64,000 nucleotides of DNA from Polytrichum commune (taxonomy: Eukaryota; Streptophyta; Polytrichopsida; Polytrichales; Polytrichaceae), in the NCBI GenBank assembly GCA_950295325.1, contig OX485805.1, positions 23,051,501-23,115,500 on the forward strand, in the 5' to 3' direction. Below, one piece after another: positions 1 through 64,000 of the stretch. The position numbers and the translations under genes are program-made. How positions within the stretch are numbered: the first letter of the stretch is position 1; each line of letters opens with the position of its first letter. Below the pieces are notes generated by a model. That model did not search any database. It was not told the DNA's origin and worked only from the letters and a program-made list of their open reading frames with translations.

Positions 1-170
1 AAGATATAAGAATTTATTTCGGTACCTAGATACTCCCAATCCTTTGCTTGTATGGTTTTGTTGACGGCAGGGACACACTTGGAAGTTAAGCCATTCGCTG
101 CAACTTAAAGTTAACCGACTCCAAAATTCTCACGGAGACAATTACAGAACCACTTCTGATCAACTCAACC

Positions 171-1137
171 ATGGTAGAAACCCATCCGAATTACGATGAG
201 CACGTAGCCGAAAATCTGGTTCAGATCGACAAGATCGAGAACCTGAAATTCATTCTACAGGAGTGGGAGAGGAACTTCGCGTTGGCTCGCAATAGGACGG
301 AGACTAAAAAAACACGGAGCTCCAATGTTAAGCAGGAGTTGTACCAGTTGATAGGGTTTTACGGTGTTTTTCAAGGGGTGATTGTATCTGCGGTTGCGCA
401 GGCAAATTTTGCATCACCTGCATCTTGGGGCCCTGTCTACTTGTCCGTTCTCGCCTCAATTGCCACGCTGCTCAGTGTGCACATCAAACTCCAAGACTAC
501 AAAATGTTGTACATGGATGCGGAGAAAGAATTGGCAGATGCAAAGGTTTGTCTTTAATCCACCACACAAACGCGAAAAACGTCACATGACTTCAAATATG
601 CTACAAATTATGAGTTCTGCTCTTTAAAATCCTCCAGATTTGACTAAATTTGGAGAGCACGCTGTTGAAGCCAGGATTGATTCCTGGTGATCACACCGAG
701 CTGTATGGATCATGTGAGATCCATATATGCACTAGGCGGAAATTGTGAAGTTCCTTTTGAGGTAGCCAGGAATAGAATTAATGGCAAAATTCAACAACCT
801 TGCGAAGTGTGTGTGTTTGAATTTAGTACTCTGCATGCAAGTCGAAAGTCGAGATTTGTGGCATTCTACGCTCACAAATGTTTCGTTAAACATTTGAACA
901 TTGCCCGAACATTCATATTTGCTGACCAGAGGTTTCTTTTGATGGCAGGTGTTGAACGCCAAGATCTCCCGGTTGAAGGAATATGGAGCATCTTTTGTGT
1001 TTGCAATGCATGCGAGAGATGACTTGAGGCCCAAAAAGCAACAGTATCAAGATAATTACTACTGGCCTATTATGATTTTCCTCTTTCTCTTCTCTTTCAT
1101 AGTCTGCGGTTCGGCCTTCATCGTAGTGTGGTGGTAG
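171..1137 (+). CDS. Two-exon small three-pass membrane protein, family not recognised
   Basis: The model has two exons, 171-545 and 949-1137. Exon 1 ends AAG before a GTTTGT donor and exon 2 follows a GATGGCAG acceptor; the frame is kept and the joined product is 187 residues. Residues 1-57 are charged and hydrophilic, with a helical segment near 20-45. Three hydrophobic stretches follow, at about 59-79, 87-104 and 163-186, the last ending in two tryptophans just before the stop. A charged loop (about 105-160) separates the second and third. The start ATG sits in an ACC-ATG-G context. A damaged second copy lies at 5975-6231 and ends at the same splice donor, which supports the exon boundary. 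Membrane location is inferred from hydrophobicity. I do not recognise the function. Confidence 0.72.
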
Positions 1138-2296
1138 AATATAGTAGAAATCACATACCTTACATGATACGAGTGTAACTGATGCCTAGATCAATTGGCC
1201 TACCACCAGAACAATTGTAGTAGCGGCCTTCTCACAAAAATTAGCAAACTATGGCACTTGGTTTCTTCTGTACGCTTAAAACCCAAATGATGGTAATCAT
1301 CGAACGAAATACCTGAAAGTGGCGATGATACTTATCGGCAGGCACCAATATCTCCCTTGATATTCCAGATATTTTTCCTTGACTAATTTCAAATCACCAC
1401 AATTTGAGACTATTGATTTTGGTAAATTTATTACTCATTCACTCTAGTCACAGGATTCGAACTTCACTCACAGATTCATATACTACAAAATTCAATCATA
1501 CATAGAATGCTCAATTTATCAGATGTACAATCCCTCATGTGTGGGTCAAGGTCTTCAAAAAAATTGTTTCCTTCCCATGTCCTTTTGTTGCTCCTTCATG
1601 AAGCAATTCTGCTATCACATGGAAGTTCGCAACATTCTGCATGAGCTTATCTGAATTTTAGAACATGAGACTTTTTTCAAGAACTTGCAAATGGTAACAT
1701 TACAAATGATCTACCACACATACAAAGAGTATCGTAAGACGATTGTTCAGTTATAGATCGATCAGAATGTGATGAATCCACCTGGCCAAATAAGCAGTCT
1801 AGCTTTGGGGTGCATTTAGTTTTAGCTTATTTTATAATATGCATTTTAAAATACTCAGCAAATTTTGAGATGTTTTTAATGTTTTTGATTATGAATTCAC
1901 TACTACAGTCAATCCAGGTCAATACGGCAAATATAGGCACGTGCAACTTCGTCAATTGTTCCATATTGTCATATAACATTAGTATAGTCAAACTCAACGG
2001 CAGTGTCGAAGCCCTAAGCCCTGCCACAAGAACTGACCAATATCAGAATACGGATTTCGCATCGGGGACTATCTAGGCGTAATCTTGGATCAATACTTGG
2101 GCAGAGAAGAGCTCGAAGAATTGATCTTGGAAGAGGGGAATGTTTCTGACAATGATTTACCATAAAAGACCTCAAAGATTGATGTCTTCAATGATTTTCA
2201 ATAAAAAAGACATTTTAAATGTTTTGAAATTTTTGAAATGTATTTTATAATGCCACCTCTGACCTCTAGAATACAAAATGCAACACCAGTCTAGCT
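1138..2296. other. Intergenic, no gene seen
   Basis: AT-rich sequence downstream of the membrane protein gene. Open frames are short and lack recognisable motifs. I see no repeat boundary or RNA gene here. Confidence 0.5.
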
Positions 2297-2793
2297 TCAA
2301 TGTACTTTGGGCACTTTGACATCTACGTGAAGTGTATTAAGGAATCTTTGCACCCACAAGTGTCTTCGCATGTCTGCAAGTCCACTAGCCTCTGATACTT
2401 TCAAAGAGTAGTAACGCCATTGTAACTGATGTACCGTTTGTGATGCCCCGCGTGCATGAATCAAGGGTATTTTATCCCAGATCTCTTTTGCTGTTTTACA
2501 ATTAATTAGATGCTCTAGAAGATTCGATCCACCGCTGCACTTATCATTGAGATGGATTTGCTGTCTCGCTTCAACCACTCTGCTGCTGTTGCAGCTGTTG
2601 ACACTTCAGTTCCATCGACTATTCTTTGTAACTCGGCAGCACGCAAGGCTGCATTCATCTGAAACTTCCACACATTGTATCCTGAACCGCTAAACTTTTG
2701 GATATGAGCAAGTCCTTTGAAGTCTGACAGGACTTCTTGAAAAGTAACACTACACCTCGCTTCCGCGTTTACACTCAGTCTTTCTTGCGACAC
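2297..2793 (-). pseudogene. Copia-type gag fragment, frameshifted
   Basis: Read on the minus strand, 2793 to about 2515 encodes a Copia-like gag N-terminus. It has a FSGSGYNVWKFQMNAAL segment typical of the gag-like UBN2/DUF4219 region, then an AAEWLKRDSKSISMI segment. A frameshift near 2515-2530 moves the frame, which continues as LLEHLINCKTAKEIWDKI, the characteristic next motif of this gag. The remainder decays and stops at 2297. No protease, integrase or reverse transcriptase follows, and no LTRs were identified. This is a dead fragment of a Ty1/Copia retrotransposon. The family call rests on remembered motif patterns and is fairly secure; the exact frameshift site is approximate. Confidence 0.7.
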
Positions 2794-3128
2794 CTAACTG
2801 CTTGAGACCTACTGTTCGAAACTATTGTTCAAAGCACTGTGCATAGCTAATGTTTAAACTACTGTTCGAAACTACTGTCTAAACAGCTTCTATACACCAA
2901 ATACAACGCAGAGCACTACTTTTTGATTGTAAAATTCGATGACACACAACATTGACAGGTTCAACCAGCAACGCATTCAACACACAAAGACAAGCAATCT
3001 GTGTATCACATACACACGATTCATGCAACTCATCTTGCATACACAGCTTCAGTATTCCATACACACGAACTCTCTCCGAGCTACTTTACTAAAGACTAAA
3101 TCACAGATTACAGGATCATTACTTAGTA
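2794..3128. other. Short intergenic stretch with a small repeat
   Basis: The phrase ACTGTTCGAAACTA occurs twice near 2811 and 2863. The stretch ends at the TA target of the Tigger/pogo-like element. No gene was seen. Confidence 0.4.
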
Positions 3129-3895
3129 CAGTCTAACCTCATTAATACGACACTCGTTTATACGACACCCTCGATATTACAACACATTTTTGCGTGACCA
3201 AACTTTAGTTCAAAACTCCCTCTTCTATACGACTACGATACTCGATAATGTGACATTTAGAATCTCCGTTTTGTCATATTAATGCTAAAATTCCTTTCAT
3301 CTATGTTATGTCCATCTATGTTAAATGCTAAGAGGTAGTTAATGCTAAAATTCCTTTCATCTATGTTATGTACATCTAAAATACATCCATTTTCACTTGG
3401 GGACTACTTGGAAACTTCACTTGGAACTTAACGAGAATCGAGGTTACTAGTGTAGAATGGACATGATTAGGGTTAGAGTGGCCTCTTGCCTATTATGTTG
3501 TTAAATGTCAATGCATCATTGTTGTCTAGTTTCTAATTAGAGACCTCTTCATATTTTGATGTTAACGAAACTATTAGTTTTCAAAAATTAGTAGGGAATT
3601 AAGATGAGATGATAATTACTAACTTGGGTAGACAACACCAAAAATCTTTAGACTCCTATTTCAAGAGTTCTTGAGAATATTTATATTTGTTTGGAGTTAT
3701 AAGTTGTTATTTCATACCATCTATATTGCTTAAACTCGTTGTGTATACATTTTAAGCTCATAATACTTAAGTTTTCATTTTCCCTCGATAATACACCAAC
3801 TTTACACCATTTGTCATATTAATGAGAAGACGACACCTCGATAATACGACTTTTTTTGTGTCTCCCAAACGTGTCATACTAAAGAGAGAGAGCAG
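3129..3895. mobile_element. Tigger/pogo-like (Tc1/mariner) non-autonomous element, copy 1
   Basis: The element is 767 bp, flanked by TA on both sides (3127-3128 and 3896-3897). It begins CAGTCTAACCTC and ends GAGAGAGAGCAG, and the subterminal ATTAATACGACAC and TTAGTATGACAC stretches form the terminal inverted repeats. Both ends, plus an internal stretch near 3505-3690, match the copy at 39478-40642, read from its right end. A 32-bp segment (AATGCTAAAATTCC...) is duplicated at about 3281 and 3340. Only a scrap of the transposase C-terminus remains, so it cannot mobilise itself. Confidence 0.82.
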
Positions 3896-4235
3896 TAGTA
3901 GCAGCAGCCTCAGCTGGCTACTTACAAGAGGATCCTGGGGCTCACAGAATAGTTTTTAGAAGCTTCCTGTACTTAGAAACTAACATAACGTGTATCTGGG
4001 AATGTTCAATGTGAACAGGTGCACCTCAAACCCTTAATTCCAATATTATGCAATGGGCCAACGAAAATAGGGACCAAGAATATTTTATCGAACAAATTTG
4101 TCATCGGTCCATCATTAGATGTGAAGGCTATTGATTTGGCTTTCAAAAAAACCAGTTATTGTCAAGGTTCGAGGTCGAAGTTGACTTCAATGGCTAGTTG
4201 CTTGAAACAGAACAAGGAGGATGAGTTGGATATAA
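3896..4235. other. Intergenic, no gene seen
   Basis: A short spacer between two transposons. An open frame runs from 4019 but shows no known motif and extends straight into the MITE at 4236, so I do not call it a gene. Confidence 0.4.
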
Positions 4236-4632
4236 GGGCCGGTTCACATTGGGCTCAAGTCCTAAGTCCCAAGTCACTTGAGGTAAATCCGTGCAATTTT
4301 AGCCATTGAGAGCATGGACGTTGGGACTAGCCACTTCACACAGGTTCCAAGTTCTAAGTTCCAAGTATGACATGAATTCTCATGGCAACATTTTTTGGAG
4401 GTGAGGCTCGGGACTTGTGTTTGAGAGTTGGGTCGAGCAAAAAGTTAGACTCAACTCTCAATACAAGTTCCATGAATATTTTTTTCCATAAAATAATCAA
4501 GATCCGACTTTAATGATAAATAACCGTATTTTGATGGTTTTTTGAGGTTCAAAAGTTGGGACTTTGCCTCCGTGTTGGGACTTGCTAACATGAGTGCAAC
4601 TTGGGACTTGGGGACCCCATGTGAACCGGCTC
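4236..4632. mobile_element. PIF/Harbinger-type MITE, family A copy 1
   Basis: This 397-bp element is bounded by TAA target duplications (4233-4235, 4633-4635). It begins GGGCCGGTTCACAT and, read inward from the other end, GAGCCGGTTCACATGGGG. The interior matches the element at 63542-63891, including the phrases on either side of a GGGTCGAGC motif. The TWA target and GGGCC terminus are the Harbinger (Tourist) signature. There is no coding capacity. Confidence 0.82.
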
Positions 4633-4635
4633 TAA

Positions 4636-4995
4636 GGTATGTGGGTGTTAATTGGTTTGTATTTCTTCTTCTCTATCTTTTATTAATCGTATTTACGTCT
4701 TTAAATTTTTGTTGCATTAGCAAATCTATTATGGAATATCATCATAAATTAGATTGAAAATTAGACCTCCCAAATTTAATTAGTTATGATTATTGGAAGT
4801 AGTGCATGATTGTTGAGTCCTTAAGTGAATATATAAACCCTCCCACTTGTATTCACTTTAAGCATGGAGTAGTTAATAAGATCTGAAGATGTAGTCCAAT
4901 GTCTTTTAAAAATGTGTCTTTATGGTGTGTTTTCTATGATCATGACCTAACCACACACCAATCAAATTGAGGTGTCGAATTAAGAAAAGCAACCC
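4636..4995. repeat. Dispersed repeat, related to the arms of the 55.7-56.5 kb element
   Basis: The order of phrases here (GGTATGTGGGTG, TTGTTGCATTAGCAAAT, GATTGAAAATTAGACCTCCC, GAAGATGTAGTCCAATG) follows the right arm of the inverted-repeat element at 56262-56560. It is a decayed single copy lying directly against the Harbinger MITE. No gene is contained. Confidence 0.55.
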
Positions 4996-4999
4996 AATA

Positions 5000-5974
5000 T
5001 CACCCGCATACCTTAACACAGAATGAGTGAGAAACATCTGTACCAACCCAATTTTTGCAATTGAGTTCCGAACCAACAAAAACTTGGAAACCGCAATTAT
5101 TTACAAAATCCTGTTCTATGTTTGGAAGGAATGCTCTGAAGTGAAAATTCCAAGAACCGTCTAGGTCTACTTTTGGTGCAAGCTTGCATTTCAGAAGAAG
5201 GATGCAAAAGTCTCCTTCGCTGATCTACGCAAAACTTCTGATATATCGACCTTACGTCTTGTGTACAGATCAGATTCGGCTACCCCAGTGTGTTTCTTGT
5301 TCAAATGGAGGAACCCACATTTTCTTACAGTAACTATTTGACCGACCCAAGATCCCTGGAGATGTGAGGTCATATTGTGTCACCTCTCTCAGGTTCACCA
5401 CCAACAAGAAGAACAACGGACCCTATGGTAAACCCAGCGAGCCGAGAAGTAAGTTTCGTACTCATCCTGGAGTAGTGGAAATTGACGAGATTGAATTGAA
5501 TGCTTTGGTGTAGGTAACGATCTTACGGGCTTGCACATATTCTCTAGAATTACACCACCGACCGCCACTCTTCGGTAGCGCTCCCATCAGATATTGTTGG
5601 CACAAAAAGCATAGTTTTCTGTGAAGGGGATATTTCTCCTGTGCTCAAAGAATACTCGTCAGAATTGATACTCACAGAGGAGCCTCCATACGACCAAGTC
5701 CGTGTCCCAGTTTGTAGCTGTTTTTACAAAACTCCCACTTGTCAGGTAAATATATCATGTGGACTGCCGAGGCAAGATGGCAATGAAGTAGCTCGAACCC
5801 TCTTATGGTTTCCAATTTCTCCTGTTTCGGGACGCCATGTTTTGTGCTTAACTTCTGTCAGAATTGAGGCAAAATTTCTTAATCGACACACTTTATCTAA
5901 ATGACCACTGATTTCAGGGCCATCATCGCCTCACAAATAACCTCATCGCACCTGGTGAACAGTCCAGGAAGGCC
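5000..5974. other. Unassigned region, possible trace of a lectin-like domain
   Basis: No intact gene was found. A plus-strand stretch near 5375-5450 reads VTSLRFTTNKKNNGPYG, which resembles a strand of the jacalin-related lectin fold, but flanking residues do not continue the domain and stops are close. The region lies just upstream of the damaged copy of the membrane protein gene and may hold its former upstream sequence. Confidence 0.25.
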
Positions 5975-6231
5975 ATGGTAGAACAACAAAACTTGCATCC
6001 CCTCCAGAGGACTCAGGATTGGATATATAGGGGTTCACAGTGTTTTTCAAGGGGTGGTGTTGACTGCTCTGGCGCAGGCAAGCACTGTCAAGTGCCATAC
6101 TTCTTGAGACCCTGCATCTTAATTTGTCTGAAGTCGCTTCAATTGCTACACTCTTCAGTGTCCACAACAAATTCAATGACTACAATGTGCTCAACGTGGA
6201 TGCCATGTCAGAGGAGTATGATGCCAAGGTT
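5975..6231 (+). pseudogene. Disrupted copy of the 171-1137 membrane protein gene (exon 1)
   Basis: It begins CCATGGTAGAA like the intact gene. It then recovers, in changing frames, VFQGVVLTALAQA (intact gene: VFQGVIVSAVAQA), SEVASIATLFSVH (LSVLASIATLLSVH) and EEYDAK before an identical GTTTGT donor at 6232. A TGA stands where the intact copy has TGG after the first hydrophobic stretch, and at least two frameshifts separate the matching blocks. I could not find a matching second exon before the HET gene. It is an old, non-functional segmental duplicate in the same orientation, about 5.8 kb from its source. Confidence 0.72.
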
Positions 6232-7694
6232 TGTGATCCTTGCAAGTCACATCTCAAAGCTATGCAATGAATCCACCTGGCTCTCCTTTCTATGCAATTC
6301 CTGTTCTCCCTCTGTAATATGACACCTTGGAGATATCAAGGAAGTGTAGTATTAGCGAGGTGGACTGTGCCAGTGCTCCCAAGTGAGTGTGCTTATTTAA
6401 ACTTATTTATGAGCCTTGCTGCCAGATGTTCGCATTCCATTCTTCAGGATCAGGTTCGATCATGCTCTCAGAATCATTTTAGTACTGTAGAAATTGGAAT
6501 GGGCATGATGTTGGAGTGATCTGGGGTGTAATAAACTTATACTTTCGAATTCCCTTACCACAAGTTCCTTCTTCTCTTTTAGCAGAGTGCGTTCTGTTTG
6601 AGCAGAGCGACCTTGATGCATGTTGTTAGGACCTGGAAATAGGTCACCATCACTACGTTGGTTTCGGAATTGCGTATGGCGGGTTCGGGGGATGCCGTGG
6701 GTTTTGGGGTTTAAGAGGCACAACATTATCTGGATCTTAGAGCTCGATTTGCAGGTCAAAGCGCCTTCTATAGCCATCGTGACTGCAAATTTGAAAGAGC
6801 TCAGGTGCAAGACAATTTTGAATAATATGGTGTCTCTAGAGTTCGTGAATTCAGATTCAGTGTTGCAGTTGAACAGCCATTTTACAAATGGCAGCGTAGC
6901 TGTTCAATTTGTGAAGCGTATTCGATTTGACTTGGAACTGTATCAAAACCTAATTGCTCTGTTTCTCGATGTGTTGCAGAACATTGAGCTAAGATTGCGT
7001 TGCTCTTGTGGGTCGTGTCATTCGTTCACACGCTTTGCAGTTTACCTGGCGACGTCTGCTGTGTTCGGTCTCTTACTTTGAGGAAAAGTGTAGAAGTGAA
7101 GTTTATGGTTACTTAACCTGCACTGTCTCGCACAGCTTGAATCGATGCACTCTCCTCTCCATCGGGACATGCTCTGCCGCCTTCACTAGGTGTCCTTTGT
7201 CACCGTCCGCTTTTGGCCATCATTGACAATGATATTTCTGCAAGCGGTCAGTGCCTTGATTTCCTGTTTCTTCTTGATTCTAGAATAAGTGCCTTCTCGG
7301 TGAATTCTATCAATCTATCCTTTGCAACTTGCTCACAGTAATTACATGTATGACCTCCATTGTACATCTGATAGTTAGTAATGACTCAATATCTGTCCTT
7401 GTCTGTCCTTGTTCGGTAGATGATCGTTTTTGTGAGCTAAGACAAACTTCGATATGGTTAGTTCAAGTTTTGGTCAAGCCTATAGTCAATATGACCTGAT
7501 AGATCGTCAGGGGTTCTTTTGCAGATTCTGTCTCAATGTAAACGACATGTGCAGACATGTGGTTTCTTCGTGCCTCTTAGAAGAAGTCCAATCCGCCACG
7601 CATCGCGCGGGTCAGTTCACAAGCCATCCATGGCTTTATGTAACCTCACCACCAGATTATGAAGTCACCGATTCGCCAGTAACACTGAAAGGCC
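6232..7694. other. Intergenic and upstream region of the HET gene
   Basis: Several open frames of 70-150 codons occur on both strands here, but none has recognisable motifs or splice-compatible continuation. The stretch must include the HET promoter; I see no clear TATA box that can be tied to a start site. Confidence 0.4.
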
Positions 7695-9920
7695 ATGGCA
7701 ATGTTTCTCGACGAAAACAGTTCACTAGTCCTGGCCGACTCGCCACTTTGCAAAATTTGTAACGCTCTGGACTTGGTCCAGATGTTCTATAAGGGCTTAA
7801 GAGAGTCCCACTCCATCACCCTTGGCGCCCTCGCCACAATCCTCTCGAAGGAGCACATTTGCGGCCTCTGCGGCTTGATCTCTCACTTGATATCTCGCAG
7901 TTGGCTTCTTGACCGCCACACAAATGAAGATCTCACATCGGTGCATGTTCAGCTGCTTGTAGAGCCCTGTGGCTGGGCAGATTCTTCTCACCCTGGGCCG
8001 CTCACTACATGCGCTCATCGCATTCAAGTCCGCGCCAAGCGGCCAATTGCAATCCATAGAACGGTAATGAAGGAGAAGATAGGGCTTACAATGGAGCTCC
8101 AGATGATGGAAGATGACGCGGCCAGGTTTGGACGTGAACGCGCGTATCATGGACGCAGGGTAGGGGCGGTGGTTAACTTAAAATTGATCAAGGAGTGGAT
8201 GCGCATTTGTGAGGAGGAACATGGACTGACTTGTGCCAATGTGTGGAAGAATGTCACGAAGCAGTTACCACAGGGCGCAAGGATGATTGATGTGGTTCGA
8301 ATGGCGGTTGTGGAGGCACCCCAGAATTGCAGGTATGTTGCCCTCAGTTATATGTGGGGAAATATCAACACGGATTACAAAACAGTCTTGAAGAATGTGG
8401 AAAAGCGACGTCATATGAGCAGTCTTGAGAGCGTGGGGTTGCCGAGAACCATCCGCGACGCAATCAAGCTTGTGCAGGAGCTAGGGGAAAGGTATCTGTG
8501 GGTCGACGCCTTGTGTATTGTACAAGATGATCCTGCCGACATCAAGGTCCAAGTAGCGGCCATGGCTACAATCTATGGTGCCGCAAGATTGACGATATTT
8601 TCTGCACCGGCTATGATTGTTGGAAGAGGCTCGGCGGATTCTCCACTCCCGGGGCTAGAGCCGGGGTCACGTAAAGAGATACAACGTATTGAGCGAATCC
8701 AGTCGTTGTCACTGGCTGTGCCGCTCAGGATGCTGATCGAGGCACTGGCTGCGTCCGAGTGGAACACGCGTGGATGGACATTTCAGGAGCATGTGTTGTC
8801 GCGACGGCGACTGTTCTTCACAAGTGAGCAGCTCTTCTTCGATTGTCAACGGGATGTGTTCTCCGAGGACATAATTGTCGAGAGCAGCAAAGACACAGCA
8901 ATGTATCCAGGAAAATCCCACGGCATTGGATATGGCGCGCTGCACTCCATCAGAAACATCAAAGATCAGCACAGCCGATACCAAGCCTATGCCAAAACCT
9001 TCATGCAGATGCTGGAGGAATACACCCGACGGCAGCTCACAAAGGCAGCTGACATCTACAATGCTATCTTTGCCATCATAACGGTGTTTTCACGCGATAT
9101 AGAAATGACTCCCTTAGATCCGAACACGGCGTTTTTGTTTGGTATGCCGGTGTCTGTGCTCGAAGACGCCATGTTGTGGCAACCTGCGCGAAATGCACCC
9201 GCGCGTAACCGCCGTCGCGAGCAAGGGTTGGTCACGCCAAGTTGGTCCTGGGCTGGCTGGGATATCAGTGTGGTGTACTTTGATATTGTCGGGTTCATGT
9301 ATGGCGCACCTGGGGCGTTGCGATCGCTGGTTGAGGAATGGGTCATTGTTGATTCGGATGGACAAGCCAGACGGATTGCCATCGGTCGCCACCTCTGGGA
9401 GCAACACCAGAATGCCAAATATCGTCGGCCTTCAAGCCCGTCAAGTGCATTGCTTGTTGAGGAGGGCGCGAGTCTAGCACCAGGAACGCTGCTATTCTAT
9501 ACCACTGTTGCATTCCTGAAGGTCAGAAAGGTCAACAATCGGCTTGACGAGATTACAGGGCAGGACCAGACCCAGGTTCCAGTCTATGGCAGTGAGTTTC
9601 ATTCGGTGTTTGAGGTTTTGTTAGAAGCATCGCCGCCTGCAAAGATGGGAAGGATTGTGCTGCCAAGTGACACTGACACGATGCTGCCCCTTGAGTTTGC
9701 AGTGCTCTCCCGTTCTAACATGGGCTGTAGCCCCGAAACTTATGACGAGCAGGTGTTTGGAGACCGCCATGAGGGGTGTTTGTTGAATGTTATGGCTATT
9801 ACGTCGTTAAAAAGTACGGTGTGTAGAAAGAAGGTCTCTGAAAGAATTGGCGTCGGCGTAATCGTGGAGGAAGGTTGGATTGCAGCAAGGTTCCAGGAAC
9901 GGGTGGTGCGCTTGCAGTGA
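7695..9920 (+). CDS. HET-domain (heterokaryon incompatibility-like) protein, fungal type
   Basis: A single open frame encodes 741 residues. The start lies in a GCC-ATG-G context; a second ATG two codons later is possible. An N-terminal zone carries two CxxC pairs (C19/C22, C56/C59), common in fungal HET proteins. The HET domain proper is clear: RYVALSYMWG at 213-222, LPRTIRDAI from 249, RYLWVDALCIVQDD at 266-279 and QVAAMATIYGAARLTI after it. Further family motifs are RGWTFQEHVLSRRRLFF from 359 and PSWSWAGW at 515-522. In fungi such proteins trigger cell death on non-self recognition; fungus-derived HET genes are known in mosses. The gene has no intron and visibly higher GC than its flanks, consistent with horizontal origin. 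Its role in this plant is unknown. Confidence 0.93.
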   Translation: MAMFLDENSSLVLADSPLCKICNALDLVQMFYKGLRESHSITLGALATILSKEHICGLCGLISHLISRSWLLDRHTNEDLTSVHVQLLVEPCGWADSSHPGPLTTCAHRIQVRAKRPIAIHRTVMKEKIGLTMELQMMEDDAARFGRERAYHGRRVGAVVNLKLIKEWMRICEEEHGLTCANVWKNVTKQLPQGARMIDVVRMAVVEAPQNCRYVALSYMWGNINTDYKTVLKNVEKRRHMSSLESVGLPRTIRDAIKLVQELGERYLWVDALCIVQDDPADIKVQVAAMATIYGAARLTIFSAPAMIVGRGSADSPLPGLEPGSRKEIQRIERIQSLSLAVPLRMLIEALAASEWNTRGWTFQEHVLSRRRLFFTSEQLFFDCQRDVFSEDIIVESSKDTAMYPGKSHGIGYGALHSIRNIKDQHSRYQAYAKTFMQMLEEYTRRQLTKAADIYNAIFAIITVFSRDIEMTPLDPNTAFLFGMPVSVLEDAMLWQPARNAPARNRRREQGLVTPSWSWAGWDISVVYFDIVGFMYGAPGALRSLVEEWVIVDSDGQARRIAIGRHLWEQHQNAKYRRPSSPSSALLVEEGASLAPGTLLFYTTVAFLKVRKVNNRLDEITGQDQTQVPVYGSEFHSVFEVLLEASPPAKMGRIVLPSDTDTMLPLEFAVLSRSNMGCSPETYDEQVFGDRHEGCLLNVMAITSLKSTVCRKKVSERIGVGVIVEEGWIAARFQERVVRLQ

Positions 9921-11086
9921 CGGATGCAGAGCAGGACTCTTCTCATTGATCTAACATCTTTTGGACGGGTGGTCACACCATCGAACTTTTTAAAATAGTA
10001 ATTTCTGTACTTTTAGTACTTTGGAGGGGTTTTGAGCTCCAAAATGAAATCCTCATAATTTTATTTTATAGAATCCCATGCAGAAGACTGGAACTAAGAG
10101 TTGTTGGCCATTCATGACATTGAATCTGCAATCTCGAATCCTGCTCTTTACATGATCACTAAAGGTCATTGCCATCTGGACTTTGTTATTCATTACTAAT
10201 ACTTGGAAATTCAAAAGCAATATGACAAAATTTATCGAAGTCTCCATCATAAGTCACCCTCCTTAGATCGAATATGACAAAATGAACAATACCACGCAAT
10301 TCCTGAGGCGAGCACCTTTGCACAAGTCCTTGGTACCCACATGCAATATTGGAGAGTGTTCTTGAACCCCATGTAACTGATGTGTAGACTCTATGGCATG
10401 CTGAACATGATAAGTAAAAGTTCAGCATACCACAGACCTTGTAGGTCCAATGCTAAGTATACCAAAGTTGAGCATGCACATCATTCCGAACAATCCTGCC
10501 ACAAGGGAATAACCTTGTTTCTGATAGAATGCTAAGACTTCAATGACCCATGGCAACATTAATTCTACATGACCTGAAGCACCCTGGAATCTAAATTTGC
10601 ACGTATATCTTTACAAGTTGGAACAAGTTAAAATCGAGAAGTAACAAATATTTTATCAGCATGCCCTTGGAACCTAAGAATGAAGGCCATGTGTTTGACC
10701 AGAGCAGGTGTATACAATTAATTGCCAGCAGACCTAAAAATTCGATCAACACTGCAGAAGTAAAGTGGCAAGAGAAAATCTCTACAGCTTTTTCAAGGAG
10801 GATACAACGCTAATTCATCCCATCTCTTGAAGGAACTGAGTCGCCAATGTCCAAAACTCTGTTACAAGAATGGAGGCAAAACACATGAACCCTGAAGATC
10901 CAACCTTTGAAGCTTGCTTGTTGGAATGCAGAATAACAGAGGGTTGAATACAATGGGCTGTTGCAGAATTTGCAACCAAATTCCTCACATGAATTTTGCC
11001 CAATTCAAATATCATCTTGAATTGCCCAGCTTTGTGTATCCAGCAATCTGATAACAGTCCTGGACAAGAAAAGGGTTTCATTAATC
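9921..11086. other. Intergenic, 3' side of the HET gene
   Basis: No gene was seen. An AT-rich stretch near 10050-10075 could serve as the HET polyadenylation zone. Open frames here are short and motif-free. Confidence 0.4.
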
Positions 11087-11205
11087 ATCTCGGTGCAAAT
11101 TATAAAAGGCAAGGTGGTTCATGGGAGCATGCTGGACTTGGTGATCACCCTCCACCATTCAAGCCCCTCCACTAATCACAGCGGGTGTGTGCAATGATTG
11201 GGGAG
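11087..11205. repeat. Direct repeat, left copy (partner at 12237-12360)
   Basis: The phrases TCGGTGCAAA, CATGGGAGCA, CATTCAAG and CCCTCCACTA appear in the same order here and at 12237-12360. The two copies bracket about 1 kb containing an AACCGGTT-family repeat and a terminal-inverted-repeat element. This could be a segment split by insertion plus duplication, or two ends of one older element. Confidence 0.55.
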
Positions 11206-11396
11206 AACCAGCAGTTAGTTACAGATGAACCGGTTGAGTTTGAGAAATAACCGGTTGAAGTTCAAGATTGCAGGAAAACCGATCAGTTTAGAGGAATTTA
11301 TAGAATATACCCCAATTTAACAAAGGAAAGCCGGAAGATGTCAACATGTAACCGATTGGACTTGCAAACACTAGGATCTCAACTGATTAAGCAATT
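11196..11396 (+). repeat. AACCGGTT-rich dispersed repeat, copy 1
   Basis: It contains GGGGAGAACCAGCAG, two AACCGGTT palindromes, and the phrase AAGATGTCAACATGTAACCG found in most other copies. The peptide read elsewhere in the family (STCNRLDLQTLG) can be followed here, with stops upstream of it. Other copies lie near 16.2, 22.3, 49.8, 50.3 and 54.4-56.2 kb. Confidence 0.7.
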
Positions 11397-11462
11397 GAAT
11401 ATAGGTGTAATATTTTATTTAGTGTGAGACTCACTCTAAAATGTCAATGACCAAACAACACT

Positions 11463-12145
11463 AAGGTAGAGGGTGCTAAAACCAACACCCCATCCAAAAC
11501 CAACATCTATAACCTTAAACCGTACCCGGCGGTGTAGGAGTGTCTAGGCCCACGGAGTGACGGTTTTAGGTGCCACTTCATAGCGACCTTCACTACCTCC
11601 ATGTAGGGTAGGTAACGGGTTCCACTCTGTCTCATGTTGGTTCAAGGTGGGATTAAGGTGGCTTGTCAATGCTTATTTTAACCATTCTATTCACAATGCC
11701 AAGGAGGTAGGCCCACAAAGCACAAAAGGGTCATTTCCCATGATGCAAGAGGGTCGGTTCCCGGGATGCAAGGTGATGGTTTTGCAAGCGAACTGGGTGG
11801 GATCATGGAGGTAGCCATGTGGCTTTGCATACTATTACTACTTGGGCTTTGACGTAGTTTGGGTCTAGTACCCAACTATGTTGTGTTGGTTCGTGGCAAT
11901 AAAGGTGGGGGTCCTCATCATATCCAAGGTTGCCATACAAGGGGCTTATGGCTTGGTTCAAGGAAGCTAGTAGTTTTGACTTTGAATATTCATCAAATAT
12001 TCAATTGAGACTAAAAATATTTTCTTCTTTCTTGATACCTATGTTTAGCCCAAAGGCTAATATGAATATATATTTTTTATATCAACCACATAGCCATATG
12101 TATGTGCAATAGCTTAAAGTGTTGGTTTGAGCACCCTCTACCTTA
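11463..12145. mobile_element. Terminal-inverted-repeat element of unassigned superfamily
   Basis: The left end reads AAGGTAGAGGGTGCTAAAAC and the right end, read inward, AAGGTAGAGGGTGCTCAAAC, followed in both by CAACAC. That is about 26 bp of near-perfect inverted repeat over about 683 bp. The target duplication is unclear because the ends are followed by A/T-rich bases that can be aligned in more than one way. The interior has no coding sequence. Confidence 0.7.
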
Positions 12146-12236
12146 ACTCAGAAGTCGTAAAGCCTAATAATGTTCACAATCTGTCGTAATGGCTTTGGAG
12201 AGTCATCGTCAACAACGGTTATATATATTTATCATC

Positions 12237-12360
12237 TTTGATCTCGGTGCAAAACATCAAAAGGGAAGATGGTACATGGGAGCAAGCCTGGCAGGGTAAT
12301 CGCCGACCGACATTCAAGTCCGTTATCCCTCCACTACCCGGAGCGGAAAGTGTGCGCTGC
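12237..12360. repeat. Direct repeat, right copy (partner at 11087-11205)
   Basis: Same phrase order as the copy at 11087. This copy continues into a GC-rich stretch. Confidence 0.55.
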
Positions 12361-14284
12361 TCAGTTACCTGCCTCACGCGGTGCCCTCCTCTATAACACC
12401 CGTGCAGCCCAGCCCTCCGACCGAACCCCACTGGTGACTCCTGGTTTGGAGTGGGCAGACTATCCACACGCAGCCAACGGCCCATACCCGGGGCCCCATG
12501 TCCACATCTTCCTGCCCCCCACTTGGGTAACAGGTGATCGCAACACCACCCAGCTGTAAGGAAAGGGTGGGAACGTGCCTTATATTCCTACTCCCTTCTC
12601 AGTACGCAAACCATAAGGGACAATGAGGTTGCCAATGAACACTTTTCTTTCCTGATAGGTATCCACTTCAGTCCTGTCAAGCTCCGTCGTACTGTGTGTG
12701 TTGGGACCTTCTCCACCATCCTCCTCCGCTCTGCTGTACCCAACTGACCGCTCTTCGACTGGGTTTAGGGTAGGGGCTGGGGTGCCCTCTTCGGATATGG
12801 ATGGTCAATTTTTCACTCTACCTCTCGCTGGTGTTATTCCAAAATCTGTCAAACTCGTGTCGCTCTGTAGACCTTTCATTGCTGCTTCTAGAACATTGTG
12901 AAGTGCGCAAGCTATGGTTGGGGCAGGATTCGCATACACTGAAGAGAGCACTGGCACTGCCATCATTAATGATCAAACCTCCTCAATATCATGCCTGGAC
13001 CATGTAAATCAAAACACTATCATCTACATGCTGTAATCATACTTTCTTCCTTAAATTGCACAAATAATCGGGTCATGCAACACGAAAAATTTAGCACACT
13101 CCTCCCTTCTCAATTCTCAACCATTGTTGTAAAACATTTCTTCACATATGGATGAAACCTCATGACAAGACCTGTCATGTAGCAAACAAGACATTTAAGA
13201 GCAGACATTTAAACCAGACATTTAAGAGCAGCAAGCAAGCATATATGAGCTACTCACAAAGAGAATCGAACAAAATCACCATCAAAAGGATGAAGAGCAA
13301 GCAAGAGATCATGTGACCCAAATATGCGGGCAGCTGCAGCTGTGAGAGATGAAAGACGCAGCAAAATTATTCGTCCAACTGCATAACCTCATAAACAAAG
13401 CTCTTCCTTTCAGAAAACCCAAGCGTGTGCACTGTCTTCTACATATTTCACCCAGAGATGGGTAATCAAGTGTGAATATTTCCAAAAAGCCTAGAAGAAC
13501 GTGGAGTAGAAACAGCAAGGACGAAGAAAACCCACACTGAGGCAGTTGGACAGAAGTGATGGATGTGCGAAGGCAACACAACCAACGAAGAGTAACAGTC
13601 AAGGTAACTTAGAGCATAACTTTGTTTTAGAGCAACTGGAAAGGAAGGATTCTGAGCTGTAAGTGATCCATAAGCCTCAATTTACATGCATTCTCAGGGG
13701 GTCGAGTGATACCAAACTTCAAATGAAACTCTATCTTCATCATTACATAGCCCACTCCTAAGGCTGTTGCTAAGTCACCCTAAGATGCCTCATGCTCAAA
13801 TTGGATGGTTTCAGCTCTGCTAAGCGACACCTATTTGCAAATTCAAGTCTACATTATGAGGAGGTTATAGTTCACATGTAGGTGAAGTTTTCCGGATAAA
13901 TGACCAGCATAGAACACAAAACCCTTGATCTCAACCTGATGCACTTCAAGCTTTAACTGTAAATTGCGCTCTAGCTGGACAGAAGTCTAGTCCACGCAGG
14001 CGGTAACAAACCCATGCTTCCATTACAATTACAGAGACAGCTCAGTCTGGATTAGACTTGCCATAAAATTACTCAGGCAGCAGAACAAAGAAGCATTGAG
14101 ACAAATGTCGAACAACCTTATGTCAAGTGTATAAAAAAATTCCAAAGGAAATTGTGCAATCAATTAGCCGCTCCTATGAGGAACATAAGACTAGTACATG
14201 TTTACCTCCCAACAACCCTAAAGGCTCACTAATTCCGAAGAGCACCTCTTTTTTAAGCACTCCTTTTCTGTCAAAATGCTGCGC
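12361..14284. other. GC-rich segment then unassigned DNA on the 3' side of RPF1
   Basis: About 12300-12800 is distinctly GC-rich and open in several frames on both strands, but I recognise no domain. From about 12900 the sequence returns to ordinary composition. The RPF1 transcript runs leftward into the right part of this region; no clear polyadenylation signal was found. Confidence 0.35.
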
Positions 14285-14571
14285 ATAATCATCAACTGTC
14301 TATCAAAGACAAAGTACATTGCCTACATGCTTTCTCCATGATTTCTAGCCTCTGCTGTACCAGTAGGCATCCACATTTTGGAGAGCTCTTCATATCGCTC
14401 TTCCTACTTAAGGGAAGAGCTGAAGAAAATCATCAACTATCTATCACAGACAAAAGGACATACATGCCTACATGCTTTCTCCATGATTTCTAACCTTTTC
14501 TGTACCAGTGGACATCCACATTTTGGAGCGCTCTTCAGATTGCTTTTGCTACTTAACTTAGAGGAAGAAGC
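14285..14571. repeat. Tandem direct duplication at the 3' end of RPF1
   Basis: Two copies of about 140 bp, 14285-14424 and 14426-14571, share CATGATTTCTA, CAGTRGRCATCCACATTTTGG and a following GCTCTTCA phrase. The right copy includes the last codons and stop of RPF1; the left copy has a decayed version of them. The RPF1 tail and the start of its 3' UTR were therefore duplicated in tandem. Confidence 0.8.
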
Positions 14572-15616
14572 GTCTTCGGCTCGTGTCCATGTCTGGCTTG
14601 TGCACCCATTCATATTCTCCATACTTGGAATCAAACGTTCCCGCTTGCAAACTTTGCAGTTTCAAAGTAAATCGTGGACCACATTCCTGGAGCCTCGCAA
14701 TTACACCTTTCCTCGTAACAGTTTTAGGTGCGCTCTTCTTTGATTTCTTGCCACTATCATCACCGGGAACTACTGGAGCCTTCTCCTTCACCTCCTTCTC
14801 CTCAAATACATATCTGTGATGCCTGAAGAAGATAAAATCCCGCTGGTTGTGAAATGTCACTGTTCGCCTACCCTTAAATTGAGGATCCTGGGGAAATATC
14901 GAAGCCAGCAATCTCCCAACTCGATGCCCAAGTCGGGTGGTGAAGTTGTTCAAAAGAAGCTCAGGCATATGCCTTGTAGGTTTCCCATGACCCTTAATCC
15001 TCTTACTAAGCTTAATACTGGAGAGCTTGAAATGTGCAGTAGGTCCTTCAGGCAGATTCACTACAAGCAGCCCATTCGGATTCTTCCGATTCTCATTCAC
15101 AACAAACATGGATGTAAATTCTCGGTTAGATGCATACTTCACAATCTGCTTCAGGTCATAACTCCTACGCTTGTAGTAATAAGTGTTGGGGATAACAGTG
15201 AGAAGCTCCTTGATAAACTTTCGCGTACTGGTGGAACACTCTTGACTCGTGGTGATAAGCAACTTGGGCACTCTCTCTCTACTAAAGTGACTGCTAAACT
15301 CATCCAGCCCTTCATCCGCCTGCAACTCATCGTCATCAGGTAAAGCCACAGTCTCATCCTGCTCCCTGGTGTTTTCGATTGTCCGCTGAGCTTTCCTCGG
15401 TGGAGGTGCCTCCCCGAGCTCCAACGCTTGCTTCTCCGCAGCATCTCTCAACTTGATACGCTTCTTCTTCTCAATAGACTTGTCCTTCTTCACCTTCTCG
15501 TAGGCCTCAGTTCGCTTCTGCTTATTCTTGAACTGCGATGGCAGCTTCTCCCCTGCCTTACGAAGCGCCTCCTCGCCTGCATCCTCCTCCTCATCTTGCC
15601 GCATGCGCTTCCCCAT
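14558..15616 (-). CDS. RPF1: Ribosome production factor 1 (Brix domain)
   Basis: The 352-residue protein is a nucleolar factor of pre-60S assembly; in yeast Rpf1 is needed for processing of the 27S pre-rRNA. A basic, lysine-rich N-terminal region (1-60) is followed by the family segment LELGEAPPPRKAQRTIENTR (65-84). An acidic patch comes next, then the Brix domain from KLLITTSQ (118) to about 325. The conserved segments NLPEGPTAHFKL, NNFTTRLGHRVGR and GRRTVTFHNQRDFIFFRHHR (249-268) are all present, as is the family's C-terminus EYEWVHKPDMDTSRRRFFL. The lysine/serine insert at 280-303 is of the kind that varies in plants. The coding region has no intron; a CAG just before the ATG could be the acceptor of a 5' UTR intron. 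Length and motifs match intact plant orthologues. Confidence 0.96.
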   Translation of the reverse strand: MGKRMRQDEEEDAGEEALRKAGEKLPSQFKNKQKRTEAYEKVKKDKSIEKKKRIKLRDAAEKQALELGEAPPPRKAQRTIENTREQDETVALPDDDELQADEGLDEFSSHFSRERVPKLLITTSQECSTSTRKFIKELLTVIPNTYYYKRRSYDLKQIVKYASNREFTSMFVVNENRKNPNGLLVVNLPEGPTAHFKLSSIKLSKRIKGHGKPTRHMPELLLNNFTTRLGHRVGRLLASIFPQDPQFKGRRTVTFHNQRDFIFFRHHRYVFEEKEVKEKAPVVPGDDSGKKSKKSAPKTVTRKGVIARLQECGPRFTLKLQSLQAGTFDSKYGEYEWVHKPDMDTSRRRFFL

Positions 15617-16189
15617 CCTGCGATGCTCACGAAGTTAGGACGAAGACGAAGATGAAGAACAAATGAGGACAAAGATCACCAAAATTAGCACAATAAGATG
15701 AGACAAACCATCGAAACATATCACTTGTGGTATCTAAACCCATCTACGCGTTTGGTTACAAGTAGCCCTTGAAGAAAGTCCTAATGCAGAAGACCAATTT
15801 ACACCATGAGTGCTCCAAAATCCCTGAACTCCCCCAAAAAAATCCGATTTATTATCTAAATTGCTCGGGAACCCTAAAATCCTCCAGAAAGAAGTTGGTG
15901 TCCCCCGGGATCGCTAGCGCGCCAAATTGGCCATGGAAAGAGACGTAGAGACGAAGGTTATTAACTTGATTGGATCGAATACAGGGGAAGAATGCGAGAC
16001 ACACCTCGGTAGGAGAGAAGAGGCAGCGGGAGGCCGAATGATCGATCGACCGAGAGAGACAAGCTCGCGAAAAAGGACTTACAACGTTCGCGGCGCTGCT
16101 CCAAAACCCTGATAGGAATAGCGTCCTCTCAGAGGCTCCTCAAAAGAGGACCTACGCCCCTGCCCGCCCTGCCCGCCAGCCCGCACGCT
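15617..16189. other. RPF1 upstream region
   Basis: This is the 5' flank of RPF1. It contains a telo-box-like motif at 15870-15878, and a TGGGCT (site II-like) at 16194-16199 lies just beyond. The plus-strand open frame from 15927 has no recognisable motif and is not called. Confidence 0.5.
15870..15878. promoter_or_regulatory. Telo-box-like motif upstream of RPF1
   Basis: AACCCTAAA lies about 250 bp upstream of the RPF1 start codon. Telo-boxes paired with TGGGCY elements are well known in promoters of plant ribosome-biogenesis genes. The match is short and could be chance. Confidence 0.35.
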
Positions 16190-16640
16190 TCAGTGGGCTG
16201 CCCTTGACACTGCCCGGGGAGATTTTTGGGCATAACCGGTGGAGATCCCAGTGTTTCCAAGTCCAACCGGTTACATGTTAACATCTTCGGTTTTCCTTTA
16301 TTAGTTTGAGACATTTTTATATAATTCCTCTAAATTGATCGGTAATTTTCTTGAAGTCTTGAAATTCATCCGGTCATTTCTCAAACTCAACCACTTGATT
16401 TGTAACTATACTAAATATTGCATTTAGTGTCACTTATTATTTGGAGTTACACAATGCTATATTTTTTTATTATCAAATGTAAATTTCATCAAGTAAAGAT
16501 GTCGATGTTCTATAATGTTTAAACAACTTAGTTTGACCTTTTTGGGGAAAAAAATGAGACATACAATAAATGGTTATAGCAATGCATCATTCCAAATACA
16601 AAGTAACATTGAATACAATATTTAGTGTAGTGGTCAATTC
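16190..16640 (-). repeat. AACCGGTT-rich repeat copy 2, with a CACTA-ended insert
   Basis: The stretch 16190-16410 reads as the reverse complement of the family, including GTCCAACCGGTTACATG. On the minus strand it keeps MLTCNRLDLETLGSPPVMPK. From about 16410 a segment begins ACTAAATATTGCATTTAGTG and ends near 16633 with CAATATTTAGTGTAGTGG. The same insert sits at the same relative position in the copy at 50.3-50.7 kb, while copies near 55.0 and 55.5 kb lack it. Confidence 0.68.
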
Positions 16641-16704
16641 TCCTTGTTCATTGGTCCACAAACCCCATCTTTAGTGCACCTCACCTTCAAGGTCCAAAAT
16701 CCTA

Positions 16705-16729
16705 TGTGTGTGTGTGTGTGTGTGTGTGT
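16705..16729. repeat. (TG)n microsatellite
   Basis: About 12 uninterrupted TG units. Confidence 0.95.
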
Positions 16730-16849
16730 ATGTTCACTTTCAATTGATAAATAAGCATCTGATTGGGATTTCATTTCCAAAATGCATTGCTCACTAGACT
16801 TTTAACCCTTGATTGGTCAAGCACTTTCTTTAAATCATTACACTTACAA

Positions 16850-16850
<1 letters not shown>

Positions 16851-16884
<34 letters not shown>
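16851..16884. repeat. Poly(A) tract, 34 bases
   Basis: An uninterrupted run of A. No flanking target duplication was found, so I do not call it a retroposon tail. Confidence 0.95.
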
Positions 16885-16885
<1 letters not shown>

Positions 16886-19341
16886 GCTTCTTTGTTTCTA
16901 TTGATTTAATCATTGCTTTAAGCAATGTTATTGCTATATCATTGATGATTCAATCTATATGACATCATGTGTTTTGTTAGTTTTTGGAGGGTTTAGGCTC
17001 TATACATGTATAACTTATAGTCCATCCTCATAGCCTATGGGATAGGAAATTTTGAGATGAAAATAGATTCCCAAGCATAGTATTCCAAGAAACTTGTTTT
17101 TGGAGAAAAAGTACACAATTTCTCATTCATCAACCACAAAATTATTGCATGGGCAACTAAGATTTAAGTATCATGCTGACATGTTCTTTTTCATGAAATG
17201 TATGTTACATAGAAGGTGAGTGAGTTGGTTTCAACCTCCTATTTTTTGAAACAATTTATGGCACAATAGTTCAAAAAATAGAATTTTATTATGAAAGTAT
17301 TTGAAATTTGTGATTGATGATATGAATCACTTCAACATCATGTGTTTATTGATCTTTCATGGATCATACATTTGATACATAGAGAAATATTTTTGGATGA
17401 ATATTTATGCATGTCAATGGATAAGCTCAAAATGTACATAATTGAAGATCTTAGGTGCTATATTGACTAAACATACATATGTGTGTAATGTTAAATATGA
17501 TCACACTAGTAGATATACAAACCTAACATTATGATAAGAAACCAAAAACAATGGTTACATATGTGGATAAAACCTTAACAACAATTTAATTAAGCATATA
17601 AATTGAGAGCTTTGGTAAGAGGCCTTTGTAAATTACTCATTGGATTAACTCCATAAGAGATAAGTTTCAATCCCTATTTGAGAAGGTTGCATAAGGGAGT
17701 CTCAAGTCTTTATTTCAATTGGATCATCAAGTTGAAACTAGCCTCTACCTCACAAAGTCTACCACACTACCCCACTCTAGGGAATTAGCACAAAATTCAC
17801 ATCATGTTGTACAATCTCAAAATATTGCATGTATGAGACGCCCAAATTGGGTTCAAAAATTTTAGGGGTTAGTATGAATGCACTTATCATTAATTGTGAC
17901 TTATAACGGATACTAAAATAATGGGCAACAATTTGACAACACCTTGATGTACTTTTAGTCCCATAAGCCTTTTGGTTTCCTAGACTCTAAGATCAATTTC
18001 ATTCCATTGGAAAACTCAAAAGACCGTGACAATACAATAACTACCCTAAAAAGGCCTTTGTAGATTATTCAAATGATTACTCAAAAGTTCCTCTTCAAAA
18101 TCTAATGGATAAATTTAATCATCTTTGAAAAAGCATCTTCATGCATAATCAAAATTAAAACCTCACTAAGAGGTCAAAAAAACTTTCACCATATATACAT
18201 GCACAATAACAATGTGTATTACATTGAATAACAGTTTTGGAACTCATTGAACCATTCTTAATGTTTTCACAAACACGAGTTGGTAGCCAACCTACATACC
18301 CACAAAAAACCAACTTTAAGTTTATTTTAATCATACAAATCTTAATTTTTTACAAATTCTATAATTTCACCTTCAATATTATTTGAACCCTAAACCTCAT
18401 AAGTACTAACTCACCAAAACCACATAGTTTATATATTTTTTCAAAGTACACCGAACATATGTATTACAATATATTTTGAAACACAACATTATTATTATTT
18501 CGAAACTAGCACACCCACAAAATCATACGTTCAACGATTTTCCCAAGTAGACAATGACAATATGTATGACAATTTTAGAATGTGTTGAAACCCACATAAA
18601 TTCAACATGTACAACATAAATATGCAAAAAATACGTACCTTTAAACCTCTAATGATTGATGTCTTGAATGCAAAGCTCAATCCCTTTTTGTCCTGAAGTC
18701 ACTCCTCAAAAATAAAAATTTGCATCACAACTTTAGAACATGGTAAGAAACTTAAGATTGAGAATGGTTGCTAACTTGCACACCCACAAAACCATACATT
18801 CTAAAAGAAAATCTCAAAGTATACAACAACAATGTCCATAAGACTATTTGGCTTCGAACTCTCATTATTTCATATCTTCACTTCAAAGCTTACACTCATG
18901 TGATCACTTCAAAGCTCGCACTCTCTTTTTCAAGATTGGACTTTCTCAAGAACTCGATCATTTAGTGAATAGGCATCACAAGTTTAGAATGTGGTAAAAA
19001 ACTCAACATTGCAATTGGTTGCTAACTTGCATACCCTAAAACCACAAATTCTCCTTTTTCTTGAAATATGCACGAGTTTTGGGTGTACTTAGAAATGATT
19101 GAGGCCGATGCAATTTAGGTTTGAACACCATCCAATTTAGATATGAACCATGGAAAGCAAGATGCTATTGACCTTATTAGTCCCTTGAATTAAAATAATG
19201 TCGAGATTTACATTCAAACTCTATTTGCTTAACAAATATAGATCTCATACATGTCAACATTACATGTACCTTAGTGGGTAATTAAATGAACATGGTCAAC
19301 TATAGATGCCTCGATCTTATGTAATTTATAACTTCTAGCTT
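16885..19341. other. AT-rich intergenic DNA, no gene seen
   Basis: About 2.4 kb of AT-rich sequence with very few long open frames and no recognised motifs or element ends. The phrases around 18720-18790 and 18985-19045 (GGTAAGAAACT / GGTAAAAAACT then GGTTGCTAACTTGCA) are partly repeated, suggesting an old local duplication. Confidence 0.45.
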
Positions 19342-19392
19342 ATACATACATACATACATACATACATACATGCATGCATGCATACATACATA
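19342..19392. repeat. (TACA)n microsatellite
   Basis: An interrupted tetranucleotide array with a short TGCA block in the middle. Confidence 0.9.
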
Positions 19393-19615
19393 TGTAAAAG
19401 AATGTATGTAAAACTAACCTCATTAGCTTGCCTCAATCATGTTAAGCGTCCACATTAACATATTAAGTGTATCATTGTGGCCTGTTGCTTGCAACCTCAT
19501 AGAGGTTTCTTTTGCTTCTATAGAATTTTCCACCATTTTAGTGGATGGCTAGATTCCCACTTCGATTAAAGAAATTTGTAGGGGATCTTAGCCGCTTGCT
19601 ATGTATTGCCATGTA

Positions 19616-19900
19616 CTCCTTCCATCCCAAAGTGGTTGTCCTACTTTCCTGGATTTTTTTGTCCCAAAATGATTGCCAATTTATCTGCCTGGCTAGAAAT
19701 TTAAGGCTTAAAGTCAAATAATTTTGCACCAAACTTTCTATATCGAGAAGTCTTTTGACACCGCAACTTCCAAGGGCTTTTCGGAGTAGTCGTTGTTTTT
19801 TTATTTTGAGAGTCATACTTACAACTACTCAATCAATGGTTAGTGGGCCTTAATCTCGCCAAAGTTATAAACACATACAATCGTTTTGGGACAGATCTAG
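19616..19900. mobile_element. Stowaway-like MITE, decayed
   Basis: The left end after a TA reads CTCCTTCCATCCCAAAGTGG, close to the familiar plant Stowaway terminus (CTCCNTCCGTCCCAAA). A second TCCCAAA-type phrase appears at the far end in reverse (GTTTTGGGACAG). The right terminus is degraded, so the boundary and the TA duplication on that side are uncertain. The minus-strand open frame across it is incidental. Confidence 0.5.
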
Positions 19901-19968
19901 ACACTTGGATAGCTAAATGATTACCCTCATGTGAGCCAAATGATTGCTCTCGTGACACAATCCACGTG

Positions 19969-20354
19969 CTACACTAAACATTTGTATTTTAGTGTCATCA
20001 TTTCTATTGTCTTGCTCAATACTAATTGTAAACTGCCCTTATAGTGCCACCAACTCTAAATGTAAATCTAACATTGTTTGTCATTCCTTGTTAAAACATT
20101 TGGGCATTATAAAATAGCAATGTTGCAATTACTGTGACTTGCTAACTTATTTTCATCCAATTTTTACTCATCCATGACAATATTTCATTACAAAAATTTT
20201 AGATGCATAATATACCAAACTTTGTGATTATTTCATCACAAAAATGTAAGTTGGGATGACAATACTTGTAAACTTATTCACAAGAAATGTCATTAGAAAA
20301 GTTATCACCGTGACATAAAATACCATGTGACACTAAAATATAATATTCAATGTA
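19969..20354. mobile_element. CACTA-ended small element, copy 1
   Basis: It begins CTACACTAAACATTTG followed by TATTTTAGTGTCATC, and closes with GACACTAAAATATAATATTCAATG. The same design is seen in the elements near 21.0, 38.9 and 62.9 kb. No coding sequence. Confidence 0.55.
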
Positions 20355-20994
20355 ATGAGTTATAAGTTAAGGGTCGAATTACATAGTAGGGTTTGGGTCT
20401 AAAACACCTATTAGCATTTTGGCATCTTGGACTCTATAAATTCCATTTTATTGGACTTTATCTTTAAACTCAAGATTGGATCCAAGCTTTAAGATCAATT
20501 TCTCAAACTATAATGAGTATTGTCATGTTTATAGGTCAACAAGATTTTGTGGTAAAGTGATGCCATCTTATTGCCACTTTGATTTTTTATACGTTCAATC
20601 CAAACCCTAATGTAAGCTGCATGGGCCCAAAAAAATCTCTAAACCAATTAGATTGCTTGATTGTATAGATTATTTGGTATTGGACCCTAGTATTATTAAG
20701 GGTGACATTCATTATGTTTTCATTGTACATTTTTGTTTTTGTCTTATATGTTCATAATATATTTATGGTTTTTAAATGTTTTTAAATGTTTTTTTCATAA
20801 AATTTAATTTGAATACTTTTACATACATACTTTACCTAGTTGTTTACTATCACTCACTCTAGAATATCTTCCATAATATTAATGGGGGTGGTTGAGGCAA
20901 ACTGATGAAGCCAATTACCTCTTGGTTACCTACATACTTTTACACACAATATAGTTATTATATCCAAGTTGCAACACACCATGCCGCAATGCTT
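20355..20994. other. Intergenic, no gene seen
   Basis: AT-rich sequence between two CACTA-ended elements, with no recognised content. Confidence 0.4.
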
Positions 20995-21444
20995 CACTAA
21001 ATGTATTTAGTGTCATATGGTATTTTGGGTCACTATGGCAACTTTTCTAATGTATTTATTATGATTGAGTTTACAAGTAATGCCATCCCAATTCTTTTTT
21101 AGTTCATCCATTGTCCAGAACCCTACCTACTTGGCGGCGTTGTTGATGTGTGGTTGTGTGCCTGCTCGTGCCAACTATTGAAACAAGGGTTGGGATATTC
21201 AACATCCTAACATTTATGTAGTGAAATATTGTCATGGATAATCGAATTTCATATGGAGAATCACTTAGTATGTGACAATTTTTGCAACATTGTAAACCTA
21301 CAATGCCCAATTTTTTTTTATACAAGAAATGACACAAATAATGTTAGGTTTACATCTAGTGTTGGTGAAATACACATGTGGTTTATAATTAGTATTGAGC
21401 AAGACAAATAGAATTGGTGACACTAAATACAACATTTAGTGTAG
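20995..21444. mobile_element. CACTA-ended small element, copy 2
   Basis: The left end is CACTAAATGTATTTAGTGTC and the right end GACACTAAATACAACATTTAGTG. The interior shares ordered phrases (CATCCTAACATTTATGTAGTG, CACTTAGTATGTGACA, CATTGTAAACCTACAATG) with the copies at 38938-39269 and 62854-63232. The right end abuts a truncated Harbinger MITE. Confidence 0.7.
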
Positions 21445-21447
21445 TTC

Positions 21448-21531
21448 TCATCAATGGCTATGATTGCACGGATTGACCTCAAGTGACTTGGGTCTTGGGA
21501 CTTAGGACTTGGGACCCCGGTGAACTGGCCC
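21448..21531. mobile_element. PIF/Harbinger MITE family A, truncated copy
   Basis: It matches the reverse complement of the left end of the 4236 element (GATTGACCTCAAGTGACTTGG ... GGTGAACTGGCCC) and is followed by TAA. Only about 84 bp remain, immediately beside the CACTA-ended element. Confidence 0.65.
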
Positions 21532-21764
21532 TAAGAAGATGGATTGCAAATATCATAATATTTTCTAGTACTCTAATAGATCATACAACCATATAGTAGA
21601 AGAGAACTGGTGGTAAGACCACACAATCCCCGTAGTGCTTGAAGATTGGTTTCTCAATCAAGAAGGAATCGTTTCTTTCACAAGAAATGGGTGTAAAGAG
21701 AAAAGTGTCCATGACTCGCTTACTTGATAGGTATCCACCAATCAAGAAAGGTGACCACAACTTA

Positions 21765-22063
21765 GGGGCGCTTTAGATGGGGGTCCACAATCCAAGAACA
21801 TAGGGACAAATTTGAAGTAATTTGAAGCAAGGACTCTCCCTTGGACCCTAACTTCTAAATTATTCTTCAAACATGAGCTCTCCTTTGAGCTTCAATTCTT
21901 GGTTCAAATCATTCGCGCTTCCCTTCAAAACGATGCCATGTAGGAGGCACCTCCTCAATCTCCCTCTCCTTGGTCTTGGACCCTCATCTAAAGGCCTTCA
22001 GTCCACTTTACACCTCTTGGCCAAGAGGATTGCTCCATTTTGTTGGACCCCCCTCCCCTCCCC
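21765..22063. mobile_element. Possible Harbinger-type MITE, C-rich ends
   Basis: It is flanked by TTA on both sides (21762-21764, 22064-22066). The left end is GGGGCGCTTTAGATGGGGG; the right end read inward is GGGGAGGGGAGGGGGGTCC. The ends share a GGGGTCC core but are imperfect, so this is a weaker call than the neighbouring MITEs. Confidence 0.45.
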
Positions 22064-22079
22064 TTAGACTCCTATCTAA

Positions 22080-22731
22080 GGGCCAATTTAAACTACAGTG
22101 AAGAAGTGTAGCGGTCAAATTTTTTTGGGGGAATGATTGACTACAAAATGGGTTATTCACCTTCCAGGCTTTACACTACGGCCAAGACTTTTTGCATGGA
22201 CTCCGGTGGAGAATGTCAAGCATGGATGGAAAAATGACACGGCTACCAACATGACAACACTTTTTTGCTAGGAGAGTTCTCTAGAGGTCAAGTTTCTTGG
22301 CAACCTCAAACCCTCATACCAGTGCCCGGGAAGTTTTTGGGCATAGTCGGTCAAGATCCTAATGATTCTAAATCCAACAAATTACATGTTGACATCTTCC
22401 GGTTTTGCTTTATTCATTTGAGGTATATTCTATAGATTCCTCTAGAATACTCGGTAATTCTCCTAAAGCCTCCAAATTCAACCGGTTATTTCTCAAACTC
22501 AGCCGGCTCATCTGTAACTAACCTCCGGTTCTTCCCATACATAGCCTTGGACAATAAACTTAGCCTCTGGAGAACTCCTATTTGAGACTTTAAAGAATTA
22601 AATCAAAAATAAATAAAAATTTCCTTCATATACATACACTGTACCCAACACTGTTACCTCTACTAACCTTGTCTTGGGCTGAAATTCTTGACCAACCAAT
22701 GCACTTCTTCACCGTAGTCTGAACCGGGCCC
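22080..22731. mobile_element. PIF/Harbinger-type MITE in the MED10 upstream region
   Basis: A 652-bp element flanked by TAA (22077-22079, 22732-22734). The ends are GGGCCAATTTAAACTACAG and, inward from the right, GGGCCCGGTTCAGACTACGG, both followed by TGAAGAAGTG. It contains an AACCGGTT-family repeat at about 22318-22540. Its right end is about 170 bp from the MED10 start codon. Confidence 0.75.
22318..22540 (-). repeat. AACCGGTT-rich repeat, copy 3 (inside the MITE)
   Basis: Reverse-complement copy with GTGCCCGGGAAGTTTTTGGG at the start and CAACCGGTTATTTCTCAAAC near the end. It lacks the CACTA-ended insert. Confidence 0.68.
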
Positions 22732-22900
22732 TAAGACCGCCTCTTCAAGGCCCAAACACCTTAATTAGTGTGTATGGTCACTTGAGAGCGACACTCTTTG
22801 TCTCGCTTCTCCTCCTCCTCCTCCGTGCATTGAAAGCTCCAGTCTCTATAATAATAAGTTGCTCTCGGAAGTTTGCGAAGTCGCAGTCTTGAGAGCAGCC

Positions 22901-25741
22901 ATGGATGCTTCGCAACCGGCGCAGCCGCCGCAGCAGCAGCAGGGCACCTCCGCCACGCCCCAACAGGCTATGGAGGAAACGATCGCATCCGTGCAGCGCT
23001 CCCTCGCCCTCCTGCACCAGCTCCAGCAAACCGTCTCCGACTTCAAACTCCCCTCGCAGGTCGTCCTCCTCGAGCGCTTGTAAGCCCCTCAACCTTTATT
23101 TTTCGTTCTAGGGTTTCTACCTTTGCCTTCTTCTTTCCCGGCTTCTAATGTACGGCCCGCTGGGAATTCATCACTATGGTGCGGGGAATTGTCTGTCTTT
23201 GTCTGCATGCACGGATTGTATCAAACTCTCCCCCCTCGCATGTCGTTCTCCTGAGCTCTTGCGAGTTCCTTAACCTTATACCCCATTCCTAGGGTTTCGA
23301 GCTTGCCCGTCTTGCCTGCCTCCTTCTCTCCGGCCCGCTGGGAAGTCATCACTTACAGTGCTGGGAATTGTTTGTCTTTCTCTGCATTCACGAATTGTAT
23401 CAAAATCCCCTCGCATGTCGTTCTCCTGGAGCGCTTGTGAGGCCCTAAACCTTAAACATCGTTCAAGGGTTTCGAGCTCTACCTCCTTCTTTCCTGGATC
23501 CTACACTACGGCCGCTGGGATTTCACGGATTCACGGATTGTAATTTCTCCGTTTTCAAACTGCCCTCTCCTGCTGGAACGCTTGTGAGGCCCCAAACCTT
23601 AAAGCTGTCCTAGAGTTTTTACCTTCACCTTCTCCTTTCCTGGCTTCTTACCTACGGCCGCTGGGAATTCATCACTCCAGTGCAGGGAATTGCCTTTGTC
23701 TGCATTCACGGTGTGTAATTTCTCCAAAGCTTCCCTCGCAGTCGTTCTCCTGGAGCGCTTGTGAGGCCCTAATTCTAAACACCGTCCTAGGGTTCCGAGC
23801 TTCACCTTCTTTCTTAGCTCCTGCTCTCGGGCAGCTGGGAATAGATAACTTTAGTGTTGATTTGTCATTGTCTGCATTTGCGAATTGGAGTTTCTGCGCT
23901 CCTACTGTTGTGATTTGAACGGGCTGGGGTTTGAGGAGTTCGATTGGAATTGCATTCTGTCTGTCGCGGGGTGCTCGGGGAGCCCTTGTGAGGCAGTAAA
24001 CCCTAAACCCCATCTCAGGGTTTCTAGCTTTACCTTTTTCCCTAGGTCCTATTCTATGGGCGACTGTGAATTGATCGCTTCAGTTCTGAGTTTGTTTTTG
24101 TCTGCACCCAATTGTAATTTCTGCATTATTAAGGTTTTTATTTTAAATGGGCTTGTGTTTGAGGAGTTTGATTTCTGTCTATCACGAGGTGTTTAGGGGC
24201 TTGTCTTTATTGTTGACAGGCAGGTCGGTGTTGTGGCGTTGGGAATTGGAGTGTCTGGATTGAGCAGAGGCTCTGTTGATGTGGGAGTAGACTTTATTGG
24301 ATTGGGCGAAGGTTCTAGGGTATCCCGTTTGCATCTACTAATTTGTTCTTGGGGACAGGAACGGGCTTGTGACTGAGCTAGGAGTGATGAGTACTGCTGC
24401 ACAGGATTGTCATATCCAGATCCCACTGGAAGTTGTCAAGTAAGTGAATTCAGCTGGATTTTCATATTCCATGTTACTTCCCTCCTCTTTCTCTTATTTG
24501 TTGATCTTCATTTGCATTTGAAAACGTGCATCAGAAAAGGTCGCTCCCAAGGGAGCTTCAACGTTCTAGAATAGTCGTAGTGACGTAGTCGTAGCTTGAG
24601 AATATTACCCAAATCAATGGAAACAGGAAGAGTACCAAAAGTTGGAATAGTATATATTTTTCATTATCCTTATAGTAACTGAGAACCTGCTATTCTGATA
24701 GAAGGCCTCCCTTAATTCTTTGGATGAAGATTGAGACAAAAGGATCCAAGGTTATTTAAATCTGTGACAATAAGTTATTTGCAACAATGCTCTCTTAAGT
24801 TCATCTTGGCATCTAAGTGTGAAGGAACTGAATTGGCTGGTGAAGTGTTTTCCCTTTGTGAGATCGCTCTGTGCCATTGTACAGGTTGTAGATTGTTGAC
24901 TGTGGATAATGTCTGTGAACAGTCTCATTGATGAAGGGCGGAACCCTGATGAGTTTACGAAAGATCTTTTGAATAGCTGTGTCCAACGCAATCAAGCGTC
25001 AAAAGGAAAAGTTGATGCATTCAAGGTACCAAAGCTCATCTTCCCTTGTCCTCCCTGTTTCTGTTGTACTTATTACAAACTCAATCTATGGCTGCATGGC
25101 TACAGTACCAATATGTCAAGCTTTTTATCACATTCTGTAGATTTAGCATTTGTTGCAACAGGATGTCTGCTGACCACTTAGTAGTGGGACAATAATAGTA
25201 ACATGTTCCAACACAAGTATGTGTTAGCTCTTAGGATGTACTCTTAGGAGAGATAATATACCTCTATAACTATGGTCTATGCAGTTCTTTCTGTTCAAAT
25301 TGAATGGAGAGTTGCATCAAGGTGTATATTCAATGTTTGGTACAATGCTTGTTGCTTTCCATCAATTTTCATGCAGTCTCTGTCTGGGTTTGGTATTTGC
25401 TAACCACTTGCAACTCTTTATTTGTTGGATCTGCAGGCTCTCAGAAAGAGTTTGTTGGAGCAAGTTGAGGAGGCCTTTCCAGCTGAAACGGATGCGTACA
25501 GGGATATTCGTAATCAGTCCTCTCTGGTAAGCTTAGAAATCGGTGTGGTCCCAGTTGTCTTATCTGTTCCTTGTCTTGTCTTGTCTGCATTTTCAGGTTG
25601 GTTATTTCAGTTAGAGGGTTTTTTGGAAACAGTAAGCTGGAGATTTGCTTACGTGTCTTTTTTTCCCAGGAGTCTCGCAGGGCTCTACAGGCATCAAACC
25701 TTCTTTCGAACGGTGATTTAAAAGTGAAATCAGAGCACTGA
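22901..25741 (+). CDS. MED10: Mediator of RNA polymerase II transcription subunit 10
   Basis: Five exons: 22901-23079, 24359-24439, 24923-25025, 25437-25526 and 25670-25741. All junctions are GT-AG and phases agree; the product is 174 residues, close to the plant norm. MED10 is a small subunit of the Mediator middle module, linking activators to RNA polymerase II in the nucleus. A short Q/P-rich N-terminus (1-23) precedes the conserved helix ETIASVQRSLALLHQLQQTV. The next exon gives LNGLVTELGVM and CHIQIPLEVV. Exon 3 gives the family's LIDEGRNPDEFTKDLLNSC, exon 4 ALRKSLLEQVEEAFP and AYRDIRNQ, and exon 5 the plant C-terminus SNGDLKVKSEH. Plant-type motif order throughout makes the call secure. 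The coding sequence in exon 1 is GC-rich. Intron 1 is unusual: see the tandem array. Confidence 0.95.
23035..24110 (+). repeat. Tandem array in MED10 intron 1 that copies the exon 1/intron 1 junction
   Basis: The end of exon 1 and start of intron 1 (CTCGCAGGTCGTCCTCCT, GAGCGCTTGTAAG, then AGGGTTT and CGCTGGGAATTCATCA) recur about six times. The equivalents of the donor are near 23077, 23258, 23434, 23581, 23758 and 23985, giving spacings of 147-227 bp. The later copies mostly read GCTTGTGAGG, which is still a usable donor sequence. Many units carry a TAGGGTTT-like motif. Confidence 0.85.
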
Positions 25742-28700
25742 TGTGGCTGCATCAGCTAAGTTAAAGTGTGCTTGTAGTTGTATCAGCTTCATTGACCTGC
25801 ATGATTCACGAAACTCAGATGTCAATCACATGTAACATAGTTACACAAGCTGCAGTGTTAGGAGTTCAGGGTCCCAAAGCCTACACTAATGGTGACATGG
25901 TTTCAGACATATAAGCCTGTGGGTAAAGGATTTCAAAAGCTTCAGAAGAGGCTAGATTCTTGCAGGTAGTCTGGAGATACATGCTATTGCATACTCCTTC
26001 AGCACCAAGCTTGTGCTATAAGCTGAGAATGAGTGAATATAATGGATCAGAACCAGGGAAAGATGTATGCGTAAATAGCAGTATTTAAGGGGGACCTGGT
26101 GCACACCAATGTTGTAGATATAGAAGAGTTTGACATTGTCCTGGACAATATATGTTTACTTCAAAATGGTCTCTGTAGTTGGATCTCTAGGCCATGCCGT
26201 CTTGCCTGTTCTGGATGCATCTTTGGGATATAGAATTTAGCAGGTGTTAGCCTCCTCAGTTGCTGTGTGAAATCCTTTCAACCACTGTCAACAGTATATG
26301 TTCATTCAAATACATACTGCAAAAGCAGCCCCAGTTCTGGGGCTTGTTCGATTTCCCATTGTTAAGCAACTCTTCTTTGTATGGAAGCACAAGGTGTCGA
26401 ACTTCGTCAGGATCAATGTAGATGGAATTTTGGAGGTAAACTAGCTGCATAAGAGTTTTATCTGCATAGCTATTGTAGTTGAAGTGTTGTATATCTTGTT
26501 TGCAGCCACACTAAATACGCAGTCCTCTTATTGTGGGTGGAAAGTTAGAGTAGAAATAATTGACATGGGCCATGCAAATTTCTAGATAAACAAATAATGT
26601 AATCTATACTTAATTTTCCCTAAGAATTTAGCATGGGTTGGAAATTAATGTGGCCCAGATTACTTCTCGGTATGAGAATCAGACGGCCTCTAGAAATTTA
26701 ATGTGGTCCCCAGTAATAGAACTATCTAGTGTAGTTTATAAATTACACTTTTCTCTGCATCATTTATTTCCTTTTCTCACTACTCACATATTTCATCTCT
26801 AGTTAACCACCATAGAATACATGTGTGTGTAGAATCATCTACTTAATTTAGTTATTTTTTCACTCACAGATGTTATCTCTAGTCATGCTACCATAGAATA
26901 CATGCAGTTGTAGAGTCCTTAAACTTCCTTAAACAGAGCCTGTTAGCCATGTATTCTACTCCGCGTTTCCTCCCATAAGTGTTTTCATCTTGTTTTGTGT
27001 TTGAAATGGTTGAAAATCAGCATTGCATGCAAAATTACTTCTTGCATGAACATTTTTCCTTCTTTCTGTGACCTGTATTTTCAAACTCACTTTGACATCA
27101 AGTGAATCTAGAAGGGGCTTAAGTTCTCAAAAGCCTTAATGAGAGGCTGAAAACTGGAGCAATGTTGGAAGTGGGCAGAACTGAACAAAAGGCGAGGTGG
27201 ACATAAGATGACAAGGTCGACTTCGAGATGGTCATGAACGGAAAATTTGGAAGTTTGCAAGGTGGTGGAATGAGCATTTTAACTAAATGAAGTTGATTCT
27301 GTGTATGAAAAAGCATAAGATAGGTGGACCTAACTTAAGGTAGATGAGTCTTAAATGTTTACTTTTTTCCAATCGGCCCAGTTCTCTCCTAGGTCCAAGA
27401 TGATTAGTAAATCTAATTTGAGGTCAATAGCTACACTGATTATCCTAATTAGTAAGGGAGGGCTAAGAGTGCGTGTGGAAAATTAGTGAAGGTGATACTA
27501 AATTTCTTTACACCATGAAATTAGTGCCACCAAAAGATCTAGGAAGCATTGTTCATCCTGTCACTATTCACTGAGGGGACCGGCACTATTTGCAATATTC
27601 CTACTATTCATACCAGCACCAGTTTCATCCTACTATCTAAGCGACTTCCATAAAGGTAAGATGGTGGAGGCCCTTGTTAGATGGTAAATATAGAAACTCA
27701 ACTCAACCATAGGGTTGATGTCATGCTGACAAGCATGTGTTTGCATATAATTTTTTTAATCACTTTGCAAACACTTTAGAGCACACACTAATTTTCTTGA
27801 AATACATGGTAAATGAGCATGTATTCATGAATTTAGTATTACTTAGCAAAAATTGAAGTCCTCACTAATGTTGAGATTTGGCTAAATAGTGTGTGTTTGG
27901 GGAATTCTTACCACACACACTAATTGGGATAATGAATGTATTTTCCTCAAAAAAATTGGACCTCATATGAATATCTTATTCATTATCAAACTGAAGATTT
28001 TTGTTCTTATTAAAGGGTTAAATGGGCCCCTTCCAATTATGTGGACTATTGAGCCTAGAACTATCATCATATTTCGAGCACCTAGAACTATCTCATTTGA
28101 ACACATGTCTTTTTCGTATTCATTCTTGGAGCCACATCTAATCACATACCACTCAAATATAGCTATCCGATTAAGGTAAGTAACCGAATCAAACATGTCT
28201 ACTTTACTTTCACTATGGGGATCACAATTCTTTACCATAGGTTCTCTTCACGGGATAGTTTTAAGATCTACTATGATAGTAGATCTCCAATCCATATTCA
28301 TAGATTTCAATACATGCTTAGTGGAAAGGACTAATAGTAAGGAACTGCAATTTCCATTAGTGTTTCATCCAATGACTTTTTAGTTCTTGAAGAAAATGTG
28401 CATAGGCAATTACAAGTTCCAAGTTGTTGCTAGTTGTTACACCTTTCACACCTCAAATTGTGGTTTATCATTTGAAGTTGTGCATTGCTATAACTTTTGT
28501 AAGGATATTGTAGTGCTTTCCCCAAACGACATTATTTTTTAATTTTTTTTAATTTTTTTTTTTGGGGGGGGGGGGACTGGCGAAAAACATAAAAACTAAG
28601 TGCGATAAAATATAGGGTCTCATATATTGAGTATGGTAAATTTTTAAAAAAAATTACATATAATACAAGGTGCTCTAGGCGTGCGAAACATGTTTATATG

Positions 28701-30015
28701 TAATGTAACATTTGATATAATATCATAAAATTACCTAAGTGGTACATATAAAATACCATGGACATAAAGGGCTAGATATGAAAAATCATGTACCGTGCAC
28801 TTCATTTATGGAGAATGGATGAATAATTGTTGATATTCTGTAAAATATCGAGGAGGAATGAACTCACTTGTGAGATGTCTCTTAGGGTTCCAATGGGGTT
28901 GGGACTTGAGAAAGTAAAGAACTCTCCATGGATTGGAATTCACCAAGATCTTGGATTCATCTCTTTCTTGCAAAGATTTTGTGCATAGGATTGTGTTTTG
29001 TGGGTTTTACACCCATGTGGCAAGTTTGATCACTTGGTGCTTTAAGCTTGATGCCTAGTCATTCAATTTCATTTTCATCTCTCTCTTGAACTTTGGGTAT
29101 TGGAACTCAAAATATTTGTTTTTCTGTGTTTTCGTCATGTTCCTCATTAATGTTTTTTCTTTGTTGTAGACCACTTTGGGGAGCACAACTTTGTGACAAG
29201 ATTTGGAGGAGTATCTTAAACCTATTGGTATCATGTCTCGACAAGTGAAGATCTGACTTTTGAGGGGGGTTTTGATAGTTTTTGTTCTTCTTGCAGTTTC
29301 ATTGACATCATATTCATCAAAACCCTACCTTTTTGCAATATGGAATTGAGGTGTCTTTTCCTTCTACATTTTGTGTTGAATTCCAATTTGCACTTTCTCT
29401 AGGTTTCTTGATTGATTCTTCAAATGCTTATGATAAGCTTGGTTGGGATTACTTTTGATTTTATATAATCAAGATGGGATGTGTTTTCTCCATTGAAGCT
29501 TTAGAGGATGCAACATCGTAACCAAACCTCCACAACTTCTTAGCGAAGTTTTTGTGTTTGTTCTTGTGCTAAGAGTTCCAAAACAAGTTGAAACAAGAGA
29601 AGTTTACAAAGATTTGTTTTTGTAAAGCTTGCATCAGGTTTGTAATCACTTTGATCCCAAGTCATTGGTGCTTTGAGGATAAATATGCCAAGCTCCAAAT
29701 TATGATGCAAGAAGCAACAATCAGGTACAACACACAAATTTTTGATTTTGATTTCTTACAACTAATTGCAATCAACTTTTCACAAACATAGGTAATCAAA
29801 TTTTATCATTCTAAACTTGCTATCTGGTTGGTTGGAGTATTGAAGTTTTTGTGAGTATCGTCATCACAAAATGTTATGAACAATTGCGATCATCTTGCCA
29901 CAAGAAAAATATAAATTGTTTTACCAACAAAAGCAAAAGCATTGATCTTCCGAGTCAAGCTTCACTTGAAGTGCTTAGAATGTGTGTGTGTGCACGCACA
30001 CATGCACATGTTTCC

Positions 30016-30021
<6 letters not shown>
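25742..30021. other. Long intergenic region, no gene seen
   Basis: The left part must include the MED10 3' UTR. From about 26500 the sequence is AT-rich with scattered short open frames of no recognised identity, including near 27900-28380. A T-rich then G-rich homopolymer tract lies at 28543-28575. I see no element ends that pair. Confidence 0.4.

Positions 30022-30078
<57 letters not shown>
30022..30078. repeat. Compound (TG)n(TA)n microsatellite
   Basis: About 13 TG units followed by about 15 TA units. Confidence 0.95.
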
Positions 30079-30083
<5 letters not shown>

Positions 30084-30308
30084 TTCATTTTCAACTTATA
30101 GGCGCAAGCACAGTCAAGTACACAACTCCATTACCGTGCATAAGTTTAAGTGATAGCGACTTACAACAATATACTAAGTTTGAATTTTGTGAAGGAAATA
30201 ATCATAAAATTTTGAAAAACACATTGATCTACAAAGCCAAGTAATTTATGTTGACAAATAAAAGTCTACATATTTTAGAAGATGATGCAAGTAGTGTGCA
30301 AGTAGATA

Positions 30309-31350
30309 TGTTAAACTCGTACCTACATGGCTACTACCATGCACATGCGACACCCAACGATGTCATTGCAATGCTCGGCTCAAACCCGACATATTATGTG
30401 TCATCGGTCATCCATACAATTCCCCCCCCCCACCAGAAGCTCCCACACAAGAAGTCACAATACAATACATAGAATTCACATATTGTAATGACAGGTTCGC
30501 GGCCGAAACACTAGAAAGAAAAACCATGAAATATCAACCACTTATTAACACCCTCACTACAAAAGGATGGAAGGTTGCCCCACTTATAGTACTAGCATCC
30601 GGCGCTAGAGCCACAACTCATATCCCCTCGATGAAGGCACTAGAAACACAACTCAAACTTCCCACAACACAAATTAGGCACACATTCCAACAAATCAACA
30701 TAATCGCCATACAATATGCACACTCAATACTAATCCACAAGAGACGAATAGAAAATAGACAACCCATCACATACCTACAAAATCATAATTAAAATTAGAG
30801 AGGGGTAGTGGTCAAACCACTAGTTATTAAGTTACCACCTATAGCTCAGAAAGGCGGGGAATAGCCGGCTGGTTGGCATAATTTTCCTGCCTATGATTAA
30901 CTCACTTGCAGCACCAAGTCAAAGTGTATTGCACTAACACGCTCCAACGGATTCAGCGCGAATCGAACCCGGACCGTATTAATATAACACGCACGTCCTC
31001 ATCCAACCAACCTTGGAACCATGACTTGGCGACCAACTACACAACCAACAACCACTTATACTCCAAACAAATACGCACGCTTCTCGTCCCAAACAAAGTA
31101 GTAAGACCCACAGAATATTCTAAATTAAAACCCATGCACCCTACACACCCCCTTCCCCCCCCCCCCGGTTTAACCGGTTAAAACATCAGTTACTAACATA
31201 GTGTCTACTCCCTGCAAAGGGTGAAGTAGTATTACACCCAACGCTGCTACCCTGGGGTACGGCCACGGTTGTCCTACGAACAAACACTTTATTCACTCCG
31301 GTCCCTAGTAGGGACCGGAGTTCTTCTTCTTCTTCTTTGTTAAACTCGTA
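30309..31350 (+). mobile_element. 5'-truncated LINE with target duplication, 3' hairpin and TTC tail
   Basis: A 13-bp target duplication, TGTTAAACTCGTA, lies at 30309-30321 and 31338-31350, so the insert is 30322-31337. It opens inside the end of a reading frame: WLLPCTCDTQRCHCNARLK, then the family segments IEFTYCNDR and GWKVAPLIVLASGARATTHI, ending at a stop at 30790. A C-run near 30422 puts one frameshift in it. The 3' UTR of about 500 bp ends in a 27-bp palindrome (31295-31321) and five TTC repeats. The same protein end is found in the decayed copy at 34905-36740. The reverse transcriptase part is missing. Confidence 0.85.
31295..31321 (+). other. Perfect hairpin at the LINE 3' terminus
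   Basis: Thirteen-base arms (ACTCCGGTCCCTA and its complement) flank a single G, with the TTC tail directly after. A terminal stem-loop followed by a simple-repeat tail is the arrangement seen in LINEs whose reverse transcriptase recognises the RNA 3' end. Confidence 0.85.
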
Positions 31351-34300
31351 ATTGTCTAAAATTTGTTTGAAACATCATAAAATTACATTGAAATTATTTT
31401 TTCTACAGATTATGTAACAAATTTATAATGTTTAAGGAATATGAAATAAAAATCCAACTTCAAAATATTGAAGGTCATGAAATCTACATTCAAAACCAAA
31501 TTTAGCCATTACCTTTTGAGTAGTATTTTTAATGGTAAGTTTTGAAGATCTCATCTTGATATTCTACATTTGAGTACTTAACACAACAATAAAGGACATC
31601 ATGAAAGAAAATATGATTTAATCAACACTTTGCTACTACTTTTAGGCGTTTGACCCAAAAAGATATGGTTTTAGAATTGCAGAGCTTCCTTACTGTTCTT
31701 TTTCTTTCTGTAATGAGGTTTTTGGATGCATTGTTTTGTTAGTGATTTTTTTGGGTCAAGTCTCACTTGAAGTGCTCATAGAATAACGTTTTTGAAAACA
31801 TATGCACACATAAATATTTTTGTTTGGACAAGTTGCTGGTGAAAGCTAAGAAAAGATGATAGAGCATTGCTTCATTATTATTACGAATTGGAATTTCGTC
31901 ATTGCGTATTCTTATGGGGGCAATTATTGACATGTTTTTATTGTAGAGGTTTCAAGTGCCTTTGATTTGGAGATGCATTTTTACTTACCTGTGCTGCTGG
32001 GCCTTATGAACGGAGGTGCAATACTTTTCAATACCTACTTGTCTACATATATTTATTTTATGGGTTTGGTTATAATATGATGGAACTATACATTTTGCAT
32101 TTGGAATTGCTTTCGCTCTTCAACTGTAAGTTTTAGCACAACTATAGTTACTATTCATATGTGTAGTTAGGTAGGTGTATTCTATTTGCATGTTGTGTGT
32201 TGTTTGTCCCATGTGTAGGTTTGGAAGATCGAGGCATCAATTTTCAATTGCAATGGAGGATCTGTCAAGTCTTGGGTGTTTCATGCACCACTTTGTGACT
32301 TGCGCCTTCGATGCAATGGAAAATTTCCGACTGAAGGACATGAGAGACCTACAGTCTTCTTCGGATGCTTTGGCGGGTGTTTTGTAAATGTAGCAGATTC
32401 ATAATATATAGATTATTTTTTCTGTAGGGCATGTGGGAACCTTGTAATTTTGACTTTTTGACATAAATGGCTAGCCTTGAAGCATGACATCAAGGTCTCT
32501 AACTATGCCATAATTTTGAAACCCTCTAACTTTGTTAATGAACGTGAAATTTTTATTCTTGTCATCTTTTGTTCATGACATGGACATGCAAATCACTGTT
32601 GTTATTAGTATGCTATTATGTTGCTTTGCACCAGGCTTGATTGTAATTTCAAACTATAAACCTTGAATCCTATAGTTTGTTTGTCCTTTTTTTTTTGGGG
32701 TGCATGTGCTTCTTGTGAGGCTTATAATTAATCATACACTTTAAGGACTTTGAGAATTTGGGGATTTTTTTTGACATATAAGTAATATAGGGTAACATTA
32801 AATTAATCATTCAACAATTTATTGGATGCCAACAAACATAATGGTTTACCATTGTTTTGAAAAGTAACATGCCTTGTAATCCATTATAGTAGGTAAATAG
32901 CGCCCCCCCCCTTTGTAGAGTAATCATCCTAAGCATGTTTACCTAAGCCAACATTGAGCGTCCTAGTATTCCAATCCATTCTCTTAGTATTCGTTTATGT
33001 ATGGATCTTACTATGGTCACTCTTCTTAATTGAACACCTATATTTAGGTGATATATGACAAGATTTGTACTTGAGAATGGACACATAAAAGACACATGTT
33101 AAAATGAGATCGGGTTGTGCTCAAAATCTATCAACCATTATACGTTCAAATTATTAACACAATTGGGAGGGCCTATGTGATCACTTGATCTGAAGAAAAG
33201 AAAAAAAACTAAACTTACGTTTCTAATTACTCATAATTTTTGCATCTCAACTCCCATTCTAGACCTAGAATGACAATCTACAAGATTTGCAGTTGCTAAC
33301 CAGATGATCGCATGAGAGAATTCCCGATTCAATCCAACGGTCAAAATTGCCTATGAAGTTGACGGTGCCCACAATAGGGCCACGTGACACTTGAATAATG
33401 TCCCCTTCCCACCTAACTTTAGCCAAGACTAAAAGTTGGTTCTAACAACTGGGCCTTCACACCATCGACATTATCTAGTGTCGAGCCTAGTTGGCAAATG
33501 ATGTGGCATGGCTTAAAAGTGGAGGTTTTAAGCCCCAAGCACCGACCCTCTCATCGGTACCAAAACATGAGGCAAGAATATAGGACCTTTAAAAGTGTTG
33601 CCTCCCGCCCTTGTGATCGGTTGCTTTTTAGTCTTAGCTATGAGGGCACGAGAAGCTTCATTAACAAAAACCGATGGTAAGATAGATGAGTAGTAAGACA
33701 TTTGGGGATGGGACAAAAACTACCCAACATGTCATTGCTTGGTAGATAAAACCATGAACATGTGTGAAAGCCACTTAACTAAAACCTACTGAAAAATCTC
33801 CAAAACAAGTTCTTGTAAGTGCATTGGGATAGCCGGATGCCTCCGCTATAACCGAGGGAGCTTTACCCAGTGTTTAAGGAAGACTCTAATTATTTGGTAA
33901 AGTCAGGTGGGAAGGGGGCATAAGCTGTGTCATGTGGAACGTGGGAGCTTGCAAGTCCCCTCTCTAGCATTTATTGTCAATCCACTCATTTTGTGATCCA
34001 ATTTTTGTTTTTGTTTGTTTTTTCGGTTCCGTGCAGTCAGTCACGCTCGGAAGTTGTTGGGTCTCAAGCGTATGCAGCAGAGCTTGGCCGCAAATTGTGT
34101 TCACATAATTTGGTTTCGATTGCATAAATTGGCTTTTGTTGTGTGTGAACTGCTCTTGACCCAAAACCAGTAGCAAAGAGAACTGTGCAACAGAAAGGTC
34201 ATTATTTCAACCGAGAAGTTAGGAACGGATTTTGACCCCTTGTGCTCAGGCCACGAATGCAAAGTGGGGCACAACTGGAACCTAGAAAGTCCTTAACCCC

Positions 34301-34904
34301 AAAGTGACATGGAGGACAAAAAACTGTCTTTGACTATTTTCAAACCGAATTTGAAGGCAATTGTCAAACTGTTCTAGAAAAAATTCAATAACGAGCGATT
34401 GTACAAATCTGCGAGATCAACCTAACGACACCAAAAATAACAAATTTGAGGATGGGCTGTAATTTCTATGAAGTTTGATAGTTTTAGGCTATCTAGCAAC
34501 AAACTGCAAAGTTTTAGTCCACCCGACTCTTCCTTGGGCGATGGCTTCCTACATGGTTCACGTGTACTCGGAGTTCGTTGGCTGAAGATCTAGCTACTCA
34601 AGGTGGCTCGAAATTTTTCCCAAAGTTGCACTTGCTATGAGTTGTACTGTGGCCGCTTGGATTTGCATGTTTCTCACTTCACAAAATTCTCCTGAATTTC
34701 TATGAGAAATGCTCTTCTGCAAACCACTATATCACAAAAGCCCCGACGTACCTTTGATCCGTTGAGTGAGAGCCCTTCCACGCATGACTCCCGGATCACT
34801 ATGGCCCGACTTTCGTCTCTGTTCGATTGGTAAGTCTTATAGTCATGCAAGCTTGTACCATTATGCTCTAAAGCTGTCAAAATATTAGCTTGAGCCCACC
34901 ATCA
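31351..34904. other. Intergenic, no gene recognised
   Basis: Mostly AT-rich sequence. A plus-strand open frame near 32175-32387 is not matched by any family I know. A C-run lies near 32903. Sequence around 33840-34880 is somewhat richer in GC but shows no domain or splice-linked exons I can defend. Confidence 0.35.
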
Positions 34905-36740
34905 CACACCTCCCTTACTCTTTGGGCAATTATGTTCATTTACTCTGCAACATAGAACCAAATCTTCGTACATTACTTCTCATGCAACACAACTCCCATC
35001 CACAAACACTCACTCACCTTCTCGATTTTCTTCCACCCTCATTATTATCACTCTACCAGACATCTTCACCCAAAGCAATACCTTCCAGCTCACCCTTATC
35101 CCCCTCACAAAACCACTTATGGACAACGGAACCCATTGCATTGCCCCACTCTCTAAACCCCCACTTCCTCTTCCTCCTCCATGACTAATTTGCAACCTCT
35201 GAAATTCCTACCTCAAGAATCAATATTCCACCAATGGCTCTTTCACATCCCTTGATGGTTATGGCAATGGCAATATAGCAAGCTCTAGTGACTACAATGA
35301 ACAAATCAACATTAACATTGTTGCCAAACTCCCAAACATCCTCAGTGTTGAACTATATGCCCTCCTGCTTGCCATCCAACACACCCAAAACGTCAACACT
35401 AATGTTCATATTGTTACCAATACTCTCACTAGTATTTACCTCCTCAATTATCACCTCCGGCAACCATCCTCTCAACACAATCATCATGATAAGCTTCTTA
35501 TTGTGACAATTCTCTTTCATTAACAACAAAGGCCACACCATATTACGATCCAAAACTATGCTCACATATTGACATCACCATATATGACATGGCATACACC
35601 CTCTCCATATAGGTTCCACAAAAGACCATGTCCCACTAACAAATACCCCTTTCCACCTCATTGGCCACCGTTCCCCCTATTAGCAAACCAACATTCCTAC
35701 CTCCTCACAACACGATGGCTCTATTCACAACCTCAAATAATATATCAAAAAAGAATACATCATTTTCTTCCCAATGCATCCAATTCAATCCCACATGTTA
35801 ACAAATGGTTACAATACAAACCTCCATCATGCTTGGTCCAATCTCTTCTAGACCTCCCCCATTGTATCATATTTCCAAACCACACAAACACTCAAACTTA
35901 GATATGGGCGCTACATGGGCAACAATCACAAACACAAAACCCTAAACAATTACACCTCTCTTCTTGGTAGTCTTTGCTGCCTTCACCAATATGACACTTG
36001 TCTCCACCTCCTTTCTTGTTGCACCAACAAACGCATTAACAACCTTCGCAACAATCGTCGGAACATAGCATTCCATGCCATTGTTGACACACTCCTCATC
36101 TATCCTACCATCAAACAATTTACCCTCATAAACATGGGCACCCAATCTAACCGACAATCTCAAAATACCCTTTCATCATGGTTGTTACCATGTTTTTGCT
36201 TCTAGAACAAATGCACATGTTGAGCCAAATTGAAACTCGATATCATGTGTGTTAAAGGTAAATCTCCTAATGACTCCCTCCCATTCACTCCCACAATTCC
36301 CTCACAATACAATGTATTGAATTTACATACTATAACGATTGATTCTCACATGACGCCTCGGCAAAGAAAACATGTGAAATATGATTCTATCATCCCCCAC
36401 CTACAAGGGCTAGGTTGAAATGCCCTACCTCTAATTCTTATTACTGCCGGCATTAGAGGTACCATCCACCAATCCTTCATTGATCTTCTTAAAGACATGG
36501 AACTACCCCAACACAAATTCAAAAACCTCATGGAAACAATTTCACTCAACACACTCAAATACTTAACTTATATTGTCCTAAACAAAAGAAAACTAGAAAG
36601 AACATCATGTGCCAGTTGACATGCCATAGGGGGGAACCCCCTAAATTGTCCTCCTTCCACAAAACATTCACAACATGGGTCCACCTATTGAAAATTAGGC
36701 ACTAAACCATCGTCCTCTTACAGTTCCCTACGACCATGAA
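34905..36740 (+). pseudogene. Decayed LINE: RNase H domain and C-terminal cysteine/histidine region
   Basis: The plus strand is poor in G and reads in drifting frames. An RNase H domain can be followed from STNGSFTSLDGYGNGNI (near 35232) through VELYALLLAIQ (35345) and NTLTSIYLLN to about 35590. A cysteine/histidine segment, CCLHQYDTCLHLLSCCTN, follows near 35965. The end then parallels the 30322 copy (SSWLLPCFCF, LKLDIMCV). Two positions expected to be catalytic Asp are Asn here (STNGS, TNTLT), and several stops interrupt the frame. No reverse transcriptase domain precedes it in the window. The element is dead; both boundaries are approximate. Confidence 0.68.
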
Positions 36741-38151
36741 TGAGATGGTCAACATGCTAGCCTCATGTCAACACAAAGCCGATGTTTTCTTGATTTTTTT
36801 CATTATAATCTTTTGGATTTGGACATATGAATAATTAAGAATTTGTGTGAATGGTCCTACCTGTATAAAGCTTCTATATGTATAGTCATATCTATCATAA
36901 GAGGCGTTGATTGTCTTTAGTGAGTTATGAATAGGAATAGATTGCTCTAAATGGTTTTAGGGTGATTTTGCTTCAACTTTTAGGGGTGAAATTCCCAACT
37001 TGACCCTCTAGTAGAATTGTTGCAACATGCTACATAGCACTCTTTAGCCTCGCTCATGTGTTCACTTTTTGTTTTCAATTAAACATAGTTTCTCCCTCAT
37101 TGCAATTGAAGATTTTTAGATTTGAAGCACTTTCAAATTTCAAATAAATTTTATTGTTGAGGTTCAATCATGCCTAAAATAGCATTTATACGTGCCTACT
37201 TGGGCGTTCTACCATTTGTAAAAAGGTTTAAGGTTCTACTTGATTCAAACAAACATGTCCTCAGAGAGACCAAGAATGTTGTCCTTATCCCAACCTAGGG
37301 ATTACAACTATGCCTTGTATGTCAACTCCAAATACAGTTCTCAAAGCCTACTTTAGAGTACATCTTTGATTCGAGTTGGAACCTCTAGACTAGCTAGCCA
37401 CATAAGACAAGTGACAACATAAGGCACACATCCATGAAGATAGATGATACTATTAAAACCAACATCCTAAAATCTCGGGCAATAAGTAGACATTGGCAAT
37501 GATTATGAGAACGTCCAACACCTTAATTGACATCAAGCTCCCAATGTTGGTTTTGGATCATCTACCAATCAAATTTTGAACTCTTATAAGTTTAAAACAT
37601 GAATTCAAATAAAAACATACAATGGTTATTTGAAATCCCTTGCCAATCGCTAACTATAGTCATTTAAAACTTCTTAACCCAATAATGACATCTATGTTCA
37701 GTGTTGAAAGTGACGGTTTTAGCATCATCTAGTTTCCATGGTTGCCACGAATATCTATTTCGTTGTCGTCGCAAGAGGACGAGTACGTTACACATGTATT
37801 ATGAACCTTTGAAGGTCGAGGCAGTTGATTTTGACTAGGCAATCATCACAACCCGACAACTAGTGTACATGTTTACATTATAATCTTTTAATTTTGGACA
37901 CATGGACGACATGAATTGCGTATGAACGATTTCAACTACAAAATGATGCTATCAGTATGGTTAGATTTACCATAAGAGGTCCTAATTCTCTTCATTAAGT
38001 TGCTAAATTAGTTTGAATTGTTTTGGAAATTTTGGGAAGATTTTTCTTTGGCCTTTAGGGGTTAACATGATGAACATTCTTATACTTATGCAATCACTGA
38101 TAATATGTTTATATACAAGCTTTAGCCTCCCACTTGATGTGGAATGTACAA
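36741..38151. other. Intergenic, no gene seen
   Basis: AT-rich DNA with no recognised content between the decayed LINE and a MITE. Confidence 0.4.
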
Positions 38152-38654
38152 GGGTCACTTCACACACGAGACTGAGAGCCCGCGACCATTACACTTCAAG
38201 CACTCTCATTGGTGAAAAAGACGGACCCGGTCTAAGTTCGCTTCACACTACGCTTGAGGGACCAACGGAGTATGTGAATGCAAGATGGATGTGAAGTCTA
38301 CATGGATTCCTACATGGCATCGAATGGATCATGTTTCATGATCACTTGGATTATTTTCAAAAACCACCTCTTGGAGGTAGGTCTAACACAAAACCATTGG
38401 GAGACCATGGCACTCTGAACACTCACAACTATTGATTTATTCCTATTTTATCATGTGTGAGGGCCTGCATGAATAGAAATTCATTGAAATAGCATTTGGT
38501 TGAGGGCCCGGTCGCATATGACTTCACATTACACTTGAGGATCCATGACTACACTACATGATTGTGGAGGTGTGTTGGGACGGCCTTTGGACACTTTCAT
38601 TTGGGCTGTCACAATTTCATGGTCACGGCTCTTGGCTCGTGTGTGAAGTGGCCC
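38152..38654 (+). mobile_element. PIF/Harbinger-type MITE, family B copy 1
   Basis: A 503-bp element beginning GGGTCACTTCACACACGAG; read inward from the right it begins GGGCCACTTCACACACGAG. It is followed by TAA; the left flank is CAA, one change from TAA. It is the same length as, and inverted relative to, the copy at 51482-51984, with high similarity throughout. Confidence 0.85.
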
Positions 38655-38937
38655 TAAGTAATTGCTGTGGATAAATGACTGACTAGGAATGCTTTTGGTG
38701 ATAGAAAGGCAAAATTTTTGAAGTAGTGATTTGTCCTCAAAACCTAATTTCCTGACAACTTTCGGAGATGACAGAGTTAAGACATCATCAAGTAGTTACC
38801 AATTTGTGGTGCTCATTAATTAACACTGATAAGTTAATGCTAATTAGATTCAAAATTGAATTAATTGATGATAGGGGGTGCTCATCACCTGAGAGCCATT
38901 TAAGTTTTGTGTCAGTAAGTACATGCTGTACTTTACA

Positions 38938-39269
38938 ACACTTATTATTGTATTTGGTGTCACCATAATATGTTTTCTAATGACACTATTTATGAATAAG
39001 TGACAAGTACTATCATCCCCACTTAGTTTAGTTCATCTACTTTTGGTATATTCTGTATCCTAACATTTATGTTATGAACCATTGTTGTGGATGACTGAAA
39101 TTCGGATGAAAAACCACTTAGTAAGTGACAGTAATCGCAACATTGTGAATCTACAATTCCCAAAAACATTTGACAAGGAAGTACAAATAAGGTCAGGGTT
39201 TAATTTAGTGTCGGTGACACTACACGGGCAGTTTTCAATCAATATTGAGCAAGTCAAACAGACATAACA
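38938..39269. mobile_element. CACTA-ended small element, decayed copy 3
   Basis: It starts ACACTTATTATTGTATTTGGTGTCAC and shares ordered interior phrases with the copies at 20995 and 62854. The right terminal CACTAAATA block is missing. Confidence 0.6.
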
Positions 39270-39477
39270 CTCCTCAGCTCCTTGGCTGCATTCCGTGGGA
39301 CCATGTATCAGGCGAGCATAATTCTCCTTGAAGATTTGAATTCCTTGTTTTGGGAGAACACTCATGTTGTGTATTAATTGCAGGTTTTTTTGGACAAGAA
39401 ACTACAATTTATCAAAGTTGTTTTTAATCACACCCTCTTTCTTTGAAAAGAAGAAGGCATCATCCATCTGCTTATTA

Positions 39478-40642
39478 CTGTTCTCCCTCTTTAGTATGAC
39501 ACCTTTGGGAAACACAAAAAATGTCGTATTATCGAGGTGTTGTCTTCTCGTTAATATGATAAATGGCCTAAAATTGTCGTACTATCGAGGGAATACAAAA
39601 ACATAAGAAATATGAGTTTCAAACCATATACATTGAGTTTAGGGTTTAGGAAGTGTATGAAATAATAACTTATAACTCCAAACAAATACAAAAATTCTCA
39701 AGAACTCTTGAAATAAGAGTTCAAAGATCTCTGGTGTTGCCTACCTAAGTTAGCAACTATCATCTTCTCTAAATTCCCTACTAGCTTTTGAAAACTAATA
39801 ATTTCATTAACACCAAAATGTAAAGAGTTGTCTAATAAGAAATTAGACAACAATGATGCATGATGTTTAGCATCACTAAGCTTTACTGTAGGTGGAGCAA
39901 CATCATCCACATCTACTGTATGCAAATCAACATTAAGATCAAAGCCTTGTGCATGATTGACTCCCAAAGCGGCATCCACCAACTCATCAGTTGTCAATTC
40001 TAGCTCAGTAATCTCTTCCCCTTCCATCTGAATATAAGTCTCGATAGACATCTCATCATCACCCAATCGCAATTTTGAAATCAGAGCACCAAGTTCATCT
40101 GATTCTTCTCGCATTCTATTCTTCTCCCTTTCATCAACTAAGGCAAAATCGGCATTCCATGTTGCAAGTAATATACGCGCCATCCTCCAACAATTCCTGA
40201 TTATTTGTGCATCCAACTCACTCCATACTTCATAACTCCACATGATAGTTTGTCTGATATTGGGCACCACCTTCCTTAAGTCCTTCAATGTAGCATCATC
40301 ATATTGTGACAAAACCCACTGCAAAAGTTTCTTCTTGTATTGAATTTTGAAAGATGCTATTATAAACCCTAATTATCATTAAGTTCCCAATGATAAGTGA
40401 AGTTCTCAAGTAGTTCCCAAGTGAAAATGGATGTATTCTAGATGTACATATCATGGATGAAAGGAATTTTAGCATTTATTCCCTCTTTAATATGACAAAA
40501 TACACGCTCTAAGTGTCGTATTATCGAGTGTCATAGTCGTCTAAAAGAGGGAGTTTTGAACTAAGAAGTTTGGTCGCGCAAAAATGTGTCGTAATATCGA
40601 GGGTGTCGTCTTAACGAGTGTCGTACTAACGAGGTTAGACTG
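39478..40642 (-). mobile_element. Tigger/pogo-like (Tc1/mariner) element, copy 2
   Basis: A 1165-bp element flanked by TA on both sides (39476-39477, 40643-40644). Read on the minus strand it begins CAGTCTAACCTCGTTAGTAC and ends AAGAGGGAGAACAG. It matches copy 1 at both ends. It keeps the C-terminal part of a transposase (39698-40324); the N-terminal part, including the DNA-binding region, is deleted. Confidence 0.88.
39698..40324 (-). pseudogene. Transposase C-terminal remnant, Tigger/pogo DDE type
   Basis: The 208-residue open frame starts within the protein: QWVLSQYDDATLKDLRKVVPN and SELDAQIIRNCWRMARIL correspond to the region after the catalytic core in plant Tigger-like transposases (compare their IxNCWRKA motif). 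The acidic C-terminal half is typical. The helix-turn-helix and CENP-B-like domains and most of the DDE fold are absent, so the product cannot be an active transposase. The start used is simply the first in-frame ATG after the deletion. Confidence 0.78.
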
Positions 40643-40644
40643 TA

Positions 40645-41148
40645 ATGTTACGGAATTAGTTGTAACCCTAAACACGATAGTTAGTGCAGCGCTGGTCCAT
40701 TGGACCAACGCATGTGAAAATATGATTAAAATAAGCACATTGAGACAACAGCCACTGCAATTAACATGCCGCCATCAGCGGGGGAGCCTCTCTTTTTGTG
40801 TTGTTTTTTTTTCCTTCTCTCTATCTATCTCTAAAGCGGTCATATAGGAAAGGTAAACAAAGTTGCAAAAATGGTCAAAAAGGTATTGGTACCTAACACG
40901 CAATGTGTCCCTTAGCGGTGAGACACTTTGGTATAAATCTATGTGTTTTTTAGGACAAGTCACAACAACCACCAAAGCTGTCGAAAAGCACTGCATCGGT
41001 GGTCATGGGCCCTCTTAGATAAGATCATGAAAAAATAAATGTATAGAATACTTAGATAAACCCTAACCAGATGAGGTAAAGGAGGAGCAAGAACCATCAC
41101 TTTAAGCGTTGAGGATTGTTATTAGCAATTGAAGGGGGATTTGAATGC
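40645..41148. other. Intergenic, no gene seen
   Basis: Short spacer after the Tigger-like element, with no recognised content. Confidence 0.4.
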
Positions 41149-41651
41149 ATCAAGGTGTGCAGTTTTTTGATTTCGTATGCAAAAGTTATAAGGGTTCAAA
41201 GTTCCACTAGTAGATTGTCTAGAACAGTTAGAAAAACTTAACGTTAAGGTGCCAAACACTCTCAAAACCAGTATGTATTTCTTGTGCAATATGTTAGGAT
41301 GTTGGTTTTACCACCTTTTTTTCCCCCTTCTCGTCAACATCCTACAAATCTTCGAATTGAATTTGTTTACTCAAATACAACCACCATCAGTGATGGGATT
41401 TCAGCGTGTGAACGCATGAAGATTGGGGATTTTCACATGCAGAATCTATAAGGGTTCAAAATTTCACCGGTAGATTTTCTAGAATGGTTAAGGGGGACCT
41501 GATGTTAGGGTGTTGATAACTCTCGAAATCAATGTGTACTTCTTGTGCAAGATATCGGGATGTTGATTTTTAGCACCTTCTTTTTCCTTACCATCGACAC
41601 GTCACAAGTCTTCTTATTGAATGTGTTTACTCAAATACAACCACCACCGGG
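41149..41651. repeat. Tandem duplication, two units of about 250 bp
   Basis: Units at about 41149-41398 and 41413-41651 share ATAAGGGTTCAAA, TAGATT-TCTAGAA, TACTTCTTGTGCAA and GTTTACTCAAATACAACCACCA in the same order. Divergence is moderate, so the duplication is not recent. No gene is involved. Confidence 0.8.
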
Positions 41652-44436
41652 TATGAACTCGACATGATTGCCTCGAGTTGTCAAATGAGCTTTGAGGAAG
41701 ATGTTGTGATCGGGAGAAAAATTGTAGCTTAAAAGGTACTACCCATGGACTCCAAATGGATCAAGGGGGTATGCTATCCTCTCCATGCCCCGAGAGTCAC
41801 TTTGCTTGGCCACACAATTAACTTGTCCAATAGGGAGGAGATGTGAACCGGATGGTAAAGGGAGGAGAAAAGCAACAAGGGGGAAGAGGAAAGGTGCTTT
41901 AAAGGGGGAGATAAGGAGAATGGTACAAAATTGCATCACCACCTTGAGATAGGGTTAAATCTCAATGGGGTGGAGGGGGGATTCATAACATTACTTAGCT
42001 TCTTGGCTGCAATTTTTGGGACTAAGTATTAGATAAGCTTAATTCTCTTTTGATTCCGGGATTTCCCGTTAATGAGGAGCACTTAGGTTGTAAATTATAG
42101 AGATTTTGACAATCGACTATAATTCATCATAATCTTTCTTAATTGTAACCTCCTCCTTTAGAAAGTGACTAGTGTCTAGTTGCTTAGTAATTTTATGTTG
42201 TGTATCTATTGTTCACATAACATTATTCAACTACATGGTTGTGTTTCAATCTATATTTAGCAATTGGCATGGGCCTCCACTATCTTAGAAACCCTATTTC
42301 AAGGTACATGACGCCATGTACGATTAATGAACAATGCCAGTATGAATAGTAAAACTATTATGAATAAATTGTAATGTTGATATTTTCATTTGATAATGCT
42401 AGTATGATTAGTATTTCAGTGAATAATACATGGATGAACAATGTTTTGTGTGAATAGTGCCAGGACGAACAATGTTTCTTGTGAATAGTGCTTGGAGTAT
42501 AAATCCACTCAAATTTTCAAGTGTGGACTTGAATGTATGAATAATAAACAAATATTCTTACTTTGTTGAAGGACCCTATATAATAAATTTGACATATTCT
42601 CGGGTCACGAAACTGACCCGCATGAGTAAATAATTCAATGGCATCGAGGTTTATTTATGGGAGTACTTGATTATCGAGTGTTCGGCGATTGCCGTTCTCT
42701 ACATGGAGGAATATGCCTAGTAAAGATGGTGGTCAAGACCAAAACCATACATTCAAGAATTGCATCCGTATCCATTAAATGAAACTTTTTTCAAATCTTG
42801 TTCATTAAAAAAAAACAAACACTTTGTTTGTAGACACCATAATTGCCTCCCAGATTTTCAATATTTTGAGATGCAAATGCCCATTCTAAGTTCAAGGTTA
42901 TTTCCACCTACATTCTTGGAGTGAGGGCTCAAGATTAAGAAAATCTAAAAAGAAAGAAAGAAGGCGGCCCTTTTCTTTGAGAGTCAAAGTTAGAACCCCC
43001 CATAGACAAAATTCTCATAATAGAAAGTGGACTATACAAACAAATCATAGACTCCATAATAGTCACATGCATGTTTATTAAAAATGGGTGTGTGCTATCC
43101 CAACCCATTGCACTCATGCATAACAACAAATTGTTTCCCATTGTCCCCGACCTTTTCAGAACTGTGGGACACAACAAGGCAACAACCTCAGCATCACCGC
43201 CACCATCACGGTGTTCATTGTATATAGATGACAATTATATTGAAATCCTAGAGTGAATTGTTTTGATTGTATATACAAAATATAATTCTCTAGATGTACA
43301 TTCATGAATCACTTTGTATTGATAAAGTCATTGATGTATGGTGAGGGGGTTGACAATGATTGCTTCGTGCATTAACTATATGGTGTATTTGGAAGAAATA
43401 AAATTTTCTTGTAAAATGAAAGCACTACATAACTCCAATGGGTGAATGACTAAATTGAAATAACAAGTATAGATCTAGCTTCCACTACGGCTTGTTGTCC
43501 ATGATGTCAAATGACCTTGTCCACATCATCATGTATCTCGAAAAGAAATTATGGCATTTGAGACCCTGATCACACCAAACTTTTCATCTGGTTCTAGCCG
43601 TGAAAATCTTGGAGATTATGTTGAGAAATAGATGTTGGCCCACCACTTTTCACACTACTATAGCCAAAGATGCTCACAGATGGTGGCAGAGATGGCCATT
43701 GTGATCAGCCCCTACCTCTCTCATCCATCTAAAAATGAAAACTTGACCCCTATAGGTTCAATTAGATTAAATTTGGGACCTCTGAACTAATTTTGGTGTC
43801 ATATCAACTTTAAAAAAGCAATCTCCAAATTGAATTTTTCTTTTTAAGGACTTACATGTTGGACAAATGAGAGGTACGCTTGTATGCAATAGTTCTCTCT
43901 CGCCCCATCATCACGGGCAATGATTTTTAATCTCGTCCATAAATCGCCATCAATGAGATTGGTTGAATGTGAATGGCCACATACTTTTTCACCATGTGTG
44001 AAAATTTATATGGTTTAATGAAAAAGGGTTTTTTTCTCTTTTTTAAAGTTTTTGAACGTTAATACTTTCTTCTTGAAAGGGGGAAAAAGCAATGTGTGTA
44101 CAGCCTTTGCATGAGGCCATACCTTTTTGAAAGCTCTCCATATCCAGACCAATTATGCCACTCAAAATGGCTTCGGCAACAATGGAGAGAAAGAAGGATT
44201 TTATCACATGCATGCATACAGTACCTCTCATTCATTCAACATAAAACTCCTCGATATAGTATGCATACCTGAGGTTATTATTTTTAGTTGATTTGACACC
44301 AAAATCGATTTCAAAGACCCCGAATTAGTCTACTCTAAGTCATTTGAGATGAATCAACCACAAATTTGAAGGGGTGTAAAGATTTTATGTTGGGTCACAA
44401 ATAAAAAATACACTTGCATGCAGTAGTTACCTCTTT
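41652..44436. other. Intergenic, no gene seen
   Basis: No element ends, RNA genes or recognisable coding sequence were found. Near 42300-42490 a short phrase built on GAATAGT and GAACAATG recurs several times, a degenerate local repeat. Confidence 0.4.
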
Positions 44437-44438
44437 GC

Positions 44439-44470
<32 letters not shown>
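44437..44470. repeat. (CAA)n microsatellite
   Basis: About eleven uninterrupted CAA units. Confidence 0.95.
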
Positions 44471-44471
<1 letters not shown>

Positions 44472-45884
44472 ATGGGAGCCTAGGTTAGTGAGCTAATGAT
44501 GTGTGTCTTATGGCGTCAATTGTCCCATGCCCATTTAAAACCCCTATACAACATGGGGGGTTGACCTCACATCAAAGATGTTTTATAATGTGTGGCTTGG
44601 AGACCTAGTTTAGGGTTTGCATTCCAATTTTTTTTATGAAGGGTGATTTTTAGACAACGTCTATACAGTTGGAATCAAGAATATATATAGGTCATATTCT
44701 TTTATTTTTATTTTTATTCATTTTCCTTTTTAAAATAATAATATAACATATTTCAATATGTTGAATCGAGATATGAGTCGATTTGTTAGAACTGTGAATT
44801 CTACAACATAGTGGAGAATTGGGAAAAAAAAAATTAAAATCAAGTCAATAACCATGCTACTTTCTAAAGAATAGATTTGTATCTGAATATGTAATGTTGG
44901 AGCAATTCAAAGTCCGCATCAAAACTGTTGATAGTGGATTCTTACAAACCATTTGATACAGGTGGAGTGGAATTTCAAGAGCTAGACACGGCAAGAAACT
45001 CAACTCCAATTTTTAAAATATATAAAATCAATACCTTTGAAATGACTTCAAAAAACACATTTATCAAACATTGGGTTGATTAGTCCTTTAACACCTACAT
45101 GATGGGAAAGAGTTGTTTGTTTGGCAACCACCTAATCTACCTCTCCATACTAATGTGCATGTTTATGTTATAATCGTTTGAATTGGGCCCAATTATGATG
45201 TGGTGAAGCAAGAATCTGTATAAATTGGCCAAGTTGCATAGACGTAGACATGATAACGAGGGAATAAATACCTGACAAGAAACAAGTGGGTTTGGCAATC
45301 CAAGAACCAATTGCAGGGGAGGATGCCATAGTTTTGAACCTTTGAATTGTGCAGCCAGAAATATCAACACCAAGCATTGATATAACACTTGATAATGGAA
45401 GAGTGTGTTGATAGCACATCCCTCCCCCTCCCCACCCCCCTCTCCCACTCTACTAGTGGGGGGACGTGGATGGTTGAACTTTTGTATGAGCAATCCTAAT
45501 TTCACTAACATGTCATTCATATAGTCATATCCACCAATTGAGGTACACAACTTTTTTTTTAATGTCACATGTGTTGAATTATAGGCGACTCTAGACATAT
45601 TTGGATTGGGTCTTTAGGGGTTAAAATAATAAATCGGTGACTTGGTCACAATATAATTGTAGCATATCATTGTGAACATGTCATATTAGACCTACAAATA
45701 AAACCTCTACACACACACAATAACTTCGTTTTGAGATGCATACTCAAGGAGCAAGTTGGGGGTTGATTGTGTCAGTTAACCCCAAATAAAATGTCGGATT
45801 TACCCCCTATTGACGTAATGTTTTTGGGTCCAGGGTCACATCATCATTACAAAATGTGACATATGTGAACGTGAATTCCATGGC
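44471..45884. other. Intergenic, no gene seen
   Basis: The minus-strand open frames between 45137 and 45598 have no recognised motif. A C-rich tract lies near 45421-45445. Confidence 0.4.
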
Positions 45885-45981
45885 AGTGCACTTGGGTTTC
45901 TTTTTTCTTTTTCTTTTTTTCTTTTTTTTTTGAGACAGAAGGCCAACCGGGCCAACGCCAAAATGAGTGCACTTGGGTTTC
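45885..45981 (-). mobile_element. Very short retroposon with 16-bp target duplication
   Basis: The 16-bp sequence AGTGCACTTGGGTTTC occurs at 45885-45900 and 45966-45981. Between them is a 65-bp insert which, on the minus strand, ends GGCCTTCTGTCTC followed by an A-rich tail of about 30 bases. Perfect long target duplications plus a 3' A-tail indicate target-primed reverse transcription. Only about 34 bp of the source RNA 3' end remain. Confidence 0.82.
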
Positions 45982-48809
45982 AAGAGGTTTCAAATTTCAA
46001 ACTAAAGAGGCCTTTTATGGAATTCCTATGTTGTAAGAAGCCTTGAAACTGACCAATCTTTTTCCGGTCCCTGTGGCTTTGTATATATATTTTTGGCAAT
46101 GAAGTAAATCTTGTTTTGTTTGTCTCTCAAAAATAGAAGATCGATTGACCAATTTTCTCATGCAAGTGATTTGGCAGCCCCCAAGAAGTCTTAACTTTTA
46201 ATTCATTCATTGCTTTGAGAGATTTGATCAATTATGACCACATCCAACCCAAAATCTTTCATACTTTGACCTCATTAGTGGCCTAATTACAAAGTGGGCC
46301 ACTCATTACGCTATAATAGTTGCCCAAAGACCTCGTTTAATGAGGCCTTGAACTCCACACATTTCGCCCAATTCTGTCTTTAGGAGGTGCATCAAAAAGT
46401 AAGTAAGCTCGAATTGAAGGAGAGAGTTCCAAGTGTTCCATTATTGTGTCAACTGAGCTGGCAAAATCCAATAATAAAAGGTATGCATACCTAAAGCCAA
46501 CACCTAACCTGAAATCAACACTTAGAAATTATGTATAATAGAGACATATTTAGTTATGAGCTTGGATGTGTACCCATGAACATTTGATATATGTTTGGTC
46601 TAGGGTTTAGGGTTTAGGGTTGGAGATAAACTAGTTTAAACTAGGTCTAGTTGTAAAGTAAAGGAGATGAAACCATAGGTTTAGTTTCAAAACCTTGAGT
46701 TTATGAGAATCACCACAAAGTCACTCATGTTGTCTTAATTTGTAAATTATCATACACAAAGAGTGGTGTCAGGCTCTTAAAGACCATCTTTCTATCTTGT
46801 CCTACTAGAATGGGTGGGCCAAACTAGCCTTGCATAAGCCAATCTAGGGCCCTAGAAGTTAAGTCCCATATGCAGACCCTATTCTTTGTGAAGCCCTAGA
46901 AGTTAAGTTGAGTTCATAAATTTGTTTAGCTTCAATATGAGAAGTAAAAAGTAAGGAAGGTAACCTGCCCTATTTTCAAGTCCTACAGCTTGAGAAAAAA
47001 CAAAATAAAATCTATTTATGTGCATTGGCATTTGGCATGAATTTTTTACCCCATGTAGAGGAACTATACAAAATTTTGTCACAATTTTTTTGGTTTTAAT
47101 TTATCATTCTTGAATTCATTATGAAATTTTAAGTATTTTGCTATAGTGTCTTATGATAGATTTCAAAAGGTCTCATTCTAGTATTGAACAATTCCTATCA
47201 TATAACCAAATCTTGTCTATCTATGACCTCTAAATACATCTTTATACATCATCATGCATAACAATACTCAGTTGATGATGTGTGTCCACTTGAGGGTAAT
47301 GGGCTTGGGTGAGGCCTACCACCCATCTTGGTGTCTGTGATGGGTTTCCCAACAAGTCACCTGGTGTGTTGCCCGGTCACATTTGAATGCCTAGGCTCCT
47401 AACAACTAGATTCCTAATGACGAACCATGCCTAAATTAATACACATTGGAACAATCTATGCATCGTAGAAGTCATCGGCTCTCAACCATGGTGTGGTCCC
47501 ACATGAGTGGGAGGGTAGCAAGGTTGGCTCTCATTGGCCTTTCTGCTTCCCAGACTTCAATATCAATTTCATTTTGTTAAAAAAAATGTAGTTGGGCCCA
47601 TCTAGGTGCACACCCTAGCACCTAAAAGCACCATAAGGTGTATTGTCACCCAGGCTAGGCAATGACTCAAGGCCTACTAATCATCGGCTAGGTAGGTAGG
47701 TATGAATAATTGGTAGTATAGTGGGCCATGCCCCAGCCCCATATTTAGACTAAGGGGCCGAAGATGCCGGCATCCCACAATAAAATACTTGAATATGCAG
47801 TGGGGGTCCGAGGGGCTCATGGAACAAACACCACAGTCTTAATAATGTTTTGTGTGTTTCAAATCCGACACAAAATGAGCTAATTACATACTACTTGGCC
47901 CTAAATATTGTTTAAATTCAATTATTATGTATTGTTTTCATAACATTAATCAATGACTTGGACCTTCATAATATAACAGTGGGATGTTGGGAACTTAGTA
48001 TGAATTTGAGTCTCCCTTTGCAACTTTTCTAGCATTTGACTATTATATTTTGGGGCCCACAAAAAGAGAATTGAACGTTGAGTAATGTTATGTTGTCAGT
48101 CGTCATGCATGTAGCTTACATACTTGCTAGTGTTGTAAAGTTATGATTGGCCCTAACACTCCAAATTAATGTACTTGAAATTAAGATAAGTGGCCCTCCA
48201 ACGGGCACTTTTAGCTCTGCACCCGTGTCTCATAGGATATGAAACATTGGACTAGTGATATGAGACTCTCTCTAAGTTCTTATTCAATGTTCATTTAGGT
48301 CCCTTTGGCACTTTTGTTGATTATTGTTCACGACAAATTTTGAGCATGTAGTTCAATTTTTTTAAAGCACATATTTTTCTGGTATATGATCTTAGATCCA
48401 TACTTGACTACACACGCAAATATAGGTGTTTGTTTAAGATGAGATATCACATAGATTTTCTTACCATCTTATGTGGTGATTTTACACTAAGGTCCAAAAC
48501 CAAAGAAACCCCAAAATCAAACGATCATGTTGGGCGAGAGCAAAACACGTGATTCCTTTCTGACGTTAAAGTATGGAAAATGAAATGGCACCGACTAACC
48601 ACCGTTTTTTTCCACAAAAACTTGTTGGTCCCAACTCAACAAAATACTCCTCTTATATTGGGAATTTGATCTTTGAGTGTGGGTCATGTCTTGAGTCCAA
48701 AGTAAGGTTCATGAAAGGATGTTTGAGATCTGAAAATTCTTGGACCCATACCCTGTTTTAAAATTAACTTGCTAAGATCCACTACCAACATATGAGTCCT
48801 AAGCAATAA
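45982..48809. other. Intergenic, no gene seen; short telomere-like motif
   Basis: At 46601-46620 there are almost three TTTAGGG units. The rest holds no recognised gene or paired element ends. Confidence 0.4.
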
Positions 48810-48975
48810 CCCGCGAAGGAATTACACGAATCCTTGATTTAGTTACGGGTATAATTCCTTCGCTAAATTACGATGTTTATTGATGCTTTATTTGATAGTT
48901 TTGCTAATGCAACACAAGTGTCAATTTCATATGTAGATCTAGTCTTTAGAAGATGGGGAATTGCAACACTTGACC
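48810..48975. repeat. Short inverted repeat and fragment related to the 56 kb element arms
   Basis: GCGAAGGAATTA at about 48815 is repeated in inverted orientation at about 48851. The following phrases (GCTAATGCAACACAAGTG, GTAGATCTAGTCTTTAGAAG) resemble the arms of the 55704-56560 element. Confidence 0.4.
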
Positions 48976-49784
48976 AAATTAAGATCCACATTCCGAATGA
49001 GACCCATACAGTTGGTGGTGGTGCTAAAACTCGCTAAGTTCAACACTACTTGGGTAGTGCTCAACAAGCTCCTCTTATTACAAGTCGGATCCTAGAACCA
49101 TGTGAAACAACCAGGTGCCTAATGTTGGTTGAATTGCTCATGCTTAGGTCGTTCATTCTTCTCAATTAGGGTTTAGGTTTTGCTAGCTTTTCTTTTTAAT
49201 TTTTTTTAAGGTCAAAGTGGCTTTCTATGTTCTTTGGCAATGAAATGAATATAGTTTTATTTTTCTTCTAAAATTTTAGATTTTGTTTTTGGGGGTCATG
49301 GTGCAGGATATAATACAAGGCTAGGACTAGCCGCTAGATGATGACCTCTTTGAGCCAGATCCCCACCAACATTACCAAGGTAAAAGGGGGTTTAGTGAAA
49401 ATACTACATCCATCTCCCTCCCCTCCCCCCCCCCCCCCTCCCAAATGTATACACATTTGTGGTTAAAATTTCAACCCCAGAGGCCTCTGATTAATCTTAG
49501 GAAAACCCACGTGCTACACTATAATTGATTACATTTTTACCTTGGATAATGTTGGTGGGTCCAGCTCAAAGAGGTGAGTGTCTAGCCCTGGCCGAAATGC
49601 CAACGCAAAATTTAAAGCACAATAAAAATATGATCAATCGGAGCATGGAGGATCGTGTGTTGTTGCAGTGGTGGCAGAGCCAGTCTCTGAATGCAACTCG
49701 CATGTGAAAGGGATTTTGAGCTTGTCGTATTGCTTGGTGTAACTTTGATAGCAGCCTAGCTAGGGCGACCAAAGAGCAAGTGTC
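48976..49784. other. Intergenic, no gene seen; C-rich tract
   Basis: A run of C lies near 49424-49440. Sequence phrases near 49312-49375 and 49540-49580 recur in inverted form (TACCTTGG... / CCTTGGATAATGTTGGTGG), but no clean element ends were found. Confidence 0.35.
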
Positions 49785-50272
49785 CGGGAAGGGGAGATTT
49801 TGGGGCAAAATTGGTCTAAATTCCTCATGTGTGTTTCCAAGTCCAACCGGTTACATGTTGTAATCTCTCGGTTTTACTTCACGAATGTGAGGTATATTCC
49901 TCAAATTCCTCTAAAACAAACAATAATTTTCCTAAAGTTTTAGACCGGTTCATATGTAAGTAGACTAAATATAATATCTAGTGTTTGATTACATTTAGTG
50001 TTGTTACCACCCTATCCTGTTCAACACTAATTTTCAATTCTTTGATAATTAGTGTTAGACATAAATGCGCCGCCACCTTCCCTATTGCCACCTCCCTTCT
50101 CCTTTTATCATTGTTAAAAAAAAATTTCATATCCTTACTAACACTAAATTCGTGCATGTAACTTTCACATATTACCATAGTTGATATTTAGTGTTTGGGT
50201 TTACATTTAATGTTACTTACTTTCACAGGGTTAGTGATATTTAGTACATGCGTTTGTATTTAGCGTAGTAGT
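49785..50272 (-). repeat. AACCGGTT-rich repeat copy 4, with a TTTAGTGT-rich insert
   Basis: The part 49785-49960 matches the family in reverse, with GTCCAACCGGTTACATG. From about 49964 an insert begins ACTAAATATAATATCTAGTG and ends TTTAGCGTAGTAGTC. Its interior (AATTAGTGTTAGACATAAATGCGCC onward) matches the 61.1-61.95 kb segment and supplies that segment's empty-site sequence. Confidence 0.68.
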
Positions 50273-50326
50273 CAGTTCTCCCCGTTCAGTGGACCAAAGG
50301 TTGTAATCTTAGTGGACGAATGTCCT

Positions 50327-50745
50327 CGGAGACTTCTAAGCATAATTGGTCGAGACCCTAGTGTTTCCTAGTCTAACCGGTTACAAGTTCACATCTTTCA
50401 GTTTCTCTTTCTTAACATGAAGTGTATTCTCTAGATTCCTCTAAAACGATGGGTAATGTTCTTGGAGTCTTGAACTTCAACCGGTTCATTTGTAACCACA
50501 CTAAACATTGTATTCAATATCACTTACTATTTGGAATTACACACTGCTACATCTTTTTATCATTAATGTAATTTCTTACCATGTAAAGATGCTAATGTTT
50601 TATATTGTCCAAACAACCGGTTTGACCTTTGTAGGTAAAAAACTGAGATATATACACAGGACATGGTGATAGCATCCCGTTATTGCTAATAGTTTCCGAC
50701 ACTAAACACATTATTTAGTGTAGTGGTCGGTGGTTCCCGTTCATT
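50327..50745 (-). repeat. AACCGGTT-rich repeat copy 5, with a CACTA-ended insert
   Basis: Reverse copy with two AACCGGTT palindromes (near 50384 and 50479), then a CACTAAACATTG ... ATTTAGTG insert at about 50500-50730 like the one at 16.4 kb. A third AACCGGTT lies inside the insert near 50614. Confidence 0.68.
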
Positions 50746-51481
50746 GTAGTAGACCCGCTTAGCCTCTCCATCTTTCCCAAATTTCAATGTTGAATCAAAA
50801 CCTTGTTAAAACTTGACAAGACAATAAAAAAAATCGATCGTACACCCGTGACCTTTTTGATGACTCTATGTAGTTGAGGAATTTGGACGTAGTGCAAGTG
50901 GCACCAAATTGTAAGATAGGGCGAGATAGATGCTTAACTTGTAGACTCTCTTCTATCATTGTTGAAGATACTAGAGTGGACCATCACCACTCACTTATTA
51001 CACACCACCAAGCGTGGACTCACTCTATGAACTCTATAGCGTTCTTCTTGCTTTGGCCTATAGTGAAACATAACTAGGTATGAAGTGAACATAGAGTTAT
51101 ACGTAACGAAGATGCTCACTTCTATTTTTTTATCGACATTCTTTATAATGAAAGCGGTATGAATTAGTTTTAGATGTGGTCTGCATCTCTTGTTGTAGAC
51201 ACACGTTTTAGTTGCACGTACATTCAAGAATTGTTTATGAAAAGTTTAAAATTCTTAAAGTGGTTCTTTGATCACATTGCTTCTCGGAGTTTGTGTGATT
51301 AAGGTTTCCATCGGTTTTAGATGATTTGTTTTGCAATGTGCATGCCTTGATAGCACACAAAGAAAGTCTCAAATGCATTGTCTACTCTAATCATTGGTAT
51401 TGGTATTCTTACATTGGTTGAGACCCACCTAGAATGCGGATTTATAGTTTGGTGATAAAAGATGAATAAGGAAGCACCTTA
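50746..51481. other. Intergenic, no gene seen
   Basis: No recognised content before the family B MITE. Confidence 0.4.
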
Positions 51482-51984
51482 GGGCCACTTCACACACGAG
51501 CCAAGAGCCGTGACCATGAAGTTGTGAGAGCCCAAAAGAAAGTGTCCAAAGGCCATCCCAAGACACCTCCAAAATCATGTGGTGTGGTCATGGACCCTCA
51601 AGTGTAGTGTAAAGTCATATGTGACCGGGCCCTCAACCAAATGCTATTTCAATGAATGTCTATTCATGCGGGTCCTCACACATGATAGAATAGGAATAAA
51701 TCAACAGTTGTGAGTGTTCGGAGTGCCATGCTCTCCCGGTTTTGTGTTAGGCCTACCTCCAAGAGGTGGTTCTTGAAAATAATCCAAGTGACTGTGAAAC
51801 ATGATCCATACGATGCCATGTAAGAATCCATGCAGACTTTACATCCATCTTGCATTCACAAACTCCGTTGGCCCCTCAAGCGTAGTAGTGTGAAGTGAAC
51901 TTGGACCGGCTCTGCCTTTGCCACCAATGAGAGTGCTTAAAGTGTAATGGTCACATGCTCTCAATCTCGTGTGTGGAGTGGCCC
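51482..51984 (-). mobile_element. PIF/Harbinger-type MITE, family B copy 2
   Basis: A 503-bp element flanked by TTA on both sides (51479-51481, 51985-51987). The left end GGGCCACTTCACACACGAG matches the reverse-complemented right end of the 38152 copy, and the match continues across the whole element. Confidence 0.9.
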
Positions 51985-51995
51985 TTACAGTGACA

Positions 51996-52056
<61 letters not shown>
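51996..52056. repeat. Compound (CT)n(CA)n microsatellite
   Basis: About 12 CT units and about 18 CA units, starting a few bases from the right end of the MITE. Confidence 0.95.
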
Positions 52057-52057
<1 letters not shown>

Positions 52058-52214
52058 TGTTGCTAGCTTGAGGGTTTGTATTGTATTTTAATATTGAGCG
52101 TTGTGAGCTCATGACAAGATGTATGAAAAAATGAGCATGTATTCATGAATTTAGTATCACTCAGTAAAAGTTTCAACCCTCACTAATTATGAGACCTAGC
52201 AATAAAGTGTGTGT

Positions 52215-52540
52215 GTTGAGAATTAGTATCACATGTTCTCATGGAGATAATCACTGTACTCTACACAATGAACACACTTGGGAAGACCTATGAATTCAAT
52301 TAAGGAATCAACAAATGTGCACTTTCAATAACCATAACTAAATCAGAGAAGGTCCGATTTTCAATCTTCTTCTTCTTCTTCTTCTTCTTTGTTTTTTTGT
52401 TGTTGTTGTTGTTGTTATTGTTGCAGATGTTTCATTGTAGAATTCCTGATGCAACACAAGTTTTGTTGTGTAGATCTAATCAGTAGAAGTTGGAGAAGAT
52501 GGAAAAAACAAACTGTTTCACTCCCACATACCGTAAAACG
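52215..52540. repeat. Dispersed repeat related to the 56 kb element arms, with (TTC)n(TTG)n
   Basis: The phrases ACAATGAACACACTTGGGAAGACCTATGAATT, CAATAACCATAACTAAAT, GATGTTTCATTGTAGAATT and GTGTAGATCTAATCAGTAGAAG follow the left arm of the 55704-56560 element in order. Between them, TTC and TTG simple repeats (about 52367-52425) have expanded. Confidence 0.6.
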
Positions 52541-53178
52541 TGGTGGAGAAATCCAGTCTAAGAGGGCTACTTGGACATAAAAGAGTTTATAACTCAATCT
52601 ATACATTTACACTCTCCATGTTCTGGCAACGTTACTTGTGCTTTTAAAATTGTCAACAGAATCCTCTCATGTACGGGACTCGGTCCATGTAACCGACCTA
52701 AAGCTATGTCACACAATTGACCTTTACAGGCTAACCATTTAGGCCGAATCAAACTCTTCTTATAAAATCACCTAAAATGGTTTAGTCCACTTTAGCACCT
52801 CTTACCACAAATCCAACCATACAGACAACATCTTTATGTAGTTGAATTCGCTCACACAAATTCTCAACCATCCACGTGTTCAAAATCAAAAGAATAGAAC
52901 GTAAATGTGTACACTGGAATTGTCAGGCATCGACATGTGCATGGACAAAAACATCCACCTCGATTTTTAGGGTTGGGGCGAAACAACCCGTACAGTGGTT
53001 CCTTGGAGGCAAGGGTTTTAGGCATCCAACAAGGAACGAGTGTATGGGTTGGTTCGTCCACCTCAACCTTTAAGGGTTAAAGGGTGTTTGGTATGTCTGT
53101 TACAATGTGATACTTCAACGTATTTTTCCCAAGCGATGGAAATGAGAGGGCAGGAATTTTGTACCTACCGGAAACTTA
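52541..53178. other. Intergenic, no gene seen
   Basis: No recognised gene or element ends up to the family C MITE. Confidence 0.4.
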
Positions 53179-53696
53179 GGGTCGCTTTACACCTAGAGGC
53201 CAGGCCAATTCCCCTTGAGGCCGATTGCATGAAATTTCAGGCCCTTTTGGGTTGGAGGCTGGCCTCAACTACACATTATAGTAAGATTATAATGGGGGCC
53301 AATTTTCCCATATGTAAAGGCCTTAGGGCCAAGAAGCTAGGCCGATTCAATAAATCTAGCATAATCCAACGGATCTAGCATAATCTAGCATAAAGCCGCT
53401 CATATTTCCACATAATCCAATGGACATGGTTCATTGAAAAATTCATATTCTATTAAAAAAGTTTACTTATTTTTTGAAATATGACATTGGCCTTCCATTT
53501 TGGGTGCACCCAATTCAACGAGATCGGACCGTGTCAGACCATGCATTTTTTGATTAAAAGATTCGTACCACCAAATCGGCCCAGCGTTTAGGTGTAAAGG
53601 AGTTGGGACCGATTTTAGCCTTTTGACCAATCACAAGTGAAGACTTGAAGCCTCTTACACAACGAATTGGCCCGGCCTCTAGGTGTAAAGCGGCCC
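53179..53696. mobile_element. PIF/Harbinger-type MITE, family C
   Basis: A 518-bp element flanked by TTA (53176-53178, 53697-53699). The ends are GGGTCGCTTTACACCTAGAG and, inward from the right, GGGCCGCTTTACACCTAGAG, both followed by GCC. No coding sequence. Confidence 0.88.
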
Positions 53697-54158
53697 TTAT
53701 ATCTCAACCAATTTGATGTCGTCTGTATGAGATCGACATGGGCTCTCAGCTGAGAGTCCTGTGTACAATGTACTTACCTCGATATAGGCAATTTATTGCT
53801 CTTGAAAAGGTGGGATTTCGATAGGCTTTGAGGGCTGCCACTGAACTTCGACAGCAAGCACTGAGCAGTGTAATTAAACCAGTGTCCAGGGAGACCCTTG
53901 AAGGCATAATTGTGTCGAGATCCTCGTGCTCCCAAGTCCAAATGGACGTGTGTTGTGACCAGGGCTGATCGAGAAGAAGTGTATGGGCGATGAAAGTAGC
54001 TTCTGGCTTCTGGTGAGGCCATGTCGCCTGTGCTTTCTCGACTGTTGGATCTGACCAATATAACCCTCTCCCCTAATCTCCGCCGTCCACTGCCTGTGTT
54101 TTTCACAAAGTTTTTGCCCATCCACGTCCAAAAACCTTGAATTGAAAGGCAAAAAAAA
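53697..54158. other. Unassigned segment, open on the minus strand
   Basis: Two overlapping minus-strand frames of about 115-120 codons cover 53774-54236, but neither shows a known motif. The phrase GTGTCCAGGGAGACCC followed by CTCCCAAGTCCAA near 53881-53940 is a distant match to the AACCGGTT-family start. Confidence 0.35.
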
Positions 54159-54300
54159 TTGCAACCCGTCCCAAAACTCGTAGTTTCTAAACCAACCCGT
54201 CCATGGAAAGGTTAAAGAAAAAACAACCCGTCCCAAAACTCGTAGTTTCTAAACCAACCCGTCCATGGAAAGGTTAAAGAAAAAACAACCCGTCCCAAAA
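54159..54300. repeat. Tandem repeat, two units of about 62 bp
   Basis: The unit CAACCCGTCCCAAAACTCG followed by TAGTTTCTAAACCAACCCG and TCCATGGAAAGGTTAAAG occurs twice in near-perfect form, with a partial third. Related CCCGTC phrases reappear at about 54715-54785. Confidence 0.88.
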
Positions 54301-54384
54301 CTGGTTTGGAAATGAAAATACCCGTCCCGCAATATGTATAAATAAGTCTCTTACAATGTTGGTAAATTTAAAACAAAAAAGGGC

Positions 54385-55705
54385 CAAAAAACCAAAAAAC
54401 CAAAAGATGTTGACATGTGACTGTTTGCATTTGGAAACAATAGGATCTTCACAAATTATGCCTTCAATGCCTGTCGGTTATCTATCTTTTGCTGTTGATT
54501 CTCATCTTTCTAGTACACCCCATTCTAAATTTTGTGGTTGGTGAATTAATGTATGCAGGTGTATCAAGCACTTCAAGATGGATATTTTGATTGGGTATTA
54601 GTGGTTTGATTGCATTATGCTTATATTCACATGTCATATATGACATAATGTAATTGATATTTGTACAAATTATATTGTTTGGAAAAAATTATCAAAAAAT
54701 TTGTTGTTTTTAGAACCCGTCGAAAGTGAATTTGACACGTCCAAAAACCAATTCATTTTCTAAGAACCCGTCTACTGGAAAGGTTTTTATTTTTTTATTT
54801 TTTTATGAACATGTCCCTGGACATGTTGGGGACCTTGTGAAAATCACCATTGGTTGTGATCTTCCAGTTTTTACCTATTAATAAATGTGAGATATATTCT
54901 ATATATTCCTCTAAAAACGATCTGTGATTTTTCCAAAGTCTCGGACCTCGACTGGTTAACTCTCAAACTCAACCGGTTCATCTGCAACTACTAGCGGTCG
55001 GTTCCTGCCCGTTCATTGAAATAATCAATCAGAAACAACACCCAAAACAAAACCATGTATGTGGAAGTTGGAACCAATCACTATATTCGTTAATTGGAGA
55101 CTTTTTCATGATTTGGAGATTAATCAAGGGCTTCAAGTCCGGTATCGTGTTTAGTGCAGGCTTTGATTATGATATAGACACTATATATATATTTCTCATG
55201 CATGAATATGTAGAAAGTTCATTACCAGTGTTCCCCGACTTCACAATATTGCGTCCCAAACTATGACTAAAGTTTATTTTGAGACTTTCCAAAATCTCCG
55301 ATTAACGAATATAGTGATACCAGCCTGTGGGGAGATTTTTGGCCAAAACGATCGGAATTCTAATGCGTCCAAGTCCAACCGGTTACATGTTGTGATCTGT
55401 TGGATTCTTCTTTATGAATTTCAGGTATATTCCATAGATTCCTCTAAAATGATCGGTAATTTGCCTTTAGTCTTGAACTTTTGACTAGTTGTTTTTCAAA
55501 CTCAACCGGTTCATCTGCAAGTAGCAGTTGGGTCTCCTTGTTCATTGGGCTGGACCCCCTTTTTGACCCACTTTTGGCGGTTACGTTGATGATACCGGTT
55601 CACCTGCCGATTCCACATGCACACGAGGCCACCAGCAAAAGGAAGTCGAGAGCTATGATCGGCGAGAACCGGCAGTTAGTTATAGATGAACCGGTTGAGT
55701 TTGAA
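54385..55705. repeat. Cluster of AACCGGTT-rich repeats in both orientations
   Basis: Four partial copies were recognised: plus at about 54385-54470 (peptide KMLTCDCLHLETIGSSQIMP), minus at about 54825-55020, minus at about 55318-55560, and plus at about 55610-55705 (peptide SKRKSRAMIGENRQLVIDEP). The minus copies lack the CACTA-ended insert, so they give the empty form of that site. No intact gene is present. Confidence 0.65.
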
Positions 55706-56560
55706 TAGCAAACATTATAAAAACACGTGTTTAAAAGAAATTGGACTACATCTTCAAATAGTGGTAATTATGCTACACTAAATAATGAACACAATTGGGA
55801 TGACCTGTATATCTAGTTTAAGAAATCCACAAACATGCACTTATGATAACCGTACCTAAATAAGGGGAGGTCTGATTTTCAACCCGTTTTTTTATAGATG
55901 TTTCACAATAGATTTGCGAATGCAACACACGGGTTGTTGTGTGAATTGTGTGCATGCGGATTACAAATGCACACGAGGCCATTAGCAAAAGGAAACCGAG
56001 AGATATGATCGGTGAGAACCGGCAGTTAGTTATAGATGAATCGGTTGAAGTTCAAGACTGGAGGAAAATTACCGATCATTTTAGAGGATTTTATAGAAGG
56101 GTATACCCCAACTTAATAAAGGAAAACCGAAGGATGTCAACATGTAACCGGTTGGACTTGCAAACACTAGGAACTCAACCGATTAGTATGCCCAAAAATC
56201 TCTCCGGTCACTGGTCGAGAGGTGATAGAGTTTGGAAGAGAGAGGTATATGTGGACCATAAGGTATGTGGGTGCTAAGTGGTTCATTTTTTCATGTTCTC
56301 CAACTTCTAGTGATTAGATTTACACAACAAATCTTGTGTTGCATTCGCAAATATGTTATGAAACATCTACAAAAAGCGGATTGAAAATCGGGCCTCCCCT
56401 TATTTACTTATGGTTATCATAAGTGCATGTTTGTGGATTTCTTAAACTGGATATATAAGTCATCCCAATTGTGTTCGTTATTTAGTGTAGCATAATTACT
56501 ACTATTTGAAGATGTAGTGAATTTCTTTTAAACATGCGTTTTTTCGGAATGTTTGCTATT
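55704..56560. mobile_element. Element with long inverted arms around an AACCGGTT-family core
   Basis: The left arm (about 55704-55945) and right arm (about 56302-56560) are inverted copies over roughly 240 bp. Both termini read AATAGCAAACATT inward. The core at about 55960-56235 is a plus-strand AACCGGTT-family copy with the longest open frame of the family (55948-56277). A TTGA on each side may be a target duplication if the ends are taken one base in; this is uncertain. Related arm fragments occur at 4636, 48810 and 52215. Confidence 0.72.
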
Positions 56561-57336
56561 TGATCCTCCTTAAACCATATTCCAATCAAACCTAGGGTTT
56601 GATTAAGAAAGCAAATCACTTAAGACCCATCTACCTTAGGCGTTAGTTATTAGAACATGATCCAATCATGGCTTTGTGCCTAAAAAACACAAAAAGAGAG
56701 AGTATTCGGTCGATGTGGTGGCCAAAATCATGGACTACGTAGCCGATTATGGCCTTGGTTTTATAGACGTGGCGCCCTCTAATTTGTTGTTCAGAAGGTG
56801 CTTCCAACTCATAGCGTGCAACCTACCTAATATTTACCTACCTACCATAAATGAAAAGTAGAAATCTCATGTTGGAACTTGAATGATTCATGTCCTCTAA
56901 CAAAGATGCCATCCACCTACACACCATTTTCCTCTATGAATGCAACAACACTCTCTATAGATGGATGAATATAAACCGGCACCAATTTCAATTTTCAAAT
57001 CGACAAAATTCAAAATACACATAATTCAAAGACAAGTTGAGAATCTGGAGACAACATATATATCCAATTTGTGCTTCTCACATAATTTTGAGTTTGTGAA
57101 CAAATAAATTGTGTGATGTAGTGATCGAAACCACTATTTACAGATATGGCAAGTTGCACACAAATCTGATATGGCTGCAGTGATTACAATCTTTGTCTAA
57201 GCATCGATGTCTTTATGAATTTTAAAGTATCAACGTCTCTACAATATGCTACAACGTGTACTCCTACAAAACTACCTCCTCCCAAGATGACAACGATTCC
57301 GAAAAACAGAGTCCAAAACTCTCGACACACAATTAA
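56561..57336. other. Intergenic, no gene seen
   Basis: No recognised gene. The short open frame at 56676-56861 has no known motif. Confidence 0.4.
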
Positions 57337-57710
57337 GGGCCGGTTTACACTATGGTGGAGAAGGCCTCCAGTCGGTCAAGAATGCTTGGCCAAGACATGG
57401 TTATATGAGGCAAATGGTGGATGTGCCGGAGAAGAATTAAAGGCAATAAAATATTTTTATTGAGTTGGGCTTCTCCGGAGGAGGAGTTTCTTGTTCGGCC
57501 TCTTGAGGCCGGAGAAGCCCAACTCCAAAAAGTGCCGCCATGTAGGCCGCCATGTCATTTTATCATCCATGAGAAAAGTTCACCACCATTGTTTTCTTCA
57601 CCTAGTGTAAACACCCACCGGTCAAGAGTTGCATTTTCGACCAATCACAATTGAGAAACGCCCTTTTTTTCATGACCGGTGGACTTCTCCACCGTAGTGT
57701 AAACCGGCCC
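57337..57710. mobile_element. PIF/Harbinger-type MITE, family L
   Basis: A 374-bp element flanked by TAA (57334-57336, 57711-57713). The ends are GGGCCGGTTTACACTATGG and, inward from the right, GGGCCGGTTTACACTACGG, both continuing TGGAGAAG. Confidence 0.9.
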
Positions 57711-57836
57711 TAAGTTACCAGAATCCCATGGAACAAAGTGGCAGTGATTGTGCCATAGCAACTTCAACATTCACTGACCCCACCATCTCCTCTTCATTTG
57801 TAGTTTGACGGCAATGGCTCCAGACTTTTATAGTCC

Positions 57837-58030
57837 ATTAGCTAGTTGGGCTAGCCCATATTTTTTTAGGCCGCGATCTAGCCATAGTTAGGCTAGTCCA
57901 TATTTTTCAGGCCCTCAATCTAGTCATATAGTTGGGCTAGTTCATATTTTTCAGGCCTTGATCTAGCTATAGTTGGGCTAACCCATATTTTTCACGCCCT
58001 CGATCTAGTCATGTAGTTGGGCTAGCTGAC
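57837..58030. repeat. Minisatellite of about 45-bp units, first array
   Basis: About four degenerate copies of AGTTGGGCTAGCCCATATTT followed by TTCAGGCC and TCGATCTAG. A second array of the same unit lies at 58655-58785. Confidence 0.85.
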
Positions 58031-58654
58031 CTAAAAAGCTAGCTCAACTAGCTCGTATGTTGAATTCAAGGAGGCGTTGTTTCATCAAGTGCCTCACTGT
58101 GTGTTGGGTCATACCCTAAACTCAATTGGATCCTCTTCTGTGTAGATGAAGAGGTTGATCTTGGTTCAATCAAATTGTTGAGCTTAAAGCTCTCCCCCAC
58201 CAAGCTCTAACTTATCCCAACTTGCTACTAAAGTCCTACAAAAATGGGGTTTTGGGGGAGGCCGTCTTCAAAACGGCTAGTGGTATTTGCAGTGTATATG
58301 AAACATGAGAAAAACTCCGCAACAAAGAGAACCACTTCGGTGGTGGAGGGAGCGATACCGAAATTAGGAGACTAGTTTAGCAATAACCAAAAGAGGTTTA
58401 GAAGGTAGGGAGAAGACGGCAATGTTATGGGTGATGTGGCAATTCCTCAGCTAAAACGACTCACAAGTAGGAGTACATATAAACCAACCATTAAGTACCA
58501 GGGCCACAAAATAGCCCAAGCCTGACCGCAATGTGTGTGAACAGGCCCAACCCTACAAGTGGGGCATCTTTGGCATTTAAAAATATGCCCTAAAATCCAA
58601 TGGGGTTGGACCTTAGCTTGAGTGGATTGAGCTACCTAACCTATCTTTAGGTAG
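58031..58654. other. Spacer between two minisatellite arrays
   Basis: No gene seen. The spacer itself shows no units of the flanking arrays. Confidence 0.4.
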
Positions 58655-58785
58655 CTAATAACTAGTTGTGCTAGCCCATATTTTTCAGGCCTCAATCTAG
58701 CTATAGTTGGGCTAGCCCATATCTTTTAGGCCTCGATCTTGCTATAGCTGGGTTAGCCCATTTTTTTCAGGTGTCGTTTTCAACC
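58655..58785. repeat. Minisatellite of about 45-bp units, second array
   Basis: About three copies of the unit seen at 57837 (GCTAGCCCATATTTTTCAGG, CTATAGTTGGG). Confidence 0.82.
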
Positions 58786-59017
58786 ATAACTCTTAGCTAT
58801 TGGGTTAGCCGCTAGCCCACGGACTTTTGGGGCTAGCGGCTATACAAGGTCTGAATGCCTTTCATGCACTCCCGAAACATGCTTCCCAACATTATTATCC
58901 GCACAACCATCTTGAGCATCTTAATCATTAGTATGTGAAACGAAATGATTATAACCCTTTCTCTCTCTCAAATGCAATCCACTCATAGCTCCAACATTCC
59001 TTAACCATGACCATTGG

Positions 59018-59343
59018 TTATGTCCAAACAACTTCAGGTGTGGTTGTATTAGAAGTAGCAACATGTGATGCTTTACCACCTAGTCCCCCAAATGGAACAT
59101 GCTCTTGTGGTTCAACTTGAATGCCATGAATTGAATTCACTCTCTCACAAAAATCATAGGATCTATAGATATGACTTCTCTCAACATATGGTTGAGGGCA
59201 TGGAGCACATTGCCTTAGAGGATACGGATTAGCTTGCCTCAAAGGATATGAAGGAAATTGCCCCAAGGGACATGCACCAACTTGCATTGAACGATATGCA
59301 ACAAACTGCCTCGAAGCACATGCATATGGCTTAGTTGTAGCCT
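59018..59343 (-). pseudogene. Open frame with an 8-residue repeat, possible gene fragment
   Basis: On the minus strand an open frame from about 59342 to 59018 holds five to six units of about 24 bp. They read as 8-residue repeats such as CPLGQFPS, YPLRQANP and YPLRQCAP, followed by a non-repeat tail ending VVWT. Repeat units that are exact multiples of three suggest former coding sequence, but no start context, splice sites or known domain support a gene. It could equally be a chance in-frame minisatellite. Confidence 0.35.
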
Positions 59344-60216
59344 ACGGCCTGAAATGCCTGAAGATTGACCACATGAAAGAAAATGCATCCCGTGATCCTT
59401 TGTATAAACTACACAAGTATGTGGAATGTGACATGGCAATTATTGTCTTTGAATTTGAGGGTCCGGTCAAAAAACACAAAAAATTAATTGTAAAGACTTT
59501 GAGGAGTTAATTATGTAGTGAGAAGCAATATGATTGAAACATTGGATTATATGTTTCTCATAAATAACATATTGCATGTGTTTCAAAAATGTGTTTACAC
59601 AAGAGATACACCACACATATGAAACTAGTTGGCCATATTGTCATTTCTATGGGAAGAATTGCTTGTAGATATACGTACATACTTATACAAAGAATTGGGT
59701 GTCTCATGCTTAAAAGAGTCACCCTCCTAAGGGTTGTTTGGTTCCATTGTGTTCACCCCAAAGAGGTGCCCCTCTCGCCATTTTGGGTCCTGGTGGGTTA
59801 TTGACAATGAATTAAGGAGTTTCACTTGTCTTCACAAATAAAAATATGGAACTACACATGACATTACTCAAGCTAGCCCGGCAACTCCCTTTGTTACTAT
59901 ATGACATAAGCTACTAGGTTTCCACAATTGTGGTTAGCTAGCTTGGATTTTCTACTTTAAAGTCCTAGCTCTGGTAATTGAACCCCAGTTAGTAGTCCTC
60001 CCCCCCCCCCCCAAAATGAACGGCACTCGGATCGAATACTGGTCATTTTTCAAGGATAACCTAACATAAACATGGTGTTATTCTTTGAAAATCCCCCAAA
60101 GTCATGGCATTAGGGTGCAACACCTAGCAATTTTGAGTGATGTTTTGCACAAAAATATACAACAACTTCATTTCTAAAATCTACACATAATGTAGTGAAG
60201 AGGCAGGCAAGAGTAA
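59344..60216. other. Intergenic, no gene seen
   Basis: A C-run lies at about 60000-60012. No recognised gene or element ends. Confidence 0.4.
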
Positions 60217-60704
60217 GGGCCGCTTCACACTATGGCCGAAGGTCAAGAGGCCGTCGATTTCCACCAATCATATTGCAAGAAACCAAGAGTTCGGCCTCTC
60301 AACCCTTCACACCAGAGGCCAAAGTCCAAAGGCTGTCGCAATTTAAAATGCTTACTTTTTGACAAAGGCGATGGACTCTCGAAGGAAGTTTGGGTCGGAC
60401 AGGAATGGAATCCCAAACTATGGTCAAGAGGCCGTTGGTTTCTTTTATTAAAAAACAATCATTGACAAGATCTTGACCGTTAGATTGAAGGGGTTGTCTT
60501 GGGCAAGGAATAAAGTGGAATGCTCCTTTGGGTTTGGACTTTGGGCTTGGCCTTTGGAGGCTTTACACTATGCCCAGCCGAAGACTCCACTTACTATATT
60601 TTATTAGCTATTTTTTTCAGCCCATTTCTTTGGACTCTCAACAAAGTTTGGCCACTCAATCCCATGGCGTCTCGACTTGGGACGGCCGCAGTGTGAAGCG
60701 GCCC
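60217..60704. mobile_element. PIF/Harbinger-type MITE, family D
   Basis: A 488-bp element flanked by TAA (60214-60216, 60705-60707). The ends are GGGCCGCTTCACACTATGGC and, inward from the right, GGGCCGCTTCACACTGCGGC. No credible coding sequence. Confidence 0.9.
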
Positions 60705-60738
60705 TAAGTAGGTGGTGCAGGAAGTTAGGCCTAACTTA

Positions 60739-62727
60739 GGGCCACTTTATACTTGGGGCCGGATTGAGGGCCGGCCGGAACTCTCAAAATTTGAACCAAT
60801 AGGATTGCTCGATTTCATCAAATCGGGCCCAAGGGCTTTATACTTGGGGCCGGCCCGAACACTCACCTATCCCATGTGGCGTCTTAGGTGGCACAATTTT
60901 GGCGCCAAACCATCGGGCCCTAGATGAGATTTCGGGACGAGCTTTACCTCGTCCCGAATGGCCATCTAGGGCCGGATGGGGCTCCTCTGTTGGATTGTTC
61001 CAATCTTGTCCGTCAATCAATAGGAGGGGTAAAAGCATTTCCTCTCCTCCTTACTACTCTCCCCTCCACCTTCCCCTTCTCACCTTCCACCTTCCCCTTA
61101 ATTATTTTTTCATAGAATTAGTGTTAGACATAAATGCGCCACCACCTTCCCTACTACCATGTCCCCCCGGGTACGCAACTCCCGTATTATATGGTCATGA
61201 TTATAATCACTTATAATGCGTTTTAGTCCAATATTGAGTGATACAATTTGTTTTAATGTAGGAAATCCTTGTAGCCCTTCTAACAAGGAATCCAAAAATG
61301 TAATTATATATAGGAAATGAATATATTTTGAAGCATATAATTGCATTAAAAACCTAATTATATGATTTTTTTTATACAGGTACCATAGGTCAAACTACCC
61401 AACTTTTTGGACTTTTTAATAAAATTTTAACATTGTGAATGAATTATAATTTTAATGGGAGGCAACTATTCGTGGCTTATAATTTTAATGGGAGGCTTAA
61501 TAAATATGCAACCCAATTTTTTTTTTCATCTCATTTTATTTAATTTGGTCTTTACCCAAATTTTTTTTCATCTCATTTTATTTAATTTGGTCTTTACCCA
61601 AATTTTTTTTCATCTCATTTTATTTAATTTGGTCTTCACCCAACTTTTTGATCATTTTAATTTGATATAATTTGATATAATTTTTACAAAAGCCGTCCTC
61701 TAAGCCGTTTTAAGTACGATGCCCCCTGCGTATAATATGGGTGTTGCGTACCCGGGCATGTCCCTTCTCTTTTTCTCATTGTTAATTTTTTTTCATATCC
61801 TTCCTAACACTAAATTCGTGCATGTAACTTTCACATATTACCATGGATGATATTTAGTGTTTGATTTTGCATTTAATGTTACTTACTTTCATAGGGTTAG
61901 TGATATTTAGTCTAGTGATCGTATTTATAGTATCTCACACTAAATATCATGTTTAGTGTGGTGATTCCACAATTTTAACCATAACAAACACATTCCAAAA
62001 ATAAGCCAAAGATAGTTTCCAAGTGGAGCCATGCTCAAAAGTTTACACGCACTTAGATCCAACAATAATGTAAACTTATACTATGGTTAGAATTATTATT
62101 TTTTAAATAAAATCTCTTATCTATAAAGAGAAAATTAATTGAGGCTTTAGAAAGGTTGATATGGTTTTATAAATTTATGTAGCTTGAAAAATAAAAAGCA
62201 CGACAACAATGTTGGCGCAATGCCTACTTACAATCAGTAACCCACACGAAAATATATGCTCAATGTCGTCATGTTCCCGAACGGAACGAAGCCAATTAAT
62301 ATCTACAAACATAGATTACTCTATAATGAATATTGTATCGTTGCAACTCTGGTTTTTTTTTGTTACCGGGTACATTGGTTATTCCATTGTACATGGTAGG
62401 TGAATTTATATGAGCATTTTGACACCGGAATTAGATTCAAAGGGCTCGATATAGTCTAATGGGACCCAAGGTTGACCCCCTAACCATAAGCCTATAGAGA
62501 TCATCCCCCATAGTAAAAGCCGTGTAACTAATGCTCAAGAGCACCGGGCATTGACCACGGTAAGTTCCATGAAACTTAACCCTCAAGACCATCGGGCCCT
62601 AGAATCGGGCCTCACCACTTTACATGCGACAAGGTTGGGCCGGAAATAAGTTCATAAAGTGCGTCCCAATTGAGGCCTCAATCGGGCCGGTGCTCCGGCC
62701 AGCCCCAGGCCGTGTATAAAGTGGCCC
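60739..62727. mobile_element. PIF/Harbinger-type element, family E, enlarged by nested insertions
   Basis: A 1989-bp span flanked by TTA (60736-60738, 62728-62730). The ends are GGGCCACTTTATACTTGGGG and, inward from the right, GGGCCACTTTATACACGGCC. Subterminal GGGCC-rich phrases recur near 60827-60860 and 62590-62700. The middle contains a TTTAGTGT-rich segment (about 61117-61968), which is itself split by the element at 61166-61756. Confidence 0.82.
61166..61756. mobile_element. hAT-like non-autonomous element with 8-bp target duplication
   Basis: A 591-bp element flanked by CATGTCCC on both sides (61158-61165, 61757-61764). The ends are CCCGGGTACGCAACTCCC and, inward from the right, CCCGGGTACGCAACACCC, extending to about 27 bp with few mismatches. 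The related sequence at 50.07 kb shows the uninterrupted site. Inside, a 42-bp unit is repeated three times (61511-61638). An 8-bp duplication is typical of hAT elements; no transposase is present. Confidence 0.88.
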
Positions 62728-62853
62728 TTAGATGTAAGGTAGAAGAGCATCATGGTCTTAGCTACTAGTGTGGTTCAAGTCAAAAGTGGCTTTACAACTT
62801 ACCCCTCCCTAGGACAACCTTTATGACGATTCTTCACCACTTCACTACACTAA

Positions 62854-63232
62854 CTACACTAGATATTGTGTTTGGTGTCATATGGTGATTTATGCCGCCG
62901 TGGTACCTTTCTAGTGGCACTTAGATTATGGATAAATTTTCAAGTATGGTCATTTTGGATAAAATCCATGTCAAGTTCCAACTATTGAAACAAGTGCATC
63001 CTAACATTTTCACTATGAAATATTGTCATAGATATCATGATTGAAGTTTGGATGAAAATCACTTAGTAAGTGACCCTAATTGCAACATTGTAAACCTACA
63101 ATGTCCAATTTTTTTAAACAATGAATAATGTTAGATTCACATTTGGTGTTGATGACATTACACGCGCGGTTTCTAATCAGTGTGGAGCATGACAAATAGA
63201 ATTGGCGACACTAAATACAATATTTAGTGTAG
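62854..63232. mobile_element. CACTA-ended small element, copy 4
   Basis: It begins CTACACTAGATATTGTGTTT and ends ACTAAATACAATATTTAGTG plus TAG. Interior phrases match the copies at 20995 and 38938. The flanking bases do not give a clear target duplication. Confidence 0.72.
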
Positions 63233-63541
63233 TACTTGTACTTACTTACATGTTTCAAGAAATCATTGATCTGCTCCAACTTGAGAGAGATGGATCATGT
63301 TCTCTCACTTACTTACATACTTACTTACTGCGGCAAAGAGAGCCTAAGACTACCACTAAATGTCATACTTAAGAAGTCGGACCATGGAAAAAGGCCATTT
63401 TCCATGGTTTGACTTCATGGTCCATGGTGTAAACCGGCCCTTACTTACACAAAATCATGCTACTGCAACCTTCCAACTCACCATCACACTGTAACAATGC
63501 AATAAAATCATGCAACTTAACCTACACTATGTACTAACTTA
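63233..63541. other. Spacer with a small palindromic GGGCC-ended fragment
   Basis: A short segment near 63373-63440 (GGACCATGGAAAAAGGCC ... GGTGTAAACCGGCCC then TTA) looks like one end of another Harbinger-type MITE folded around a CCATGG core. No gene. Confidence 0.4.
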
Positions 63542-63891
63542 GGATTGGGTCACATGGGGTCCCAAATCCTAAGCCCCAAATCGCTTGAGCTCAATCCATG
63601 CGATCTCAACCGTTGAGTGCATGGAAGTTGGGAGTTACCACTTTACAAGTCCTAAGGCCCAAGTATGACATGAATGCCTACATGGCAACATTGTCTGGAG
63701 GTTCGGTTCGGGACTTGTGTTGAGAGCTGGGTCGAGCCAAATACTGTACTCAACTTGCAACACAAGCCCCGAGATTTTTTGCATGTATTAATCAAGATCC
63801 TATTAAAACCCATACTTTAATGGGCTCTTGAGGCTCTAAAGTTGAGACTTGTTGACATGAGTGAGGCTTGGGACCCCATGTGAGCTGGCCC
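63542..63891. mobile_element. PIF/Harbinger-type MITE, family A copy 2
   Basis: A 350-bp element flanked by TTA (63539-63541, 63892-63894). The left end has drifted (GGATTGGGTCACATGGGG); the right end read inward is GGGCCAGCTCACATGGGG. The interior matches the 4236 copy across its length. Confidence 0.82.
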
Positions 63892-64000
63892 TTACTAGCC
63901 AACAAAGCACACACACAGGGAGCTCAACTGGACAACTTAGGGAACTTTTAAGCAATGTAATTTTTTTTTGGGCTATTTATTTCCCAATTAAAAGGCTACA

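Follow-up and report, generated by a model that had tools for sequence, protein, structure and literature searches.

A full-length HET-domain gene of fungal type and its family in a moss nuclear genome

The HET gene and its 5' flank

The window, by which we mean the whole 64,000-nucleotide stretch of DNA analysed here (C3:23051501-23115500; contig C3 = 59.16 Mb, assembly = 407.8 Mb in 64 contigs), carries a HET-domain gene on its plus strand (7695..9920), whose uninterrupted frame of 741 codons has no internal stop and encodes a 741-aa protein starting at M1 (7695) or M3 (7701). The stop-to-stop frame measures 743 aa, compared with a maximum of 399 aa among 100 randomised 64-kb sequences that match the HET gene in dinucleotide make-up, and a frame of this length is unexpected by chance. 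Pfam revealed a single HET domain (PF06985) at aa 214-365 (8334..8789, plus strand), which covers profile positions 1-146 of 146 (E = 1.1e-30; 107.3 bits versus a curated cut-off of 22.5). According to both Pfam and the motif scan, this domain ends in RGWTFQE, and three HET motif blocks begin at aa 216, 269, and 359, including W[IV]DxLC[IL] and RxWTxQE (patterns worded from our own alignments). Outside the domain, we found two N-terminal CxxC pairs at aa 19-22 (7749..7760, plus strand) and aa 56-59 (7860..7871, plus strand), each invariant in all four long-type members of the family described below, and a C-terminal SWSWAGW block at aa 516-522 (9240..9260, plus strand) that is present in 4 of the 11 intact members. 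The initial annotation had described an intact HET gene in a plant genome, with its hallmark motifs and both CxxC pairs preserved; the Pfam match, the motif scan, and the 741-aa open frame in a nuclear moss chromosome all agree with that description. No TIR, NACHT, or WD40 domain was found by Pfam in the 741-aa protein, and a PDB search with it returned nothing at E <= 1. An AlphaFold model of aa 195-541 together with four bacterial homologues reached a pLDDT of 30.3 and was left unused for fold comparison.

The 5' flank (7385..7694, plus strand) contains two blocks, at about 7385-7433 and 7608-7694, that are alike in the paralogue on C1. In a shuffle test restricted to non-coding bases, the blocks scored 43 and 38, respectively, versus maxima of 28 and 21 in 300 shuffles, while the 700 bases downstream of the ORF had no block in common with C1 (score 22, reached by 102 of 300 shuffles). 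The second block falls within the long open frame of C1; in the window, a stop lies between this block and the gene. Between the blocks, GT and TTTTGCAG (TGTTGCAG in C1) align, and a putative 5' intron is possible at about 7416-7524; taken by itself, the intron stretch shows weak similarity (score 24, reached by 7 of 300 shuffles; 50 versus 42 under milder scoring).

Genomic setting and base composition

Two neighbours lie less than 6 kb from the end of the HET gene: a plant SRP RNA gene (12265..12554, minus strand; E = 6e-46), which provides plant-side context, and a Brix-domain ORF of 352 aa (14558..15616, minus strand; Pfam E = 3e-33), which represents native-gene context. A light-harvesting profile search of the genome yielded 58 matches. 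The best PDB matches of one Lhca3-like and one Lhcb9-like ORF were chains of 8htu and 7xqp, which we take to be Physcomitrium photosystem I entries with one chain being the moss antenna Lhcb9, and we therefore assign the host to the mosses. The HET gene is integrated in a chromosome of this moss and belongs to its nuclear genome. Separately, we observed an array of 14 light-harvesting genes with equal domain scores at C5:1.75-1.85 Mb.

GC content per 1-kb bin rises to 0.47-0.52 over 7001-10000, compared with 0.35-0.44 in the seven preceding bins, and the bin 23001-24000 also stands at 0.51. The GC-richer island reported in the initial annotation is therefore real, but it is no sign of foreign DNA, since the HET gene (GC 0.521, GC3 0.580) falls inside the range of native moss genes (GC/GC3 of 0.482/0.545 in the Brix gene; 0.525-0.609/0.566-0.753 across eight light-harvesting ORFs). 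We accordingly ruled it out as a mark of foreignness.

We recognised no further fungal family around the HET gene by Pfam in positions 1-17000, a range touched by 33 stop-to-stop frames of 85 aa or more (22 scanned; the other 11 overlap the HET gene, the SRP RNA, or the Brix ORF), a threshold that shorter exons would escape. Besides HET and Brix, the scan gave weak traces, the best being a copia gag match below the cut-off (E = 3.2e-4). Elsewhere in the window, a bacterial-type LSU rRNA fragment was detected at 34761-34930 (minus strand; Rfam, E = 1.2e-23) that may be organelle DNA copied into the nucleus. In addition, a 55-nt stretch at 351-405 recurs 5.7 kb further on at 6027-6081 (80% alike); the two repeats lie within open frames (90-557 and 5912-6322) in which no Pfam family passes the cut-off.

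A HET family in the moss genome

The initial annotation treated the gene on its own and so overlooked a family. A Pfam HET search of the genome gave 12 matches, all above the cut-off, 11 of which (including the window gene) have open frames spanning 540-800 aa. The copy at C4:5.256 Mb is identical to that on C50, a contig of 48.7 kb, so the intact set amounts to ten distinct proteins, accompanied by one broken copy and relics. The matches listed for four family searches are confined to C1-C7, with a single exception on C50, a pattern suggestive of an n = 7 moss such as Polytrichum. P. patens has 26 chromosomes (PMC13120521). The broken copy, at C7:37.868 Mb, is interrupted, leaving frames of 129 and 274 aa, and reads WTFQD, whereas WTxQE is kept in all intact members. 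W[IV]Dx[LF]C[IL] and RxWTxQE are likewise present in 11/11 intact members, and the first motif block in 10/11. Two architectures can be distinguished: the long one, with CxxC pairs and SWSWAGW, occurs in four members (the window, C1, C4:18.5 Mb, and C4:39.1 Mb), while the other seven lack both features. Five short-type genes (L012, L013, L015, L016, and L018) are clustered at C4:5.18-5.30 Mb, and three of these are mutually 72-95% identical.

The closest paralogue of the window gene is the C1 copy (58% identical, tblastn). The proteins of the window, L010, and L011 are 31-33% mutually identical in aligned codons, with saturated synonymous sites. Short fragments from the window/C1 subfamily also turned up in a genome-wide protein search, one place being C1:61.1 Mb and the other C3:56.1 Mb (E values of 3.7e-4 and 6.8e-4). 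The surrounding segments, C1:61.113-61.122 Mb and C3:56.060-56.069 Mb, resemble each other over several kb at 86-90% identity (mostly about 90%) and each carry two relic N-terminal pieces of HET, a pattern that speaks for duplication and decay within the moss. A tree of ten moss and four bacterial HET proteins supported the long-type clade (100/99) but left the deep forks unsupported (45/0), with a tool warning of long branches.

Selection on the family

Paralogues of this family are under purifying selection. Between the window and C1 genes (58% identity, 726 aligned codons) we obtained dN = 0.310 and dS = 1.081, with a dN/dS of 0.286 (95% bootstrap 0.221-0.351) that could in part stem from evolution in fungi if the two genes parted before being transferred separately. 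The ratio was lowest in the HET domain (0.205), followed by the N-terminal (0.261) and C-terminal parts (0.334). The C4 cluster provides better evidence of constraint in the moss, because its linked copies most simply arose in place: dN/dS was 0.423 (0.333-0.550) for L013/L015 and 0.434 (0.336-0.557) for L015/L016, and the youngest pair, L013/L016, was indistinguishable from neutral (0.629, 0.348-1.175). Substitutions simulated at 5% of sites introduced a mean of 4.4 stops into the window frame and left it clean in 1.7% of 300 simulations. With these signs of constraint in hand, the gene appears to be kept by selection, as the initial annotation had suggested.

Bacterial HET homologues

A genome scan for bacterial HET genes confirmed 4 of 29 candidate stretches, remote homologues at 22-26% identity, and HET scored above the Pfam cut-off in all four genomes (L020, L021, L022, and L023). 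A plasmid search with bacterial HET gave one match, a fifth gene on a Sulfitobacter plasmid (L073) whose protein is 70% identical to that of L021. In the two proteins scanned for its position (L020 and L021), the HET domain starts at aa 50 and 40. All five bacterial genes sit beside Thoeris-type genes in two types of cassette: L020 and L023 neighbour ThsA (SIR2-STALD) and ThsB-TIR, and L021, L022, and the plasmid gene neighbour ThsB-TIR, a TIR_2 gene, and a SLOG cluster3 gene. These cases are not independent, since four of the proteins form one clade and the plasmid protein is so close to L021.

PADLOC contained no model matching the HET protein of L020. In the open-access PMC literature, we found no paper that links HET to Thoeris or heterokaryon incompatibility to SLOG, and none on heterokaryon incompatibility with WxxxE; PMC9153377 names HET and Thoeris in separate passages. 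HET may be a part of Thoeris-like anti-phage cassettes that has so far gone unrecorded. Among mobile elements, the 46 pattern matches in viral contigs included no relative of the window family, and the 2 for bacterial HET likewise included none; a plasmid search with the window protein gave no match, and a phage search gave no HET match.

Origin of the moss HET genes

Paired CxxC motifs, SWSWAGW, and the long architecture are usual in ascomycete HET proteins. A putative fungal origin fits this architecture, the sequences compared here being moss and bacterial HET. On balance, we favour as the somewhat more probable account a horizontal gain of an ascomycete-type HET gene, followed by duplication into a small family that would act as a TIR-like death or defence effector. 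Mis-assembly of fungal contaminant DNA into the plant is a notion that HET, as a hallmark fungal family, naturally raises, and small redundant contigs do exist, as the C50 copy identical to one on C4 illustrates. However, contamination is very unlikely, because the gene sits 23 Mb deep in a 59-Mb contig with the plant SRP RNA and Brix genes within 6 kb; the multi-copy family, with diverged paralogues on three more large contigs (C1, C4, and C7), lowers its probability further, to almost nil. We likewise consider it improbable that the gene is a passenger, surviving by chance with no expression and no role and owing its intact frame to youth. Such a fate would be in keeping with the one broken copy and the others reduced to fragments, but a dS of 1.08 to the nearest copy at a dN/dS of 0.29 argues against it, as do the long frames in 11 of the 12 HET matches.

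Another account retains a fungal source but invokes several transfers, so that the four long-type copies (window, C1, C4 18.5 Mb, and C4 39.1 Mb) would derive from different fungal HET genes and their low dN/dS would have been earned in fungi. The identity of only 31-33% among the window, L010, and L011 proteins, with synonymous sites saturated, is consistent with this account, and HET families are large and highly variable among fungi (PMC10197012). We nevertheless rate it as rather unlikely, given the relics in the C1 and C3 segments of about 90% identity that point to duplication and decay in the moss, the 5' blocks common to the window and C1, a GC3 within the native range, and C4 copies that most simply diverged in place under constraint; the same points would still accommodate several ancient transfers. 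An old vertical or bacterial, rather than fungal, origin seems improbable to us. It would accord with the HET homologues in Proteobacteria and with the occurrence of HET in green algae, stramenopiles, and other eukaryotes (PMC4986451). Yet the bacterial homologues are only 22-26% identical, measure about 490 aa with 39-49 aa before HET in L020 and L021, and align without the SWSWAGW block, and HET was detected in 1 of 398 sampled genomes of the phylum, the seed genome itself.

Proposed function and relation to known systems

Published work describes the HET domain as an inducer of death in fungi and as a remote relative of TIR, with a glutamate common to both (PMC10197012, PMC4986451, PMC9153377, the last for the glutamate), its enzymatic activity being still to be established (PMC10197012). 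Within W361-x-x-x-E365 of the window protein, we infer that E365 of WTFQE would be the counterpart of the TIR glutamate. Our working model, the most likely one in our analysis, is a TIR-like death or signalling effector with a predicted activity. The gene would presumably be expressed, and its protein would probably work in the manner proposed for its fungal counterparts: holding and sensing would fall to the cysteine-rich N-terminal half and the C-terminal half, and the TIR-like HET domain at the centre would be released or clustered upon a trigger. The freed domain could then act via its conserved glutamate (WTFQE), with a localised cell-death or defence signal as the putative outcome. Seven of the 11 intact proteins have neither the CxxC pairs nor SWSWAGW, so holding by these parts would not extend to the whole family.

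HET genes in mosses, whose fungus-derived copies the initial annotation had mentioned, are already in print: HET homologues have been published from bryophytes (PMC4986451), and Physcomitrium patens is reported to have HET genes in two 'fungal regions', FR1 and FR2 (Sun et al. 2020, New Phytologist, via PMC7911284 and PMC11228847). Like the window gene, the P. patens FR1/FR2 form places a HET domain in a moss nuclear genome and is read as fungus-derived. It is termed truncated in PMC11228847, whereas the window protein has long N- and C-terminal parts, and FR1/FR2 are described as blocks with further fungal genes, whereas Pfam recognised no other fungal family beside the window gene in positions 1-17000. 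The window gene extends this known case of fungal-type genes in mosses to a full-length, multi-copy repertoire. Compared with the passages on mosses in these papers, our data add a protein of full length, a count of intact copies that come in two architectures, signs of constraint, and a link to bacteria.

Stand-alone ascomycete HET proteins (for example those of the Neurospora tol, pin-c, and het-6 systems; PMC10197012) have the HET domain in common with the window protein, whose host, however, is a plant. The HET-NLR proteins HET-E/D/R of Podospora also possess a HET domain, but the window protein is without NACHT or WD40 by Pfam. TIR domains of plant and bacterial immunity have remote homology and the glutamate in common with HET (PMC4986451, PMC9153377), although the window protein itself has no TIR match by Pfam.

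These comparisons leave room for a broader and rather doubtful idea, namely that HET is a branch of the TIR signalling world spread over bacteria, fungi, and mosses. It would belong to Thoeris-type anti-phage cassettes in bacteria and carry out non-self death in fungi; mosses would have taken it up and would maintain some ten intact copies, adding a second cell-death system of TIR-like kind to their own TIR set. A moss other than P. patens can hold multi-copy, full-length, constrained genes of the fungal non-self death type, and whether plants use fungal immune genes therefore becomes testable in a tractable plant. The bacterial HET-Thoeris neighbourhoods offer an independent, testable lead to HET domain function.

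Seven HET places were nearer to TIR than random same-contig places (fraction 0.0035), a closeness that we set aside and do not rely on, because gene density was uncontrolled and two of the seven lie >12 Mb from any TIR. The broken C7 copy (L017) has a TIR-domain match about 10 kb off, with gene density again uncontrolled. Across the whole genome we counted 129 TIR-domain matches, many of them clustered (C1:76.5-77.4, C3:25.2-26.7, and C5:48.3-48.9 Mb).
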